A stretch of DNA of 64,000 bases from contig NZ_BLPG01000001.1 of assembly GCF_011764445.1 (NCBI RefSeq), positions 3,038,001-3,102,000 on the forward strand. Reading direction: 5' to 3'. The position numbers and the translations under genes are program-made. The stretch's first letter is position 1; each line of letters opens with the position of its first letter. A model generated the notes under the pieces. The model saw only the letters and a list, made by a program, of their open reading frames with translations. It was not told where the DNA came from and searched no databases. This document shows, in pieces, positions 1 through 64,000 of this stretch. This stretch comes from Phytohabitans rumicis. Lineage in GTDB: Bacteria; Actinomycetota; Actinomycetes; Mycobacteriales; Micromonosporaceae.

Positions 1-899
1 CACCCGCTGTGCGACGTGCGCGGGCAGGTCCTCGTTGAGCTCGCGGACCTTGCCGAGCAGGTACGGCTCGTGGCCCCGCTGGCGGGCGCTGTCGATCAGC
101 AGGTAGGGGTCCTTGGACAGGCAGCCGCCGCCGACGTACCCCGGCTTGGCGATGTCCGGCCGCGGGTAGTCGAGGTTGGTCGCCCGGATCACCTCGAGCG
201 GGTCCAGGCCGAGCCGCTCGGTGAGCATGGCGATCTCGTTGCCGAACGAGTAGATCAGGTCGGTGTGGCAGTTGTTGGTGAGCTTGACCAGCTCGGCGAC
301 CTCCATGCTGGACACCGGCACCAGCTCGCGCGCCAACCCGCCGAAGAGGTCCAACCCCAGGCGCAGGCTCTCGTCATCGAGGCCGCCGACGACCTGCGGC
401 AGCTCGACCAGTTCGCGCAGTGCCTGGCCCTGGATGGTGCGTTCGGGCGCCATCACCAGGTGCGGCTCGACCCCCAGCGGTCCCGCAGCACCGGCAACAC
501 GATCGCCCGGCTGGTGCCGACCGGCACCGTGCTGCGCACCACGACGAGAACGTCGGGGTCGCAGCGCTCGGCGATGTATTCGGCCGCGGCGGCCAGATTC
601 TTCAGATTGGGCCGCCGAGTGGCCTCGTCCGTGGGCGTGGACACGCACACGATCGCGGCGTCGACCGGCTCGTCCGGCAGGTCCGGACCGACCAGGATGT
701 TGCGTCCGACGTGTTCGGCGAACACTTCCGCCACACCCGGCTCGTAGATGTGCGGTTGCCCCTTGGCCAGCGAGTCCAGCACGGCGGTTTGGGTGTCGAC
801 TCCGTACACGGTGAAGCCCTTGCGGGCCAGGGCCGCGGTCAGGGTGAGGCCGACATAGCCCATCCCGACCACGCCGATACGGTGAAATTCATGGGTCAT
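1..899 (-). CDS. NDP-sugar (UDP-HexNAc type) 6-dehydrogenase, frameshifted, 3' end outside window
   Basis: Probable NAD-dependent oxidation of C6 of a nucleotide sugar to the uronate, supplying cell-surface polysaccharide. The ATG at 899 gives MTHEFHRIGVVGMGYVGLTL, a Rossmann GxGYVG loop. Later segments are VCVSTPTD, STVPVGTS, APERTIQGQA, ELVKLTNNC and GYVGGGCLSKDP, which holds the catalytic cysteine. The TIQGQA/LPQVVGG stretch resembles WecC/WbpA-type UDP-HexNAc dehydrogenases more than UDP-glucose dehydrogenases; this is a family impression only. The frame breaks at a five-C run (471-475 on the plus strand): reading on without correction stops almost at once, while adding one base restores a continuous frame to base 1. 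It starts 11 bp after the upstream glycosidase stop, so it is probably co-transcribed. The C-terminal domain lies beyond the left edge. Confidence 0.85.
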
Positions 900-910
900 T
901 CTGGGCCTCC

Positions 911-1807
911 CTAGGGTTGTGGACAGGGCGGGTCGACCCGGTCCAGAGCGCGCGTGGTGACATAGCCGGTGAACCGCTCCTCGCGGTAGCGCCGGCACGC
1001 CTCCGCCACGTACGCGGGACGGGTTGCGTAGTCGACGGCGAGCACCACCTTGCCGGCGTCGCGCAGCCGCCGGGTGGCGGTCAGGTTCTCCGCGCAGAAG
1101 TCCTGGGTGCACGGCTCGTCGGTGGCCAGGAAGAACAGCTCCTCCATGCCGATGCCGTCGATCGCCGCGGTGTAGCCGGCGTGGTCCTGCAACTCCGGCG
1201 AGTTCTGCGGGAAGATCCAGAAGTCCGGCTGGGCCTGCTTGGCGTATCGGCTGATGCGGACAATCAGGTCGACCATCTTGGCGCCCAGGCTCTCCCGCGT
1301 CTCGCCCGGGACCAGCGCGAGGTCGATCTCCTCGTACGCCAGCGGCGTGTCCAGGTAGACGCCGTCGAAGCCGGCGGCCAGGGCCTGGTCGACCCGCGGC
1401 CGGACGACGCCGTCCCACCAGCGCTGCTCCCAGTACCGGACGAAGTGCTCCTCCGGCCAGTCCGCCCACCGGTTGAGCATGAGGCCGTCCGACCGCACGC
1501 GTGCCGCCTCGGGCCGGAAGTCCTCGATCGCACCGATCTCGAAGTAGGCCAGCACCCGCTTGCCCGCCCCCCGCACGTCGGCGATCTCCTCGCGGGTGAA
1601 GTATCCGGACCCGGCGTCCTTGGCGAGGTCGATGACGGCGAGGTTCTGCGGTGCGCGGGCGATCGCGTCCAGCCGGCCGTCCGCGTAGCCCTGTAGTTGG
1701 TACACCCAGCTGGTGACCTTGTCGTCGGCCGCCTGCCCGGGATCCGTACAGCCCGGCAGCAGACCCAACATCAGCAGGAGAACGCAGACGATCGGCATCC
1801 GTATCAC
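911..1807 (-). CDS. Endo alpha-1,4-polygalactosaminidase-like (GH114/TM1410-type) lipoprotein
   Basis: Predicted 298-aa exported lipoprotein. A short hydrophobic signal ends in the lipobox LLPGC near residue 21. The rest resembles the TM1410/GH114 TIM-barrel family: VYQLQGY, an early strand around AVIDLAKD, VLAYFEIGAIEDF, then FDGVYLDTPLAYEE with the acidic residues expected in the site, and WIFPQNSPEL. GH114 enzymes cut alpha-1,4-linked galactosamine polymers, and related proteins sit in Pel/galactosaminogalactan exopolysaccharide loci. The GTG at 1807 overlaps the TGA of the upstream GlmS-like gene (GTGA) and has an AGG eight bases upstream, so translation is probably coupled. An ATG at 1798 is an alternative start. 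The pairing with amino-sugar genes supports a role in trimming or releasing a polymer; substrate is inferred. Confidence 0.72.
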   Translation of the reverse strand: MIRMPIVCVLLLMLGLLPGCTDPGQAADDKVTSWVYQLQGYADGRLDAIARAPQNLAVIDLAKDAGSGYFTREEIADVRGAGKRVLAYFEIGAIEDFRPEAARVRSDGLMLNRWADWPEEHFVRYWEQRWWDGVVRPRVDQALAAGFDGVYLDTPLAYEEIDLALVPGETRESLGAKMVDLIVRISRYAKQAQPDFWIFPQNSPELQDHAGYTAAIDGIGMEELFFLATDEPCTQDFCAENLTATRRLRDAGKVVLAVDYATRPAYVAEACRRYREERFTGYVTTRALDRVDPPCPQP

Positions 1808-4800
1808 CCGATCATCCTCGCGATCTCGTCCACCGGCGACAGCAGGACGGTCTCGACGGGCAGATCGGCCAGCACCGACGGGTCGAAGGGCGCGTCGGTC
1901 TCCGTGACGGCGGCCCTGATCTCTTCCAGCCGGCCCCCGCCGAGGACCTCGGTGAGGTGTACGGCGTCGGCCCGCTCGCGCAACGCCACGTGCAGCAGGG
2001 TGAGCGCCTTGACCCGGGTGCCGGTCAGCTCGGGCACCATCAGCACCAAGCGCCCATCGCACCGGCCGCGCACCAGGCGGGGCGTTCGGGAACGTACCGC
2101 CAGCCGCTTGGATCCGCTCAGCTCGGCCCCGTTGTCCGCCCGGCTGACCAGCCCGCGCGCGATGCCCGTCTTGCCGGCGACGCGGATCGTCGCCGGGCCG
2201 TCGGGCGGCCAGCTCAGCAGGTAACGCGTGGCGCCCTCGACCCGATCGACCAGGTTGGCGAAGGCGCTCAGGGTACGCAGGGCGGAGTAGCCGCAGACCT
2301 CCGGATCGCCGCCGGCCTCGGCGAGGGCCGCCGTCAGCCCGTTGTCGAGCAGGTCGGCGTCGCCGCGCGAGGTGCCGACCGTCACCGTCTTCGCCTGGTG
2401 CTTCACCGAGTCGATGGAGCGGGTCAGCTCGTCCACGGCGGTGGTGAGCCGGTGCCGGAGGTACTCGACCGGGTCGCCGGCCGGGTTCCCGTGCTGCAGC
2501 ACCTGGGAGGCGTACGACAGGCCGATGGCCGTGTCGCTCTGTAGGACGCCGCGAAGCGTGCCCGCCGCCGCGTCGGCCACGAACTGATGCAGGTCGTGGC
2601 AGGCCAGGTCCAGGTCGCCGACGGTCACCCGGCCGGCATCGACCGCGCCCTCCAACGCGGCGAGCGCCACCCGCAACGGATCCGCTTTCCGGTCTATCGC
2701 GCGTGCGATGTGGTACGAGAACAGGTGCCCCGCCGCCGTACTGATGATCCAGGCGAACATCGGGTGTGCGGCGGGCACGTGTACGACCAGATCCGTCGCC
2801 CATCGCACGTCGATTCCCTCGTCCACGATCACCGCCGGCGCGTTGCGGTGCGCCGCGAAGATCTCCACCTCCTTGGTCAGGTCGCGCACCTGGCCGGCGG
2901 GCGTGCCGGCCGCGCAGACGAGGACGAACGACTCGGCCGACAGGTCGACGTGCTTCTTGTCCTCGACGGCGTCCGTGGAGATGGTCTTGTAGCACAGCTC
3001 CGACAGCTTGATCCGGGTCTCCTCGGCGGCGACCCGGTTCGGCCCGGACCCAACGACTGTCCAGTATGGATAGCGGATCGCGACCTCCGCGATCTCGGCG
3101 ATCCGCGGCGCCAGGTCGGGCAGCCGCTCCAGCTGCTGCGGGACGTCCAGCAGGGCCTGCAGCAAGGAATCCTCCAGGGCCGGCGGCAGCCGGTCGAGGA
3201 GCCGCGCGAGCCGCAGACCGAGCAGCACGCCCGTGGCGACCTGGGAATAGAACGCCTTGGTGGAGGCCACCGCCATCTCGACATCGCGTCCGTCCGATGT
3301 GTACAGCACGCCGTCGCTCTTGTGCGTCAGGTCGCTGTCGCGCCGGTTGACGATGGAGAGTACGGCCGCGCCACGGGCCCGAGCCATGTCCACGGCCCGG
3401 TTCGTGTCCGTGGTGGTCCCGGATTGGCTCACCGCGACCAGGCACACCGCCGACATGTCCGGCCGCAGGCCCCACGCGGACAGTTCACTTGCCGGCATGG
3501 CCGCGACCGACACGGCCGGTTTGAGCAGTCGCTTCACCACGGTCGCGATGCCCTGGCAGGCGACCGCCGCCGTGCCCTGGCCGACGAGGATGACCTCGCG
3601 GATGTCACCGGCGGTGAAGCGGCGGCGCACCGCCTCCGGCAGCGCCGGCTCGCTCAGCGTCACGTAGTGCCGGTCGCCGTCCCGGGCGACCCGCCCGCGC
3701 AGGCTCTTGCGGAACGACGAAGGAGCCTCGGTCATCTCCTTCACCAGGTAGTGCTCGAACGGGCCGCGTGCCACGTCCCGGGTGGTGATTTCCGCGGTGA
3801 CGATGTCGCCATCGGTCGTCGCCACGGGCCGGCCCAGCGCCGTATAGCGCCGCAGCGCCGCCGCCGTCCCCGCGCCCGCCCGGTCCAGTGTCACCACGGT
3901 GCCCAACTCGCCGCCGTCGGCGAGCGTGCCGTCCAGGCGCAGGTACCGGTCGGTCACGCCGACCAGCCCGTACACCTCGCTGGCGACCAGGAAGCAGCCC
4001 GGCGCGAACCCGACGTACAGGCCCTGCCCGCTCCCCTTCACCCCGAGCAGCAGTTGGTCCGGATTGGCGGCGGTCTGCGCGGCGATGGCGAACGAGCCGT
4101 ACCCGCGGCGGATGAACTCGGCCATGGCCGGCACCGGCTCCGCGCCCGCGTCGATGCTTCCGGCCAGCAGCACCGGGATCAGCTTCGCGTCGGTGCTGAT
4201 CCCGGCGGCGTCGGCGGGCAGGCCGATCTGTTGCCGCAGGGCCACGTGGTTGTCGATGTCGCCGTTGAGCGCCGCCGTGGCGAAGATGTGCGCCCGACCC
4301 CGCACCACGCTGTTGACCGGGTGGGCGTTGGCCTCGCTGATGCGACCCACGCTGGCCCAGCGGGTGTGCGCGAGCACGGTCACCCGGGCGCCGGGCAGCG
4401 CCAGCACCGCCCGCAGGTCCGTGTCGACGGCGATGGTGGCGCGCAGGAAGGCGACGTTTTCCCCGAGCCGGCCGATGACGGATGCCCGCTTGTAGACAAA
4501 CGCCAATCCACCATCGAGCGCCTCGACCGCGCCGTGCCGGTAGTCGGTGTCCGCGCGGTGACGCAGGTCCGGGGGTACGCCGTCGGGCAGCGTCACCCAG
4601 ATCTGGATGCCCGCCGAATCACGCCCCCGGACCTCGAGCCGGTCCACCGCGTCGAGGACCGCGTCGACCGCCAGGTAGGCACGGGCCACGTCCAGATCCG
4701 CGATCGCGTCGCCGGCCAGGGCACCCGCCCGAGCTGCGGCCGCCACCCGATCATGGGTCAGCGCCCAGAGCAGGTCACGGGCGCGCACCGCGAGCCGCTG

Positions 4801-5115
4801 CCCGCGTTCGAGAAGCTCCGGGTCCCAGTCCGCGCTGTGCCGGTCCAGGTCACGATCGAGCTCGGCCAGCCAGCCGCTCGCCGCGGACAGGCGTTCGACG
4901 GCTTCCTCCCGCAGCCGCGCGTCGGTCGCCAGGCGGTGGCTAACGGTCGGGAGGGCGTACAGCTCGGCCGCTGCCGACAGACCTTTGACAAACCAGTCCA
5001 GCCCGGCAAGCAGGTCGTCCGGCCGGTCCTTGGGCAAGGCGTCGAGCACCTGTCGGCGCGAGACGTCCGCACGCTCACCGCCGTAGTCCGGCACTGCCGC
5101 CACGATTCCGCACAT
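1804..5115 (-). CDS. Giant GlmS-like protein: glutaminase, two SIS domains and a C-terminal extension
   Basis: A 1103-aa relative of glutamine:fructose-6-phosphate amidotransferase; ordinary GlmS is about 610 aa. MCGIVAAV supplies the N-terminal nucleophile cysteine. Glutaminase motifs follow in order: VRGRDSAGIQ, HTRWASVGR, NAHPVNS, ALNGDIDN and STDAKLIP. The linker EHYLVKEMTEAP and a first SIS domain (VSQSGTTTDTNRAV, VASTKAF) are clear; a second SIS domain carries VVGSGPNRVAAEE and EDKKHVDLSAES in place of the usual ELKHGP. Two parts are not canonical: about 110 mainly helical residues inserted between the first strand and VRGRDSAGI, and roughly 250 C-terminal residues after the second SIS domain that I do not recognise. 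It sits 74 bp after a BTAD regulator and overlaps the next gene, so it probably makes or senses an amino sugar for this locus. Catalysis is plausible but unproven. Confidence 0.8.
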   Translation of the reverse strand: MCGIVAAVPDYGGERADVSRRQVLDALPKDRPDDLLAGLDWFVKGLSAAAELYALPTVSHRLATDARLREEAVERLSAASGWLAELDRDLDRHSADWDPELLERGQRLAVRARDLLWALTHDRVAAAARAGALAGDAIADLDVARAYLAVDAVLDAVDRLEVRGRDSAGIQIWVTLPDGVPPDLRHRADTDYRHGAVEALDGGLAFVYKRASVIGRLGENVAFLRATIAVDTDLRAVLALPGARVTVLAHTRWASVGRISEANAHPVNSVVRGRAHIFATAALNGDIDNHVALRQQIGLPADAAGISTDAKLIPVLLAGSIDAGAEPVPAMAEFIRRGYGSFAIAAQTAANPDQLLLGVKGSGQGLYVGFAPGCFLVASEVYGLVGVTDRYLRLDGTLADGGELGTVVTLDRAGAGTAAALRRYTALGRPVATTDGDIVTAEITTRDVARGPFEHYLVKEMTEAPSSFRKSLRGRVARDGDRHYVTLSEPALPEAVRRRFTAGDIREVILVGQGTAAVACQGIATVVKRLLKPAVSVAAMPASELSAWGLRPDMSAVCLVAVSQSGTTTDTNRAVDMARARGAAVLSIVNRRDSDLTHKSDGVLYTSDGRDVEMAVASTKAFYSQVATGVLLGLRLARLLDRLPPALEDSLLQALLDVPQQLERLPDLAPRIAEIAEVAIRYPYWTVVGSGPNRVAAEETRIKLSELCYKTISTDAVEDKKHVDLSAESFVLVCAAGTPAGQVRDLTKEVEIFAAHRNAPAVIVDEGIDVRWATDLVVHVPAAHPMFAWIISTAAGHLFSYHIARAIDRKADPLRVALAALEGAVDAGRVTVGDLDLACHDLHQFVADAAAGTLRGVLQSDTAIGLSYASQVLQHGNPAGDPVEYLRHRLTTAVDELTRSIDSVKHQAKTVTVGTSRGDADLLDNGLTAALAEAGGDPEVCGYSALRTLSAFANLVDRVEGATRYLLSWPPDGPATIRVAGKTGIARGLVSRADNGAELSGSKRLAVRSRTPRLVRGRCDGRLVLMVPELTGTRVKALTLLHVALRERADAVHLTEVLGGGRLEEIRAAVTETDAPFDPSVLADLPVETVLLSPVDEIARMIG

Positions 5116-5189
5116 GGCTGGGTCCCCTAGGTCGCTTCGGTACCCGTTCTGGCTAACATCCCCCGCGTGGCGCCCGCGTCACCCGCGCG

Positions 5190-5900
5190 TCACGCGAGGG
5201 ATTGCCGGATCGGGCTCATCAGGTCCAGGAACTGCCGGGTGGGCAGGATCCCGAACTCGTCGGCGAGCACCTGGCGGCAGCGCTCGAACTGCCGGATCGC
5301 CTCGCCCACGTTCCCCTCGGCCAGGTGCACCCGGGCCACCACCCGGTGAGCGCTCTCCCGCAAGGGGTCCATGCGGACCGCGGTGAGTCCGGCCTGCAGC
5401 GCCTCCAGGTACCGCCCCTCCTGGGCGTGCAGCGTGGCGAGCCGCTCCAGCGCGTGTAGTTGGACCTGATGCAGCCGCTCCCGGTGCAGCAGGACCCAGT
5501 CGTCGTACCAGCCCGGGAGCAGGTCGCCCGCGGACAGTACGGCCAGCGCGTTCGCCGGGGCGACACCGTCGTCCAGCACCGCGCGGGCATGGCTCAGGAT
5601 CTCGTCCATGTCGATGCGTACGCCCGGGTTGAGCATGAGCGCACCGTCCATGGCGTCGACCAGTTTCGGGTGTTGTTGCCTGATCCGCCACAGGGCCGAA
5701 CGCAGATTGCCCTGGGCATGGTGTTCGTTGCATTCGGGCCACAGCTGACCGGCCACGAGGCACCGGTCACGCCGGCCCTGAATGGCCAGGAGCGCGCTGA
5801 GCCGCTGGACCGCTCGCGTCGTGCCGACCGCTTCCCGGCCACGGCGCAGTTCCCACCGGTCGATGAGAACCATTGTCCAACCGGCCGTGCGCTCCCCCAT
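5190..5900 (-). CDS. SARP/BTAD-domain transcriptional regulator
   Basis: A 236-aa regulator. The N-terminal part contains a winged-helix region (RGREAVGTTRAVQRLSALLA, QLWPECNEHHAQGNLRSALWRIR) and the C-terminal two thirds is a BTAD-type helical repeat (YDDWVLLHRERLHQVQLHAL, YLEALQAGLTAVRMDPLRES, GEAIRQFERCRQVLADEFG). This domain order matches short SARP activators that switch on adjacent gene clusters. The start is ATG 5900; an internal ATG at MVLIDRWEL is possible. It reads toward the GlmS-like gene 74 bp away, so it is the likely local activator of the polysaccharide locus or forms an operon with it. The 214 bp in front of it carries a perfect palindrome and short direct repeats. Confidence 0.8.
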   Translation of the reverse strand: MGERTAGWTMVLIDRWELRRGREAVGTTRAVQRLSALLAIQGRRDRCLVAGQLWPECNEHHAQGNLRSALWRIRQQHPKLVDAMDGALMLNPGVRIDMDEILSHARAVLDDGVAPANALAVLSAGDLLPGWYDDWVLLHRERLHQVQLHALERLATLHAQEGRYLEALQAGLTAVRMDPLRESAHRVVARVHLAEGNVGEAIRQFERCRQVLADEFGILPTRQFLDLMSPIRQSLA

Positions 5901-6114
5901 GCTTCACCCATCGCGTCCCCCTGATTACGCGCGCTGGGATGCTCCGATAGCACAACAGACATCAGATCAGGCTTGTCCGGACTTGTCGGACAGTCAATCA
6001 ACCGAACGTTCCGCCGGATTGGTCGTCAGTGGCGAAGTGGATTGCACGGCTCATACCACTAACGCCTTATTGTCGGGTTCCCGACAGCTAACGCGCCGGT
6101 GACGCCGCGGAGAC
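5901..6114. promoter_or_regulatory. Upstream control region of the BTAD regulator with palindrome
   Basis: Non-coding 214 bp between the regulator start and hairpin element A. It holds a perfect 16-bp palindrome, TGTCGGGTTCCCGACA at 6071-6086, and a short direct repeat (CTTGTCCGGA then CTTGTCGGA) at about 5972-5990 spaced roughly one helical turn. SARP proteins bind direct heptamers at such spacing, so the latter could be an autoregulatory site; the palindrome would suit a dimeric repressor. No well-spaced -35/-10 pair could be fixed. Confidence 0.4.
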
Positions 6115-6169
6115 GTTAGGAAGGGCCCCCTCCTATGCATAAAACGTTAGGAGGGGGCCCTTCCTTGCA
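6115..6169. repeat. 55-bp hairpin element, copy A (terminator-like)
   Basis: First of four exactly 55-bp copies (see 26002, 47074 and 61298). GGAAGGGCCCCCTCCTA pairs perfectly over 17 bp with TAGGAGGGGGCCCTTCC around a short A/T-rich loop, flanked by GTTA and TTGCA. It begins one base after the TGA of the GH5 gene (6171-6173, minus strand), so it probably ends the mannan operon transcript. Confidence 0.75.
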
Positions 6170-6170
6170 C

Positions 6171-8113
6171 TCACTCGGCGCGGATGTTGTCGATGTCGAA
6201 CTCGCCGGGGTGGGCCCACACGTAGACCTCGCGCACGTCGGCCAGCGCCGCCGCGTCGCAGGACATCTGGGTCAGCAGGTCGGCCGTGACGGTGACCTGG
6301 CTGTTCTGCGGCACCCAGGTGAAGTTCGACTGGCACCAGGAGGGGACGTCGCCGTACTGCACGGCGATCGCGCCGCTGGTGCCGGCGTCCGGGCCGACGC
6401 GCAGGTCGAACTTCAGGGCCACCTTGGCGGTGAGGTCGAGCGGCGCGTCCAGCCGCTTGCCGAACCACCCGCCGTCGGCCGCGGAGATGTGCAGGCCGTA
6501 CGCGCCCTCGGTGTGGAAGTCGGCGGTCTGCGCGACCGTCCCGGCGTTGGTCTGCCACGGCGCGGGCGCCCAGCCCTCGGTGCCGGTCTCGAACGTCGCG
6601 ATCTGGATCGTCGGCGTCGCCGGCGGCAGCACCGTCACGCTCAGGGTGGCCGTGTTCGATACGCGCCCGGCGAGGTCACGGATGGTGTATTGGGTCGCCG
6701 CCCGGCCCCGGAACCCGGCCGTGGGCGTGAAGACCACCTTGCCGTCGCTCGTCAGCGCGAACTGCCCACCCTCGACCGACGAAGGGTTTAGCCTGATTGA
6801 CGACGGGCGCACCGACGTGCGGTACGCGATGTCGTTCGCGGCCGGCGCCAGCGTCACCGGCGTCTCGAACGCCGTGACCACCGCGTCGTCGTCGGCCACC
6901 GGCGGCCGGGACCGCTGCCCCGGCGGATCTCCTCGGTGGCATTGGACAGGTTGATGCACACCGGGCTCGGGCAGTAGACGGTGTATCCGTCGTAGTCCGG
7001 GTACAGGCTGCCGTCGTCCTGCACGCCGGAAAGGATCCAGTAGAGGAAGCCCGTGCCGCCGGTGGCGATGAACGCGTCCGTCCACTTTTGATAGACGGGG
7101 TTGCGGTCCGCCTTGTCCGGCCAGCCGAATTCACCGAGCATCACCGGCTTGCCGATCTTGGCGGCCTCCCGGTTGTGCCGCTTGATCCAGTCGACGGCCC
7201 AGACCGCGTCCTTGCCCCACGGCTTCGGGTACAGGTGGTACGACATGACGTCCACCGCCGGCAGCTTGGTGAACGCGAGGACGTCCACGCCCTCGCCGCA
7301 GTTGACGGTCCAGTCCGAACTGGTCCGGTCGTCGCAGAAGAAGCCCTCGTCGCCGACGCTGGCCAGGTGCTTGCGGTCGACGGACTTGATGTGCCGGGTC
7401 ATCTCGTCGGCCCACGCCGTGAGCAGTTGCGGCGAGCAGTTCGGCGACGTCGGGTAGAGCCCGGAGCCCTTGCACCGCGGCTCGTTGCCCAGCTCCCACG
7501 TCATGACGGCCGGATCGTCCTTGTACTTGACCCCGGTCAGCGAGTTGGTGCGGTTCAGGACGTGCGAGATCCAGTCCTTGTACCAGCCGCGGATCACCGG
7601 GTCGGAGTAGAAGTCGTCGTGGTACTGACCGCCGCGCCAGCGCACGTACTGGGCGATGCCGCCGAAGTCGTTCCAGTTGTTGGTGAGCGGAATGACCAGC
7701 TTGACGCCGGCGTCGCCGGCGGCCTTGATGACGTAGTCGAGGCGTTCCAGGCCGTCGGCCCCGTCGTTGTACGCCGGCCGGGTGCCGTCCCAGTACTGGA
7801 AGTAGACGCCGTCCGCCTTGCCGTGGATGGAGCCGGAGCCGTCCTGGTTGCCGATGTCGAGGAAGCCCCACGTGCGCAGCACGGTGAAGCCGGCCGACTT
7901 CGCGTCGGCGAACACGTCGTCGACCATCAGCCGCGACTTGTACATCAGGTAGTAGTTGTTGGTGCCGCCGAAGCGGAACTTCTTGCCGTCGAGCTTCAGC
8001 GTGGCCCCGTCGCGGACGACGAAGCCCGAAGTGGACGGTCCAGCGACGGCGGGGGTAGCCGGAGTGAGGAGGAGAAGTGCGGTGACGGCGGTGAGGAGGG
8101 AGCGCACTTTCAT
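6171..8113 (-). CDS. Secreted GH5 beta-mannanase with Ig-like and carbohydrate-binding-like C-terminal domains (frameshifted)
   Basis: Probable extracellular endo-1,4-beta-mannanase, about 647 aa when the frame is repaired. A Sec signal ends near PAVAG (residue 25). The GH5 TIM barrel spans about 30-390: TWELGNEPRC gives the acid/base Glu and VMLGEFGWPDK the nucleophile Glu. After a break at a CCCC run (6918-6921) the other frame continues with VADDDAVVTAFETPV, an Ig-like tandem-95-type module, then a beta-sandwich starting IATFETGTEGWAP and ending FDIDNIRAE, which looks like a carbohydrate-binding module. Length is 3n+2, as expected if one base is missing. The ATG overlaps the ROK gene stop (ATGA) with AGGAG seven bases ahead, so it is the last gene of the operon. 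Exact GH5 subfamily is uncertain. Confidence 0.82.
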
Positions 8114-9029
8114 GGGGTACTCCTAAGAGCGAGAGCCGCGGCGCCTAGCAGACCCGCGTCCGTCCCGAACCGGCTCGGGTGGATCCGCACCCGCCGGATG
8201 AAGGCAAGGCCGGCCAGGTCGGCGACCGCCTCGCGGAGCGGGGTGAAGAGCAGGTCGCCGGCGCCGGCTACGCCGCCGCCGACGACCACGTCGTCGAGGT
8301 CCAGCAGGCCGCTCGCGCAGACGATCCCGGCGGCCACCGCGGTCGCGGCCCGCCGGAACGCCTGCCGCGCGACGGGATCGCCGTCGCGCGCGTCCTGGGC
8401 GAGGGTGCGGGCGTCGGCCGGCCGGCCGGCGGCAGGCTCCCAGCCCTCGGCCCGCGCCCATCTGGTCATCGAGGGCCGCTGGCGATGGCCTCGACGCACC
8501 CGCGCCCGCCGCAGGGGCACGGCGGGCCGTCGAGGTCGACGACGATGTGTCCAATGTGGCCGGCGTTGCCGGTGACGCCGGGATGGATCCGGCCGTCCAG
8601 CACGAGGCCGCCACCGACGCCGGTGGAGACCACCATGCCGAGCATGGCCCGGGTGGTGTATCCGCCGCGCCAGTACTCGCCGAGCGCCATGCACTGCCCG
8701 TCGCCGGCGAGCACCGCGGGCCGGCCGGGCAGCACCGGCCGCAGCGCGTCGAGGATCGGAAACGGCCGCCAGTCCGTGATGTTGACCGGGCTGACCGTGC
8801 CGGCGTTCAGGTCGAGCGGGCCGGCGGAGCCGACCCCGAGCCCGACCAGCCGGCCGGCCGGGCCTTTCGCGGCCACCTCGCGGGCCAGCCGGTCGAGCGC
8901 GGCCGCCGCCTTCTGGCCGTCCGCCGGGGTGGGCACGGTGACCCGGTCCCGGAGCGTGCCGTCCGGCTCCACGACGGCCGCCGCGAGCTTCGTGCCGCCG
9001 ACGTCGACGGCCAGTACCGGCCCGGTCAT
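8110..9029 (-). CDS. ROK-family sugar kinase (frameshifted)
   Basis: Probable cytoplasmic kinase, about 306 aa. The ATG at 9029 opens with MTGPVLAVDVGGTKLAAAVV, the ROK phosphate motif. GLGVGSAGPLD, GDGQCMALGEYW and VVSTGVGGGLVLDG follow, then GNAGHIGHIVVD and the zinc-type CPCGGRGCVEA signature. The frame breaks just after that motif at a GGG run (8473-8475); adding one base joins SGPSMTRWARAEGWEP to DLDDVVVGGGVAGAGD and the normal C-terminus. Length is 3n+2. It lies between the beta-mannosidase and the mannanase, so mannose or a mannose derivative is the likely substrate. Longer starts up to 9140 would run into the 3' end of the GH2 gene and are less likely. Its TGA overlaps the GH5 start. 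Confidence 0.82.
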
Positions 9030-9102
9030 GCTGAGCCGTCTTTCGTTCCCGACTGCGGGGCTCGCAGGCGGGCCGCCGTCGTCTGTTCCAGGCCGTTGAA
9101 GC

Positions 9103-11540
9103 TCACTCCTCGCGCTCACAGGAAGAGACGTCGTTGACAAAGCGCAGCACGGGCCTCGCGGTCAGGGCCGCCGGGTCCAGGTCCGGCCGGGCCCGGACGG
9201 TGAACGTCACCGACTCCCCCGGCAGCAGCGTGACCAGCTGCTCGTCGACCGAGGCGGACGGGTCCAACCGGTCCGGGAAGAGCGCCAGGTCGCGCAGGAT
9301 GGTGCCGGCGCGTACGGTGACCCGCCAACCGTCCGGCACCGGCTCCGCGGTGGCGTCGTACGCCGGGGGCGGGTACGCGACGTCCTTGTCCTCGGCGAAG
9401 AACCACCAGGCCCGCTCGCCGTTGGCGGAGGCCACCAGCAGCTCGTCGCGCGGGTCGTCGGCGCTGGCCAGGTCGCCGGGCAGCGGCAGCGTGAGCGCCG
9501 AGTGGGGCGGTACGACGAGGTCCACCGCCGTCTTCGCGCGCGCCTCACCGGAAATGGCCATCCGGGTCACGCTGGCCGGGGCGATCCACGGCTGGGCGCC
9601 GTCGTTGACCGCGACCAGCACCAGAGCACCGTCCCGCGGCTGGATGGTCAGCAGCCGGTCGGCGTACACCCGGCGCAGGGCGTACCAGGCGGGCTTGCGG
9701 CGCCCGTCGCCATCGACGAACGCCCACGAGGTGACCGGCCAGCAGTCGTTGAGCTGCCACACGATCGCACCCATGCACAGTGGACGCAGCGACCGGAAGT
9801 GCTCGATCCCGAGCGCGATCGCCCGCGCCTGGTTGACCTGGGTCAGGTAGTGCCAGTCGTCGAAGTCGCGCGGCGGCGGCAGGTGCGCGTCGAGTCCACG
9901 CTGGAGCTTTGCGTCGCCGTCGATGGCCTTCTGGTGGTGGCGCATGCCGGGCGAGTCGTGCGCCAGCGGGTCGTCGCGCAGCGCCCGGCGCAGCGTCGCG
10001 TACGCCGCGGGCGCCTGGTAGCCGAACTCCGCGACGAAGCGCGGCCGGTAGTCGCGGTAGTGCACGTAGTCGCGCTGGTTCCACACGTCCCAGATGTGCA
10101 TGCTGCCGTGCGCCGGGTCGTTGGGGTGCACGTCCGGCCGCCCCGAGTACGGGCTGCTGGGCCAGTACGGCCGGGTGGGGTCCAGCTCGGCCACGATGGC
10201 GGGCAGGACATCGAGGTAGTACCCCTCGCCCCAGGTGCGTCCGGCCAACTCGTCCGGCCAGCCCCAGTCGTGGTAGCCCCAGATGTTCTCGTTGCTGCCG
10301 ATCCATCCGACCAGGCTCGGGTGGCTGGCCAGCCGCGTCACCTGTGCACGGGCCTCCGAAGAAACCTCGCCGGCGATCGGCTCCTCCTCCGGGTACGCCG
10401 CGCAGGCGAAGAGGAAGTCCTGCACCACGAGCAGCCCCATCTCGTCGGCCACGTCGTAGAAGTCGTCGGACTCGTAGCGGCCGCCGCCCCAGACGCGCAG
10501 CAGGTTCACGTTGGCGTCGTACGCCTGGGCGAGCCGCTCGGCGTAGCGCTCCCGGGTCACCCGGGTGACGAACGTGTCGTCCGGGATCCAGTTGACGCCG
10601 CGGACGAACACCGGCTGGTCGTTGACGACCAGGGTGAACGGGGTGCCGTCGGCGTCCGGGGTGGTGTCCAGGCGTACCGAGCGGAACCCGATGCGCCGCT
10701 GCCACGTGTCGAGGGTGGCGTCGCCGGCCGCGCGCAGGGTCACGTCGAGGACGTGGCGCGCCTGCTCGCCGTACCCCCGCGGCCACCACAGCGCGGGGTC
10801 GCGGACCTCGAGGTTGACGACGGCCGCGCGCTCGCCGGCCGGGACCGTGACCTCCCGGCGGACCCCGGCCACGGCGGCGCTCAGGGTGAGCGGCTCGTCG
10901 CCGACCCGTTCGAGGTCGACGTGTACGGCGACCCGGCCGACTCTATTGTCGACAGTCACCAGTGGACGGACGCCGGCGAGCCGGGCGACGCCCCAGGCGT
11001 GCAGCCCGATCGGCTGCCAGATGCCGGCGGTGACCCCGTTGGGTCCCCAGTCCCACCCGAAGTTGCACGCCATCTTGCGGATGAAGTTGAACGGATCCTC
11101 GTACGCGCTGGGACGCGCGCCCAGGCGATCCCTCAAGGCGGACGCGTACGCGTACGCCGAGTCGAAGCGGACGCTGAGCCGGTTGTCGCCGGGGCGCAGG
11201 TGTGGCAGGGCGTCCAAGCGGTAGCCGCGGTGCATGTTGGCGGTGGAGCCGAGGTCGACGCCGTTGAGAGTGACCGTGGCTACCGTGTCCAGGCCCGCGC
11301 AGACGAGGTCGACGCGTGCCTCGTCGAGGGGGACCAGGCGAACGTCGTCTCGTAGACCCAGTCGGTGTGACCGATCCAGCGCAGCGCGTCTTCGTTGTCG
11401 TCCAGGTACGGGTCGGGTATGCGCCCGGCGGCCAGCAGATCGGTGTGGACGCAGCCGGGCACGGCCGCCGGCACCGGGCTGAGCGACGCGTCAGCCGGTG
11501 CCACCGTCCAACCGTCGTGCAGCGGTCGGTACGAACCCAT
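9103..11540 (-). CDS. GH2 beta-mannosidase (frameshifted)
   Basis: Probable intracellular exo-beta-mannosidase of about 812 aa cleaving mannose from imported manno-oligosaccharides; no signal peptide is visible. Starting at ATG 11540, the first 75 residues (HDGWTV, VPGCVHTDLLAAGRIPDP, WVYETTF) match GH2 mannosidase N-termini. The frame breaks at a five-G run (11328-11332); one added base gives LDEARVDLVCAGLDTVATV and leads into NMHRGYRLDALPHL. The catalytic acid/base lies in WIGSNENIWG and the nucleophile in FVAEFGYQAP. Length is 3n+2. The AAGGGG upstream of the start is a reasonable ribosome binding site, and the gene starts seven bases after the second permease stop. Confidence 0.87.
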
Positions 11541-11547
11541 ATTCGTG

Positions 11548-12438
11548 TTACCCCTTAATTCCGGACAGCGCGATGCCCCTGGTGAAGTGCTTCTGGAAGA
11601 GCAGGAAGAAAATGACGGTCGGCAGCGAGGTGAGCAGCGACGCGGCCATGATGACGGCCATGTTCTGCGGGTTGAACGCCAGCGAGGCGTTCATCCGGGA
11701 TAGCGCCACCGGGAGGTTGGCCATGGTGTCGTCCTGCACGATGACGAGCGGCCAGAGGAAGTTGTTCCACTCGCCGAGTACCACGAAAATCGCCATCGCG
11801 GCGAGCGCCGGCCGCATCAGCGGCATCACCACGCGCCACCAGATCCGCCATTCGCCCGCGCCGTCCACGCGCGCGGCCTGGATGAGCTCGTTAGGGATCG
11901 ACCGCATGTACTGCACCAGGAAGAACACCACGAACGCCTTGGCGAGCGCCGGGATGATGTACGCCTGGTACGTGTTGAGCCAGCCGAGGTTGCGCACGAT
12001 GAGGTAGTTGGGGATCAGGCTGACCTGCCAGGGCACCATCATCGACGCCACGATGACGACGAAGATGACCCGCCGGCCGGGCAGGTCCATCTTGGTCAGT
12101 GCGTACGCGGCCAGCGACGCGAGCAGCAGCGACAGCACCGTGATGGTCGTGGCGACGAGGAGGCTGTTGAACATGAACCGCCAGAAGCCGCCCGGCACGT
12201 CCACGAACCGCTGGAAGAGGCCGGGTACGACCTGGTCGTGCCGCACGTCCGGGTCGTAGACCGAGTCGTAGAACGCGTCCACCGTCGGGTCGCGCGGCAC
12301 GAAGTCGGGCGGGTTCTTGGTCAGCTCCGGCACCGGCTTGAACGCCGCCGTGAGCATCCAGTAGAAGGGCACCAGCATGGTGAGGCCGAAGACGTAGAGC
12401 GGCAGCCTGGCTATCGTGGGCCAGAGGTTTCGGCGCAT
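11548..12438 (-). CDS. Carbohydrate ABC transporter permease (MalG type)
   Basis: A 296-aa inner-membrane permease with about six membrane segments (LYVFGLTMLVPFYWML near the start, TVLSLLLASLAAYAL, VIFVVIVASMMVPWQVSLI). The cytoplasmic coupling loop ELIQAARVDGAGEWRIWWRV carries the EAA-G signature that docks on the ATPase. It continues to the terminal VIFFLLFQKHFTRGIALSGIKG typical of MalG-like proteins. The ATG at 12438 shares its A with the TGA of the first permease (TGATG). Together with the neighbouring permease and the solute-binding lipoprotein it forms a CUT1 sugar importer, here inferred to carry manno-oligosaccharides. No cognate ATPase gene is present; such importers often share an MsiK-type ATPase encoded elsewhere. 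Confidence 0.92.
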   Translation of the reverse strand: MRRNLWPTIARLPLYVFGLTMLVPFYWMLTAAFKPVPELTKNPPDFVPRDPTVDAFYDSVYDPDVRHDQVVPGLFQRFVDVPGGFWRFMFNSLLVATTITVLSLLLASLAAYALTKMDLPGRRVIFVVIVASMMVPWQVSLIPNYLIVRNLGWLNTYQAYIIPALAKAFVVFFLVQYMRSIPNELIQAARVDGAGEWRIWWRVVMPLMRPALAAMAIFVVLGEWNNFLWPLVIVQDDTMANLPVALSRMNASLAFNPQNMAVIMAASLLTSLPTVIFFLLFQKHFTRGIALSGIKG

Positions 12439-13426
12439 CACAGCTCCTTCAGCGCCCGGGTGACCCGGATCTGGATCATGCTCACCACGAAGATGATGAT
12501 GAAGAGCGTCCAGGCGATGGCCGAGGCGTAGCCGAGCTGGAACTTCGTGAAGCCCATGTCGTACAGGTACGGGACGAGCATGAGCCCGCTGTCCTGCACG
12601 CCGCCCACGCTGCTGACCGCCCGGAAGATGATGTAGATCGCCTCGAAGAGCTGGAACGCCGAGATCAGGCCGGTGATCACCACGTACGTGGTGACCGGCT
12701 TGAGCTGCGGCAGCGTGATGTACCAGAACTGCTGCCAGCCGTTCGCCCCGTCGAGCCTGGCCGACTCGTAGTGCTCCTCCGGGATCGCGTTGATGCCGGC
12801 GACGAAGATGACCATGCCGTACCCGCATCCGCCCCAGACCGCCATCAGCACCAGGATCGGGATGGTCCAGCCGGGCGAGGCGAGCCACTGGACGCGTTCT
12901 ATGCCGAACCAGCCGATGACCGTGTTCGCGAGGCCGAACTCCTCGACCGAGAAGATCCACCGCCAGATCAACGCGACCGCGATCGTCGAGGTGACGGCCG
13001 GCAGGAAGAACAGCGTCCGCATGATCCGGTCGCGCCAGCTCGTGCCGCGGAACGCCACCGCGAGCACCAGCGACAGCACGGTGGTGAGCGTGACCGCCGC
13101 GACGACGTAGATGAACGAGTTGGCGATCGCCTTGCGGAAGCGCTCGTCCTCGAACCAGAGGCGCTGGAAGTTGTCCAGTCCCACCCACTGCGGCGGCTTC
13201 ACCCCGTTGTAGTTGGTGAACGCGAACCACAGCGAGTTCAGCAGCGGCCACACCAGGAACACGATGAAGAGCACCGCGAACGGCACCAGCATCGCGTACC
13301 CCGGCATGGCTCGGCGCAGTCGGGCCCGGCGCAGCTCGCGGGAGCGCGTGCGGCGTACCCCATCAAGATCTTGGCCCCCGCGGCCGGCGCACCTGGCGCC
13401 GGCGCGGTGGTGGTCGGTGTGGCCAT
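12438..13426 (-). CDS. Carbohydrate ABC transporter permease (MalF type, frameshifted near N-terminus)
   Basis: The partner permease, about 329 aa after correction. The main frame begins at MPGYAMLVPFAVLFIVF and shows six membrane segments plus the coupling loop AIPEEHYESARLDGANGWQQ. The likely true start is ATG 13426 (MATPTTTAPAPGAPAAG), only four bases after the upstream stop. That frame ends unnaturally, but one extra base at the five-C run 13375-13379 joins it through a basic stretch (DGVRRTRSRELRRARLRRA) directly to MPGYAML, as expected for a cytoplasmic N-terminus. Total length is 3n+2. An independent start at MPGYAML (13307) is the fallback. It is the second gene of the mannan operon. 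Confidence 0.88.
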
Positions 13427-13430
13427 CGAT

Positions 13431-14689
13431 CTACTTCAGGTTGTTGTTCATGATCGTCGCGGCTTCGGAGAGCGCCTTCTTGGGATCGACGCCGTCGTTG
13501 ACGACCGACTGGAGCTTCTTGGTGACGTCCGCCCCGCTGAGCTCCCAGCCCTTGCAGTTGGGCGGGCCGGTGACCGTCTCCATCGTGGTCTTCAGCGCCG
13601 CCTTGACGTCGTCGGTCGTGTTGAGGCTGTCGACCAGCTCCGGCCGCGGCGAGAGGTACAGCGCGCCCTCCTTGTTGAAGACCTCGGTCTGGAGCTTCTT
13701 GATCGCGTCATCCGAATAGAGCCACTTGATGAAGTCGACGGCGGCCTTGGGGTACTTGGTGTACGACATCACGCCGACGATCCGGCCGCCCACGAACGTG
13801 CCCGCACCCGCCGGGCCGGACGGCAGCGGCGCGACCTTCCACTTGCCCTTGATCTCGGGGTGCCCGCTGTCGAGGCCGCTGACCACCCAGGAGCCGTCGA
13901 TCGCCATCCCGTACTCGCCCTTGGCGAGGCCGGCGCCGGCGTCGGTGGCGGCCTTGGGCACGCCGTACTTGGTGTACTGCCGGGCCCAGTTCGTGGTGGC
14001 CAGCACCGCTTGGTCGCTGTCGATCGTGGCCTTGGAGCAGTCGTCGGCGTAGAGCGAGCCGCCCGCCTGCTTGAGCCAGTTGAACCAGGGCAGCCACTCG
14101 AAGGTGCCGAAGTTCTCGACCATCGGGGTCTTGATGCCGGCCGCCTTCAGCTTGTCAAGCGCGGTGAACAGCTCATCCCAGGTCTTCGGTGGCCCGCTGA
14201 TCCCGGCCTTCGCGAGCAGGTCGGGCCGGTAGTAGAGGAGGTAGAAGGCGTTGTCCATGGAGACGCCGTACACCGAGCCGTCCGGCGACGTGATCGCCTT
14301 CATCACCTCGGGGCGGGTCTTGGACTTGACGTCGGCGATGTCGCGGTCGTTGAGGTCGAGCATGCCGCCGAGCTCGCCGAACTCGATGCCCCACGACATG
14401 CCGCCGGAGATGATGTCCGGCCCACTCTTCGAGGTGGCCGCGGTCAGCACCTTGGCGTGCCCGTCGTCCCAGGAGATCGCCTGGACCTTGATCGTCGTAT
14501 CCGGGTGGGACTGCTTGTACAGGTCGGCCGCCGCCTGGAACGCCTGCGCGTTCTCGTCGGCGCCGACGCTCCAGAAGGTAAGGGTGGCTGGCCCTCGGCT
14601 TCCTGGGCCGGCTCCTCGCTGCCACCACTTGTGGTGCAGCCCGCTATCAGCAGGGACACGGCCGCCACAGCCGCAAGTCTGGTACGCAT
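13431..14689 (-). CDS. Extracellular sugar-binding lipoprotein of the ABC importer (frameshifted)
   Basis: Substrate-binding component, about 419 aa, first gene of the mannan operon. ATG 14689 has an excellent GGAGG five bases upstream and opens a lipoprotein signal, MRTRLAAVAAVSLLIAGCTT, with lipobox LIAGC. After a low-complexity SGGSEEPAQEAEG segment the frame breaks at about 14589-14596; one added base leads into ATLTFWSVGADENAQAFQAA and the rest of an extracellular solute-binding family 1 fold (IISGGMSWGIEFGELGG, YRPDLLAKAGISGPPKTWDEL, GEYGMAIDGSWVVSGL). Length is 3n+2. Its position next to mannan-degrading enzymes makes manno-oligosaccharides the inferred ligand. Confidence 0.88.
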
Positions 14690-14719
14690 GTGTGCCTCCG
14701 GCCATCGAAAAGTGTTGAC

Positions 14720-14731
14720 TGAACCGGTTGA
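14720..14731. promoter_or_regulatory. Candidate LacI-family operator
   Basis: TGAACCGGTTGA contains the perfect 8-bp palindrome AACCGGTT (14722-14729) with the central CG step typical of LacI/GalR operators. It lies where the transcript of the mannan operon should begin, just downstream of the -10 box, so a bound dimer would block initiation. The divergent LacI-type gene is the obvious candidate protein. Confidence 0.6.
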
Positions 14732-14739
14732 GTAGGCAC

Positions 14740-14768
14740 ACCGTACGGCCGGTCATTGCGACTGTCAA
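14740..14768 (-). promoter_or_regulatory. Promoter of the mannan utilisation operon
   Basis: On the minus strand TTGACA (14768-14763) is followed after exactly 17 bases by TACGGT (14745-14740), a good sigma-70 (HrdB-type) promoter. The first gene starts about 50 bases downstream, with the AACCGGTT operator between. Confidence 0.65.
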
Positions 14769-14891
14769 TGGCGTGTTAAAGGCTTGGCCAGGCCGTAACC
14801 TGAGGCTTAACCGAGCAAGCGTTCAGCAGCGCTACGCTCCGCAGTAACGAGCGGGGTACGGTAAGGCCCCTCCTGGAGATAAGGAGCGCAC

Positions 14892-15911
14892 GTGAAGCGG
14901 CCCACGATCGCGGACATCGCGCGCCGCGCCGGCGTGTCCAAGGGCGCCGTCTCGTACGCCCTCAATGGTCAGCCCGGCGTATCCGAGGCCACCCGCCAGC
15001 GCATCATCGCCATCGCCCAGGAGATCGGCTTCAACCCCAACAGCGCCGCCCGCGCCCTGTCCGGCTCGACCGCCAACGCCGTCGGCCTCGCGCTGTGCCG
15101 GCCCGCCCGCATCCTCGGCATCGAGCCGTTCTTCATGGAGCTCATCAGCGGCGTGGAGGCCGAGCTGTCCGCCCGCTCGTACGCGCTGACGCTGCAGGTC
15201 GTCGCCGACCCGGACGCCGAGATCGCGGTCTACCGGCGCTGGTGGGGCGAGCGCCGGGTCGACGGCGTGTTCGTGTGCGACCTGCGGATCGACGACCGCC
15301 GCGTGCCCGTCCTGGAGGAGCTGCAGCTACCCGCCGTCGTCATCGGCGGCCCCGACCACACCGGCACGCTCGCCTGCGTGTGGGCCGACGACACCGCCGC
15401 GCTGGTGGAGACCATCGAATACCTCGTCGCGCTCGGCCACCGCCGGGTCGCCCGGGTCGGTGGCCTACCCGACCTGCTGCACACCGAGATCCGCACCCGG
15501 GCCTTCACCGAAGCCTGCCGGCGGCTCGGCCTCACCGACTCGGTCACCGTCTCGTCCGACTACACCGGCGAGGAGGGCGCCCGAGCCACCCGCCGCCTGC
15601 TCAGCTCCGCCAACCGGCCCACCGCGATCATGTACGACAACGACGTCATGGCCATCGCCGGCCTGGCCGTCGCCCAGGAGATGGGCCTGGCCGTGCCGAA
15701 CGACCTGTCCATCGTCGCGTGGGACGACTCGGCGCTCTGCCAGCTCACCCACCCGCCGCTCACCGCGCTCGGCCGCGACATCCCGGCGTACGGCGGGCAC
15801 GCTGCCCGCCAGCTCCTCGCCGCCATCGAGGGCCGGGCGATCGGCGCGTACCAGCATGAGACGGCACACCTCACACCTCGCGGCAGTACGGCGGCGCCCC
15901 GTTTAGGATGA
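14892..15911 (+). CDS. LacI/GalR-family repressor of the mannan operon
   Basis: A 339-aa DNA-binding repressor. The GTG at 14892 is preceded by AAGGAG at ideal distance. Residues 1-60 are a LacI helix-turn-helix and hinge (TIADIARRAGVSKGAVSYAL, NPNSAARALSG); the rest is a periplasmic-binding-protein-like sensor with RVDGVFVCD, LGHRRVARVGG, RPTAIMYDNDVMAIAG, LSIVAWDDS and LTHPPLTALGRD. It is divergent from the sugar-binding protein gene, so the 200-bp gap holds control sites for both. By family analogy, a manno-oligosaccharide effector would release it from AACCGGTT. Confidence 0.9.
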   Translation: MKRPTIADIARRAGVSKGAVSYALNGQPGVSEATRQRIIAIAQEIGFNPNSAARALSGSTANAVGLALCRPARILGIEPFFMELISGVEAELSARSYALTLQVVADPDAEIAVYRRWWGERRVDGVFVCDLRIDDRRVPVLEELQLPAVVIGGPDHTGTLACVWADDTAALVETIEYLVALGHRRVARVGGLPDLLHTEIRTRAFTEACRRLGLTDSVTVSSDYTGEEGARATRRLLSSANRPTAIMYDNDVMAIAGLAVAQEMGLAVPNDLSIVAWDDSALCQLTHPPLTALGRDIPAYGGHAARQLLAAIEGRAIGAYQHETAHLTPRGSTAAPRLG

Positions 15912-15936
15912 TGGCTGTATTCGCGACTGGCGCATT

Positions 15937-16023
15937 GAACTTTTTTCAACCGAACAGCGCGGCGCTCGCGCCCCGCGTCTCTCCTGTGGTGCATCGGACC
16001 GCAAGGGAGGTTGAAAAAGGTTC
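15937..16023. repeat. Long inverted repeat between lacI-type gene and the glyA aptamer
   Basis: GAACTTTTTTCAACC (15937-15951) is complementary at 14 of 15 positions to GGTTGAAAAAGGTTC (16009-16023), enclosing 57 bases. The right arm overlaps the 5' side of the predicted riboswitch, so this helix could either terminate the lacI-type transcript or compete with aptamer folding. Confidence 0.5.
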
Positions 16024-16092
16024 ATAGGAGGTGGACTTAACCACCGGGGAGCGACCAACGATCGCGGCACCGTGCGCCTGGGTGCCGGTCGG
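16013..16092 (+). promoter_or_regulatory. Probable ZTP (pfl) riboswitch upstream of glyA
   Basis: The leader contains CCACCGGGGAGCGACC (16040-16055), the strongly conserved core of ZTP/pfl aptamers, with a GGTGG partner at 16030-16034 closing a hairpin over ACTTAA, followed by GCGCCTGGGTGCC, the second conserved pseudoknot-forming stem. ZTP riboswitches sense the purine/folate-stress alarmone ZMP/ZTP and control folate-linked genes, including glyA. The 5' junction (GGTTCATAGG) is shorter than the ACTGGCG-type sequence I remember, so I rate this probable, not certain. Confidence 0.65.
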
Positions 16093-16115
16093 CGTTGACA
16101 TGCCAGGAGGGCGCT

Positions 16116-17381
<1,266 letters not shown>

Positions 17382-17490
17382 CGCCCCCTAACAGTGGGTG
17401 ATCATGAAGTTGTCCCCGGGAGGGAGCGCTCTCCCGGTGGACAACTTCATGATCAACGCCGAGTCTGGCGGGCACTGTTAGCGGGGGGCG
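17382..17490. terminator. Nested palindrome between convergent glyA and GGDEF/EAL genes
   Basis: An inner hairpin pairs GATCATGAAGTTGTCC (about 17400-17415) with GGACAACTTCATGATC (about 17439-17454), and its loop is itself palindromic (CCGGGAG/CTCCCGG). Outside it, CGCCCCCTAACAGTG (17382-17396) pairs with CACTGTTAGCGGGGGGCG (17473-17490). The outer right arm includes the TAA of the minus-strand gene. It probably acts as a bidirectional terminator, although no U-tract is present. Confidence 0.6.
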
Positions 17491-20132
17491 CGGTGGTCTT
17501 CTAGGAAGGCTTCGATGCGTTCGGCGGGAGCGGGGCGGGCCAGGGCGAAGCCCTGGCCTTGGCGGCAGCCGGCCTCCACGGCCTGGCGGACCTGGTCCAG
17601 CGACTCCAGGCCCTCGGCGATGATGTCCACGCCGAGCCGGCGGCCGAGGTCGACCACCACGTCGATGAGCGGGCGGCTGTGGCCCTGCAGGTCGGCGGGG
17701 AGTTGGTCGGCCGAGGCGGCGATGATCGAGCCGTCGATCTTCAGCAGGTCGACGGGCAGGCGGCGGAGCTGCGCCAGCGACGCCTGCCCGGCACCGAAGT
17801 CGTCCAGCGCGGTGCGTACGCCCAGGGCGCGCAGCGCGGCGAGCTGGGTGACCACCGCGGGCACGTCGCCGGGCATCTTCGCCTCGGCCACCTCGACCAC
17901 GAACGTCTCCGGGCTCAGGTCGTACTCGGCGAGCACCGCCTTGACCCGGGTCACGTAGTCGGCGCCGGCCAGCTCGCGCGGCGACACGTTGATCGACATC
18001 CACAGCTCGCGACCGGGCTCCGACCAGGCGGCCAGCTGCCGGCAGGCGGTCGCCAGCACCCACTGCCCGATCTCGTCCAGCAGGGCCAGATCCTCGGCCA
18101 CCGGCAGCAGCTCGGTCGGCAGCACCGTGCCGAGCGTCGGGTTGCGCCACCGCAGCAGCGCCTCCACCCCCACCGGCTGCCGGTCCGGCAGCGCCAGCAC
18201 CGGCTGGTAGACCAGGTCCAGCTCGCCCCGGGCGGCCGCCCCGGGCAGCTCCCGCTCCAGGTCCATCCGGCGTACGAGCTGCTCCTCCAGGTAGGCGTCG
18301 TACCACTCGATCCGGTCCCGCCCGAGCTGGCGAGCCCGCCGTCGGGCCAGGTCGGCGCGGCGCAGCACGTCGTCGACGGTGTCGCCGCCGGACAGCTCGG
18401 CCAGGCCGATGCTCACGTTCAGGTGCACGATCGCGCCGGGCAGCTGGTACGGCTCGGTCAGCACGGTCAGCAGCCGGGTGCCCAGCGCGTACGCCAGGAC
18501 CGGCCCTTCCACGGTGACCACCGCGAACTCGTCGCCCGCCAGCCGCGCGGGCAGGTCGTCGCCGCCGACGGCCGTACGCAGGCGCCGGCCGACCTCGATG
18601 AGCACCGCGTCGCCGATTTCCCGCCCGCGCATCTCGTTGACCCCGGCCATGCCGTGCAGGTCGACCACCAGCACCGCGCCGGTGTGCCCCGGCATCTCCC
18701 GCTGGCTGACGATCGTGCGCATCAGCTCCCGGCGGTTGGCGAGACCGGTCAACTGATCCGTGAACGCGAGCTGGTGCAGCGTCCGCTCCAGGTGGCGCCG
18801 CTCACCAACGTCCCGGACATGTACGACAAGCGCGGCCACCTCGGGGACGGCGCGCTGGTCGCCGACCGTCGACTCGGTGTCGCGCCAGACCCCGTACCCG
18901 TCGCGGAGGCGGGCATCGACCAGGGGCGGCCGGCCGAGCGACTGGCGCTCGGTCAGCACTGCTGTGAGCAGGGCGGTCACGTTGGGGGCATCGTCCGGGT
19001 GCATGAGCGACGGGAACGCCCGGCCGATCACGTCGGCGTCGGAGAGCCCGAAGAGCCGCGCCGCCGCCGGGGATTGCCAGCTCACCACGAGGTCTTCGCC
19101 CACGACCATGATCAGATCGTTGGCACCGGCCACCAGGGAGCGGAAGTGGGCCTCCTGCTCGACCAGGCGGCGGGCGTACCGGCGGACGTCGCTGGCTGCC
19201 ATGATCTCGCGGACCACCACGGTCGGGATGACCATGAGTCCGATCAGGATCGACGTCTTGTCGAACTCGCCGACCGTGATCAGGTGGTAGAGCGCGGCCA
19301 GCATGGCGAGCAGCGCCGGCACGCTCAGCAGCGGGTAGCCGGACAGCCGGGTCTCCGGCTCGCCGCTCGGGGGCAGGTCGCCGTCGGCATCCGCGAGGTG
19401 GGCGCCGACCACGATGAGTACGGGCCCGACGAGCACCGGAATCGCCGCGAAGAGCACGCCACGGTCGCTCGCGCCGTACGAGACGAACATCGTGATCAAG
19501 GCCAGCCCCAGCACGGACGCGCCGGTGCCGGCACCGCACAACAGGGCGGCGCGGCGGTACCGGGCGGCGCGCAGCCCGGTCACGGTGACGATCGAAAGGC
19601 CGCCGACCGCGAAGAGGAAGCCGGCCAGGGCGGCGGGCGGCATCCCGCCCGGCGGGGGCATGAGCCACCCCGCGAAGGCCAGGCTGATGCCGATGCTGAC
19701 GCCGTCGGAGACGCGCCGCAGCCGTACGCCGACGGTGCTCGCCGCGCCGGGCAGCAGGAGCAGGCCCAGGACGTACGCCACGACCGCGCCGGCCAGGCCG
19801 CACGCGCCCACCGCCGGCCGGAGATCGTCCGGGACCAGCGCCAGCGCGACCACGGTGGCACCGCTCGCCAGCGTGCCCAGGCCGAGGAAGCCACCGCCGC
19901 GGCACGGGCCGAAGCTGTGCTGGGTGCGGTGGATGGCGATGGCGAGCCGCCACAGCCGATAGGTCGCCATGGCCGCGACGCTCCCGACGCCGGCCACCAG
20001 GCCGAACGTCTCGGAGAGCAGGCCGGCGAGAGAGCCGACGAGGAGCACAACGGCCGCAACGGCGACGGCGACGTCCACAGCCGGGACGCCACCGATCCGG
20101 TAGCGGGCGCCGGGGTTGAACGCCACTGACAC
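17478..20132 (-). CDS. Membrane PAS-GGDEF-EAL cyclic-di-GMP protein
   Basis: An 884-aa membrane signalling protein. About nine hydrophobic segments occupy residues 15-300, followed by a PAS domain (FRSLVAGANDLIMVVGEDL), a GGDEF domain starting FTDQLTGLANRREL and an EAL domain from DLVYQPVLALPD. The cyclase signature reads ARLAGDEF rather than GGDEF, so diguanylate cyclase activity is doubtful. The EAL part keeps [20 protein letters not shown] and AEGLESLDQV, but has EVAEAKM where active enzymes usually have EITE. It is therefore either a phosphodiesterase or a c-di-GMP/GTP-responsive regulator. No partner gene is close enough to suggest its output. Confidence 0.88.
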   Translation of the reverse strand: MSVAFNPGARYRIGGVPAVDVAVAVAAVVLLVGSLAGLLSETFGLVAGVGSVAAMATYRLWRLAIAIHRTQHSFGPCRGGGFLGLGTLASGATVVALALVPDDLRPAVGACGLAGAVVAYVLGLLLLPGAASTVGVRLRRVSDGVSIGISLAFAGWLMPPPGGMPPAALAGFLFAVGGLSIVTVTGLRAARYRRAALLCGAGTGASVLGLALITMFVSYGASDRGVLFAAIPVLVGPVLIVVGAHLADADGDLPPSGEPETRLSGYPLLSVPALLAMLAALYHLITVGEFDKTSILIGLMVIPTVVVREIMAASDVRRYARRLVEQEAHFRSLVAGANDLIMVVGEDLVVSWQSPAAARLFGLSDADVIGRAFPSLMHPDDAPNVTALLTAVLTERQSLGRPPLVDARLRDGYGVWRDTESTVGDQRAVPEVAALVVHVRDVGERRHLERTLHQLAFTDQLTGLANRRELMRTIVSQREMPGHTGAVLVVDLHGMAGVNEMRGREIGDAVLIEVGRRLRTAVGGDDLPARLAGDEFAVVTVEGPVLAYALGTRLLTVLTEPYQLPGAIVHLNVSIGLAELSGGDTVDDVLRRADLARRRARQLGRDRIEWYDAYLEEQLVRRMDLERELPGAAARGELDLVYQPVLALPDRQPVGVEALLRWRNPTLGTVLPTELLPVAEDLALLDEIGQWVLATACRQLAAWSEPGRELWMSINVSPRELAGADYVTRVKAVLAEYDLSPETFVVEVAEAKMPGDVPAVVTQLAALRALGVRTALDDFGAGQASLAQLRRLPVDLLKIDGSIIAASADQLPADLQGHSRPLIDVVVDLGRRLGVDIIAEGLESLDQVRQAVEAGCRQGQGFALARPAPAERIEAFLEDHRAPR

Positions 20133-20252
20133 TGCCGGGTCCTCTGCACGAGGGTGAGGGGGACGGCGCGGCCCGCTTGTGGCGACACCGCACCTATGAC
20201 CGGTAACGAGGGCCCGGCCATACGGGTTACGGCTGAGTATCTCGTGAGAGGG

Positions 20253-20531
20253 TCAGCCGCCCGCGACCGAGGGGAGGATCCGCACCTCCCCACCGTCGGG
20301 AACCACCGTGTCCTGCCCGGCCGCCAGCCGGCAGTCGGCACCGTCGACGTACACATTGACGTAGCGGCGGACCTCGCCCTGCTCGTCGCGGATGCGGCGC
20401 TCCAGCCTCGGCCAGCGCGCTCCCACCTCGTCAAGCACCGCCCGCAGGGTGCCCGCCGCGCCCACGTCGACGTGGGCCGCGCCGCCCACCTCGCCGCGCA
20501 GCACCCCCGGCACGAGCACGGTGACGCTCAT
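20253..20531 (-). CDS. MoaD/ThiS-family ubiquitin-like protein ending in Gly-Gly
   Basis: A 92-aa beta-grasp protein: MSVTVLVPGVLRGEVGG, TLRAVLDEVGARWPRLERRI, VRRYVNVYVDGADCR, VPDGGEVRILPSVAGG. It terminates exactly in GG, the feature activated by adenylation and thiocarboxylation in MoaD and ThiS. Its ATG overlaps the stop of the Asp-box propeller gene (ATGA), so the two are translated together. No moa, thi or cys gene is nearby, so the acceptor of any sulfur, or any conjugation target, cannot be read from context. The 120 bp downstream, before the next gene, shows nothing notable. Confidence 0.8.
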   Translation of the reverse strand: MSVTVLVPGVLRGEVGGAAHVDVGAAGTLRAVLDEVGARWPRLERRIRDEQGEVRRYVNVYVDGADCRLAAGQDTVVPDGGEVRILPSVAGG

Positions 20532-21613
20532 ATTTGCACCGCCCGTACACAGAGGACGTCGGGCAGGTGGGCCGCGACCAGGGACCACGACTCGCCCTCG
20601 TCGCGGCTGGCGTACACCTCGCCCGAGCGGGTGCCGAAGTAGACGCCCGCCGGATCGGCGTCGTCGACGGCCATGGCGTCGCGCAGCACGGACGGGTAGT
20701 ACGGCTCCGTGGGCAGGCCCTGCGACAGCGGCTCCCACGTCTTGCCGGCGTCGGCGGACCGGAACACCCGGCAGCGCCGGTCGACCGGGAAGCGCTCACC
20801 ATCGCGGACCAGCGGGAAGTTGTAGATCACGCCGGGCCGGTGCGGGTGGGCCACCACCGGAAACCCGAAGTCGCTCGGCAGCCCGTCCGCGATCGAACTC
20901 CAGCTCGAACCACCGTCGTCGGAGCGGTAGACACCGTGATGATTCTGCGCGTAGTAGCGGTCGGGGTCGGCGGCGTCGCGAGCCACCTTGTGCACGCACT
21001 GCCCGAACTCCGGCCACTCGTCGGGCAGGAAGTACGCCCGGATGCCGGTGTTGCTCGGCGCCCAGCTCTCGCCCGCGTCCGCGGTGCGGTAGACGCCGCC
21101 GGTGGACATCGCGACCAGTACCCGGGCCGGGTCGTCGGGGTGTGGCAGCACCGTGTGGATGGCCTGACCGCCGAAGCCTGCGCCCCAGTGCTCGCGGTGC
21201 GGGTGGTCCCACAGCGCCCGGACGATCTCGTAGCTGACGCCGCCGTCGACCGAGCGGAAGAGCGCGGACGGCTCGCTGCCCGCATAGACCACGTCGGGCT
21301 CGGACGCCGGGCCCGGGGCGAACTGCCAGACCCGGGCCAGCGTGGCGCCGGTGTCGGCCGGGAACGCGACCGGTGCCGCGTCCGGCTCGTGCCAAGATCT
21401 ACCCAGGTCGTCGCTGGTCGCGACGCTGGGGCCGAAGTGCGAGCTGGTGACCCCGGCGAGCAGCCGCGGTGTGGCCCGCCGCCGGTCGATGCCGACCGCG
21501 TAGACGCCGGTCATCGGGAACTGTGGCCCGCCGACCTGCCAGGTGCGCCGGTCGTCGGCACTGGTGGCGACGAAGAGCCCCTTGCCGGTGCCAATCGCAA
21601 GCAAAGTGGTCAT
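20528..21613 (-). CDS. Asp-box (BNR/sialidase-like) beta-propeller protein
   Basis: A 361-aa protein built from repeated Asp-boxes, S-x-D-x-G-x-[ST]-W type: SDDLGRSW, SVDGGVSY, TADAGESW, SDDGGSSW, SADAGKTW and SRDEGESW, spaced as blades of a propeller. No signal peptide, membrane segment or clear sialidase arginine triad was recognised, so a cytoplasmic binding or scaffold role is as likely as glycosidase activity. The ATG at 21613 has GGGAGGTGG five bases upstream. It is coupled to the MoaD-like gene by ATGA. The two form a compact two-gene operon; biochemical role unknown. Confidence 0.75.
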   Translation of the reverse strand: MTTLLAIGTGKGLFVATSADDRRTWQVGGPQFPMTGVYAVGIDRRRATPRLLAGVTSSHFGPSVATSDDLGRSWHEPDAAPVAFPADTGATLARVWQFAPGPASEPDVVYAGSEPSALFRSVDGGVSYEIVRALWDHPHREHWGAGFGGQAIHTVLPHPDDPARVLVAMSTGGVYRTADAGESWAPSNTGIRAYFLPDEWPEFGQCVHKVARDAADPDRYYAQNHHGVYRSDDGGSSWSSIADGLPSDFGFPVVAHPHRPGVIYNFPLVRDGERFPVDRRCRVFRSADAGKTWEPLSQGLPTEPYYPSVLRDAMAVDDADPAGVYFGTRSGEVYASRDEGESWSLVAAHLPDVLCVRAVQI

Positions 21614-21689
21614 TTGCCACCTCCCTTCGAGGACCAGCACAGTATGCGCCGCCCGACCGACAGAAACGCGGCCGTGAAAGGATCGGCCG

Positions 21690-22058
21690 GTGACCAGCCC
21701 GACGACCATCCGCTTCCGGCCGCACGGTGCCGTGGCGATCGCCGCGATCATCGCCCTCCTCGGGGCGATACCGCTGGCCAGCGCCGGGTGGTACTACCTG
21801 CCGGTGCTGCTCATCCCCCTCGCCGTGGTGGTGTGGGCGCTGCGGGCCGGCACCGAGGCCGACCACGACGAGGTACGCGTACGGGCCCTGCTCGGCCAGC
21901 GCCGGATCCCGTGGACGCAGATCAGCGAGCTGGGCGCCGACCCCCGCGGGCGCGCCCTGGCCCGGCTCACCGACGGGCAGGTCGTCCCGCTGACCGCCGT
22001 ACGCGGCAAGGACCTGCCCAGCCTCGCCGAGGTCAGTAGCCCTCAACCACCTGATTGA
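21690..22058 (+). CDS. Small membrane protein with PH-like domain
   Basis: A 122-aa protein with two hydrophobic segments near the N-terminus (AVAIAAIIALLGAIPLA and YLPVLLIPLAVVVWAL), followed by a soluble part (VRVRALLGQRRIPWTQISEL, TDGQVVPLTAVRG) typical of bacterial PH (bPH_6-like) proteins. The GTG start at 21690 has AAAGGA upstream. It is divergent from the propeller gene and overlaps the 3' end of the convergent dehydrogenase by 26 bp. Function unknown. Confidence 0.7.
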   Translation: MTSPTTIRFRPHGAVAIAAIIALLGAIPLASAGWYYLPVLLIPLAVVVWALRAGTEADHDEVRVRALLGQRRIPWTQISELGADPRGRALARLTDGQVVPLTAVRGKDLPSLAEVSSPQPPD

Positions 22059-22959
22059 TCAGCGGCTCGCCGGCCACGAAGCGGCCCAACTGCGCGCCCA
22101 CCAGCCGGTACGCCCGCGGCAGCAGCCCCCGCACGGAGCCGGCCACATGCGGCGTGAGCAGGACGTTCGGCAGCCCCCAGAGGGGGTTGTCGGCCGGCAG
22201 CGGCTCGGGGTCGGTGACGTCCATGGCCACGCCGATCCGCCCGGTGGACGCCTCCGCGACCAGCGCCGCGGTGTCCGCGACCGGCCCGCGCGCGGCGTTG
22301 ACCAGCAGCGCGCCGTCCGGCATCGCCGCCAGGAACGCCGCGTCCACCATGCCGCGCGTCTGATCGGTCAGCGGCACGATCAGCACCACCACGTCGTGGT
22401 GCGGCAGCAGCGCCGGCAGCTCGTCCACGCCGTGCACGCCCTCGGCCGGCCGCGCGGTTCGCGCCACGCTGGTCACCGAGACCTCGAAGGGCGCGAGCCG
22501 CGCGGCCAGGGCCGCGCCGATCGACCCCGCGCCGACGATCAGGACCCGCTTGCCGGCCAGTTCGTCGGTCGGGGCATATTTCGCGTACGACCACTCGTGC
22601 CGCTCCTGCGCCCGCGCGAACCCCGGAAAGTCCCGCAGGTACGACAGGATCGCGGCCATCACCCACTCCGCGGTCGGCGAGTCGTGTACGCCCCGCGCGT
22701 CACACAGCGTGACGCCCTGCGCCAGCCGCCCGACCCAGATGTCGGCGCCGGCCGAGAGGAGCTGGACGACGCGCAGTTCGGGCATCTTCGCCGAGGCGCT
22801 CACCGACTCGGCCGGCGCCAGGAACGGCGGTACCCAGAACCGCACGTCGCCCGGGTCGGACGGCAGCGCGTCGGGGGCCGGCGCCACCTCGATCGTGACG
22901 CCCGCGGGCACCTCGCCCAGGAGCGCCAGGCCCCGCTCGTGTGGGATCCAGACCTTCAC
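22033..22959 (-). CDS. D-isomer-specific 2-hydroxyacid dehydrogenase
   Basis: A 308-aa NAD(P)-dependent oxidoreductase of the PGDH/hydroxyacid family. The Rossmann motif is VLIVGAGSIGAALAARL (about residues 140-155). The catalytic set is visible as Arg in LLVNAARGPVAD, Glu in DVTDPEPLP and His in LLTPHVAGS. The N-terminal substrate domain contains RVVQLLSAGADIW. The ATG is at 22959. Length is normal for the family, and the substrate cannot be assigned: likely alternatives are 2-ketoacid reduction or a glyoxylate/hydroxypyruvate reductase-type role. It stands alone between convergent and same-strand neighbours. Confidence 0.88.
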   Translation of the reverse strand: MKVWIPHERGLALLGEVPAGVTIEVAPAPDALPSDPGDVRFWVPPFLAPAESVSASAKMPELRVVQLLSAGADIWVGRLAQGVTLCDARGVHDSPTAEWVMAAILSYLRDFPGFARAQERHEWSYAKYAPTDELAGKRVLIVGAGSIGAALAARLAPFEVSVTSVARTARPAEGVHGVDELPALLPHHDVVVLIVPLTDQTRGMVDAAFLAAMPDGALLVNAARGPVADTAALVAEASTGRIGVAMDVTDPEPLPADNPLWGLPNVLLTPHVAGSVRGLLPRAYRLVGAQLGRFVAGEPLINQVVEGY

Positions 22960-22981
22960 GAATCCCGAGATTACGCCCTGA

Positions 22982-23790
22982 TCATGACGTCGCGGTGATC
23001 GACGTCGCGGTGGCCGTGCTACCGGAGACGGTCGCCCGCACGCTCACGGTCGAGCCGGTCGCGATCGTGCCGCTCTTCTGCGTATCCGAGCCGATCGTGT
23101 ACGTGCCGGAGTAGCCGTCCGCGCTCTTCACCGTGATCGACGTGTCGCTCACCGCGGTGACCTCGCCGGTCTGGGTACGGACGGTGGTGTAGCCGCCGTT
23201 CCCGTCCGAGACGACGCTCTCCGAATGCAGGGCGCCGCCGCCCATCCCGGGACCACCGCCGCCGCCCGGTCCGCCCTGGCCACCTTGCATCTGGCCACCT
23301 TGCATCTGGCCGCCCTGGGCCTGGCCGCCCTGGGCCTGGCCGCCCTGAGCCTGGCCGCCCTGGGCCTGACCATCCTGGCCCGTCCCGCCGGGCGCCTGAC
23401 CGCCCTGGGCCTGACCACCTTGCGCCTGACCGCCTTGCGCCTGGCCGCCCGGCCCCTGGGCCGCGACCGTCTGCGTGCCGCTGTCGTCCCCGATGACGTT
23501 GCCGGCCACCACGCCGCCGGCGATCGTCACGCCCAGGATGGCGGCGGCGATCACCGCGGTCTTCCCGCCGGAGAGCCGCTTCTTCTCGGGAGCGGGGGAC
23601 GGCGACGCCGGCACGGACACGATCGGCGGCTCGGGCGGCGTCGGGGGCACGGCCGCTCCGGCCGGCATCGCGAAGTCGACCGTGGAAGCGGGGGGCGCGG
23701 TCGGGGCGGAGCCGACGCGGCGGGGCTGACCTGCACCTCGATCGTCGCTGGGGCCCACGGGTCGGATGCGCTGTTGCGCTGGGTACTCAT
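22982..23790 (-). CDS. Single-pass membrane protein with QGGQA repeats and C-terminal beta domain (frameshifted)
   Basis: About 269 aa when repaired. ATG 23790 gives MSTQRNSASDPWAPATIEVQ; near 23690-23730 the frame must gain one base to reach TVDFAMPAGAAVPPTPPEPP, since total length is 3n+2. A GTG four bases upstream reads the second frame directly, but its GGAG is only three bases away and the peptide is unnatural. Next comes a transmembrane helix (KTAVIAAAILGVTIAGGVVAG), then more than ten GGQAQ/GGQM units, a Gly-rich stretch and a C-terminal segment (GEVTAVSDTSITVKSADG) resembling the beta-strand DUF5666 type. It is divergent from the GT39 cluster, whose products carry similar Gly/Asn-rich tails, which suggests a shared envelope function. 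Confidence 0.68.
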
Positions 23791-23954
23791 TCACGGACTC
23801 CCTACCCCCGCGGTCACTCGCCGCGGTCTGGCAAAACTGCGTTCGCGATCTGTGAGCACCCTGTGCCGGGCCTGGCGTGGCCCTATGAGCACCGCACAGG
23901 GAGGGCACAGGGAGGGGACAAGCGGGAAACAGCTTGGCCGTCGAACCTCGGCTC

Positions 23955-26000
23955 ATGACCTCGACACTGTCTGAACCCCTGCGGGCCACTCCGGACCCGC
24001 CACCGCCGCCGCCGGTCCGGCGTACCTCCGTCGGGGCCCGCCTGTTGCGCGGCCGCGGCGACGATCCGGTCTGGGTGCGCCCGGCGCTGCTGGGCCTGCT
24101 CTTCGCCACCGCGCTGCTCTACCTGTGGGGGCTCGGCTCCTCCGGCTGGGCGAACTCGTTCTACGCGGCGGCCGCGCAGGCCGGCTCGGCGAGTTGGAAG
24201 GCATTCTTCTTCGGCTCGTCCGACGCGTCCAACTCCATCACGGTGGACAAGACGCCGGCCTCGCTGTGGGCGATGGCACTGTCGGTACGGATATTCGGGC
24301 TCAGCTCGTGGAGCATTCTGGTGCCGCAGGCGCTCATGGGCGTCGGGGCGGTCGGCCTGCTCTACACGACCGTGCGGCGCTGGTCCGGCCCGGTCGCGGG
24401 ACTGCTGGCCGGCGCGATCCTGGCCACCACGCCGGTGGCGGTGCTGATGTTCCGGTTCAACAACCCGGACGCGCTGCTCGTGCTGCTGCTGGTCGCCGGC
24501 GCGTACGCCACGGTGCGGGCGATCGAGACGGCCAGCACCAAGTGGCTGGTCCTGGTCGGCGTGTTCGTCGGCTTCGGCTTCCTGACCAAGATGCTGCAGG
24601 CGCTGCTGGTGCTGCCGGCGTTCGCCATCGCGTACCTGGTGGCGGCGCCGACCCCGGTGCGCCGCCGGATCGTCCAGCTGCTCTGGGGCGGGCTCGCCAT
24701 GGTCGTCTCCGCCGGCTGGTGGATCGCCATCGTGGAGCTCATCCCGGCCCAGTACCGCCCGTACATCGGCGGCTCGCAGAACAACAGCATCCTGGAGCTC
24801 ACCCTCGGCTACAACGGCCTCGGCCGGCTCAACGGCGACGAGACCGGCAGCGTCGGCGGCGGTGGCAACTGGGGCTCCACCGGCTGGACCCGGCTCTTCA
24901 ACGCCGAGAACGGCGGTCAGATCGCGTGGCTGCTGCCGGCCGCGCTCATCCTGCTCGGCTCGGCGATCTTCGTGCTCCGGCGCGCGCCGCGCACGGACCG
25001 TACCCGGGCGGCCCTGATCATCTGGGGCGGCTGGCTGCTGGTGACCGGCCTGATCTTCAGCTTCATGCAGGGGATCTTCCACGCGTACTACAACGTGGCC
25101 CTCGCTCCCGCGGTGGGCGCGGTGGTGGCCATCGGCGCCGCGGTGCTGTGGCGCCAGCGGGCCAACCCGGCCGCCGCCGCGGTGCTGGCCGGCACGACCG
25201 CGGTCACCGCGGTGTGGTCGTGGATCCTGCTCGGCCGCAGCGCGGACTGGCACCCGTGGCTGCGGGTCGTGGTCCTCGGCGTCGGCCTGGCCGCCGCGGC
25301 CATGCTGCTGCTGGTCGCGATCCTGCCCAAGCGGGCCATCGGCCTGGTCGCGGCCGCGGCGGTCACCGCCGGGCTGCTCGGGCCCATAGGGTACGCGTTG
25401 AACACCGCCAGCACTCCGCACACCGGCTCGATCCCCACCGCCGGCCCGACGGTCGCCGGCGCCCGGGGCGGTCCCGGCGGCGGTGGCGGCCCAGGTGGTG
25501 GCGGCGGCTTCCGGGGCGGCGGCGGCTTCCCGGGCCAGACGCAGAACAACGGCACCACCGCCAACAACGGCACCACCACCCAGAACGGCATGGCCCAGGG
25601 CAACGGCGGGCGTACCGGCGGGACGGCACGCGGCGGCGGCATGGGCGGCCTGCTCAACGCCACCACCCCGAGCGCCGAGTTGGTCGCCGCGCTGAGCGAG
25701 AACGCCAGCTCGTACACCTGGGTGGCGGCGGCCGTGGGCTCGAACAACGCCTCCGGGTACCAGCTGGCGACGCAGTTGCCGGTGATGGCCATCGGCGGCT
25801 TCAACGGCAGTGACCCGTCGCCGACGCTGGCGCAGTTCCAGCAGTACGTCGCCGAAGGAAAGATCCACTACTTCATCGGCGGCACCCTCGGCCAGAGCAA
25901 CGGCGGCAGCTCCGCCTCCCAGGAGATCGCCGCCTGGGTAGCGGACAACTACACCACCACGACGATCGGCAACACAACGGTCTACGACCTCACCCAGTGA
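23955..26000 (+). CDS. YkcB-like GT39 polyprenyl-linked glycosyltransferase
   Basis: A 681-aa polytopic ArnT/PMT-type transferase using a lipid-phosphate sugar as donor at the outer membrane face. Roughly eleven membrane segments start at WVRPALLGLLFATALLYLWG; the first outer loop (NSFYAAAAQAGSASWKAFFF, SDASNSITVDKTPAS) holds the expected acidic catalytic region, and [14 protein letters not shown] is a typical later loop. After residue 480 comes a Gly/Asn-rich linker and a C-terminal domain (PVMAIGGFNGSDPSPTLAQF, NYTTTTIGNTTVYDL) as in B. subtilis YkcB-like proteins. I use ATG 23955; an upstream TTG is weaker. It ends directly against 55-bp hairpin element B and is followed by the matching GT2 gene. 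Confidence 0.88.
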   Translation: MTSTLSEPLRATPDPPPPPPVRRTSVGARLLRGRGDDPVWVRPALLGLLFATALLYLWGLGSSGWANSFYAAAAQAGSASWKAFFFGSSDASNSITVDKTPASLWAMALSVRIFGLSSWSILVPQALMGVGAVGLLYTTVRRWSGPVAGLLAGAILATTPVAVLMFRFNNPDALLVLLLVAGAYATVRAIETASTKWLVLVGVFVGFGFLTKMLQALLVLPAFAIAYLVAAPTPVRRRIVQLLWGGLAMVVSAGWWIAIVELIPAQYRPYIGGSQNNSILELTLGYNGLGRLNGDETGSVGGGGNWGSTGWTRLFNAENGGQIAWLLPAALILLGSAIFVLRRAPRTDRTRAALIIWGGWLLVTGLIFSFMQGIFHAYYNVALAPAVGAVVAIGAAVLWRQRANPAAAAVLAGTTAVTAVWSWILLGRSADWHPWLRVVVLGVGLAAAAMLLLVAILPKRAIGLVAAAAVTAGLLGPIGYALNTASTPHTGSIPTAGPTVAGARGGPGGGGGPGGGGGFRGGGGFPGQTQNNGTTANNGTTTQNGMAQGNGGRTGGTARGGGMGGLLNATTPSAELVAALSENASSYTWVAAAVGSNNASGYQLATQLPVMAIGGFNGSDPSPTLAQFQQYVAEGKIHYFIGGTLGQSNGGSSASQEIAAWVADNYTTTTIGNTTVYDLTQ

Positions 26001-26001
26001 G

Positions 26002-26056
26002 GTTAGGAAGGGCCCCCTGTTATGCAAAAAGCGCTAACAGGGGGCCCTTCCTTGCA
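26002..26056. repeat. 55-bp hairpin element, copy B (terminator-like)
   Basis: GGAAGGGCCCCCTGTTA pairs perfectly over 17 bp with TAACAGGGGGCCCTTCC around TGCAAAAAGCGC. It begins two bases after the TGA of the first GT39 gene. Relative to copy A, both arms changed together at the inner positions (CTCCTA/TAGGAG versus CTGTTA/TAACAG). Confidence 0.75.
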
Positions 26057-26114
26057 CAGTGTGCGCACAGCGGCGGCACACCCGCCGCGGAGAGAAAGCA
26101 AGGAGGGTTTCCCC

Positions 26115-27479
26115 ATGACTACAGCGACCCTGGCCGTGGACACTGCGGCGCTGACCCGCGACACCGCCGTGCTCGACGTCGTGATCCCCGTCTACAACGA
26201 GGAACGGGACCTGGAGCCCTGCGTCCGCCGGCTGCACGCGCACCTGAGCGGCACCTTCCCGTACCCCTTTCGGATCACGATCGCCGACAACGCCAGCACG
26301 GACACCACGCTGGCCGTGGCGGCCGCCCTGAGCCGGGAGCTGCCCGGCGTGGCGGTCGTCCACCTGGAGCAGAAGGGCCGGGGTCGCGCCCTCGCGGCGG
26401 TCTGGACGCACTCTGACGCGCCGGTGCTGGCGTACATGGACGTGGACCTGTCCACCGATCTCAAGGCGCTGCTGCCGTTGGTGGCACCGCTGATCTCGGG
26501 CCACTCCGACCTCGCCATCGGCAGCCGCCTCTCGCCCGGCTCGCGGGTGGTGCGCGGCGCCAAGCGCGAGATCATCTCCCGCGGCTACAACCTGCTGCTG
26601 CGCGGCACGCTGGCGGCGCGGTTCTCCGACGCGCAGTGCGGGTTCAAGGCGATCCGCAAGGACGTGGCCGACCGCCTGCTGCCGCTCGTGCAGGACACCG
26701 GGTGGTTCTTCGACACCGAGCTGCTGGTCCTCGCCGAACGCTCCGGCCTGCGCATCCACGAGGTGCCGGTCGACTGGGTGGACGACCCGGACAGCCGGGT
26801 CGACATCGTCGCCACCGCGATCGCCGACGTCAAGGGCATCTGGCGCCTCGGCCGAGGGCTGGCCACCGGCGCGCTCCCGGTCGCCGACCTGCGCCGCCAG
26901 CTCGGCCGCCAGCCCGCCGCGCCGCCCGCCGGCGTACCCAATGGGCTGGTCCGGCAGCTCGTACGCTTCGCCGGCGTGGGCGTGGCGAGCACGCTGGCGT
27001 ACCTCCTGATCTTTTGGCTCTTGCGCGGCGTGGCCGGCGCGCAGGGCGCGAACCTGCTGGCCCTGCTCATCACCGCGATCGGCAACACGGCGGCCAACCG
27101 CCGGCTCACCTTCGGGGTGACCGGGCGCGGCAGCGCCGCCCGCCACCAGGCCCAAGGGCTCGTGGTCTTCGCCCTCGGCCTGGCGCTGACCAGCGGATCG
27201 CTCGCGACGCTCGCCGCCGCCGCGCCCAACGCCGGGCGCCTGGTCGAGCTCACCGTCCTCGTCGCCGCCAACCTGGGCGCCACGCTGCTGCGCTTCCTGC
27301 TGCTGCGGGTGTGGGTGTTCGGCCGCCGCGCGGCCGAGGACACGGTGAGCTTGCCCGACGGCGCGGCGCTGTTTGACCGGCGGCGCCACGAACCAGGACC
27401 ACCCCCGAACCTTCTCGCCGCCGGTCAGACGGCGCCTTCGGGCGCCGCCGGGCAAGCTCACCAGGCAAGCACCGCGTGA
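26115..27479 (+). CDS. GT2 (YkcC/DPM1-like) polyprenyl-phosphate glycosyltransferase fused to GtrA
   Basis: A 454-aa membrane enzyme. Residues about 20-250 are a GT-A family 2 transferase: LDVVIPVYNEERDLEP, TIADNASTDTTL, YMDVDLSTDL (the DxD metal site), IGSRLSPGSR and DAQCGFKAIRKDV, as in dolichol-phosphate-mannose synthase. Residues about 280-410 form four membrane helices of a GtrA-type flippase (RFAGVGVASTLAYLLIFWLL, GNTAANRRLTFGV). The fusion would make a lipid-phosphate sugar inside and flip it for the neighbouring GT39 enzymes. ATG 26115 lies behind AAGGAGGG. The C-terminal 50 residues are low complexity. The TGA is overlapped by the next GTG start (GTGA). Confidence 0.9.
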   Translation: MTTATLAVDTAALTRDTAVLDVVIPVYNEERDLEPCVRRLHAHLSGTFPYPFRITIADNASTDTTLAVAAALSRELPGVAVVHLEQKGRGRALAAVWTHSDAPVLAYMDVDLSTDLKALLPLVAPLISGHSDLAIGSRLSPGSRVVRGAKREIISRGYNLLLRGTLAARFSDAQCGFKAIRKDVADRLLPLVQDTGWFFDTELLVLAERSGLRIHEVPVDWVDDPDSRVDIVATAIADVKGIWRLGRGLATGALPVADLRRQLGRQPAAPPAGVPNGLVRQLVRFAGVGVASTLAYLLIFWLLRGVAGAQGANLLALLITAIGNTAANRRLTFGVTGRGSAARHQAQGLVVFALGLALTSGSLATLAAAAPNAGRLVELTVLVAANLGATLLRFLLLRVWVFGRRAAEDTVSLPDGAALFDRRRHEPGPPPNLLAAGQTAPSGAAGQAHQASTA

Positions 27480-29292
27480 CCGAGACGCCCGCGCGGCGGT
27501 ATCACCTCGCCGCGCTGATCGTCCTGCTCGCCGGCACCGCCGCCCTTTACCTGTACGGCCTGGGCAGCTCGGGCAACGCGAACAGCTTCTACGCCGCCGC
27601 CGTCCAGGCGGGCACGCAGAGCTGGAAGGCACTCTTCTTCGGCTCCTCGGACGCGGCGAACTTCATCACCGTGGACAAGCCGCCCGCCTCGCTGTGGGTG
27701 ATGGCGCTGTCCGGCCGGATCTTCGGCTTCTCCAGCTGGAGCATGCTCGCCCCGCAGGCGCTGGAGGGCGTGGCCGCGGTGGGCCTGCTCTACGCGACGG
27801 TACGGCGGTGGTCCGGCCCGGTCGCCGGCCTGCTCGCGGGCGCCACGCTGGCGCTGACCCCGGTGGCCGCGCTGATGTTCCGGTTCAACAACCCGGACGC
27901 GCTGCTGACCCTGCTGCTGGTCGCCGGCGCGTACTGCGTGGTCCGGGCCACCGAGCGGGCCAGCGCGCGCTGGCTGATGCTGGCCGGCGTGGCGGTGGGC
28001 TTCGGCTTCCTGACCAAGATGCTGCAGGCGTTCCTGGTGCTGCCCGCGTTCGCGCTGGTCTACCTGATGGCCGCGCCGACCGGGCTGGGCCGGCGCCTGG
28101 CCCACGTGGGCGCCGCGGGCGTCGCGCTGGTCGTCTCGGCCGGCTGGTGGGTGGCGATCGCCGAGCTGTGGCCGGCGAGCAGCCGCCCGTACATCGGCGG
28201 CTCGGAGAACAACTCCGTGCTCGACCTGGTCTTCGGCTACAACGGGCTGGGCCGGATCCTCGGCGGCGCCGGGAACGGCGGCGGGGCGGGCCGGGCGGCG
28301 GCGGGGGTCCGGGCGGCGGCGGCAACTCCGGCTTCGGCGGGGCCACCGGCATCACCCGGCTCTTCAACGACGGCTTCGGCGGCGAGATCTCCTGGCTGCT
28401 GCCCGCCGCGCTGATCGCGATCGTGGCCGGGCTGTGGGCGACCCGGCTCGGGCCGCGCACAGATCGCACGCGGGCCGCCGTCGTGCTCTGGGGCGGCTGG
28501 CTGATCGTCACCGGCCTGGTGTTCAGCTACATGCAGGGCACGGTCCACCCGTACTACTCGGTGGCGCTCGCGCCCGCCATCGCCGGGCTGGTGGCGGTGG
28601 TCGGGCGGGAGCTGTGGCGGCAGCGGGACGACCTGGTCGCGCGCGTCTTCCTCGCCGCGATGGTGGGCGTGACCGGCTTCTGGAGCTTCCGGCTGCTGGC
28701 CCGCACCCCGGCCTGGCATCCCGAACTGCGGTACGCCGTCGCCGCGACCACCGCTGTCGTCGTACTCGGAATGCTGGTGCCGCCGCGGCGCCTGGCCACC
28801 GCGGCGGCCGTGGTGGCACTGGGCGGGGTGCTCACGCTGGTGGGCGGCTCCGGCGGATATGCGCTGGCCACCGCGGCGGTCCCGCATAGCGGGAGCATCC
28901 CGTCGGCGGGGCCCTCCGTTTCGCCACGAGGCGGCTTCGGTGGCGATGCCTCGGCGGATTCCGCCCTCAGCGACCTGCTCAAGGCCACCACCACAACCTG
29001 GGCCGCGGCGACGAGCGGCTCCCAGACGGCGGCGTCGCTGCAGCTCGCCAGCGGGCGGCCGGTGATGGCGATGGGCGGCTTCACCGGCAGCGACCCGGCG
29101 CCGACGCTCGCCCAGTTCCAGCAGTGGGTGCAGGAGGGCAAGATCAGCTACTTCGTGGCCGGCGGGCGCGGCGGTGGTGGCGGCGGCGGTCCGGGCGGCC
29201 GCGGCTCCGGCGGCGAGATCGCGACCTGGGTGCAGGAGAACTACACCGCGACCACGGTGGGCGGGACGACGGTGTACGACTTGCGGGGGTAG
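27476..29292 (+). CDS. Second YkcB-like GT39 glycosyltransferase (frameshifted)
   Basis: About 605 aa, closely similar to the transferase at 23955 and probably its duplicate. The GTG overlaps the GT2 stop. Matching segments include [65 protein letters not shown] and the tail [20 protein letters not shown] and [15 protein letters not shown]. The frame breaks in the Gly-rich loop at 28287-28308; inserting one C restores [20 protein letters not shown] and the rest of the protein. Length is 3n+2. With the GT2-GtrA gene it forms a donor-plus-two-transferases unit for an envelope glycan or glycoprotein. Confidence 0.85.
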
Positions 29293-29333
29293 TTCCGTCG
29301 GTTGTTCACAGCGGGCGCGGCTACCCTGGCCGG

Positions 29334-30488
29334 GTGGACGCCCGCCCCCCGTACCGTGCCACCGTCGTCACGCTGGCCTTGACCATGGCCGTCGGCGGCT
29401 GCACCTTCGGCCCCCCGGCGCCCGACGAGGCCGGCGAGCCGCCCCGCTTCCCCACACCGAGCGCGACCGCGACTGCTCAGAGCGGCAACAACCAGCAGAC
29501 CGCCGCGACCGTGCTCGCGAAGGGCCTGCGGGTGCCGTGGGGAGTCGCGTTCCTGCCGGACCGGGGCGCCCTGGTGACCGAGCGTGACACCGCCAAGATC
29601 TTGAAGGTCGGGCCGGAGTCCGGCCCGGACGGTCTCAAGGTCACCACGGTGCAGACCCTCGCCGAGGTCGACGCCGCCGGCGAGGGCGGGCTGATGGGCA
29701 TCGCGGTCTCGCCCAAGTACGACACGGACAAGACCGTTTTCGTGTACTACTCGACCGCGCAGGACAACCGGATCGCGAAGCTGACGCTGGGCGCCAAGCC
29801 GGTGCCGATCGTGACCGGCATCCCGCTGTCCGGCATCCACAACGGCGGGCGGCTGGCGTTCGGCCCGGACGGCTTCCTGTACGCCACCACCGGTGACGCG
29901 TCGCAGCGCGGGCTGGCCCAAGACCTCAAGAGCCTGGGCGGCAAGATCCTCCGGATGACCGCGGACGGCAAGCCCGCGCCCGGCAACCCCTTCCCGAACT
30001 CGCTGGTGTGGTCGTACGGCCACCGCAACGTGCAGGGCATCGCCTGGGACGCGACCAAGCGGATGTACGCCACCGAGTTCGGCCAGAGCACCTGGGACGA
30101 GATCAACCAGATCGAGCCCGGCAAGAACTACGGCTGGCCCACCGTCGAGGGGCGCGGCACCGACGCGAAGTACACGAACCCGCTGGTCGTCTGGACGACC
30201 CGGGAGGCGTCCTGCTCCGGCCTGGCCACGGTCGAGCGGCTGCTCGTAACCGCCTGCCTGCGCGGCGAGCGGTTGTGGTCGGTGGAGCTGACCGCGGCCG
30301 GCACCGTCTTCGGCCAGCCCCGCGCGCTGCTCGTCGAGCAGTACGGCCGGCTGCGTACCGCGGTGGCGGCACCGGATGGTTCACTGTGGGTGACTACCTC
30401 GAACCACGACGGACGCGGTGACCCGAAGCCCGACGACGACCAGATCATTCGGCTGGTTTTCTCCGGGGGCGGAGCGGGGAAGAGCTAG
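29334..30488 (+). CDS. PQQ-dependent sugar dehydrogenase-like lipoprotein
   Basis: A 384-aa extracellular soluble-GDH-type six-bladed propeller. The start is GTG 29334, opening a signal ending in the lipobox MAVGGC. Family motifs: [57 protein letters not shown] (histidine and metal/PQQ loop), [48 protein letters not shown]. The enzyme would oxidise an aldose using PQQ outside the membrane. No PQQ synthesis gene is visible here, so cofactor supply is open and some members of this family use other ligands. It begins 41 bp after the GT39 gene and may be read from the same transcript. Confidence 0.85.
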
Positions 30489-30496
30489 TTTCAGGC

Positions 30497-32010
30497 ATGA
30501 GCAGGTCTTGGCATCTCCTCCGTCGCTGCGTGCGGTCCCGGGTCACCCGCCGCACCGGGTTCGGCCTGCTCATGCTCTCCGTCGCGCTGACCGGGGTGGT
30601 GCTGGGCGTCCTGCTCGGCGCGCACACCGAAAACGACGTGGGCCCGTTCAAGGCCGAGATGTCGATCGTCCCGTCGTTCATCGGGGACACCGAGGTCGCG
30701 ATCCCGCCGCTCGGCTCGCTGCACCTGGACAGCCACGACGGGCCGGCCCACCTGTCGGTGAGCCTGGGCTCGCTGGACCGGAGCCGCACCGAAGCGATCA
30801 TCGACGATCCGGCGGGCATCACCCGGGCCAGCCAGACCGCGGTCGACGACGTCAAGCAGGGCCTCATCCGGCTCGGGATGCGCACCGTCTCGGTCGCCGT
30901 GCTCTTCTCGATGGCGCTGGCCGCCCTGGTCTTCCGCAACGTACGGCGGGTGGCCTGGGCCGGCGTCCTGGCGCTGGTCATCGTGGGGGCAGCCTGGGCA
31001 GCGCGCTCGCCACCGTCCACCCCGACTCCATCGAGGAGCCGCGGTACGAAGGGCTGCTGGTCAACGCGCCCGCGGTGGTCGGCGACGCCCGGCGCATCGC
31101 CGACGACTACAACAAGTACGCCGCGCAGCTACAGGCCCTCGTGGCGAACGTCAGCCGGATCTACACCACCGTCTCCGGCCTGCCCGTGTACGAGCCGGCC
31201 GAGGACACCACCCGCATCCTGCACGTCTCCGACCTGCACCTGAACCCCACCGCCTGGCCGATGATGCGCACGGTGGTGGAGCAGTTCGGCATCGACGCCG
31301 TGATCGACACCGGCGACATCACCGACTGGGGCAGCGAGCCGGAGGCGTCGTACGTGGCGTCCATCGGCCTGCTCAAGGTGCCGTACGTCTACATCCGCGG
31401 CAACCACGACTCCGCGGCGACCGGCACGGCGGTGGCCCGCCAGTCCAACGCCATCGTGCTCGACAACTCGATCACCACGGTGGCCGGCATGACGATCGGC
31501 GGCATCGGTGACCCGCGCTTCACCCCCGACAAGGAGACCTCGCCGTCCGGGTCGGGCGCCTCGAAGCAGACCATCGAGCAGGTGATCGGCGCGGGCGAGC
31601 GGCTCGCCGCCACGATCCGCGAGTCCCATCAGCCGGTCGATATCGCCCTGGTCCACGACCCCGCCTCGGCCGGCGCACTCTCCGGCACCTGCCCGCTCGT
31701 GCTGGCCGGGCACACCCACCAGCGCACCGTGGACGTGCTGCCCCAGGTGCCCGGGGCCACCACCACCCGGCTGCTGGTGGAGGGCTCCACCGGCGGGGCC
31801 GGGCTACGCGGCCTGGAAAAGGAGGAGCCGCTCCCGCTGGCGATGTCGGTCCTCTACTTCGACAAGGACACCCGCACGCTCCAGGCGTACGACGACATCA
31901 AGGTGGGCGGCACCGGCCAGTCCCAGGTGACGCTGGAGCGCAAGGTTGTCGACGCGGACACCCCCGCCCCCGCGGAAGGCCAGGGCCCCCGGCCGACGCC
32001 GACGCGTTAG
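30497..32010 (+). CDS. Membrane-anchored metallophosphoesterase (frameshifted)
   Basis: About 504 aa. Two or three hydrophobic helices occupy the N-terminal 170 residues (GFGLLMLSVALTGVVLGVLL, SVAVLFSMALAALVF, GVLALVIVGA). The frame breaks at a five-G run (30985-30989); one extra G gives GGSLGSALATVHPDSIEEP and the second half. The calcineurin-like metal sites are then complete: LHVSDLHLNP, VIDTGDITDWG, YIRGNHDS, VHDP and LAGHTHQR. Length is 3n+2. The catalytic domain probably faces outward, following the membrane part. It starts eight bases after the PQQ-type gene and is likely in the same operon. Substrate unknown. Confidence 0.85.
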
Positions 32011-32021
32011 GCTCCGACGCC

Positions 32022-33515
32022 TTAAGACAGGCGCGCGATGATCAGCTCGCGGACGGTCTTGGCGTCGGCTTGGCCACGCGTGGTCTTCATGACCGCGCCC
32101 ACCAGCACGCCCGCGGCGGCTACCTTGCCCTCGCGGATCTTGGCGGCCACGTCGGGGTTGGCGGCGATCGCCTCGTCGACGGCGGCCGTCAGCGCACCCG
32201 TGTCCGACACGACCTCGAGCCCGCGGGCGACCATGATCTCGGTCGGGCCGCCCTCGCCCGCGATCACGCCCTCCAGCACCGTACGCGCCAGCTTGTCGTT
32301 GAGCTTGCCCTCGTCGACCAGGCGCTGCAGCTCGGCGACGTGCGCGGGCGTCACGCCCACGGCGGCCAGCTCCACGCCGGTCTCGTTCGCGCGGCGGGCC
32401 AGCTCACCCAGCCACCACTTGCGGGCACCCTCGGGTGCGGCACCGGCGGCGACGGTCTCCTCGATCAGCTCCACCGCACCGGCGTTCAGCACCGACTGCA
32501 TGTCCAGGTCGGACAGGCCCCAGTCGGCCTGCAGGCGCTTGCGGTGCAGCCGCGGCAGCTCCGGCAGCTCGGCGCGCAGCGCTTCGACCCACGCCGGGTC
32601 CGGTGCGAGCGGCACCAGGTCGGGCTCGGGGAAGTACCGGTAGTCGGTCGCCGTCTCCTTGGATCGCCCGGAGGTGGTGTCGCCGCTCTCCTCGTGGAAG
32701 TGCCGGGTCTCTTGGGTGATCTTGCCGCCGGCGTCGAGCACGGACGCCTGGCGGAGCATCTCGGCGCGCACCGCCCGCTCGACCGAGCGCAGCGAGTTGA
32801 CGTTCTTCGTCTCGGTACGCGTGCCCCACTCCTCGCCCGCGCGGTTGAGCGAGGTGTTCACGTCGCAGCGCAGCGAGCCCTGCTCCATCCGTACGTCCGA
32901 CACGCCCAGCGCGCGGATGACGTCGCGCAGCTCGGTGACGTACGCCCGGGCCACGATCGGCGCCTGCGCGCCCGTGCCCGGGATCGGCTTCGTGACGATC
33001 TCGACGAGCGGGATGCCGGCCCGGTTGTAGTCGACCAGCGACTCGGTCGCCCCGTGGATCCGCCCGGTCGCGCCGCCCACGTGCAGCGTCTTGCCGGTGT
33101 CTTCCTCCAGGTGCACCCGCTCGATGCCGATCCGCACCAGCTCGCCGTCGATCTCGACGTCCAGCCAGCCGTCGGTGCACAGCGGCTCGTCGTACTGGCT
33201 GATCTGGAAGTTCTTCGGCATGTCCGGGTAGAAGTAGTTCTTCCGCGCGAAGCGGCACCACGACGCGATCGTGCAGTTGAGCGCGAGGCCGATCCGGATC
33301 GTGGCCTCGATCGCCGCCCGGTTGGCCACCGGCAGCGCCCCGGGCAGGCCCAGGCAGACCGGGCAGATCCGGGTGTTGGGCTGGCCCCCGAAGTCGGTCG
33401 GGCACCCACAGAACATCTTCGTCTTCGTGCCCAGCTCGACGTGCGTCTCCAGGCCGATCACCGGCTCGAAACGGGCGACGACATCCTCGTACGCGGGCAG
33501 CGCGGTCGTGGTCAC
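32022..33515 (-). CDS. gatB: Aspartyl/glutamyl-tRNA amidotransferase subunit B
   Basis: A 497-aa GatB. It amidates mischarged Glu-tRNA(Gln) or Asp-tRNA(Asn) with ammonia from GatA. Signatures: [33 protein letters not shown] with metal cysteines, [46 protein letters not shown], and the C-terminal tail (YqeY-like) domain ending [20 protein letters not shown] 33515. It follows gatA on the same strand, but across an unusually long 540-bp spacer full of palindromes, so separate transcription is likely. Confidence 0.96.
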
Positions 33516-33590
33516 CGCACCAGCCTAATAGCTCCCCAACCCAACCCCCGCCGCCCTTCCCCGCGCCCCTTCCGCTGCACCCCCCTTCGT

Positions 33591-33694
33591 GCGTCGATCA
33601 AGGGCTTTCCCGTCGATCAAGGGCGAACGGTCGTGCTTTGATCTCCGATCCGCGACCGTTTGCCCTTGATCGACGTCGAAGACCTTGATCAGCG
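33591..33694. repeat. Nested GATCAAGGGC palindrome, copy 1
   Basis: Core CGTCGATCAAGGGCGAACGG pairs with CCGTTTGCCCTTGATCGACG around a variable centre containing GATCTCCGATC. One extra half unit, GCGTCGATCAAGGGCTTT, lies outside on the left and a degraded GACCTTGATCAGCG on the right. Other copies are at 45517, 57433 and 57607. Confidence 0.7.
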
Positions 33695-33773
33695 AGAGAG
33701 GGTCGGGCGTGGGGCGGGGTTGAGCCCTCTTTAGAGACGTCTTGCGGTGAGGGTGAGGAAAATCAAAGATGTT

Positions 33774-34032
33774 GAGCTGCCGCGACGCCCGTCGCGGTCC
33801 AAGCCGTCGCTCCCGCGGCCTCACCCTGCGCGTCCCACAACCCACAGCCCCGGCCCGCGGGCCGGCAACCACGGCGGGTAGGGCAGATGTGGAGTGCTAC
33901 CGCTTCGCGACCGCACCCACGTCGTACGCCGCCGCGAACCCACCGGCACCGCCCGCCGCTGTCGATTGTGGACCGCGCAGGGCGAGGCCGCGGGAGCAAC
34001 GGCCCGGACCACGACGGACATCGCGGCAGCTC
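33774..34032. repeat. Imperfect 68-bp inverted repeat, 123 bp apart
   Basis: The arm at 33774-33841 beginning GAGCTGCCGCGACGCCCGTC matches the reverse complement of 33965-34032, beginning GAGCTGCCGCGATGTCCGTC, with roughly 80% identity by eye, including the shared blocks GCTCCCGCGGCCTC and CCCTGCGCG. Nothing coding is recognisable between the arms. It may be a decayed insertion or a large stem. Confidence 0.6.
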
Positions 34033-34054
34033 AGAACTCGATCTGAACCTGAAC

Positions 34055-35536
34055 CTACAGCGCCGGCGGGGTGAGCGTCCCGACCGCCGACTCCAGCGCC
34101 GCCGCGACCCGGTACATCCGGTCGTCGCGCAGCGTCGGGGCCATGATCTGGAAGCCCACCGGCAGACCCTCAGACAGTCCACAGGGGACCGAGATGCCCG
34201 GACCGCCGTACAGGTTGGTCGGGATCGTGAAGAGGTCGGCGAGGTACATCTGGTACGGGTCGGACGTACGCGAGCCCAGCGGGAACGCCACGAACGGCGT
34301 GGTCGGCGAGACCAACACGTCGACCTGCTCGAACGCGGCCGTGAAGTCCCGCGTGATCAGCGTGCGGACCTTCTGCGCCTGCCCGTAGTAGGCGTCGTAG
34401 TAGCCGCTCGACAGCGCGTACGTGCCGATGATGATGCGCCGCTTGACCTCCGGCCCGAACCCGGCCTCCCGGGTCAGCGACATGACCTCTTCGAGCGCCT
34501 TCGCGCCGTCGTCGCCGACTCGCAGGCCGTACCGCACGCCGTCGAAGCGGGCCAGGTTGGAGGAGCACTCGCTGGGCGCGATCAGGTAGTACGCCGGCAG
34601 CGCGTACTGGAAGTGCGGGCAGGACACCTCGACCACCTCGGCGCCCAGCTTGGTCAGCGCGTCGACCGCGTCGCGGAAGGCCGCCGTCACGCCCGGCTCC
34701 GCGCCCTCGCCGCTGAACTCGCGCACCAGGCCGATCCGCACGCCGGTCAGGTCGCCGGTGGCGCCCTGGCGGGCCGCGCCGACGACGTCCGGCACCGGCT
34801 GCGGGATCGAGGTGGAGTCGCGCGGGTCGTGCCCGGCCAGCACCGCGTGCAGCAGCGCGGCGTCCTCGACGGTGCGGGCGCACGGGCCCGGGGTGTCCAA
34901 TGAGGAGGAGAACGCGATGAGCCCGTACCGGGACGTCCCGCCGTACGTCGGCTTCGCGCCCACCGTGCCCGTGACCGCGCCCGGCTGGCGGATCGAGCCG
35001 CCGGTGTCGGTGCCCACCGCGAGCGGCGCCTCGTACGCGGCGAGTGCCGCCGCGCTGCCGCCCCCGGAGCCACCCGGGATGCGGGTCAGGTCCCACGGGT
35101 TGTACGTCGGCCCGTACGCCGAATACTCCGTCGACGAGCCCATGGCGAACTCGTCCAGGTTGGTCTTGCCGAGCATCACGAGCCCGGCGGCGCGCATCCG
35201 CTCCACGATCGTCGCGTCGTACGGCGGCCGCCAGCCCTCAAGGATCTTGGAGCCGGCCGTGGTGGGCACCCCGCGGGTGGTCACGATGTCCTTGACCGCC
35301 ACCGGCACGCCCGCGAGCGGGCCGAGCGCCTCCCCCGACGCCCGCCGCTGGTCGACAGCGCGGGCGGCGACAAGCGCGCCCTCGGCGTCGACGTGCAGGA
35401 ACGCGTGCACCCGGTCGTCGACCGCGGCGATCCGGTCCAGATGCGCCTGGGCCACCTCGGTGGCGGACGCCTCGCCGCTGGCGATGAGCGCCGCGACCTG
35501 CGTCGCGGTCAGCCTCGTCACGTCGGTCACGCTCAC
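34055..35536 (-). CDS. gatA: Aspartyl/glutamyl-tRNA amidotransferase subunit A
   Basis: A 493-aa amidase-signature protein releasing ammonia from glutamine for GatB. The Ser-cisSer-Lys triad is visible: Lys in VAVKDIVTT, cis-Ser in [12 protein letters not shown] and nucleophile Ser in [11 protein letters not shown]. Other motifs are [15 protein letters not shown] and [12 protein letters not shown]. The GTG at 35536 overlaps the gatC TGA (GTGA), so translation is coupled to gatC. Full length and intact. Confidence 0.96.
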
Positions 35537-35832
35537 GCCTCCTCTTCCAAGATGCGGGGTACGCGGAACCGGCCGTCTTCGGCGTCCGGCGCGCCCGCGA
35601 GCGCGTCCTCCGGGGTGAGGCAGGGCACCTCGACGTCGTCCCGCAGCACGTTGGTCAGCGGTACGGAGTGTGACGTCGGCGGGATGTCCTCGGCCACGAC
35701 CTCGCCCACCCGGGCGACCGCCTGGAGGATCACGTCGAGCTGGCCGGCGAACAGGTCAAGCTCCTGCTCGGTGACGGCGAGCCGCGACAGGCGCGCGAGA
35801 TGCGCGACCTCCTCGCGGGAGATGGCGGCCAT
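35533..35832 (-). CDS. gatC: Aspartyl/glutamyl-tRNA amidotransferase subunit C
   Basis: A 99-aa GatC that stabilises GatA and threads between A and B. Typical features are the N-terminal [17 protein letters not shown], then a helix around [16 protein letters not shown], the [11 protein letters not shown] loop and the terminal [17 protein letters not shown] 35832. It is the first gene of gatCA and has a 58-bp gap to the GGDEF/EAL gene downstream of neither gene's frame; nothing notable lies in that gap. Confidence 0.95.
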
Positions 35833-35890
35833 GGGTGCCCCCTTAGAACGCTGACTGACCCGAGCGAGTCTATTTGTCCCCCACCGCCGG

Positions 35891-37924
35891 CTAGGCGGGT
35901 GGGGGCACCGCGCGGTAACGGGCCAGCCAGGCGACCAGCTCGTCAGCCGGCATCGGGCGGGCGTAGAACCAGCCCTGGGCCACGTGGCAGCCGGCCGCGT
36001 GCAGGAGGCGCCAGGTGCGCTCGTCCTCCACGCCCTCGGCGACCACCCGCAGCCCGAGCGCGCCGGCCAGCTCGATCACCGACCGGACGATCGCCGCGTC
36101 GTCGGCGTCGGTAGCCATCCCGAGAACGAACGACCGGTCCACCTTGACCTCGGCGAGCGGCAGCCGGCGCAGGTGCTGCATCGAGGAGTACCCGGTGCCG
36201 AAGTCGTCCAGCGCGATCGCCACGCCGATCTTGTCGAGCCGGGCGATGGTGGCCAGCACCCGGCGCGGGTCGGCCATCAGCGCGCCCTCGGTGATCTCCA
36301 GCTGGAGCCGGTCGGCGGGCAGGCCGTACCGGGCCAGCCGTTCGGCGATCTGGTCCGCGATCTCGCCGTCGTGCAGGTCGCGGACGCTGACGTTGAGGGC
36401 GGACCGCAGGTGCAGCCCGGCGGCGGCCCATTTCGCGGTCTGCTCGACCACGTCGTCGACCACCCGCTTGGTCAGCAGCCGCATGACCGCGCTCTGCTCG
36501 GCGACGCGGATCAGCTCCTCCGGGTCGACCATGCCCCGCTGCGGGTGCCGCCAGCGCAGCAGCGCCTCGACGCCGACCACCTCGCCGGTGTCGATCGCGA
36601 TCTGCGGCTGGTAGTACATCGCGATCTGGCGGCTGTCGCCCCCGTCGAGGGCCTTGCGCAGGTCGGCGAGCAGGCTCAGCCGTTCCGGGGAGTTGTGGTC
36701 GGAGTCCGGGGCGTAGACGGCGACGGTGTCGCCGCGGTGCTTGGCGTCGTACATGGCCACGTCGGCGTGGCGCAGCAGGGTGGCGAAGTCCTCGCCGTGG
36801 TCGGGATAGAGCGCGATGCCCATCGAGCCCGCCACGTCGAGCGGCAGGCCGTCCAGCGCGACCGGCTCGGCGAGCGTGGCGACCACCCGTACGGCCAGCT
36901 CGCGGGCGGCGGCGGCGCTGGTCAGGCCGGGTGCCAGGATCGCAAACTCGTCACCGCCGAGCCGGGCCACCACGTCGCCGGGGCGTACGGCCTCGGTCAG
37001 CCGGTTGCCGACCTGCACCAGCAGCCGGTCGCCGACCGCGTGCCCGAGCGCGTCGTTGACGTGCTTGAACCGGTCCAGGTCGAGCACGAGCAGCGCCAGG
37101 TGCCGGTCTTCGGCGCCCTTGGCGGCCCGCTCCGCGTGGGCCGGCACCTGGTCGGCCACCTCGGACAGCAGCGCCTTGCGGTTGGCGAGCCCGGTCAGCG
37201 GGTCCATCCGGGTGAGCTGGTCCTGCTCGGCGGAGAGCCGGGCCATCCGGTAGACCGCGTACAGCGGCACCACGACCAGCGGGATCAGCGCCGCGCTGGT
37301 GTGCGCCGCGGCCAGCAGCACCGGGCTGAGCAGCAACAACGAGCCCATCGACAGCAGCTCGAACGCGAGACCCTGCCGGAAGATCGACGTCCACCGGCCG
37401 CCGAAGAGCAGCCGCAGGGCGAGCGTGACCGTGCCGTACTTGACCAGGAACCAGGCACACCCGGCGATGCCCACCACCGCGACGTCCGCCCAGTCGAGGC
37501 GGTCGACGTCGGCGAGGCGGCTCACCGCGTACGCCGCGGACAGCGCCAGCGCGTACTGGCCGATGTTGAACGCCGCCCGCCACCACGCGTGGCGCATCCG
37601 CCAGGAGGAGACCACCACCGCGGCGGCCTGTACGGCGACGGCCGGGGCGAGCCCCCAGCCCAACAGGATGGCGAACGTGAAGCAGATGGACGGGAAGACC
37701 GCCGAGCTCTGCCGCCGCCCGGGCGGGGTGAACGGGCGGGCGTCGACCAGCACGGCGAGCCCGGCCATCACCCAGAACGCCGCCGGCAAGTCCCCCAACT
37801 GGCCGGGCAGCCGGGCGAGCGGCACCGCACACACGAGGGCGGCCACCGTGATGACCGCCCAGGCAAATCCGAAAAACGGAACGGCCCGCTCGGGGGCAAC
37901 GGAGTTCCGCGATGCGGCCTCCAT
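35891..37924 (-). CDS. Membrane GGDEF-EAL cyclic-di-GMP protein, both motifs intact
   Basis: A 677-aa protein. About six to seven membrane helices span residues 18-225. The GGDEF domain starts at [15 protein letters not shown] and has the intact catalytic motif [11 protein letters not shown]. The EAL domain has [52 protein letters not shown] and [11 protein letters not shown], all residues expected for a phosphodiesterase. Unlike the protein at 17478, it could both make and degrade c-di-GMP. It lies upstream of gatCA on the same strand but with no functional link visible. ATG 37924. The 135 bp upstream, toward ligA, shows no clear motif. Confidence 0.92.
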
Positions 37925-38059
37925 AGGACCCTCCCCCGCCGTAGCTCATCGGTGCCCTGAATCGTCCACCACCATATGAGCGGTTGCGCGCCACCATGGG
38001 AGCTTTCCCAAGCAGTCGTAACGAACTTGAGATACAGGACGGGTTGTGGATGAGTCCCG

Positions 38060-41564
<3,505 letters not shown>

Positions 41565-41568
<4 letters not shown>

Positions 41569-42538
41569 TCGTCCTCGGCCAACCGGCGGGCGGCCTCGTG
41601 GCACGCCTTCAGCACGGCGCGGGCGTCCGCCACGCCGGCCAGGCCGCACGCCGGGGTGACCACCACCTGCTCCGGCAACCGAGCCGCCGGGAAGCCGAGG
41701 CGGCGCCACATCTCCCGTACCCGATCGGCCATCGTCGCGGACGGCGCTGGCGCGCCACCCGCGAAAAGGCCGAGGCCCGCGTCGATGGCCTCGCCCAGCG
41801 GATCAAGCTTTTCGACCAGGTCGAGGTCTAGTGCCACGGCCGCCGCGCCGCTCGATCGCACGACATCCAGCGGCACGTCCGCGGCACAACAATGCACAAC
41901 AACGGGTACGCCTACCGCCTCCACCACCGTGCGCAGAGTGCTCGCGGCGGTGGTCGCCTCGATCGACCGGTAGGTGTGCAGGCCGCTGTCGGTGGCGATC
42001 CGGCCGGCCAGTGCCGCCGGGAGCGAGGGCTCGTCGAGTTGGAGCAGCACGGTGGCGGCCGGCAGGCGGCGGCGCACGTCGGCCACATGGGTGCGCAGCC
42101 CCTCGGCCAGCGATTCGCTCAGGTCCCGCACCGCGCCGTGGTCGCGCAGGATCCGCCCGCCGAGCGCGAGGTCGATGCTGGCCGCGAGCGTGTACGGCCC
42201 GGCCGCCTGCACCTTGAACGGCCCCGCGTACTGGTCCGCCTGCTCGGTCATCTGGTCGAGGTCGCGCTCCAGCAGGTCATGCGTACGGCGCAGGTCGCGC
42301 CCGCCCCGCCCGGCCACCCGCCACCGCCCCGCATACAGCTCGACGGGCAGGTCCACCAGAAACCCCGCGCCCCGCCCAATGAGCTCGGCCCCTGCCCCCC
42401 GGTCGGGCAACTCCGGCAGGTACGGCAGGTCGGGCACCTCCCCGAGCACGATCCGTTGCGCCTCAGCAACGTCCGTCCCCGGCATCGACCCCATGCCGGT
42501 AGCCGCCCCACGCCCCACGCAAACTCCACGCGCGCCAC
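41565..42538 (-). CDS. MetE C-terminal-like (B12-independent methionine synthase family) protein, frameshifted
   Basis: About 324 aa, a cobalamin-independent methionine-synthase-family TIM barrel lacking the MetE N-terminal half. Features: [12 protein letters not shown] at the start, [39 protein letters not shown] with metal-type His-Cys-Cys, and [10 protein letters not shown]. The best start is GTG 42538 ([11 protein letters not shown]) with GAGG upstream, but that frame must gain one base at the CCCC run 42506-42509 to join [10 protein letters not shown]; total length is 3n+2. The alternative is a GTG at 42518 without a good site. It follows mnmA by 14 bp. The methyl donor and acceptor are unknown. 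Confidence 0.78.
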
Positions 42539-42552
42539 GCTACCCGCCTCGC

Positions 42553-43611
42553 TTAGACGATCGTGGCGGAGCCTAGGACGGCGTCGCCGGCGTAGGCGAC
42601 GATGGCTTGGCCTGCCGCGATGCCGCGGGCCGGGCGGTGCAGGCTGGCGCGCAGGCGGTCGTCCACCAGCTCCACCGTGGCGGGCACGCCCTCGCCATGG
42701 GCGCGCAGTTGCACCTCGCACTCGATCGGGCCGTCGGGCAGCGGCCCGCCCGTCCACACCGGACGGTCACCGACCACCTCGGACACGTCGAGCGCGCTCG
42801 CCGGCCCGACCGTCACGGTGTTGGTCGTCGGCGTGATGGACAGCACGTAGCGCGGCCGGCCGTCGGCTGCCGGGTTTTTCAGGGCCAGCCCGCGGCGCTG
42901 CCCGACGGTGTACGCGTACGCCCCCGCGTGCTGGCCCAGCACCGCACCCGTCTCGGCCTCCACGATGTCGCCCGGCGCCTCGCCCAGCCGCTCCGCGAGG
43001 AAGCGCCGCGTGTCGCCGTCCGCGATGAAGCAGATGTCGTGCGAGTCGGGCTTTTGGGCCACCGCCAGCCCGCGCTCGGCCGCCTCGGCCCGCACCTGGG
43101 CCTTGGTCGAGTCGCCCAGCGGGAAGATCGACCGGTCGAGCTGGTCGCGGCGCAGCACCGCCAGCACGTACGACTGGTCCTTGGGCAGGTCGACGCTGCG
43201 CCGCAGCAGCCCGTCCGGGCCGAGCCGGGCGTGGTGGCCGGTCACCACCGCGTCGAAGCCCAGGGCCACGGCCCGGTCCAGCACCGCAGCAAACTTGATC
43301 TTCTCGTTGCAGCGCAGGCACGGATTCGGGGTACGCCCCGCCGCGTACTCCGCGACGAAGTCGTCGACCACGTCCTCATGGAACCGGTCGGCCATGTCCC
43401 ACACGTAGAACGGGATGCCGATCACGTCCGCCGCGCGGCGGGCGTCCCGGGAGTCCTCCAGCGTGCAGCAGCCCCGCGCGCCCGACCGGTACGTCTGCGG
43501 GTTGCGCGCCAGCGCCAGGTGCACGCCGGTGACGTCGTGCCCGGCCTCGGCCGCCCGCGCGGCGGCCACCGCCGAGTCGACCCCGCCGGACATCGCTGCC
43601 AACACTCTCAC
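42553..43611 (-). CDS. mnmA: tRNA 2-thiouridylase
   Basis: A 352-aa enzyme that adenylates and thiolates U34 of Lys, Glu and Gln tRNAs using sulfur from a cysteine desulfurase. The PP-loop is [16 protein letters not shown]; catalytic cysteines lie in [14 protein letters not shown] and [18 protein letters not shown] and the C-terminal beta-barrel complete the family pattern. The GTG at 43611 overlaps the TGA of the LysR-type gene (GTGA). A probable sulfur donor, the desulfurase at 45878, is upstream on the same strand but separated by the LysR/EamA pair and repeats. Confidence 0.95.
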
Positions 43612-44486
43612 CCGACAACGGTAACCGGCCCCTCTGACACAACGAAGTCGAGGAACGCCCGGGCCAGCGCGTGCGGCCGCCCACCGACGCGGTGCCCGAT
43701 GCGCAGCACCCGGGGCACGCGCGGGTTGAGCGGCATGGCCACCACCCCGGCCGGCTGCTCGGCCAGCAGCAGCGACGGCACCACCGACACCCCGATCCCG
43801 GCTCGAACCATCGTGACGATCGTGCCGAGCTGGGTCACCCGGTGGGCGGGCCGGAACGCCAAACCGTGCGCCGCGAAGATCGCCTCGACCAGCGGCTCGC
43901 ACCCGCTGGCGCTGGTCACGAACGCGTCGTCCACCAGGTCCTCCACCGCCACGCTCGCCTCGCCGGCCAGCGGGTGCTCGGGGTCGACCAGCACCATGAA
44001 CTCGTCCTGCGCCAGCACCGGCCCCTCGACCGCGCCCAACCCGTCGACCACGCAGCTCAGGTCGACCAGGCCGCGCTCGACCCAGTCGACCATCTCGTCG
44101 TCGGTGCCCTCCAGCAGCGACACCCGGGCGCCCGGGTGCCGCCGCGCGAACCGTCGCTGCAACCCGGGCAGTACGGCCAGGTTGGTGCTCGGCATGCCAC
44201 CGAGGCGCAGCTCGCCGATCAGCTCCCCACCGCTGGCCGCGGCTCGCTCGGCCACCCGGTCGGCGGCGCGTACGGCCTCGCGGGCGTCGTCGACCACCGC
44301 CTTGCCGACGATGGTGAGCACGGCGCCCGTGCGGTCGCGGTCGACGAGCCGATGCCCCAGCTCCCGCTCGAGGGCGGCCACGGCGTGCGACACGGCCGAC
44401 TGGGTCAGCCCCAGCTCGGTGGCCGCCCGGGTGAATCCGCCCCGGTCGGCGACCGCCACGAGGGCGCGCAGTTGAGCCAGATGCAT
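43608..44486 (-). CDS. LysR-family transcriptional regulator
   Basis: A 292-aa LysR regulator. The helix-turn-helix covers residues 1-60 ([40 protein letters not shown]), followed by the periplasmic-binding-like effector domain ([56 protein letters not shown]). It is divergent from the EamA exporter with a 72-bp gap holding a symmetric operator, the classic arrangement of a LysR regulator and its target. Its stop overlaps the mnmA start, so mnmA may now be translated from its message. Confidence 0.92.
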
Positions 44487-44494
44487 GCGAACCT

Positions 44495-44520
44495 CTCATG
44501 CTCGACATGAGCTGTATGAG
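44495..44520. promoter_or_regulatory. Candidate LysR-type operator
   Basis: CTCATGCTCGACATGAG (44495-44511) is a perfect 6-bp inverted repeat with a 5-bp spacer; a third TATGAG half-site follows at 44515-44520. Position and symmetry fit binding of the divergent LysR protein controlling both genes. Confidence 0.55.
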
Positions 44521-44558
44521 TTTGACTTGTCGACACGGTCGAGCGTACGCCTAAAGAC

Positions 44559-45593
44559 ATGACTCGCAAGGACCTGGCCATCCTCGTTACCGTCTCCGCG
44601 GTCTTCGGCGCCTCGTTCCTCTTCATCCGGGTGGCGTCCCCCGTGCTCGGCCCGCTGCCGGTGTCCGCCGGGCGAGTCGCCCTGGGTGCGCTGGTGCCCA
44701 TCACCCTGCTCGTGATCACCGGCCAACTCGCGGCCCTTCGCGGGCGGACACGCGACCTGCTGGTCGTGAGCTTCCTGCTGGCGGCGCTGCCGTTCACCCT
44801 CTTCGCCATCGCCGAGTTGCGGCTACCCGCGTCGCTCGCCGCCGTGCTGAACGCGACCACGCCCATCTGGGGCATCGTGGTGGCCCGCATCTGGCTCGGT
44901 CAGCCGGCCACCGCCCGGCGCCTGCTCGGCGGGGCCGTGGGACTCGCCGGGGTGGCCGCCGCCGTCGGACTCGGCACCCTGCCCCTCGACGCGGGCACCG
45001 TCGCCGCCACCGGCGCCTGCCTGCTGGCCTCCCTGTCGTACGCCACCGGCAGCGTCTGGACCGCCCGCCGGCTGGGCGGCACCCCGCCGTACGCGCTGGC
45101 CGCCGGGCAACAGATCGGCGCGACGGTGCTCCTCGCCGGCCCGGCCGCGGTGGCCGGCACCGCCCACCCGCCCACCGCTGGAGCGCTGCTCGCCGTGGGG
45201 CTGCTCGGGCTGGTGTGCACGGGTGTGGCGTTCGTGCTGTGGTTCCCCCTGCTGAGCCGGATCGGCCCGGTCGCGGCGGTCACCGTGACGCTGCTCGCAC
45301 CCGTGTTCGGCGTGCTCTGGGGCTCCGTCTTCCTGGACGAGCCGGTAACGCCCGCCCTGGTCCTCGGCATGGCCGCCGTCCTAGTCGGCGTCCGCCTCAT
45401 CACCACCACCCCCCACCCCACCCCCACCCCGCCCTCTCCTCCGCCCGCCTCTCCGCCCGCCTCTCCGCCCGCCTCTCCGCCCGCCTCTCCGCCCGCCTCT
45501 CCGCCCGCCTCTCCCTGTCGATCAAGGGCAAATGGTCGTGCTTCGATCTCTGAACCACGACCATTCGCCCTTGATCGACGCGAAAGTCCTTGA
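44559..45593 (+). CDS. EamA/DMT-family exporter with repeat-derived C-terminal tail
   Basis: A ten-helix drug/metabolite transporter of the EamA type. Two homologous halves are seen: ILVTVSAVFGASFLFIRVAS with LNATTPIWGIVVARIWLGQP, then TGACLLASLSYATGSVWTARR with VTVTLLAPVFGVLWGSVFLDEP. The family fold ends near VLVGVRLITTTP (about residue 286). The last 58 residues are foreign: a PPAS repeat encoded by six 12-bp units, then about 25 residues translated from nested palindrome copy 2. A normal stop has probably been lost through repeat growth or insertion. Substrate unknown; the divergent LysR regulator is likely to control it. Confidence 0.87.
   Translation: MTRKDLAILVTVSAVFGASFLFIRVASPVLGPLPVSAGRVALGALVPITLLVITGQLAALRGRTRDLLVVSFLLAALPFTLFAIAELRLPASLAAVLNATTPIWGIVVARIWLGQPATARRLLGGAVGLAGVAAAVGLGTLPLDAGTVAATGACLLASLSYATGSVWTARRLGGTPPYALAAGQQIGATVLLAGPAAVAGTAHPPTAGALLAVGLLGLVCTGVAFVLWFPLLSRIGPVAAVTVTLLAPVFGVLWGSVFLDEPVTPALVLGMAAVLVGVRLITTTPHPTPTPPSPPPASPPASPPASPPASPPASPPASPCRSRANGRASISEPRPFALDRRESP
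45442..45513. repeat. Six tandem 12-bp repeats in the EamA gene
   Basis: Unit CGCCCGCCTCTC repeats without interruption at 45442, 45454, 45466, 45478, 45490 and 45502, encoding a PPAS run. Being a multiple of three, length changes would not shift the frame. Confidence 0.85.
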
Positions 45594-45602
45594 TCGGCGC
45601 GG
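45517..45602. repeat. Nested GATCAAGGGC palindrome, copy 2
   Basis: GTCGATCAAGGGCAAATGGT pairs with ACCATTCGCCCTTGATCGAC around a variable centre. One outer half unit, AAAGTCCTTGATCGGCGCGG, follows on the right and none precedes on the left. It overlaps the end of the EamA reading frame. Confidence 0.7.
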
Positions 45603-45642
45603 TTGCCCGCGGCCCTTGAGCGCGGGAGCCAGCAGTTGCGAG

Positions 45643-45820
45643 ATGAATGTGAAGGATTTGGGTCGCTGGGGCGACTCGAATCCTTCGCGTTCATGCAGCC
45701 CTTGAGTAGGGCGCCCCCGTTGGGCGATGCGGCGTGAGTAGGGCGCCCCTACTCACGCCATAGCGGGCATGGGGGCGCCCCACTCACGCGCGCGCACCCA
45801 ACAGGGGCGCCCTACTCACG
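45643..45820. repeat. Cluster of three further palindromes upstream of which iscS-type gene ends
   Basis: Hairpin one pairs ATGAATGTGAAGGATT (45643-45658) with AATCCTTCGCGTTCAT (45679-45694). Hairpin two is GCGTGAGTAGG-GCGCC-CCTACTCACGC at 45733-45759. A wider pair, GAGTAGGGCGCCCCCGTTGG (from about 45704) and the reverse complement of CCAACAGGGGCGCCCTACTC (to about 45817), encloses it. The 285 bp between the EamA stop and the desulfurase stop is almost wholly repeats and holds no gene. Confidence 0.65.
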
Positions 45821-45877
45821 CGCGGCGGCTCACGCGCGGCGGCGAGCAGCCACCGCAGCAACCCCGGCGGGGAGCGC

Positions 45878-47020
45878 CTAGCGGCGGTTGGCCCGGCGGG
45901 CTCGCTCTACGGCGCCGGGTAGGGCGGCTACCAGGGCGTCCACGTCGGCCTGCGTCGAGGTGTGGCCGAGGGTGAAGCGGAGGCTGGAGCGGGCGCGGTC
46001 GTCGTCCGCCCCCATCGCGAGCAGTACGTGGGAGGGCTGGGCCACTCCCGCCGAGCACGCCGACCCGGTCGAGCAGGCGATGTCCTGGGCGTCCAGCAGG
46101 AGCAGCAACGCGTCGCCCTCGCACCCGGGGAACGACAGGTGCGCGTTGCCGGGGAGCCGGTTGTCCGGGTCGCCGTTGTAGATCGCTTCGGGCACGACCT
46201 GCCGTACCCGGGTGACCAGGTCGTCGCGGAGCGCGCCCACCCGGGCCGCGTACTCCTGCTGGCTCTTGACCGCGGCCTCGACCGCGACGGCGAACGCGGC
46301 GATGGCCGGCGCGTCGAGGGTGCCGGAGCGTACGTCGCGCTCCTGGCCGCCGCCGTGCAGCAGCGGGGTGCAGGCGACGTCGCGCCCGAGCAGCAGGGCG
46401 CCCACGCCAGCCGGGCCGCCGAGCTTGTGGCCGCTGATGGTGAGCGCGGCGGCGCCGCTGGCCGCGAAGTCGACGGGCACCTGGCCGACGGCCTGGATCG
46501 CGTCGGTGTGGAACGGGATGCCGGCCGCCGCGGCCAGCGCCGCCCATTCGGCGATGGGCTGGACGGTGCCTACCTCGTTGTTCGCCCACATGACGCTGAT
46601 CACGGTGACGTCATCCGTGAAGGAAAGCGCATCCAAGGCCACTCGCCCTAAGGCATCCACCGGCAGCCACGTGACGTCCGCGCCCTCGTGCTCGTGCAGC
46701 CACTGTACGGAGTCGAGCACGGCGTGATGCTCCACGGCGCTGGCGACCACCCTGTTGCGCCCTTCCCGGCGCCGGGCCCAGTGGATGCCCTTGACGGCGA
46801 GATTGTCGCTTTCCGTGCCGCTGCCCGTGAAGATCACCTCGGACGGGCGGGCGCCGACGACGGCGGCGATTCGCTCGCGGGACTCCTCCACGGTGCGGCG
46901 GGCGCGCCGGCCCGGGGCGTGCAACGACGACGCGTTGCCAACCTCGCGAGCGGCTGCCGCGTACGCCTCGATCGCCTCGGCGAGCATCGGCGTCGTCGCG
47001 GCGTGATCCAAGTAGGCCAT
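45878..47020 (-). CDS. Cysteine desulfurase (IscS/NifS type)
   Basis: A 380-aa class-V PLP enzyme removing sulfur from cysteine for tRNA thiolation and Fe-S assembly. Motifs: [58 protein letters not shown], the PLP lysine in [11 protein letters not shown] and the persulfide cysteine in [19 protein letters not shown] 47020. It is the probable sulfur donor for MnmA, encoded further along the same strand. Intact. Confidence 0.95.
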
Positions 47021-47073
47021 CGCCTATCAGCCTAATGCGCCCGTTAGTGATGCCCTGCGGTCGGCGCTGAGAT

Positions 47074-47128
47074 GTTAGGAAGGGCCCCTTGCTATGCAGA
47101 AAGCGTTAACAAGGTGCCCTTCCTTGCA
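47074..47128. repeat. 55-bp hairpin element, copy C (terminator-like)
   Basis: GGAAGGGCCCCTTGCTA faces TAACAAGGTGCCCTTCC, a 17-bp stem with two mismatches. The same two mismatches occur in copy D, so C and D share a recent ancestor. It lies seven bases downstream of the etfA stop. Confidence 0.75.
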
Positions 47129-47135
47129 ACGAGCC

Positions 47136-48092
47136 CTACTTGCGCTTGCGGATCTCTTCGGCGGCCTGCGGTACGACCTTGAACAGGTCGCCGACCACGC
47201 CGAAGTCGGCGAGCTCGAAGATGGGCGCCTCGGCGTCCTTGTTGACCGCCACGATCGTCTTCGAGGTCTGCATGCCGGCCCGGTGCTGGATCGCACCGGA
47301 AATACCCAGCGCGACGTACAGCTGCGGGGACACCGTCTTGCCGGTCTGCCCGACCTGGAACTGGTGCGGGTAGTAGCCGGAGTCGACCGCCGCCCGGGAC
47401 GCGCCGACCGCGCCGCCGAGCAGGTCGGCCATCTCCTCCACCAGCTTGAAGTTGTCGGCGTTGCCCACGCCCCGGCCGCCGGAGACGACCACGGACGCCT
47501 CGGTCAGCTCCGGGCGGGCACCCTTGGCCTCCACCTTGCGCTCCACCACCCGGGCCAGCTTCGCCGACTCGTCCACCGTGACATCCACAGTGGACACCTC
47601 GGCGGAAGCAGCCGAGGGCACCGGAGTCACCGAGTTGGGCCGCACGGTCACCAAAGGAAGACCGCGGGTCACCCGAGACTTCACGATCGTGGAACCGGCG
47701 AACACCACCTGCGTCGCCGTCCCGTCCGCCGCCAAAGCGGTCACGTCGGTCAGCAGCCCGTTGTCCAGCTTGACCGCGAGCCGCCCGGCGATCTCCTTGC
47801 CCTCCTGGGTGGAGCCGAGCAGCACCGCCCCCGGCGAGACGGAACGCACCAGCGCGGCAAGAACAGCCGCCTTCGGCGCCACCAGGTACCCGTCCAGATC
47901 GGCGCTCTCGCCGGCGTACACCTTCGCCGCGCCGTACTCGCTCAGCTTGTCGACCAGCGGCGCCGCCGCCCCCGGACCGCCGAGGACCACCGCGGCCGGG
48001 GTGCCCAGCTCACGCGCCAGCGTGAGCATCTCGAGCGTGACCTTCTTGACCTCGCCGCCGGAGTGCTCGACAACGACCAGAACCTCAGCCAT
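47136..48092 (-). CDS. etfA: Electron transfer flavoprotein alpha subunit
   Basis: A 318-aa ETF alpha subunit binding FAD and passing electrons from acyl-CoA and other dehydrogenases to the quinone pool. Visible features: [20 protein letters not shown] at the N-terminus, [36 protein letters not shown] and the FAD-binding [40 protein letters not shown] and [22 protein letters not shown] 48092, 14 bp after etfB in the same operon, and ends beside hairpin element C. Confidence 0.96.
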
Positions 48093-48106
48093 GACGTCCA
48101 GCCCTC

Positions 48107-48886
48107 TCAGACAAACTTCTCGGACGCGAGGAACTCGACCAGCTTCACGCCGCCCTCGCCCTCGTCGGTGACCTTCTGCCCACCCGAACGCGGCGGACGC
48201 TTGCTGTGCTCGACAACCGCCGACGAGGCGCCGTCGGAGCCGACCTCGCCGGCCGCCACGCCCAGGTCGGCCAGCGACAGCGTCTGCACCGGCTTCTTCT
48301 TCGCCGCCATGATGCCCTTGAACGACGGGTACCGCGGATCGTTGATCGTGTCCCACACCGACACGATCGCCGGCGTCGCCGCGGTCACCACCTCGTAACC
48401 CTCGTCGGTCTGCCGCTCGACCGTGAGCGCCGAACCGTCGACGGTCAGCTTCCGCGCGCCGGTCAGCGCCGCGATGCCGAGCCGCTCGGCCAGCATGTGC
48501 GGCATCACCTGCACCCGACCATCGGTCGACTCCGCACCGCACAGCACCAGGTCGGCGCCCAGCGTGCCCAACGCCGCGGCCAGCACCTTGGAGGTGGCCA
48601 GCGCACACGACCCGTGCAGAGCGTCGTCGATCACGTGCACGGCCCGGTCCGGCCCCATCGACAGCGCCTTGCGGATCGACTCCGCCGCGCTGCCCGGCCC
48701 CATCGTCAGGATGGTGACCTCACCGCCGTGCGCTTCCTGGATCCGCAACGCCTCCTCGATGGCGTACTCGTCCATCTCGTTGATGACATTGCTCGCCGAC
48801 CCCCGGTCGACTGTGTTGTCGTCAGCACGCAGGGCGCGCTCCGAACTGGAGTCGGGCACCTGCTTGACGAGTACGACGATATTCAT
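48107..48886 (-). CDS. etfB: Electron transfer flavoprotein beta subunit
   Basis: A 259-aa ETF beta subunit, partner of EtfA in the electron-transfer heterodimer. Motifs: MNIVVLVKQVPDSSSERAL, NEMDEYAIEEALRIQE, VTILTMGPGSAAESIRKALS, DLVLCGAESTDG, VMPHMLAERLG and PAIVSVWDTINDPRYPSFKGI. ATG 48886. The 61 bp upstream, before the GNAT stop, contain the short palindrome AGCTTAAGCT but no certain promoter. Confidence 0.96.
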   Translation of the reverse strand: MNIVVLVKQVPDSSSERALRADDNTVDRGSASNVINEMDEYAIEEALRIQEAHGGEVTILTMGPGSAAESIRKALSMGPDRAVHVIDDALHGSCALATSKVLAAALGTLGADLVLCGAESTDGRVQVMPHMLAERLGIAALTGARKLTVDGSALTVERQTDEGYEVVTAATPAIVSVWDTINDPRYPSFKGIMAAKKKPVQTLSLADLGVAAGEVGSDGASSAVVEHSKRPPRSGGQKVTDEGEGGVKLVEFLASEKFV

Positions 48887-48947
48887 CGCGCTTCCACGAC
48901 CTCCTGCTCGGGTTAACGCTCGTTAGCTTAAGCTCTCACACCTTATG

Positions 48948-50150
48948 TTACTGGCCAGTAGGTGTCAGCGCCGCCTTGATTTTCGCCACAGTCTCGGCCT
49001 CGCGGGCGTTCACCCCGTGCGTGGCGTGCGCGGTCTCCTCGGCGGCGGCCACCACGGCGGCCCGGTACTGCGCCAGCTCGTCCGGCGCCTTCTCACGCAG
49101 GATCGCGACCGACCGCTCCAGCGCGGGCAGCACGAGCGCCTCCACCTCGCTCGCGGAGCCCCGCGGCAGCTTCGGCAGCGCCCCGGTGGTCAGCACCTCC
49201 TTGACCAGGCCGGTCGTGCCGGCCAGCGCCTCGGAGGCGGCGAAGCTCTCCTTCAGCATCGCGAAGAACCCCGGATCGGCGTTGGACACCAGGTAGACCG
49301 CGCCGAACGCGGCCGTCTTCAAGGTCACCTTGTCCTCGACGGTCAGGCTCATGCCGCCCCCTGCGGGTGTGTAGACGTACGGCGTGGTGGTGGTCACCGC
49401 CACGAACCCCAGCCGTTCCAGGATCGGGCGGCTGTCATCCGAGGCGTCGACCTGGAGCAGCGTATGGCCCCGGTCCGCGGCCAGCCGCGCCCGGTAGGAG
49501 ACAAGTGACTTGTAGATGCCCCGGCCACGCCACTCCCGCAGCGTCGAGCCGCCCCACAGGGTGGCGAACGCGGTGCCGCGCACGTACCGGACCCAGCCGG
49601 CGCTGACCACCTCGCCGCCGGCCTCCGCCACCACCACCGTGATCGCGTTGGGGTCGGCGCCGATCTCCTTCTCCAGGGAGTCCGCCTGCCAGCCGCGGTC
49701 CGCGTCCCACACCGTCGACTCCATCCGCGTGATCCGCTCCAGGTCCGCGCGGGCGGTCACCTCACGTAGTCGTACCCCCTCGGGTGGCTGCGTGGCCGGC
49801 AGCGCGACCGGCCCGATCACGACCGTCTCGCGCTCCTCGGGCTTGAAACCCGCGGACCGCAACCGGTCCGCGAGGTCCGCCGGCTCGTCGTGCGCGTGCA
49901 GCTTCCACTCCACCGGCTCGCCGAGCGCGGCGAAGATCTCCACCTGGCGCTGGATCAGCGCGTCCAGGTCCGCGCCGGTCATGCCGCCCAGATCCGGGTA
50001 CAGCAGGTAGCCGCCCGCGTCCAGCCCGCGCATCCGGATCAGCGGGCCGTCCCGCTCCACCGTCGCCCCCGCGGGCAGCGGATCGGGTACGAGCGCGCGC
50101 AGTTGCTCGTCATACGCGGTGAGAAGGGCCTGTCTGTCCAGTTCGGTCAC
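48948..50150 (-). CDS. GNAT acetyltransferase with apparent fused C-terminal domain
   Basis: A 400-aa reading frame. Residues about 110-265 form a GNAT fold: VRLREVTARADLERITRMES, EVVSAGWVRYVRGTAFATLW and the acetyl-CoA loop EWRGRGIYKSLVSYRARLA, then ILERLGFVAVTTTTPYVYTP. From residue 267 (MSLTVEDKVTLKTAAFGAV) a second helical domain of about 134 residues begins. This methionine (ATG at 49352) is preceded by AGGGGG four bases away, like a real start. The frame may therefore be two genes joined by an indel at the C5 run 49357-49361. I annotate one gene but regard the fusion as uncertain. Start GTG 50150. Confidence 0.7.
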   Translation of the reverse strand: MTELDRQALLTAYDEQLRALVPDPLPAGATVERDGPLIRMRGLDAGGYLLYPDLGGMTGADLDALIQRQVEIFAALGEPVEWKLHAHDEPADLADRLRSAGFKPEERETVVIGPVALPATQPPEGVRLREVTARADLERITRMESTVWDADRGWQADSLEKEIGADPNAITVVVAEAGGEVVSAGWVRYVRGTAFATLWGGSTLREWRGRGIYKSLVSYRARLAADRGHTLLQVDASDDSRPILERLGFVAVTTTTPYVYTPAGGGMSLTVEDKVTLKTAAFGAVYLVSNADPGFFAMLKESFAASEALAGTTGLVKEVLTTGALPKLPRGSASEVEALVLPALERSVAILREKAPDELAQYRAAVVAAAEETAHATHGVNAREAETVAKIKAALTPTGQ

Positions 50151-50193
50151 CCGTCAAGGTTACGGGGACCCGCCACCCGGATAATCGCAAAAC

Positions 50194-50580
50194 GTGTGGG
50201 GTGCGATCAGGCAGTGGTTCGACTCGCGGGAGGTGCGGGAGGTCGGCACCACGCCCGACTACCGGTTCTCGCTGGCCAACGAGCGCACCTTCCTCGCCTG
50301 GATCCGCACCGGGCTCGCGTTCGTGGCGGGCGGGTTGGGCATCGCGCAGTTCCTGCCGCCGCTGCCGATCGCCCACCTGCGCGAGGTGATCGCCATCGCC
50401 CTGTTGCTGCTCGGCGGTGGTGTGGCGATCCGGGCGGTCGACCGCTGGGCGCGCAACGAGCGGGCCATGCGGCTCGGGCGTGACCTGCCCCCGTCCCGCT
50501 TCCCCGCGCTGCTCGCCGTCCTCATCGGGCTCGGCTCGCTGCTCCTGGTCGCGGCCGTACTCGTGCAAGCGATCGAATGA
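50194..50580 (+). CDS. DUF202/YidH-family membrane protein
   Basis: A 128-aa protein with the DUF202 pattern: TTPDYRFSLANERTFLAWIR, GLAFVAGGLGIAQFL, then two more helices (VIAIALLLLGGGVAI and ALLAVLIGLGSLLLVAAVLV). GTG 50194 is the only credible start. It is coupled by ATGA overlap to a second, shorter DUF202-like protein. Function of the family is unknown. Confidence 0.82.
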   Translation: MWGAIRQWFDSREVREVGTTPDYRFSLANERTFLAWIRTGLAFVAGGLGIAQFLPPLPIAHLREVIAIALLLLGGGVAIRAVDRWARNERAMRLGRDLPPSRFPALLAVLIGLGSLLLVAAVLVQAIE

Positions 50581-50834
50581 CGGAGCGCGAATCCGCCGTC
50601 GCGCGCACGCGGATGGCGTGGCGGCGGACATTTCTCGCCTTCGCCGCGATCGCGGTGCTCGCGGCCCGGCTGGCGGCCGAGAACGGCGACGTCCTGCTGG
50701 TCGCGGTGGCGCTCGCCGGCTGGCCGGCCCTGGTCGGGCTGACCTACCGCGAGACACGCCGGGCGCTGCCCCTGTACGCCCTGTTCACCGCCGGGTACGC
50801 CGGCCTGGGCGCGGTGCTGGTGCTGACCCGTTAG
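50577..50834 (+). CDS. Second small DUF202-like membrane protein
   Basis: An 85-aa protein: RESAVARTRMAWRRTFLAFA corresponds to the ERTFLAWIRT region of DUF202, followed by three short helices (AAIAVLAARLAAENG, LLVAVALAGWPALVGL, YALFTAGYAGLGAVLVL). ATG 50577 overlaps the upstream TGA. The pair probably forms a heteromeric membrane complex, which is inference. Confidence 0.75.
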   Translation: MTERESAVARTRMAWRRTFLAFAAIAVLAARLAAENGDVLLVAVALAGWPALVGLTYRETRRALPLYALFTAGYAGLGAVLVLTR

Positions 50835-50866
50835 CCACCATGGCCGGGAGGGGTCATCATTGCGGC

Positions 50867-51241
50867 ATGGTCCGCCTGTATCTCCTCCTCTTCGTCGTGC
50901 AGATCGCCCTCGCGGTGATCGCCCTGATCAGCTGCCTGTCCGCCGAGGAAGACGAGATCCGTGGCCTGCCCCGGCTGCTCTGGGTGCTGGTCATCCTCTT
51001 CTTCCCACTGGTCGGGTCGATCGCCTGGTTCCTGGCCGGGCGCCCGGCCACGGCGAAGAGCGGTGGCGGAGCCCCCGAGCCACGGCGGCCACTCGCGCCG
51101 GACGACGACCCCGAGTTCCTCGGCTCGCTCGACGCTCAACAGTCCCAGCAGGACCGTGAGATGTTCGACAAGTGGGAGGAAGACCTGCAGCGCCGCGAGG
51201 ACGAGTTGCGCCGCAAGGACAACGGCGACGAGGGCGCATAA
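50867..51241 (+). CDS. PLDc_N-type membrane protein with charged tail
   Basis: A 124-aa protein. Two membrane helices (YLLLFVVQIALAVIALISCL and LLWVLVILFFPLVGSIAWF) form a phospholipase D-like N-terminal (PLDc_N) anchor, followed by a charged coiled tail (QQSQQDREMFDKWEEDLQRR, EDELRRKDNGDEGA). No PLD catalytic HKD motif follows. ATG 50867. The gene stops five bases before the AfsR-like start and is likely in its operon. Confidence 0.75.
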   Translation: MVRLYLLLFVVQIALAVIALISCLSAEEDEIRGLPRLLWVLVILFFPLVGSIAWFLAGRPATAKSGGGAPEPRRPLAPDDDPEFLGSLDAQQSQQDREMFDKWEEDLQRREDELRRKDNGDEGA

Positions 51242-51246
51242 CGGAC

Positions 51247-54200
51247 GTGCGGATCGCGCTGCTCGGCCCGCTCGAGGTACGCGCCGACTCGGGCGCGCCG
51301 ATCGAGCTGGGTGGCGCGCGCCTGCGTACCCTCCTGATCCGGCTCGCGCTCGACCCGGGCCGCGTGGTCACCACCGGCGCGCTCGTCGACGCGCTGTGGG
51401 GCGCGGAGCCACCCGCGGGCGCCGCCAACGCGCTGCAGGCCCTGGTCTCGCGGCTGCGCCGGGCGCTGCCGGACGGCGTCATCGAGTCGCATCCCGCCGG
51501 CTACCGGCTGGCGGTGCCGGCCGAAGCCGTGGACGCGCGCCGGTTCGAGCGGGAGGTCGCGGCGGGCCGCGGCGCGCTCGCCGCCGACCCGGCGGGTGCC
51601 GCGGCGACGCTGGCCGGCGCGCTCGCCCTGTGGCGCGGTCCGGCGTTCGCCGACGTGGCGGACGCGCCCTTCGCGCTGGCCCCGGCCGCCCACCTGGCCG
51701 AACTGCGGCTGGCCGCGACCGAGGACCGCGTCGAGGCGGCGCTGGCACTCGGTGACGGCGCCGCGCTCGTACCCGAGCTGGAGGCCCTCGCCCTGGCGCA
51801 CCCGCTGCGCGAACGCCTGGCCGGGCTGCTGATCCGGGCCCTGCGCGCGGCGGACCGGCCCGCGGAGGCGCTGGCCGCGTACGACCGGCTGCGCGGGGCG
51901 CTGGCCGACACGCTCGGCACCGACCCGTCGCCGGAGCTGGCCGCGCTGCACGTGGCGCTGCTGCGCGAGCCCAACCCGGCACCGGCCCTCAGCAACCTGC
52001 CCGCGGCGCTGACCAGCTTCGTCGGCCGGGAGGACGAGGTGACCCGGGTCACCAAGGTCGCGGCCGAGTCGCGGCTGACCACGCTGACCGGGCCGGGCGG
52101 GGCGGGCAAGACCCGGCTGGCCATGGAGTCCGCCCGGGCCATGCTCGACCAGGCGCCCGACGGGGTGTGGCTGGTGGAGTTCGCTCCGGTGACCGACGCC
52201 TCCGAGCTGGCCTCGGTGGTGCTGTCCGCGCTCGGGCTGCGGGAGCAGTCCCTGGTCGGCCGGGCCCCGGCGGAGCCCACCGATCCGCTCACCCGGCTGC
52301 ACGGCGCGCTCGGCCGGCGGCGGGCCCTGCTCGTCCTGGACAACTGCGAGCACCTGGTCGGCGCGGCGGCCACGCTGGCGGAGGGCCTGCTCGTCCGGTG
52401 CCCCCAGTTGCGGGTGCTGGCCACCAGCCGGGAGCCGCTCGGCATCACCGGCGAGGTCCTCTTTCCGGTCGAGCCGCTCGCGCTGCCGCCCGCCGGTACC
52501 GCCGCCGACCAGTCCCTCGGGTACGCCGCCATCCGCCTCTTCGCCGACCGCGCGGTCGCCGCCCGACCGGGGTTCGTGGTCACCGACCCGGTGCTGCGGA
52601 TCTGCGAGTCGCTGGACGGCATGCCGCTGGCCATCGAGCTGGCCGCCGCGCGGCTGCGGGCGCTGACCCCGGACCAGATCGCCGTACGCCTCGGCGACCG
52701 GTTCCGGCTGCTGACCGGCGGCAGCCGCACCGCCCTGCCCCGGCACCAGACGCTGCGCGCCGTCATCGACTGGAGCTGGGAGCTGCTCGACGAGGCCGAG
52801 CGCGCGCTGTGGCGGCGGCTCGCGGTCTTCGCCGGCGGCGCGACCCTCGACGCCGTCGAGGAGGTGTGCGAGGGCGACCTGGACCTGCTCGCCGCGCTCG
52901 TCGACAAGTCGCTCGTCGTGGCGGACGCCGACGGCCGGTACCGGATGCTGGAGACCATCAAGGCGTACGGCCTGGAGCGGCTCGCCGAGGCCGGCGAGAC
53001 CGACCGGGTACGCCAGGCGCACGCCCGGTACTTCCTGCGGCTGGCCCGGCAGGCCGACCGCCGGCTGCGCTCCCGCGAGCAGCTGGAGTGGATCGCCCGC
53101 CTCCACGCCGACCACGACAACCTGCACGCCGCGATGCGCTGGGCGATCGCGGCCGGCGACGCGCGGCTGGCGGTGCGGTTCGCCGTCGCGCTGGGCTGGT
53201 ACTGGTGGCTGTGTGGCCGCCGGGCCGAGGGCGCGGAACTGGCCGAGGAGGCGATGGCGCTGCCCGGGGACGTGCCCCGGGCGCTGCTGGCCGGCGCGGC
53301 GTCGGTGGCGGCGCTCAACGTGGTCGCCGGCCTCTTCCAGCTCGAACGCGGCCAGGAGCTGCTGCGCCGCGCCGCCGAACTGGCGGTGGGCCGGGAGAGC
53401 CGGCACCCCGTGCTCGCCATCATCGGGCCGGTCTCCGATCTCTTCCAGAGCCCACCCAACATCGACGCGGCGCTATCCGGGCTGGCCAGCTGCTTCACCC
53501 ACCCGTCCGGGTGGGTGCGTGGCGTGGCCCGGATGTCGTACGGCCACGCCGAGGCCAACGCCGGCCGGGCGGGGCTGGTGTCGGCGGAGAACTTCGGCGC
53601 CGCGCTGGCCGAATTCCGCGAGGTGGGCGACCGGTGGGGCATCTCGACCACGCTGTCCGGGCTGGCCGAGCTGACCGCCCGGCGGGGTGACCACGACCAG
53701 TCGGCGGCGCACTTCGAGGAGGCCCTGGCCAACCTGCTCCCGCTGGGCGCGGCCGAGGACGTGCCCGAGTTGCAGTCCCGGTACGCGTACGAGCTGTGGA
53801 TGGTCGGCGATCGGGAGCGGGCCGTCGCCGTACTCGACGAGGCGCGCCGCACGGCCGAGCGGGTCGGCACCGACGAGGGCCGGGCGTCGGTGGCGTACCA
53901 CCACGGCGAGGTGCTGCGCGCGATGGGTGAGCTGCGCGAGGCGCGCGCCGAACTGGCCGTGGCCGACAAGGTGATCTCCACGTTCAACTCCTCGCCGCAG
54001 TGGGCCGCCTTGATCTACACCGCGATCGGCCACATCGACATGGCCGAAGGCGACCTGGCCGCCGCCCGGGCCCGCTTGGACCGCGCGCTCGACCTGGCCG
54101 TCAGTTCGCGCGACGCGCCGGCGATCGGCCAGGTCGTGGTGGGCTGGGCCGACCTCGCGCTGCACGGTGGACAGACCGCCGCGGCGGCCCGGCTGCTCGG

Positions 54201-54375
54201 CGTCGCGTCCGCGCTCCGGGGCGGCCCGGACCACACGCGGCGGGACGCCGATCGGATCGAGGCCGCCGCCCGCGAACGCCTCGGCGACGAGCGCTTCGCC
54301 GAAGCGTTCACCGACCGGCCGGCCGTCACGGACGACACCGTCCGGGAGATCGTGGCCGTCACACTCGACGCTTGA
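51247..54375 (+). CDS. AfsR/SARP-like regulator: wHTH-BTAD-NTPase-TPR
   Basis: A 1042-aa regulator. Domains: OmpR-type winged helix (MRIALLGPLEVR with GARLRTLLIRLALDPGRVVT, 1-90), BTAD (FEREVAAGRGALAADP to LGTDPSPELAALHVALL, 95-240), an AAA/STAND ATPase with Walker A TGPGGAGKTRLA and Walker B-like RALLVLDNCEHL, then TPR-like repeats to the end. This is the architecture of Streptomyces regulators that respond to ATP and phosphorylation-like inputs. GTG 51247. It is convergent with, and overlaps by 17 bp, a DrrAB-type exporter, a possible target. No secondary-metabolite genes are present nearby. Confidence 0.88.
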   Translation: MRIALLGPLEVRADSGAPIELGGARLRTLLIRLALDPGRVVTTGALVDALWGAEPPAGAANALQALVSRLRRALPDGVIESHPAGYRLAVPAEAVDARRFEREVAAGRGALAADPAGAAATLAGALALWRGPAFADVADAPFALAPAAHLAELRLAATEDRVEAALALGDGAALVPELEALALAHPLRERLAGLLIRALRAADRPAEALAAYDRLRGALADTLGTDPSPELAALHVALLREPNPAPALSNLPAALTSFVGREDEVTRVTKVAAESRLTTLTGPGGAGKTRLAMESARAMLDQAPDGVWLVEFAPVTDASELASVVLSALGLREQSLVGRAPAEPTDPLTRLHGALGRRRALLVLDNCEHLVGAAATLAEGLLVRCPQLRVLATSREPLGITGEVLFPVEPLALPPAGTAADQSLGYAAIRLFADRAVAARPGFVVTDPVLRICESLDGMPLAIELAAARLRALTPDQIAVRLGDRFRLLTGGSRTALPRHQTLRAVIDWSWELLDEAERALWRRLAVFAGGATLDAVEEVCEGDLDLLAALVDKSLVVADADGRYRMLETIKAYGLERLAEAGETDRVRQAHARYFLRLARQADRRLRSREQLEWIARLHADHDNLHAAMRWAIAAGDARLAVRFAVALGWYWWLCGRRAEGAELAEEAMALPGDVPRALLAGAASVAALNVVAGLFQLERGQELLRRAAELAVGRESRHPVLAIIGPVSDLFQSPPNIDAALSGLASCFTHPSGWVRGVARMSYGHAEANAGRAGLVSAENFGAALAEFREVGDRWGISTTLSGLAELTARRGDHDQSAAHFEEALANLLPLGAAEDVPELQSRYAYELWMVGDRERAVAVLDEARRTAERVGTDEGRASVAYHHGEVLRAMGELREARAELAVADKVISTFNSSPQWAALIYTAIGHIDMAEGDLAAARARLDRALDLAVSSRDAPAIGQVVVGWADLALHGGQTAAAARLLGVASALRGGPDHTRRDADRIEAAARERLGDERFAEAFTDRPAVTDDTVREIVAVTLDA

Positions 54376-55105
54376 ACGTCCGGATCGCCAGCGGGGCGAA
54401 CACCGCCGCGATCGCCGCCGCCCAGAGCAACGACTGGCCGATCAGGCTCGCGCTCGGGTCAGCCGTCAGCAGCCCGCGTACGGCGTCGGCCAGGATCGTG
54501 ACCGGGTTGACGTTGGCCCACGCCTGCAACCAGCCGGGCATCGTGTCGGTCGGCACGAAGACGTTGCTGGTGAAGGTGAGCGGGAAGACCACGACGAAGG
54601 CGAAGATCTGCACCTTCTCCGGGGCGCTGGCCAGAAGGCCCACCAGCACCGCGATCCAGGACGCCGCCAGGCTGAACACGAGCAGCAGGGCGAACGCCGC
54701 GAGCACGCCCAGCGGGCCGTTGTCGACGCGGAAGCCGAGCGCGAACCCCAGCGCGAGGATCAGCGTGATCGACCACGCCTGCTTGACGGCGTCGGCCAGG
54801 ATCCGGCCGGCGAGCGGGGCGGCCCGGGATATCGGCAGCGACCGCAGCCGGTCGTAGACGCCCTTGGTGAGGTCGCTGTTGAGGCCCACGCCGGTGGTGA
54901 CCGACGCGAAAAGGGCGTTCTGCACGATGATGCCCGGCAGGGCGAACGTCAGATAGTCCCCTGTGGACCCCGAGATGGCCCCGCCGAAGACGTACGTGAA
55001 CAGCGCCACGAACATGAGCGGCTGGATGCTCAGGTCGAGCAGCTCCTCCGGGTTGTGCTTGATCTGCACGAGCCCGCGCCAGGCGAGCGTGAATGTCTGG
55101 CTCAC
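54359..55105 (-). CDS. ABC-2 type permease (DrrB-like)
   Basis: A 248-aa membrane protein with six helices, beginning MSQTFTLAWRGLVQIKHNPEE. Typical ABC-2 drug exporter features are LMFVALFTYVFGGAI, LTFALPGIIVQNALFASVTTG, YDRLRSLPISRAAPLAGRI and NVFVPTDTMPGWLQAWANVNP. GTG 55105 overlaps the ATPase stop (GTGA). Together they form a daunorubicin-resistance-type exporter of unknown substrate. Confidence 0.92.
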   Translation of the reverse strand: MSQTFTLAWRGLVQIKHNPEELLDLSIQPLMFVALFTYVFGGAISGSTGDYLTFALPGIIVQNALFASVTTGVGLNSDLTKGVYDRLRSLPISRAAPLAGRILADAVKQAWSITLILALGFALGFRVDNGPLGVLAAFALLLVFSLAASWIAVLVGLLASAPEKVQIFAFVVVFPLTFTSNVFVPTDTMPGWLQAWANVNPVTILADAVRGLLTADPSASLIGQSLLWAAAIAAVFAPLAIRTFKRRV

Positions 55106-56073
55106 GCCGGGATCCTTTCTTCTTCTTGCGTCTCCGCGCGGTGCCCGGTCAGCGACAGGAACACCTCGTCCAAACTGGACCCGCGCAGCGCCAGCTCGCC
55201 GATCGCCACCTCGGCGTCGTCCAGCCGCCGTACGACGGCCGGCAGCACCGCCGGGTCGGTGACCGGCACGGTGACCAAGCCGCCGTGCGACTCCGGCGCC
55301 CGGCCGGCCACCTGCGCCACGACCGACTCCACGATCGGCTGGTCACCCGCGTGCCGCGGCCGTACGGCCAGGGTCTGCGCGCCCGCCCGGCTCTTGAGCT
55401 CGTCGGGCGTACCGGTGGCGATGACCCGCCCGTGGTCGATGACCACGATCTCCTCGGCCAGCAGGTCGGCCTCCTCCAGGTACTGCGTGGTCAGCAGCAC
55501 GGTCACGCCGTCGGCGACCAGGTCGCGGACGATGTCCCACATCTCGTTGCGGCTGCGCGGGTCGAGGCCGGTCGTCGGCTCGTCCAGGTAGAGCACCTTC
55601 GGCCGGCCCACCAGGCTCGCCGCCAGGTCCAGCCGGCGGCGCATGCCTCCGGAGTACGCCTTGGCGGCCTTGCCCGCGGCGTCCTCCAGCCGGAACTCGG
55701 CGAGCAGCTCACGCGCCCGGCTCCGGGCGTCCGGCCGGGACAGGCCCAGCAGCCGCCCGATGAGGAGCAGGTTCTCCAGGCCGGTCAGCGACTCGTCCAC
55801 CGAGGCGTACTGGCCGGTCAGCCCGATCTGCTTGCGCACCTCGTGCGCGTCGCGGACGACGTCGTACCCGCCGACGGTCGCCCGGCCCGCGTCGGGCCGC
55901 AGCAGCGTCGCCAGGATGCGGACCACGGTGGTCTTGCCGGCCCCGTTGGGCCCGAGCAGGCCCAGCACGGTGCCCCCGCGTACGGCGAGGTCGACGCCGT
56001 CCAGCGCGGTGGTCTCGCCGTAGCGCTTGACCAGCCCCTCGGCGAGGATGGCGTGTGTCTTGGTGTCACTCAT
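55102..56073 (-). CDS. ABC transporter ATPase (DrrA-like)
   Basis: A 323-aa cytoplasmic ATPase. Walker A is GLLGPNGAGKTTVV, Q-loop IGLTGQYASVDESL, signature KAYSGGMRRRLDLAASL, Walker B KVLYLDEPTTGLDP and the switch histidine region TVLLTTQYLEEADLL. The C-terminal extension (TLAVRPRHAGDQP to GSSLDEVFLSLTGH) is typical of DrrA. ATG 56073 (MSDTKTHAILAEGLV) is preferred over an upstream in-frame ATG at 56124. A hairpin (56097-56146) lies directly upstream. Confidence 0.94.
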   Translation of the reverse strand: MSDTKTHAILAEGLVKRYGETTALDGVDLAVRGGTVLGLLGPNGAGKTTVVRILATLLRPDAGRATVGGYDVVRDAHEVRKQIGLTGQYASVDESLTGLENLLLIGRLLGLSRPDARSRARELLAEFRLEDAAGKAAKAYSGGMRRRLDLAASLVGRPKVLYLDEPTTGLDPRSRNEMWDIVRDLVADGVTVLLTTQYLEEADLLAEEIVVIDHGRVIATGTPDELKSRAGAQTLAVRPRHAGDQPIVESVVAQVAGRAPESHGGLVTVPVTDPAVLPAVVRRLDDAEVAIGELALRGSSLDEVFLSLTGHRAETQEEERIPA

Positions 56074-56096
56074 GCCCGTCAGGCTGCCCGGGCGCG

Positions 56097-56146
56097 CTGA
56101 TAGGGCCCTGCCAGCCGCTGACATCCGGCTGACAGAGCCCTATCAG
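56097..56146. terminator. Inverted repeat between LPMO and ABC exporter genes
   Basis: CTGATAGGGC (56097-56106) pairs perfectly with GCCCTATCAG (56137-56146), with an inner AGCCG/CGGCT pair. It begins eight bases past the LPMO stop and ends 24 bases before the ATPase start, so it is either the LPMO terminator or an operator for the exporter. Confidence 0.5.
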
Positions 56147-56153
56147 GGGGTTG

Positions 56154-57266
56154 CTACGTGGTGGCGGTGCAGGTCGGGGTCGGGGCGGTGTTGCTACCGG
56201 TCCACGAGCCGAGCAGGCCGAACGTCGTGCTGCCGCCCGCACTCAGGGTGCCGTTGTAGCTGACGTTCCGGGCCGTCACGGTCGATCCGCTCGAGGTGAT
56301 CGCGGTGTTCCAGGATTGGGCGACGGTCTGCCCGTTGGCGAACGTCCAGGTGACCGTCCAGGCGCGGATCGCCGCGGAACCGGCGGTCACCCGCACCTCG
56401 GCCTGGAAGCCGCCGCTCCACTGCCCGGTGATCGCGTACGTCGCGGAGCAGCTGGCCGTGCCCGGGCCCGGGGTGGTCGGCGCCGGCGTGGTGGGTGCCG
56501 GTGTCGTCGGCGCTGGCGTGGTCGGCGCCGGCGTCGTGGGTGCCGGCGTGGGCGAGTTCGTCGGGTCCGGCTGCCCGCCCGGGAAGATCACGTCGCTGCA
56601 GAAGTAGTACGACTGGTCCGAGTGGCTCGCCTGCCAGATGGCGTAGACGATGTGCCGCCCGGTACGCCCCGGCGCGGTGACGTCCGTCGAGATGGAGACG
56701 CCGTTGAGCACCGGGTCGGTGGTCCGCTCGCCGACGCCGGGCAGGATGCGGCCGGTGTCCTTACGCAACTCCAGGTCGCCCCAGCGCAGCGCCGTGGTGA
56801 GCGGGTTGTACCCCTGCCGGGTCACGTAGATCCGGATGTAGTCGGCACCGTGCAACGCCTGGTCGTGCATCGTCCAGGTGAAGTTGTTGCTGAGGTTCGT
56901 GGCCCTCCACGCGCCCGGGTTGTCGAGCGCGGCGTACCGGATGCCGCCGGTCCGCCCGCCGCTGCACAGCTGGCCGTCCGGGATCGCACCCTGGTGGTTG
57001 CCGGCAACGCCCTCGCGGTACAGGGAGTTCCAGTTCCACATCGCGGTGGAGTCGGCCTGCCATGCCTGCCAACACATCGGGTCCTGGGTGGCCATGATGG
57101 GGTTCTGGAAGTCGCTGCCCCATCGTTTCCAGCAGCCGTAGTTGCGTGACATCGGGTTGATCGCTGAGCCGTGGGCGGACGCGGGATCCACCAACCCGGT
57201 GGTCAGCAGGATCAGCGCGGCGAACACCACCGTCGCCGCACGGTGCGCGTGCTTGACTGTCGACAT
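56154..57266 (-). CDS. Secreted AA10 lytic polysaccharide monooxygenase with CBM2
   Basis: A 370-aa copper enzyme that oxidatively cuts crystalline polysaccharide, probably cellulose. A Sec signal (HRAATVVFAALILLTTGL) is cleaved after PASA, exposing the histidine of HGSAINPMSRNYGCWKRW as copper-brace residue one. The second histidine is in WTMHDQALHGADYI and the axial Phe region is DQSYYFCSDVIF. A TPAPTTPAP linker repeated about five times leads to a C-terminal CBM2 (SCSATYAITGQWSGGFQAEV to GLLGSWTGSN). ATG 57266 has GGAGG four bases upstream. Full length, intact. Domain layout recalls Streptomyces cellulose-active AA10 enzymes. Confidence 0.92.
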   Translation of the reverse strand: MSTVKHAHRAATVVFAALILLTTGLVDPASAHGSAINPMSRNYGCWKRWGSDFQNPIMATQDPMCWQAWQADSTAMWNWNSLYREGVAGNHQGAIPDGQLCSGGRTGGIRYAALDNPGAWRATNLSNNFTWTMHDQALHGADYIRIYVTRQGYNPLTTALRWGDLELRKDTGRILPGVGERTTDPVLNGVSISTDVTAPGRTGRHIVYAIWQASHSDQSYYFCSDVIFPGGQPDPTNSPTPAPTTPAPTTPAPTTPAPTTPAPTTPGPGTASCSATYAITGQWSGGFQAEVRVTAGSAAIRAWTVTWTFANGQTVAQSWNTAITSSGSTVTARNVSYNGTLSAGGSTTFGLLGSWTGSNTAPTPTCTATT

Positions 57267-57432
57267 TGGACCTCCACGGTAAATGTCCATCAACGAGCGT
57301 GGCGCGGAGAGTTGCCCAGCTCCCGCACCGCCTACGCAGCTCCCGCAGCAGTCCTGGTCAGAGATTCACACCCGTGGATCAGATTGTCAATAGTTTAGCG
57401 CCACAACTAAGCCGTTCCTTATCGCCCGCTCC

Positions 57433-57558
57433 GCGTCGATCAAGGGCTTTGTTCGTCGATCAAGGGCTTTGCCGTCGATCAAGGGCAAATGGCCGTGGAT
57501 TGGAGATCCAAGCACGACCGTTCGCCCTTGATTGACGGCAAAGCCCTTGATCGACGCG
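57433..57558. repeat. Nested GATCAAGGGC palindrome, copy 3
   Basis: Two outer half units (GTCGATCAAGGGCTTT) precede the core CGTCGATCAAGGGCAAATGG, whose partner near 57514-57537 ends CGCCCTTGATTGACGG; one outer AAAGCCCTTGATCGACG follows. The centre contains the small palindrome TTGGAGATCCAA. Confidence 0.7.
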
Positions 57559-57606
57559 GCGAGCGAGCAAGGAGCGGCCCGGACGGACCTCCGCGCCACA
57601 CCCCCA

Positions 57607-57751
57607 GCGTCGATCAGGGGATTGCGCGTCGATCAAGGGCAAACGGTCGTGGAAAAGAGATCCAACCACGGCCATATGCCCTTGATCGGCGGGGAAGTCC
57701 TTGATCGGCGGGGAAGTCCTTGATCGGCGGGGAAGTCCTTGATCGGCGCGG
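57607..57751. repeat. Nested GATCAAGGGC palindrome, copy 4, with 19-bp tandem array
   Basis: One outer half unit precedes the core CGTCGATCAAGGGCAAACGG. Its right side has expanded: GATCGG recurs at 57684, 57703, 57722 and 57741, exactly 19 bp apart, in the unit TTGATCGGCGGGGAAGTCC. The whole 57267-57768 gap (LPMO start to ThDP enzyme stop) otherwise holds only the LPMO upstream region; no gene is seen in it. Confidence 0.75.
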
Positions 57752-57768
57752 CCCGTCCGGCGACGAGG

Positions 57769-59397
57769 TCAGGCGAGGTTGGAGGAGCGGGGGTACGCGT
57801 CGGCGGGGTCGGTGAGCACGTTCACCAGGTACGGGACGCCGGCCTCGAAGGCGCGCTTCAGCGCCGGCCCCAGCTCCCCGGCCTTGGCCACGGTCTCCCC
57901 CGCGCCGCCCAGCGCTGTCACCACGTCGTCGTACCGCAGCTCGGGCTGGAGGTCGGCGGCCACGTCGTAGCCGTACATCGCGCGCATCGGGTGCTTTTCC
58001 AGGCCCCAGATGCCGTTGTTGCCCACCACGATCACGACGGGCAGGCCCTGCCGCGCCAGCGACTCGACGTCCATCAGCGAAAAGCCGGCGGCGCCGTCGC
58101 CCATCAGCACGCAGACCTGCCGGTCCGGGTACGTCACCCGGGCACCCATCGCGTACCCCAGGCCGGTGCCCAGGCAGCCGTACGGCCCGGGGTCGAGCCA
58201 GGTGCCGGGCTCGGCGGGCTCCAGGTACTTGCCCGCGTACGAGACGAAGTCGCCACCGTCGCCGATCGTCACCGCGTTCCGGGCGAGCACCTTGCGCAGC
58301 TCGCCGTACACCCGGGCCGGCCGGATCGGGTCGGTCTCGGCGGCCATCTCCTCCGCGTCGCGGGCCTTCGCGGCGTCTTCGGCCAAGCGCAGGTCGGCGA
58401 TCCATGCCGCGTGGTCCTCGCGCTCGCCGGCGTAGTCCGCCAGCGCCGACAGGATCAGCCGCAGGTCGCCCGCCGGCGCCGCGGCCGGGGTCACGTGCAC
58501 CGCGCGCTGCGCCGGAGCATCCACCACGTGTACGACCTGCGCGCCCCCGAAATCCCCGAAGCCCAGCCGGAAGTCCAGTGGCGTACCGATGACCACGACC
58601 ACGTCGGCGCCCTTGAGCGCGACACGGCGGGACTTGGCGAACGCCAGCGGGTGCTCCGGCGGCAGCGCGCCGCGCCCCATGCCGTTCGTGAACACGGGAA
58701 CCTGCAGCGCCTCGGCCGCCTCCCGGAGCGCGGCGACGGCGTTCCCCGCGTACACGTCGGAGCCGGCGATGATCGCCGGACGCTGCGCGGCGGCGATGAG
58801 CCGCGCGGCCCTCGCGACCTCGTCGGGGTCTGGCTCCAGCAGGGGTACGTCGGGAGCGGCCACCGCGTCGGCCTCGCCGACCGAGAAGATCACTTCGAGC
58901 GGCAGGTCGAGGAAGGCGGGCCCCCGGTGTGCGGTCAGCGCGGCGGTCAGCGCGGCGGCGAACGCGGCCGGGATCTCGTCGGTGGCCAGCACCGTGGCGG
59001 CGTGCTTGGTGACCGGCGCGACCAGCGGGAGATGGTCGATCTCCTGGAGGCTCCCCGCGCCCCACCGGAACGCGGGCGCCCGGCCGCCGACCACCAGCAC
59101 CGGGGAGCCGTTGAAGTACGCGCTGGTCAGCCCCGAGATGCCGTTGGTGACGCCGGGTCCGGCGGTGAGTACGGCGAGGCCGGGGCGGCGCTGCAGCTTG
59201 GCCACCGCCTCGGCGGCGAAGACCGCGGACTGCTCGTGCCGCACATCGAAGATCGGGAAGCCACTCTTGTGCGCCGCGTCGTAGAGCGGGAACACGTGGC
59301 CGCCGGAGAGGGTGAACATCTCCGTCACGCCGTACGCCCGCAGCGCCGCCAGCGCCAGCTCGCCGCCGTGTCCCTCGATCCGCTCAGTCGATGTCAT
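57769..59397 (-). CDS. ThDP-dependent acetolactate-synthase-family enzyme
   Basis: A 542-aa thiamine-diphosphate enzyme. The catalytic glutamate lies in DVRHEQSAVFAAEAVAKL, the PYR domain contains TAGPGVTNGISGL, a central domain follows (AARLIAAAQRPAIIAG), and the ThDP/Mg site is VLMGDGAAGFSLMDVESL followed by VVGNNGIWGLEKH. The family includes acetolactate synthase, glyoxylate carboligase and 2-hydroxyacyl-CoA lyases. No IlvN-type regulatory subunit is next to it, so a catabolic or novel carboligase role is as likely as branched-chain amino-acid synthesis. ATG 59397. Intact. Confidence 0.88.
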   Translation of the reverse strand: MTSTERIEGHGGELALAALRAYGVTEMFTLSGGHVFPLYDAAHKSGFPIFDVRHEQSAVFAAEAVAKLQRRPGLAVLTAGPGVTNGISGLTSAYFNGSPVLVVGGRAPAFRWGAGSLQEIDHLPLVAPVTKHAATVLATDEIPAAFAAALTAALTAHRGPAFLDLPLEVIFSVGEADAVAAPDVPLLEPDPDEVARAARLIAAAQRPAIIAGSDVYAGNAVAALREAAEALQVPVFTNGMGRGALPPEHPLAFAKSRRVALKGADVVVVIGTPLDFRLGFGDFGGAQVVHVVDAPAQRAVHVTPAAAPAGDLRLILSALADYAGEREDHAAWIADLRLAEDAAKARDAEEMAAETDPIRPARVYGELRKVLARNAVTIGDGGDFVSYAGKYLEPAEPGTWLDPGPYGCLGTGLGYAMGARVTYPDRQVCVLMGDGAAGFSLMDVESLARQGLPVVIVVGNNGIWGLEKHPMRAMYGYDVAADLQPELRYDDVVTALGGAGETVAKAGELGPALKRAFEAGVPYLVNVLTDPADAYPRSSNLA

Positions 59398-59418
59398 GCG
59401 AGCAGGTTACTCGCCGGT

Positions 59419-61255
59419 TTACACCCGCTCGCCGAGCCAGTCCACCCAGGTCTTGATCACCTCGACCGGCGACTGGCTGCGGGCCGAGGCAAAGGCGATC
59501 ACGCCGGCCACGACCGGCACGATGATCAGGAGCGCCAGGATGAAGAGCGTCCGGAACGTGCGGGCGAGCCGCCCGGGGCGCCGCTCCGACGCGTACGTCT
59601 GGACGGAGGGCCGCGGCGCTGGGGAGACCATCCGGGGCGGCGGCGAGACCGGGCGCGGGGCGGCGAAATGGGACGGGCCACCAGCGCCGGGGGCGGGGCG
59701 GCGGGGCCGGCGGTGGGGTCGAGAGCGGCCGGGTCCCCGCCGGCTGCTCGAAGCGCGGTAGCGGGCGGGTGGCGGCCGGCGGCGGCGCGGCCTGGCTGCG
59801 CGAGCGTCCGGGCGGCTGGGCGCCGGGCACGATCACGCGGCCCACCGTGCGCGGCTGGGCCGCCGGGGTCGGCTGCGACGCGGTCGTCGGCGGCGCGGAG
59901 GCGGGCGGTGCCGGCGTGGCCCTGGTGCCCGGCGGCGTGAGCGGCTCCACGGACGCGGCCGGCAATGGCTCGACCCGGGTGGGCGGCAGCGCCCCGCCGA
60001 AGGCGGCCGGCTGCGCGGGCGACACGGACACCGGGGCGGGCGACACCGACACCGGCGGCGGCGTGGCGGGCGAGACCGGGCGGGCCGGCCCGGTGGCCTC
60101 CGGCCCGGCCGGGATCCTTGCCTGCAAGGCCGTCGGGCCCGGGGCGGGCGGCGCGGTCGCCAGCAGCGCCTCGCCGGCCAGGATGCTGCCCTCGGCCACG
60201 ACGAGCTCGGGCTGCTCGATGACCTCGGGCGCCTCGCCCAGCGCCCGGTGCAGCAGGGTCGCCATGAGCGGCATCCGGCTGGAACCGCCGACCAGGAACA
60301 CGCCGGCGACCTGCCCGTCGCGCAGATTCGCCCAGCGCATCACGCCCTGGGTCACCCGGACCGTCTGGTCCAGCAAGGGCGCGGCCAGCCTCTCCAGCTC
60401 GTCCCGGGTGAGGTGGATCTCCAGGTCGAGCAGCGGCACCATCAGGTCGGCGGACGGGCTGCGGGACAGCCGTTCCTTGGCCACCCGCACGTCGTCCCAG
60501 AGCTGCCGCTTGGCGCGCCGCTCCTCCACGGTGGACGGATTGGCCAGCCGGGCCCACGCGGCCGGGTCGCGATCCGCGTACGTCTCCTGGATGTACGTGA
60601 TGATCGTCGCGTCGACGTCCAGGCCGCCGATGTCGTCGCGCCCGTCGACCGCCAGCACCTCGAAGCCGCTGGACTTGCGGGCCACCACGCTCGCGTCGAA
60701 CGTGCCCGCGCCGAAGTCGTGCACCACCACGACCGAGCCGATCGGCACGTCCCGCCCGAGCACCTTCGCGAAGTAGGTCGCGGCGGCGACCGGCTCGGCG
60801 ACCAGTCGTACCCCGGTGAAGCCGGCACTGGCCGCGGCGCCCGCCAGCAGCCGGCGGCGGGTGGCTCCCCACGTGGCCGGGCAGGTGAGGGTGATCTCCG
60901 GCCGCACCCGGCCGACGGTGCGGTCCCACTCCTCCGCCACGCGGGCGAACACGGCGGCCACCAGGTCGCCCACCGGCAGCTCGCGGTCGCCGAGCAGCAG
61001 CGTGCCGTCGTCGATGCGGCGCTTGGGATTGGGCTCGAAGCGGGCCGGGTCGAGGCGGGCGCTGTGCACCGCGTCGCGGCCGACGACCAGGTCACCGCCC
61101 GGCTCGGCGTAGACCGCGGACGGCAGCAGCGGCGAGCCGTCCACCAGCAGCGGACGCGCGCGCCCGTCCGGCCACCGCACCACCGCGACGGTGTGCGACG
61201 TGCCGAAGTCGATCCCCAAGGCATGCCCCGAGGTCGGCGTCCGGTCGGCTGGCAT
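59419..61255 (-). CDS. Hsp70-like ATPase with proline-rich linker and C-terminal membrane helix (frameshifted)
   Basis: About 612 aa. The N-terminal actin-like ATPase is clear: HALGIDFGTSHTVAVVRWPD (phosphate 1), VVVHDFGAGTFDASVV (phosphate 2) and VAGVFLVGGSSRMPLMATLL (adenosine). No substrate-binding domain follows; instead there are about 180 Pro/Ala-rich residues. The frame shifts by one (one extra or two missing bases) in the G-rich run near 59690-59712; beyond it the other frame reads SVQTYASERRPGRLARTFRT and a membrane helix (LFILALLIIVPVVAGVIAF), ending WVDWLGERV. The alternative reading to 59384 has no recognisable character. The start is ATG 61255 (MPADRTPTSG). Such actinobacterial Hsp70-family proteins are probably membrane-tethered sensors or chaperones; function unknown. 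Confidence 0.78.
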
Positions 61256-61297
61256 GCCGATCAGTCTACGATCGCGCGCCACCACCACCGCGTGCAC

Positions 61298-61352
61298 TGC
61301 AAGGAAGGGCACCTTGTTATCGCTTTTTGCATAGCAAGGGGCCCTTCCTAAC
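61298..61352. repeat. 55-bp hairpin element, copy D (terminator-like)
   Basis: In the direction of the upstream hydratase gene it reads GGAAGGGCCCCTTGCTA, loop TGCAAAAAGCGA, then TAACAAGGTGCCCTTCC. It differs from copy C at only two loop positions and shares its two stem mismatches. It begins four bases after the enoyl-CoA hydratase stop. Confidence 0.75.
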
Positions 61353-61356
61353 CACC

Positions 61357-62130
61357 TCAGCGGCCCACAAAGCGGGGTTTGCGCTTCTCCACGAAGGCGG
61401 CCATGCCTTCGCGCTTGTCGTCGGTGGCGAACAGGGCCGCGAAGAGCTGGCTCTCCCAGGCCAGGCCCGAGGCGAGATCCATCTCCAGGCCGCCGTCAAT
61501 CGCCAGCTTCGCGGCGCGCAGGGCCTGGGCAGGGCCTTTCGTGTACGGCTTGACCAGCGCCACCGCCGTCTCGTAGACCTCGGCGGCCGGGACCACGCGG
61601 TCGGCGAGCCCGATGCGGAGTGCCTCGTCGGCGTCCACCATCCGGCCGGACAGCACGATGTCCTTGGCGCGTGCCGGGCCGACCAGCCGGGCCAGCCGCT
61701 GGGTGCCGCCGGCGCCCGGGATGACGCCCAGCTTGATCTCCGGCTGGCCGAGCTTGGCGTCCTCGGCGACGACCCGCCAGTCGCACGCGAGGGCCAGTTC
61801 GCAGCCGCCCCCGAGGGCGTACCCGGTGATGGCGGCGACCACCGGCTTGGGGATCCGGGCGAAAGCCCCCAAGGCGGCGGAGAGGTCCGTGGCGCGTGCC
61901 GCCATGTCGGCGTACGACATGTCGGCCATCTCCTTGATGTCCGCACCGGCGGCGAACACCTTCTCCCCGCCGTACACGATGACGGCGCGGACCTCGGGAT
62001 CGGCGCTGGCCGCCGCGGCGGCGGCGCGCAACTCCTCCTGGACCTGGGTGTTGAGGGCGTTCATGGGCGGGCGGTCCAGCCGGATGGTGGCGATCCCGTC
62101 ATTGATCTCCACGCGCACAAAGTCAGCCAT
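61357..62130 (-). CDS. Enoyl-CoA hydratase
   Basis: A 257-aa crotonase-fold enzyme adding water to 2-trans-enoyl-CoA in fatty-acid beta-oxidation. Features: ATIRLDRPPMNALNTQVQEE, the oxyanion segment FAAGADIKEMADM, then ITGYALGGGCELALACDWR with the first catalytic Glu and KLGQPEIKLGVIPGAGGTQR with the second. Length and termini (VEKRKPRF) are normal for EchA8-type hydratases. ATG 62130. It is divergent from the DUF6232-like pair. Confidence 0.94.
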   Translation of the reverse strand: MADFVRVEINDGIATIRLDRPPMNALNTQVQEELRAAAAAASADPEVRAVIVYGGEKVFAAGADIKEMADMSYADMAARATDLSAALGAFARIPKPVVAAITGYALGGGCELALACDWRVVAEDAKLGQPEIKLGVIPGAGGTQRLARLVGPARAKDIVLSGRMVDADEALRIGLADRVVPAAEVYETAVALVKPYTKGPAQALRAAKLAIDGGLEMDLASGLAWESQLFAALFATDDKREGMAAFVEKRKPRFVGR

Positions 62131-62150
62131 GCCAGTAGGCTAGTTGGGCC

Positions 62151-62606
62151 ATGGTCACCTACTACAGCGACAAGTCGGTGCAGATCACCTCGGATGCCAT
62201 CCGGGTGGGCGAGCGTTCGTACCCGCTGCGCGAGCTGGTCCGGGTGTGGCACTCGCGGGGCGCCCGGTCGTGGCGCGCGGTTGCCGGGCGGGGCGCGCTC
62301 GGCGCGGCGATGGTGGGTCCGCTGGTCGCCGCCGCGATCGGCATCCTGGTCGCGGTCCTGCTGCACTCGTCGATCACCGTGACCATCGCGATCGTGGGCG
62401 TCTCGTGCCTGATCGGGCTCGCGGCCGGCCCGCTCGCCGACGTCCTGCTGGAGCAGATGGACCGGTCGTACACCCGGGGCGCCCGCCAGCTGGAGATCTG
62501 GGCGACCTGGCGGGGCCAGCCCGTGCTGCTGCTGGAGACCGGCGACGCGCTGCGGTTCGGCAAAATCTACCGGGCCTTGCAGCGGGCCTTGGAGGTCCGG
62601 GCTTAG
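62151..62606 (+). CDS. DUF6232-like membrane protein 1
   Basis: A 151-aa protein with a PH-like N-terminus (TYYSDKSVQITSDAIRVGER, SYPLRELVRVWHSRG), two membrane helices (GALGAAMVGPLVAAAIGILV and VTIAIVGVSCLIGLAAG) and a C-terminal strand-helix (LEIWATWRGQPVLLLETGD, RFGKIYRALQRAL). ATG 62151 follows the divergent hydratase start by 20 bp. It is a paralogue of the next gene. Function unknown. Confidence 0.72.
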   Translation: MVTYYSDKSVQITSDAIRVGERSYPLRELVRVWHSRGARSWRAVAGRGALGAAMVGPLVAAAIGILVAVLLHSSITVTIAIVGVSCLIGLAAGPLADVLLEQMDRSYTRGARQLEIWATWRGQPVLLLETGDALRFGKIYRALQRALEVRA

Positions 62607-62620
62607 GTCACACTGAGTGG

Positions 62621-63091
62621 GTGGCCCTTTACTACCGGGATGACAACGTACGCGTGACGTCGGAGTCGATCCAGGTGGGTGGGCAGACATACCCGATCGC
62701 GGAGCTGACCTACGTGTGGCACACGCGGACCCGGCTCACGCTGCGGTCGGGCTCGCGCATCCTCGGCCGCTGGGTGCTCGTCTCGCTGCTGACCGCGCCG
62801 CTGGGCTTCGGCGCGCTCTGCGCGGTCTCGGCGCTCTTCGCGGACTGGAGCGAGCGGCTGGGCGCGGCGCTCATCGGGCTCGCCGCGGCCGCCGTGCTGG
62901 CACTGGCGCTCGCCCCGCTGCTGGAGTTTCCGTTGATGGCGCTGGAGCGGTCGTACGACCGCGGCACCGCCGTGCACGAGATCTGGGTCCAGCACCACGG
63001 CGCCGAGACGCTCCTGATCCGCAGCGAGGACGCGCTGCGCTTCGGCCAGATCTACCGTGCCATCCAGCGCGCCATGGAAGCCGCCTCCTGA
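62621..63091 (+). CDS. DUF6232-like membrane protein 2
   Basis: A 156-aa paralogue of the preceding gene: ALYYRDDNVRVTSESIQVGG, QTYPIAELTYVWHTRTR, two helices (GRWVLVSLLTAPLGFGALCA and LIGLAAAAVLALALAPLLEF) and the tail EDALRFGQIYRAIQRAM. Start GTG 62621. It is 14 bp after its paralogue, so they are co-transcribed and probably act together. Confidence 0.72.
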   Translation: MALYYRDDNVRVTSESIQVGGQTYPIAELTYVWHTRTRLTLRSGSRILGRWVLVSLLTAPLGFGALCAVSALFADWSERLGAALIGLAAAAVLALALAPLLEFPLMALERSYDRGTAVHEIWVQHHGAETLLIRSEDALRFGQIYRAIQRAMEAAS

Positions 63092-63103
63092 CATCATGAT
63101 CGG

Positions 63104-63865
63104 GTGAATCACGGCATCGCATTGGTACGGCGGCCGAGCAGCCGGCTCGCCGAGGGTTTGGTCACCCACATTGAACGGTCGACTGTGGACATCGAGCTGG
63201 CCCGGCGACAGCATGACGCCTACAGCGCCGCGCTGGAGGGCGCCGGCTGGACGGTACGGGACGTGGTGCCCGCCGAGCACTGCCCGGACTCGGTCTTCGT
63301 CGAGGACACCGTGCTGGTGTGCGGCAACCGGGCCGTGCTCGCCAGATCCGGTGCGCCGCAACGCCGGCCGGAGGTCGCCGGCACCGAGTCGGCCGTACGG
63401 GCGGTCGGGCTGGACGTCACCCGCATCGAGACGCCCGGCACGCTCGACGGCGGCGACGTGCTCCAGGCCGGCGACACCGTGTACGTCGGCCGTGGCGGGC
63501 GCACCAACGGCGAGGCGATCCGGCAACTGCGCCGGCTGCTACCCGACCGGCGCGTGGTGGGCGTACCGCTGGGGCGGGTGCTGCACCTCAAGTCGGCCGT
63601 GACCGCGCTGCCCGACGGCACGTTCCTGACCTGGCCCGGACTCGTCGACACCGCGGTCTTTCCCGCGGTGCGGACGGTGGACGAGGAGCCGGGCTGCCAC
63701 GTCGTACCGCTGGGCGGTGACCGGGTGCTGATCGCCGCATCAGCGCCGAAGACGGCCGCCCTCCTCGACGACCTCGGCTTCACGCCCGTCGTGGTGGACA
63801 TCAGCGAGTTCGAGAAGCTGGAGGGGTGCGTCACCTGCCTGAGCGTGCTGGTGCCTCAGGTGTAA
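63104..63865 (+). CDS. Dimethylargininase (DDAH)
   Basis: A 253-aa enzyme of the amidinotransferase/deiminase superfamily hydrolysing N-omega-methylated arginine to citrulline and methylamines. The catalytic set is visible: acidic CPDSVFVEDTVLV, TLDGGDVLQAGDTVYVGRGG, the histidine in VLHLKSAVTAL and the C-terminal cysteine in EKLEGCVTCLSVLVP. GTG 63104 is the start, 12 bp after the DUF6232-like gene. Its end overlaps a convergent gene by about ten bases. Confidence 0.88.
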   Translation: MNHGIALVRRPSSRLAEGLVTHIERSTVDIELARRQHDAYSAALEGAGWTVRDVVPAEHCPDSVFVEDTVLVCGNRAVLARSGAPQRRPEVAGTESAVRAVGLDVTRIETPGTLDGGDVLQAGDTVYVGRGGRTNGEAIRQLRRLLPDRRVVGVPLGRVLHLKSAVTALPDGTFLTWPGLVDTAVFPAVRTVDEEPGCHVVPLGGDRVLIAASAPKTAALLDDLGFTPVVVDISEFEKLEGCVTCLSVLVPQV

Positions 63866-64000
63866 CGGGCAGCGAGTTCCACGGTGCGGCGGGCGGCGCC
63901 GACCATCGCGCGGTCGGCGAACCGCCCGTCCGGAAGGACCACGGTGGCGTCGCCGTCGGCCAGCGCGGACAGCACGGCCATCGCCCGCGCCACCTCCTCC
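63856..64000 (-). CDS. C-terminal end of a probable HpcH/HpaI (CitE-like) CoA lyase, partial
   Basis: A minus-strand frame enters from the right edge and reads about 48 codons before TGA at 63858-63856: EEVARAMAVLSALADGDATV, VLPDGRFADRAMVGAARRTV and ELAARYT. The pattern EEVARAxxVL with a later DGRxxDRxMVxxARR is the usual C-terminus of citrate-lyase beta-like CoA-ester lyases. The active-site half is outside the window, so the assignment rests on a short piece. Confidence 0.45.
   Translation of the reverse strand, partial: EEVARAMAVLSALADGDATVVLPDGRFADRAMVGAARRTVELAARYT

Follow-up and report, generated by a model that had tools for sequence, protein, structure and literature searches.

A giant GlmS-like protein beside a predicted Pel/galactosaminogalactan-type exopolysaccharide locus in Phytohabitans rumicis

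At the left edge of the window, by which we mean the whole 64,000-nucleotide stretch of DNA that was analysed, four genes lie in tandem on the minus strand throughout. From right to left they are as follows.

5190..5900, minus strand: SARP-like/BTAD regulator, 236 aa (Pfam BTAD, 3e-17), a lineage-specific addition
1804..5115, minus strand: giant GlmS-like protein (GlmSx), 1103 aa, ATG start with MCGI, Pfam SIS and GATase_6
911..1807, minus strand: GH191/GH114-type endo-galactosaminidase-like lipoprotein (Glyco_hydro_114, PF03537, 1.5e-33)
1..899, minus strand: UDP-sugar 6-dehydrogenase, start ATG at 899, pieces matching UDPG_MGDP_dh_N and UDPG_MGDP_dh

The ORF coordinates confirm the tight packing noted in the preliminary description: 74 bp separate the SARP-like and GlmSx genes (5116-5189), the GlmSx stop overlaps the GTG start of the lipoprotein gene by 4 bp (GTGA), and 11 bp lie between the lipoprotein and dehydrogenase genes (900-910). 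The gene identities proposed there are likewise backed by the Pfam matches listed above. A scan of positions 5000-6300 revealed neither a promoter nor a terminator. The BTAD domain of the regulator scores 63.8 bits against a Pfam cut-off of 22.1, as we require for a SARP-like assignment, and no Trans_reg_C or other DNA-binding domain profile matches this protein in Pfam at E<=1e-3.

Together these genes make up the right-hand half of a locus of 12 genes, the other eight lying further left. The leftward genes encode an Agd3-like deacetylase, a PelF glycosyltransferase, a MOP-fold membrane protein, GalE, sugar-nucleotide enzymes and a PelA-like hydrolase. A polysaccharide synthase, a deacetylase and an exporter had been suggested as the genes to look for on this side, and PelF, the Agd3-like protein and a MOP-fold exporter candidate are all present, so the flank is by prediction related to glycan export. 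Nine of the genes constitute a core, Agd3-PelF-TM12-NTP-Epi3-GH191-DH-Epi2-TIM2 in our labels, that is complete in 12 of 18 stretches fetched from relatives (ten times on one strand and twice as two opposed halves), with the order GH191-DH-Epi2-TIM2 repeated in 12 of the 18; these stretches were hand-picked from 15 of the 23 other genomes with Agd3. More broadly, Agd3_CE is detected at E<=0.001 in 25 of 150 genomes of the family (22 over the cut-off) and in none of 14 controls; 21 of those 25 genomes have a GH114 gene within 20 kb of it. A glycoside utilisation cluster adjoins the locus, comprising GH5, GH2 and ROK genes, part of an ABC transporter, a solute-binding protein and LacI.

The four genes listed above are not themselves a widely conserved unit and were found together only within one genus. 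Among the loci compared, the SARP-like and GlmSx genes adjoin the core in two genomes only, that of the window and that of Micromonospora sp. CPCC 205371, which belongs to the same genus and carries all four of these genes and the left half in the same order. Together with the repeated order of the core genes, this makes the arrangement more than a chance one. What is widely kept is the GH191-DH pair. It is therefore reasonable to ask whether the regulator and GlmSx are chance neighbours that stand outside the polysaccharide system, given that neither occurs in the 18 stretches fetched (where the SARP-like gene has no match) and that GlmSx adjoins other genes elsewhere, lying away from the core in five of the seven giant-bearing genomes of the family sample. 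We consider this unlikely, because the second genome preserves the arrangement with GlmSx at 81% identity, and the GTGA overlap couples GlmSx to the hydrolase gene. The SARP-like neighbour in that genome is 88% identical. We retain the reading in which both genes belong to the polysaccharide locus.

GlmSx is 1103 residues long, compared with 622 for a canonical GlmS of the same genome. Its N-terminus is a Cys amidotransferase with an insert of about 125 aa, followed by two SIS domains, an insert of about 85 aa ahead of the displaced catalytic C-tail (aa 902-914), and an added C-terminal domain of about 190 aa. Because the match to the profile extends only to about residue 812, loss of the C-tail Lys was considered; we rejected it on the basis of an alignment with the canonical GlmS of the same genome, which places the tail at 902-914. 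The N-terminal Cys, the glutamine-site residues and the isomerase-site residues including the C-tail Lys are retained, and all 15 active-site positions checked, to which we assign the roles of the corresponding E. coli GlmS residues, are invariant in 43 of 43 aligned copies. That alignment (A6) comprises 40 of the 42 loci with an M/VCGI start (L062 and L068 being left out) together with the window, L042 and L046; 43 of the best 80 loci were examined, and L064 was dropped when no start was found. The structural model (mean pLDDT 85.7) has a GlmS fold, with a TMt of 0.74 for E. coli GlmS. Even so, GlmSx reaches only 206 bits with the GlmS equivalog TIGR01135 against a cut-off of 418, giant copies in general score about 130-254 bits, and no NCBIfam model claims GlmSx above its cut-off. 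Pfam yields no family common to the added domain of the 19 members scanned, only scattered single matches (best 6.6e-05, in one member), and Foldseek gave GlmS or GFAT only among the 50 matches listed. In a search of a viral library, viral GlmS-like and other amidotransferase-like proteins rank first. We found no description of the giant form in the open-access literature searched.

The preliminary description had called this GlmS unusual, but it is not peculiar to the locus and belongs to a widespread family of giant GlmS proteins. At least 535 stretches encode a relative, which led us to reject the view of GlmSx as a rare protein bound to this locus; the 43 loci examined above come from the best 80 of these. 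Among 149 genomes of Acidimicrobiia, 65 carry the giant form, 80 a canonical GlmS over the cut-off, none both and four neither. No probability is attached to this lack of overlap because the genomes are related, and the 65 include one truncated match (G407) and one partial match at a contig end (G413). At E<=1e-8, no other fragment in the 65 giant-bearing genomes reaches the isomerase half of GlmS except in G362, whose single 55-308 match resembles a piece of a giant GlmS. A similar exchange occurs in Dactylosporangium, where two of seven genomes in the family sample have the giant form without the canonical one and five the reverse. Among 19 searched genomes, 14 show no canonical GlmS, four have one over the cut-off, and one more, Micromonospora sp. 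C95, has a piece of one at a contig end. The position of the gene is also suggestive: a glmM-like gene directly precedes the giant in 48 of 65 loci, and in 49 of 72 acpS lies downstream of it (Pfam-checked); this neighbourhood is seen at none of seven loci (L060-L066) from Micromonosporaceae, Actinocrinis and a Micrococcales MAG, and at none of six Planctomycetota loci among the best 80 of at least 535.

The genome of the window also has two canonical GlmS genes over the cut-off, and GlmSx is thus not needed there for bulk glucosamine-6-phosphate. Given that in the tree the Micromonosporaceae proteins branch off as a group of their own, that five of the seven giant-bearing genomes of the family sample retain a canonical GlmS, and that Micromonospora sp. 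C95 on the same branch has at least a piece of one, this branch could make another amino sugar phosphate, such as galactosamine-6-phosphate directly, particularly as galactosamine-6-phosphate enzymes also use SIS folds. We judge such a change of product to be quite unlikely, since the active-site positions are unchanged in every aligned copy, and no canonical GlmS was found in the two Dactylosporangium genomes that carry the Micromonosporaceae branch. Rather, GlmSx is probably a replacement glucosamine-6-phosphate synthase that is dedicated to polysaccharide production in the genome of the window. We consider it reasonably probable that the giant proteins are a second class of glucosamine-6-phosphate synthase, with an internal C-tail and an extra, perhaps regulatory, domain, that has taken over from the canonical enzyme, often at the same site, in many Acidimicrobiia and, on the few genomes checked outside that class, also in some Planctomycetota, one Acidobacteriota and two Dactylosporangium, and that a copy was recruited in one genus of Micromonosporaceae into a Pel/galactosaminogalactan-type locus, as a dedicated precursor enzyme under a SARP-like activator.

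The dehydrogenase gene requires separate comment. It extends 407 bases past the left edge of the window, to L009:14593, and lies in two frames with a break near position 480 (one ORF ends at 453 and the other runs leftward from about 648). In all 13 relatives examined the gene is uninterrupted in a single frame, indicating that the break is either an assembly error or a recent event. The latter would fit a locus that is decaying in the source strain through a real mutation, which we regard as improbable: the remaining genes of the locus are all open, and the nearby GH5 and ROK genes also appear frame-split in the ORF list, pointing to assembly errors.

Several of the core proteins can be assigned in some depth. 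The Agd3-like protein exceeds the curated cut-off, with 54.5 bits for Agd3_CE and 49.1 bits for CBM87 (versus 27.6). Of the catalytic motifs described for Agd3 in PMC7229062, the CM1 DD, CM2 HxxxH and CM4 His correspond to D348 D349 H440 H444 H619 and are present in 15 of 15 proteins. The CM3 Arg (R613 of Agd3) has no counterpart in any of the 15, the aligned column being D/A/C, and all of them have Thr in place of the conserved Met of CM4. According to PMC7229062, CM3 is retained in most, not all, bacterial homologues. With this Arg absent, we name the protein Agd3-like, or CE18-related, rather than a proven member of CE18. The glycosyltransferase matches the PelF model NF038011 of NCBIfam at 151 bits against a cut-off of 100. 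The putative role of the membrane protein as exporter follows from its modelled MOP fold; no NCBIfam model for PelG matches it, and no Pfam family is common to its set (A3, 15 scanned). PelD and PelE have no match among the 12 genes of the locus in Pfam or NCBIfam.

Two hydrolases accompany these proteins. The lipoprotein has a lipobox, LLPGC, recognized by eye, and an alternative in-frame ATG at 1798. Its NCBIfam match is to the MJ1477/TM1410 family, below the cut-off, and TM1410 itself scores about 94 bits, whereas the best PDB match is 9ep5, Env-GH191 (E=2.4e-80, 273 bits). Its D151/E220 pair is invariant in 14 of 14 GH191 proteins. Activity on Pel has been demonstrated for Env-GH191 (PMC12054363). 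The second protein resembles the PelA hydrolase domain (5tcb, 1.2e-21) and is GH166-like, with D105/E158 invariant in 13 of 13 such proteins and no signal peptide seen. The L164 copy of TIM2 was left out of alignment A2.

From these genes we infer, with good confidence, that the 12-gene locus directs synthesis of an alpha-linked galactosamine polymer for export, of the Pel/galactosaminogalactan type, from which part of the N-acetyl groups has been removed. The original proposal of an amino-sugar exopolysaccharide locus is thereby supported by PelF, the deacetylase and the exporter candidate, although its four-gene unit is not widely conserved. GlmSx would produce extra glucosamine-6-phosphate from fructose-6-phosphate and glutamine, which housekeeping GlmM and GlmU together with the local GalE would convert to UDP-GalNAc. 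A cytosolic PelF-type enzyme would polymerise this precursor, the MOP-fold membrane protein would export the chain, and the secreted Agd3-like enzyme would strip acetyl groups to leave a cationic, adhesive polymer. Outside the cell, the GH191 lipoprotein would cut or trim deacetylated stretches; inside, chains may be cleared by the GH166-like protein. Another activated sugar, which may be a uronic acid or derive from one, is predicted to come from the dehydrogenase, Epi2, the nucleotidyltransferase and Epi3, and the polymer therefore probably contains more than galactosamine. Local activation would fall to the SARP-like protein. The data show gene content and order, conservation, active-site residues, predicted folds and, in other lineages, the exchange of canonical GlmS for the giant form; the catalytic activities, the polymer and its regulation are predictions drawn from them. 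Alternatively, the locus could serve to break down galactosamine polymers of other organisms, such as fungal galactosaminogalactan or Pel, as a food source or in competition, with its sugar-nucleotide genes serving another pathway. The presence of hydrolases from two galactosaminidase-group families and the adjoining utilisation cluster would fit this reading. It is nevertheless very improbable, given that the conserved gene order also includes a PelF scoring above the curated cut-off, a MOP-fold protein and NDP-sugar genes of biosynthetic type, that no importer was recognized within the core, and that the GH166-like protein has no visible signal peptide.

An exopolysaccharide locus of this kind would provide gene targets for the question of whether filamentous actinomycetes build cationic matrices. 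The giant GlmS might be of wider consequence. The first amino sugar of the bacterial cell wall is the product of GlmS, an enzyme that has been pursued as a drug target. Acidimicrobiia genomes with the giant form seem to lack glmS because giant scores fall below the curated cut-off, and a giant GlmS that replaces the canonical one across much of this class would, if true, change how these genomes are read, as well as offer a new architecture for study.

To call the locus an undescribed system, as was done initially, is too strong for its core. Bacterial agd3 operons, those of Actinobacteria included, are already reported in PMC7229062 as putative exopolysaccharide operons in which agd3 is accompanied by genes for a glycosyltransferase, a membrane protein with multiple spans and GH114, and the nine-gene core is therefore of a known kind. 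It shares with them the Agd3-like CE18 deacetylase, the cytosolic glycosyltransferase, the multi-spanning membrane protein and the GH114-family gene; the giant GlmS, SARP, dehydrogenase and GH166-like genes are not named in that available text. Some actinobacterial agd3 operons there also contain Spherulin-4 genes, for which Pfam gave no match among the locus genes scanned. Gram-positive pel operons are known as well (PMC7112168, PMC7112194). As far as the available text of PMC7112168 and PMC13254593 describes it, pelDEADAFG of B. cereus likewise has PelF, a MOP-type exporter, an extracellular deacetylase, GalE and a PelA-hydrolase-like gene nearby, whereas the present locus has no recognized PelD or PelE, a deacetylase of the Agd3 (CE18) kind, and an added GH191 and NDP-sugar branch. 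The imp/wps/gsf sporangium-matrix clusters of Actinoplanes were considered as a counterpart and rejected as different kinds of cluster, on the available text of PMC13390465 and PMC12691653.

GlmSx shares with canonical GlmS (TIGR01135) its active-site residues, domain order and fold, and differs in the two inserts, the internal C-tail and the extra C-terminal domain. The fungal galactosaminogalactan cluster consists of Agd3, Ega3, Sph3, Uge3 and Gtb3. Both it and the present locus have an Agd3-type deacetylase with CBM87, a GH114-fold hydrolase and a 4-epimerase, but the latter has a PelF-type GT4 with a separate exporter candidate and bacterial GH191 and GH166-like hydrolases. With the present locus, the Pel/galactosaminogalactan theme would also include a cluster that is well conserved in filamentous actinomycetes and that combines two hydrolases of galactosaminidase type with an additional NDP-sugar branch.

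All four genes that the preliminary description had named in this 10.7 Mb genome are present and spaced as claimed, judging by ORF and profile evidence, with the exception of the frame of the UDP-sugar 6-dehydrogenase gene (DH). This gene continues left past the window edge, and its reading frame is split in two near window position 480 in the assembly; it occupies a single frame in 13 of 13 relatives. Because a GH5-type gene and a ROK gene of the right flank also appear frame-split, indel errors in the assembly are suggested. The left half of the locus was taken from stretch L009 (genome 3023001-3041000), in which the window position equals the L009 position minus 15000; the window itself spans genome positions 3038001-3102000.

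L009 4899-6005, plus strand: GalE
L009 6016-8232, plus strand: Agd3-like deacetylase
L009 8261-9841, plus strand: PelF-type glycosyltransferase (DUF3492 and GT4)
L009 9838-11241, plus strand: TM12, multi-spanning protein
L009 11263-11997, plus strand: NTP, nucleotidyltransferase
L009 11994-12743, plus strand: Epi3, second SDR
L009 12924-13619, minus strand: TIM2, 231 aa
L009 13631-14596, minus strand: Epi2, extended SDR
L009 14593 (left end) to window 899, minus strand: DH
Window 911-1807, minus strand: GH191 lipoprotein
Window 1804-5115, minus strand: giant GlmS (GlmSx), 1103 aa
Window 5190-5900, minus strand: SARP-like regulator
Window 6171-8113: GH5-type gene, split over overlapping frames 6854-8113 and 6171-7085
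Window 8110-9140: ROK gene, split over overlapping frames 8466-9140 and 8110-8694
Window 6171-15911: apparent glycoside-utilisation cluster (GH5 with mannanase-like binding domain, ROK, GH2, ABC transporter part, solute-binding protein, LacI regulator)

The borders of the locus are clear, since the gene past GalE is presumably ilvD by the look of its protein start, and the genes past SARP resemble a glycoside-utilisation cluster, whose substrate is perhaps mannan. GalE itself exceeds its NCBIfam cut-off (281.6 versus 262.3 bits); among the compared loci it also adjoins the cluster of G172, Micromonospora sp. CPCC 205371 (80%), and occurs in the distant variant L176 at 37%. A conspicuous imperfect inverted repeat (AACGTTAGGA / GGGCCC-rich) lies between the GH5-type and SARP genes at window 6110-6170, and the terminator scan made no call on it.

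The gene content and order of this locus, its residues and its predicted folds are direct observations, and the earlier reading of an amino-sugar exopolysaccharide locus proves right in kind, given that the left half supplies a PelF, an Agd3-like deacetylase and a MOP-fold membrane protein. The PelF-type protein scores 151 bits with the NCBIfam PelF model (cut-off 100). The sole PDB relative of the deacetylase at E<=0.001 is Agd3 (6nwz; 6.6e-15 as a single sequence, 1.1e-26 as a profile), and D348, D349, H440, H444 and H619 are kept in 15 of 15 relatives. The CM3 arginine and CM4 methionine, as motifs are defined in PMC7229062, are not kept in the alignment of these 15. Pfam and PDB offered no useful sequence relative for TM12. 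Its predicted model (mean pLDDT 85.1) matches MATE transporters, WzxE and MurJ (E from 2.1e-4, TM about 0.5), which belong, as does PelG, to the MOP superfamily (PMC13254593). The best PDB match of the GH191 lipoprotein is 9ep5 (2.4e-80), listed in Table 1 of PMC12054363 as Env-GH191, the GH191 enzyme that this paper shows to be active on Pel. TIM2 of the window genome has no Pfam match, a weak GH114 match appears in 3 of 13 members, and the TIM2 profile matches the PelA hydrolase 5tcb (1.2e-21); an Asp and a Glu that line up with the PelA catalytic pair are invariant in all 13. None of these members has a signal peptide, as judged by eye from the N-termini.

Much of this locus is conserved. 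At E<=0.001, Agd3_CE was detected in 25 of 150 family-sample genomes, 22 of which exceed the cut-off, and in none of 14 controls; GH114 was detected in 120 of the 150 genomes and in 2 of the 14 controls. Of the 25 genomes with Agd3, 21 have the two within 20 kb of each other; in the remaining four they are on separate contigs (three) or 23 kb apart (one). Fifteen of the 23 other Agd3 genomes supplied 18 stretches for comparison with the window proteins; the complete core Agd3-PelF-TM12-NTP-Epi3-GH191-DH-Epi2-TIM2 was present in 12, on one strand in 10 and in opposed halves, as in the window, in 2. One further core is cut off by the end of its stretch (L169), the left flank of which (L170) gave no matches; L171 and L176 are distant variants, and L167 and L168 each hold only a lone Agd3-like gene. 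These last two come from G177, which carries the full cluster as well as these two extra genes outside it (57-60% identity). GlmSx and SARP had no match in any of the 18 stretches. Both genes adjoin the core in the window and also in G172, which is scored as the same genus and is the closest of the genomes found to carry the entire locus. Seven of the 150 family genomes have GlmSx at E<=1e-60; besides the window genome and G172, three have no Agd3 match and two have Agd3 on a different contig.

The giant GlmS was rightly called unusual. All its NCBIfam matches fall below cut-off, and the C-terminus of the window genome's own canonical GlmS aligns on residues 902-914, with about 190 residues beyond; the catalytic tail is therefore internal. 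Its predicted model (mean pLDDT 85.7; below 50 at 254-260 and at 903-919, the tail itself) resembles E. coli GlmS (TMt 0.74). Fifteen checked positions are invariant in a 43-sequence alignment (Cys2, glutamine-site R-W-H-N-G-D, SQS..T, K703, E706, H722 and tail K909); their counterparts in E. coli GlmS have active-site roles. A scan of genome contigs found relatives encoded in at least 535 stretches, of which the best 80 are, by title, 73 Actinomycetota (mostly Acidimicrobiia), 6 Planctomycetota and 1 Acidobacteriota. In a midpoint-rooted tree, the Micromonosporaceae copies and one Micrococcales MAG (a row with a long-branch warning) fall on one side and the Acidimicrobiia, Planctomycetota and Acidobacteriota copies on the other.

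On genome content, the giant form appears to replace canonical GlmS. Among 149 genomes of Acidimicrobiia, the class of Ilumatobacter nonamiensis (requested completeness at least 85%), 80 have canonical GlmS, 64 have the giant's C-terminal module, one (G407) has a truncated giant, four have neither and none has both. When the 65 giant genomes were searched at E<=1e-8, canonical GlmS exceeded its cut-off in none. Apart from the giants and one G362 match, further matches were confined to profile positions 1-227, the amidotransferase part common to PurF- and AsnB-type enzymes; the G362 match (55-308, in a 576-aa frame) looks like a piece of its own giant GlmS. Of 19 giant-bearing genomes, four have canonical GlmS over cut-off, one a piece at a contig end and 14 none. 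Canonical GlmS is present in 14 of 14 control genomes and, over cut-off, in 145 of 150 genomes of the window's family. Genus g90 contains the two Dactylosporangium records, G161 (D. siamense) and G194 (D. aurantiacum). In both, the giant was found without the canonical form, and in the other five genomes of this genus label the reverse holds, a within-genus swap of GlmS form. The remaining five giant-bearing family genomes keep both.

Of the 65 named loci with 2 kb or more of upstream sequence, 48 have a glmM-like gene whose end lies no further than 1.5 kb upstream of the giant GlmS; of the 72 with 0.8 kb or more downstream, 49 have acpS within 1.5 kb on that side. Such surroundings are the housekeeping place of glmM-glmS in actinobacteria. 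Sampled loci gave Pfam matches to PGM_PMM and ACPS at four and to YjeF/Carb_kinase at two; in L134 these genes follow those for ribosomal protein S11 and a pseudouridine synthase. This neighbourhood was seen at none of seven loci (L060-L066) and none of six Planctomycetota loci.

Individual loci offer further observations. The giant GlmS of Micromonospora sp. C95 (L061) adjoins a ketosynthase, an NAD-dependent reductase-like gene and a class III aminotransferase, and this genome has a canonical GlmS piece at a contig end (L178). In M. mirobrigensis, a convergent adjoining gene (L063:13451-14503) encodes a 350-aa SIS-domain protein, perhaps a deaminase or isomerase partner. In Ilumatobacter nonamiensis, a 1153-aa minus-strand ORF (L116:3722-7183) separates the glmM-like gene from the giant. 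A MAG titled Bifidobacterium breve (L094), probably mislabelled, has a giant GlmS that lies beside glmM and acpS and clusters with the Acidimicrobiia copies.

We infer the activities, polymer and regulation of the locus; within the proposed mechanism, we are least sure of the second sugar. DH (L160 copy) is nearest to 4r16 (a UDP-ManNAcA dehydrogenase by annotation), CalS8 and Cap5O, Epi2 to UDP-glucuronate decarboxylases, and NTP to an unnamed nucleotidyltransferase and mannose-1-phosphate guanylyltransferases; these relatives point to no single common sugar. Our searches of the open-access literature turned up neither an account of the giant GlmS nor one of a GlmS or SARP in such a locus, and the novelty claimed for the four-gene set as an undescribed system resides less in that set and more in the giant GlmS. 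PMC7229062 reports that, for 30 among the 35 bacterial species in its tree, agd3 lies inside or close to an operon for predicted carbohydrate-active enzymes. Every operon identified there encodes a cytosolic glycosyltransferase together with a multi-spanning membrane protein, and GH114 is a highly consistent member, so that the present core belongs to a known kind. Gram-positive pel operons, including those of actinobacteria, are described in PMC7112168 and PMC7112194.
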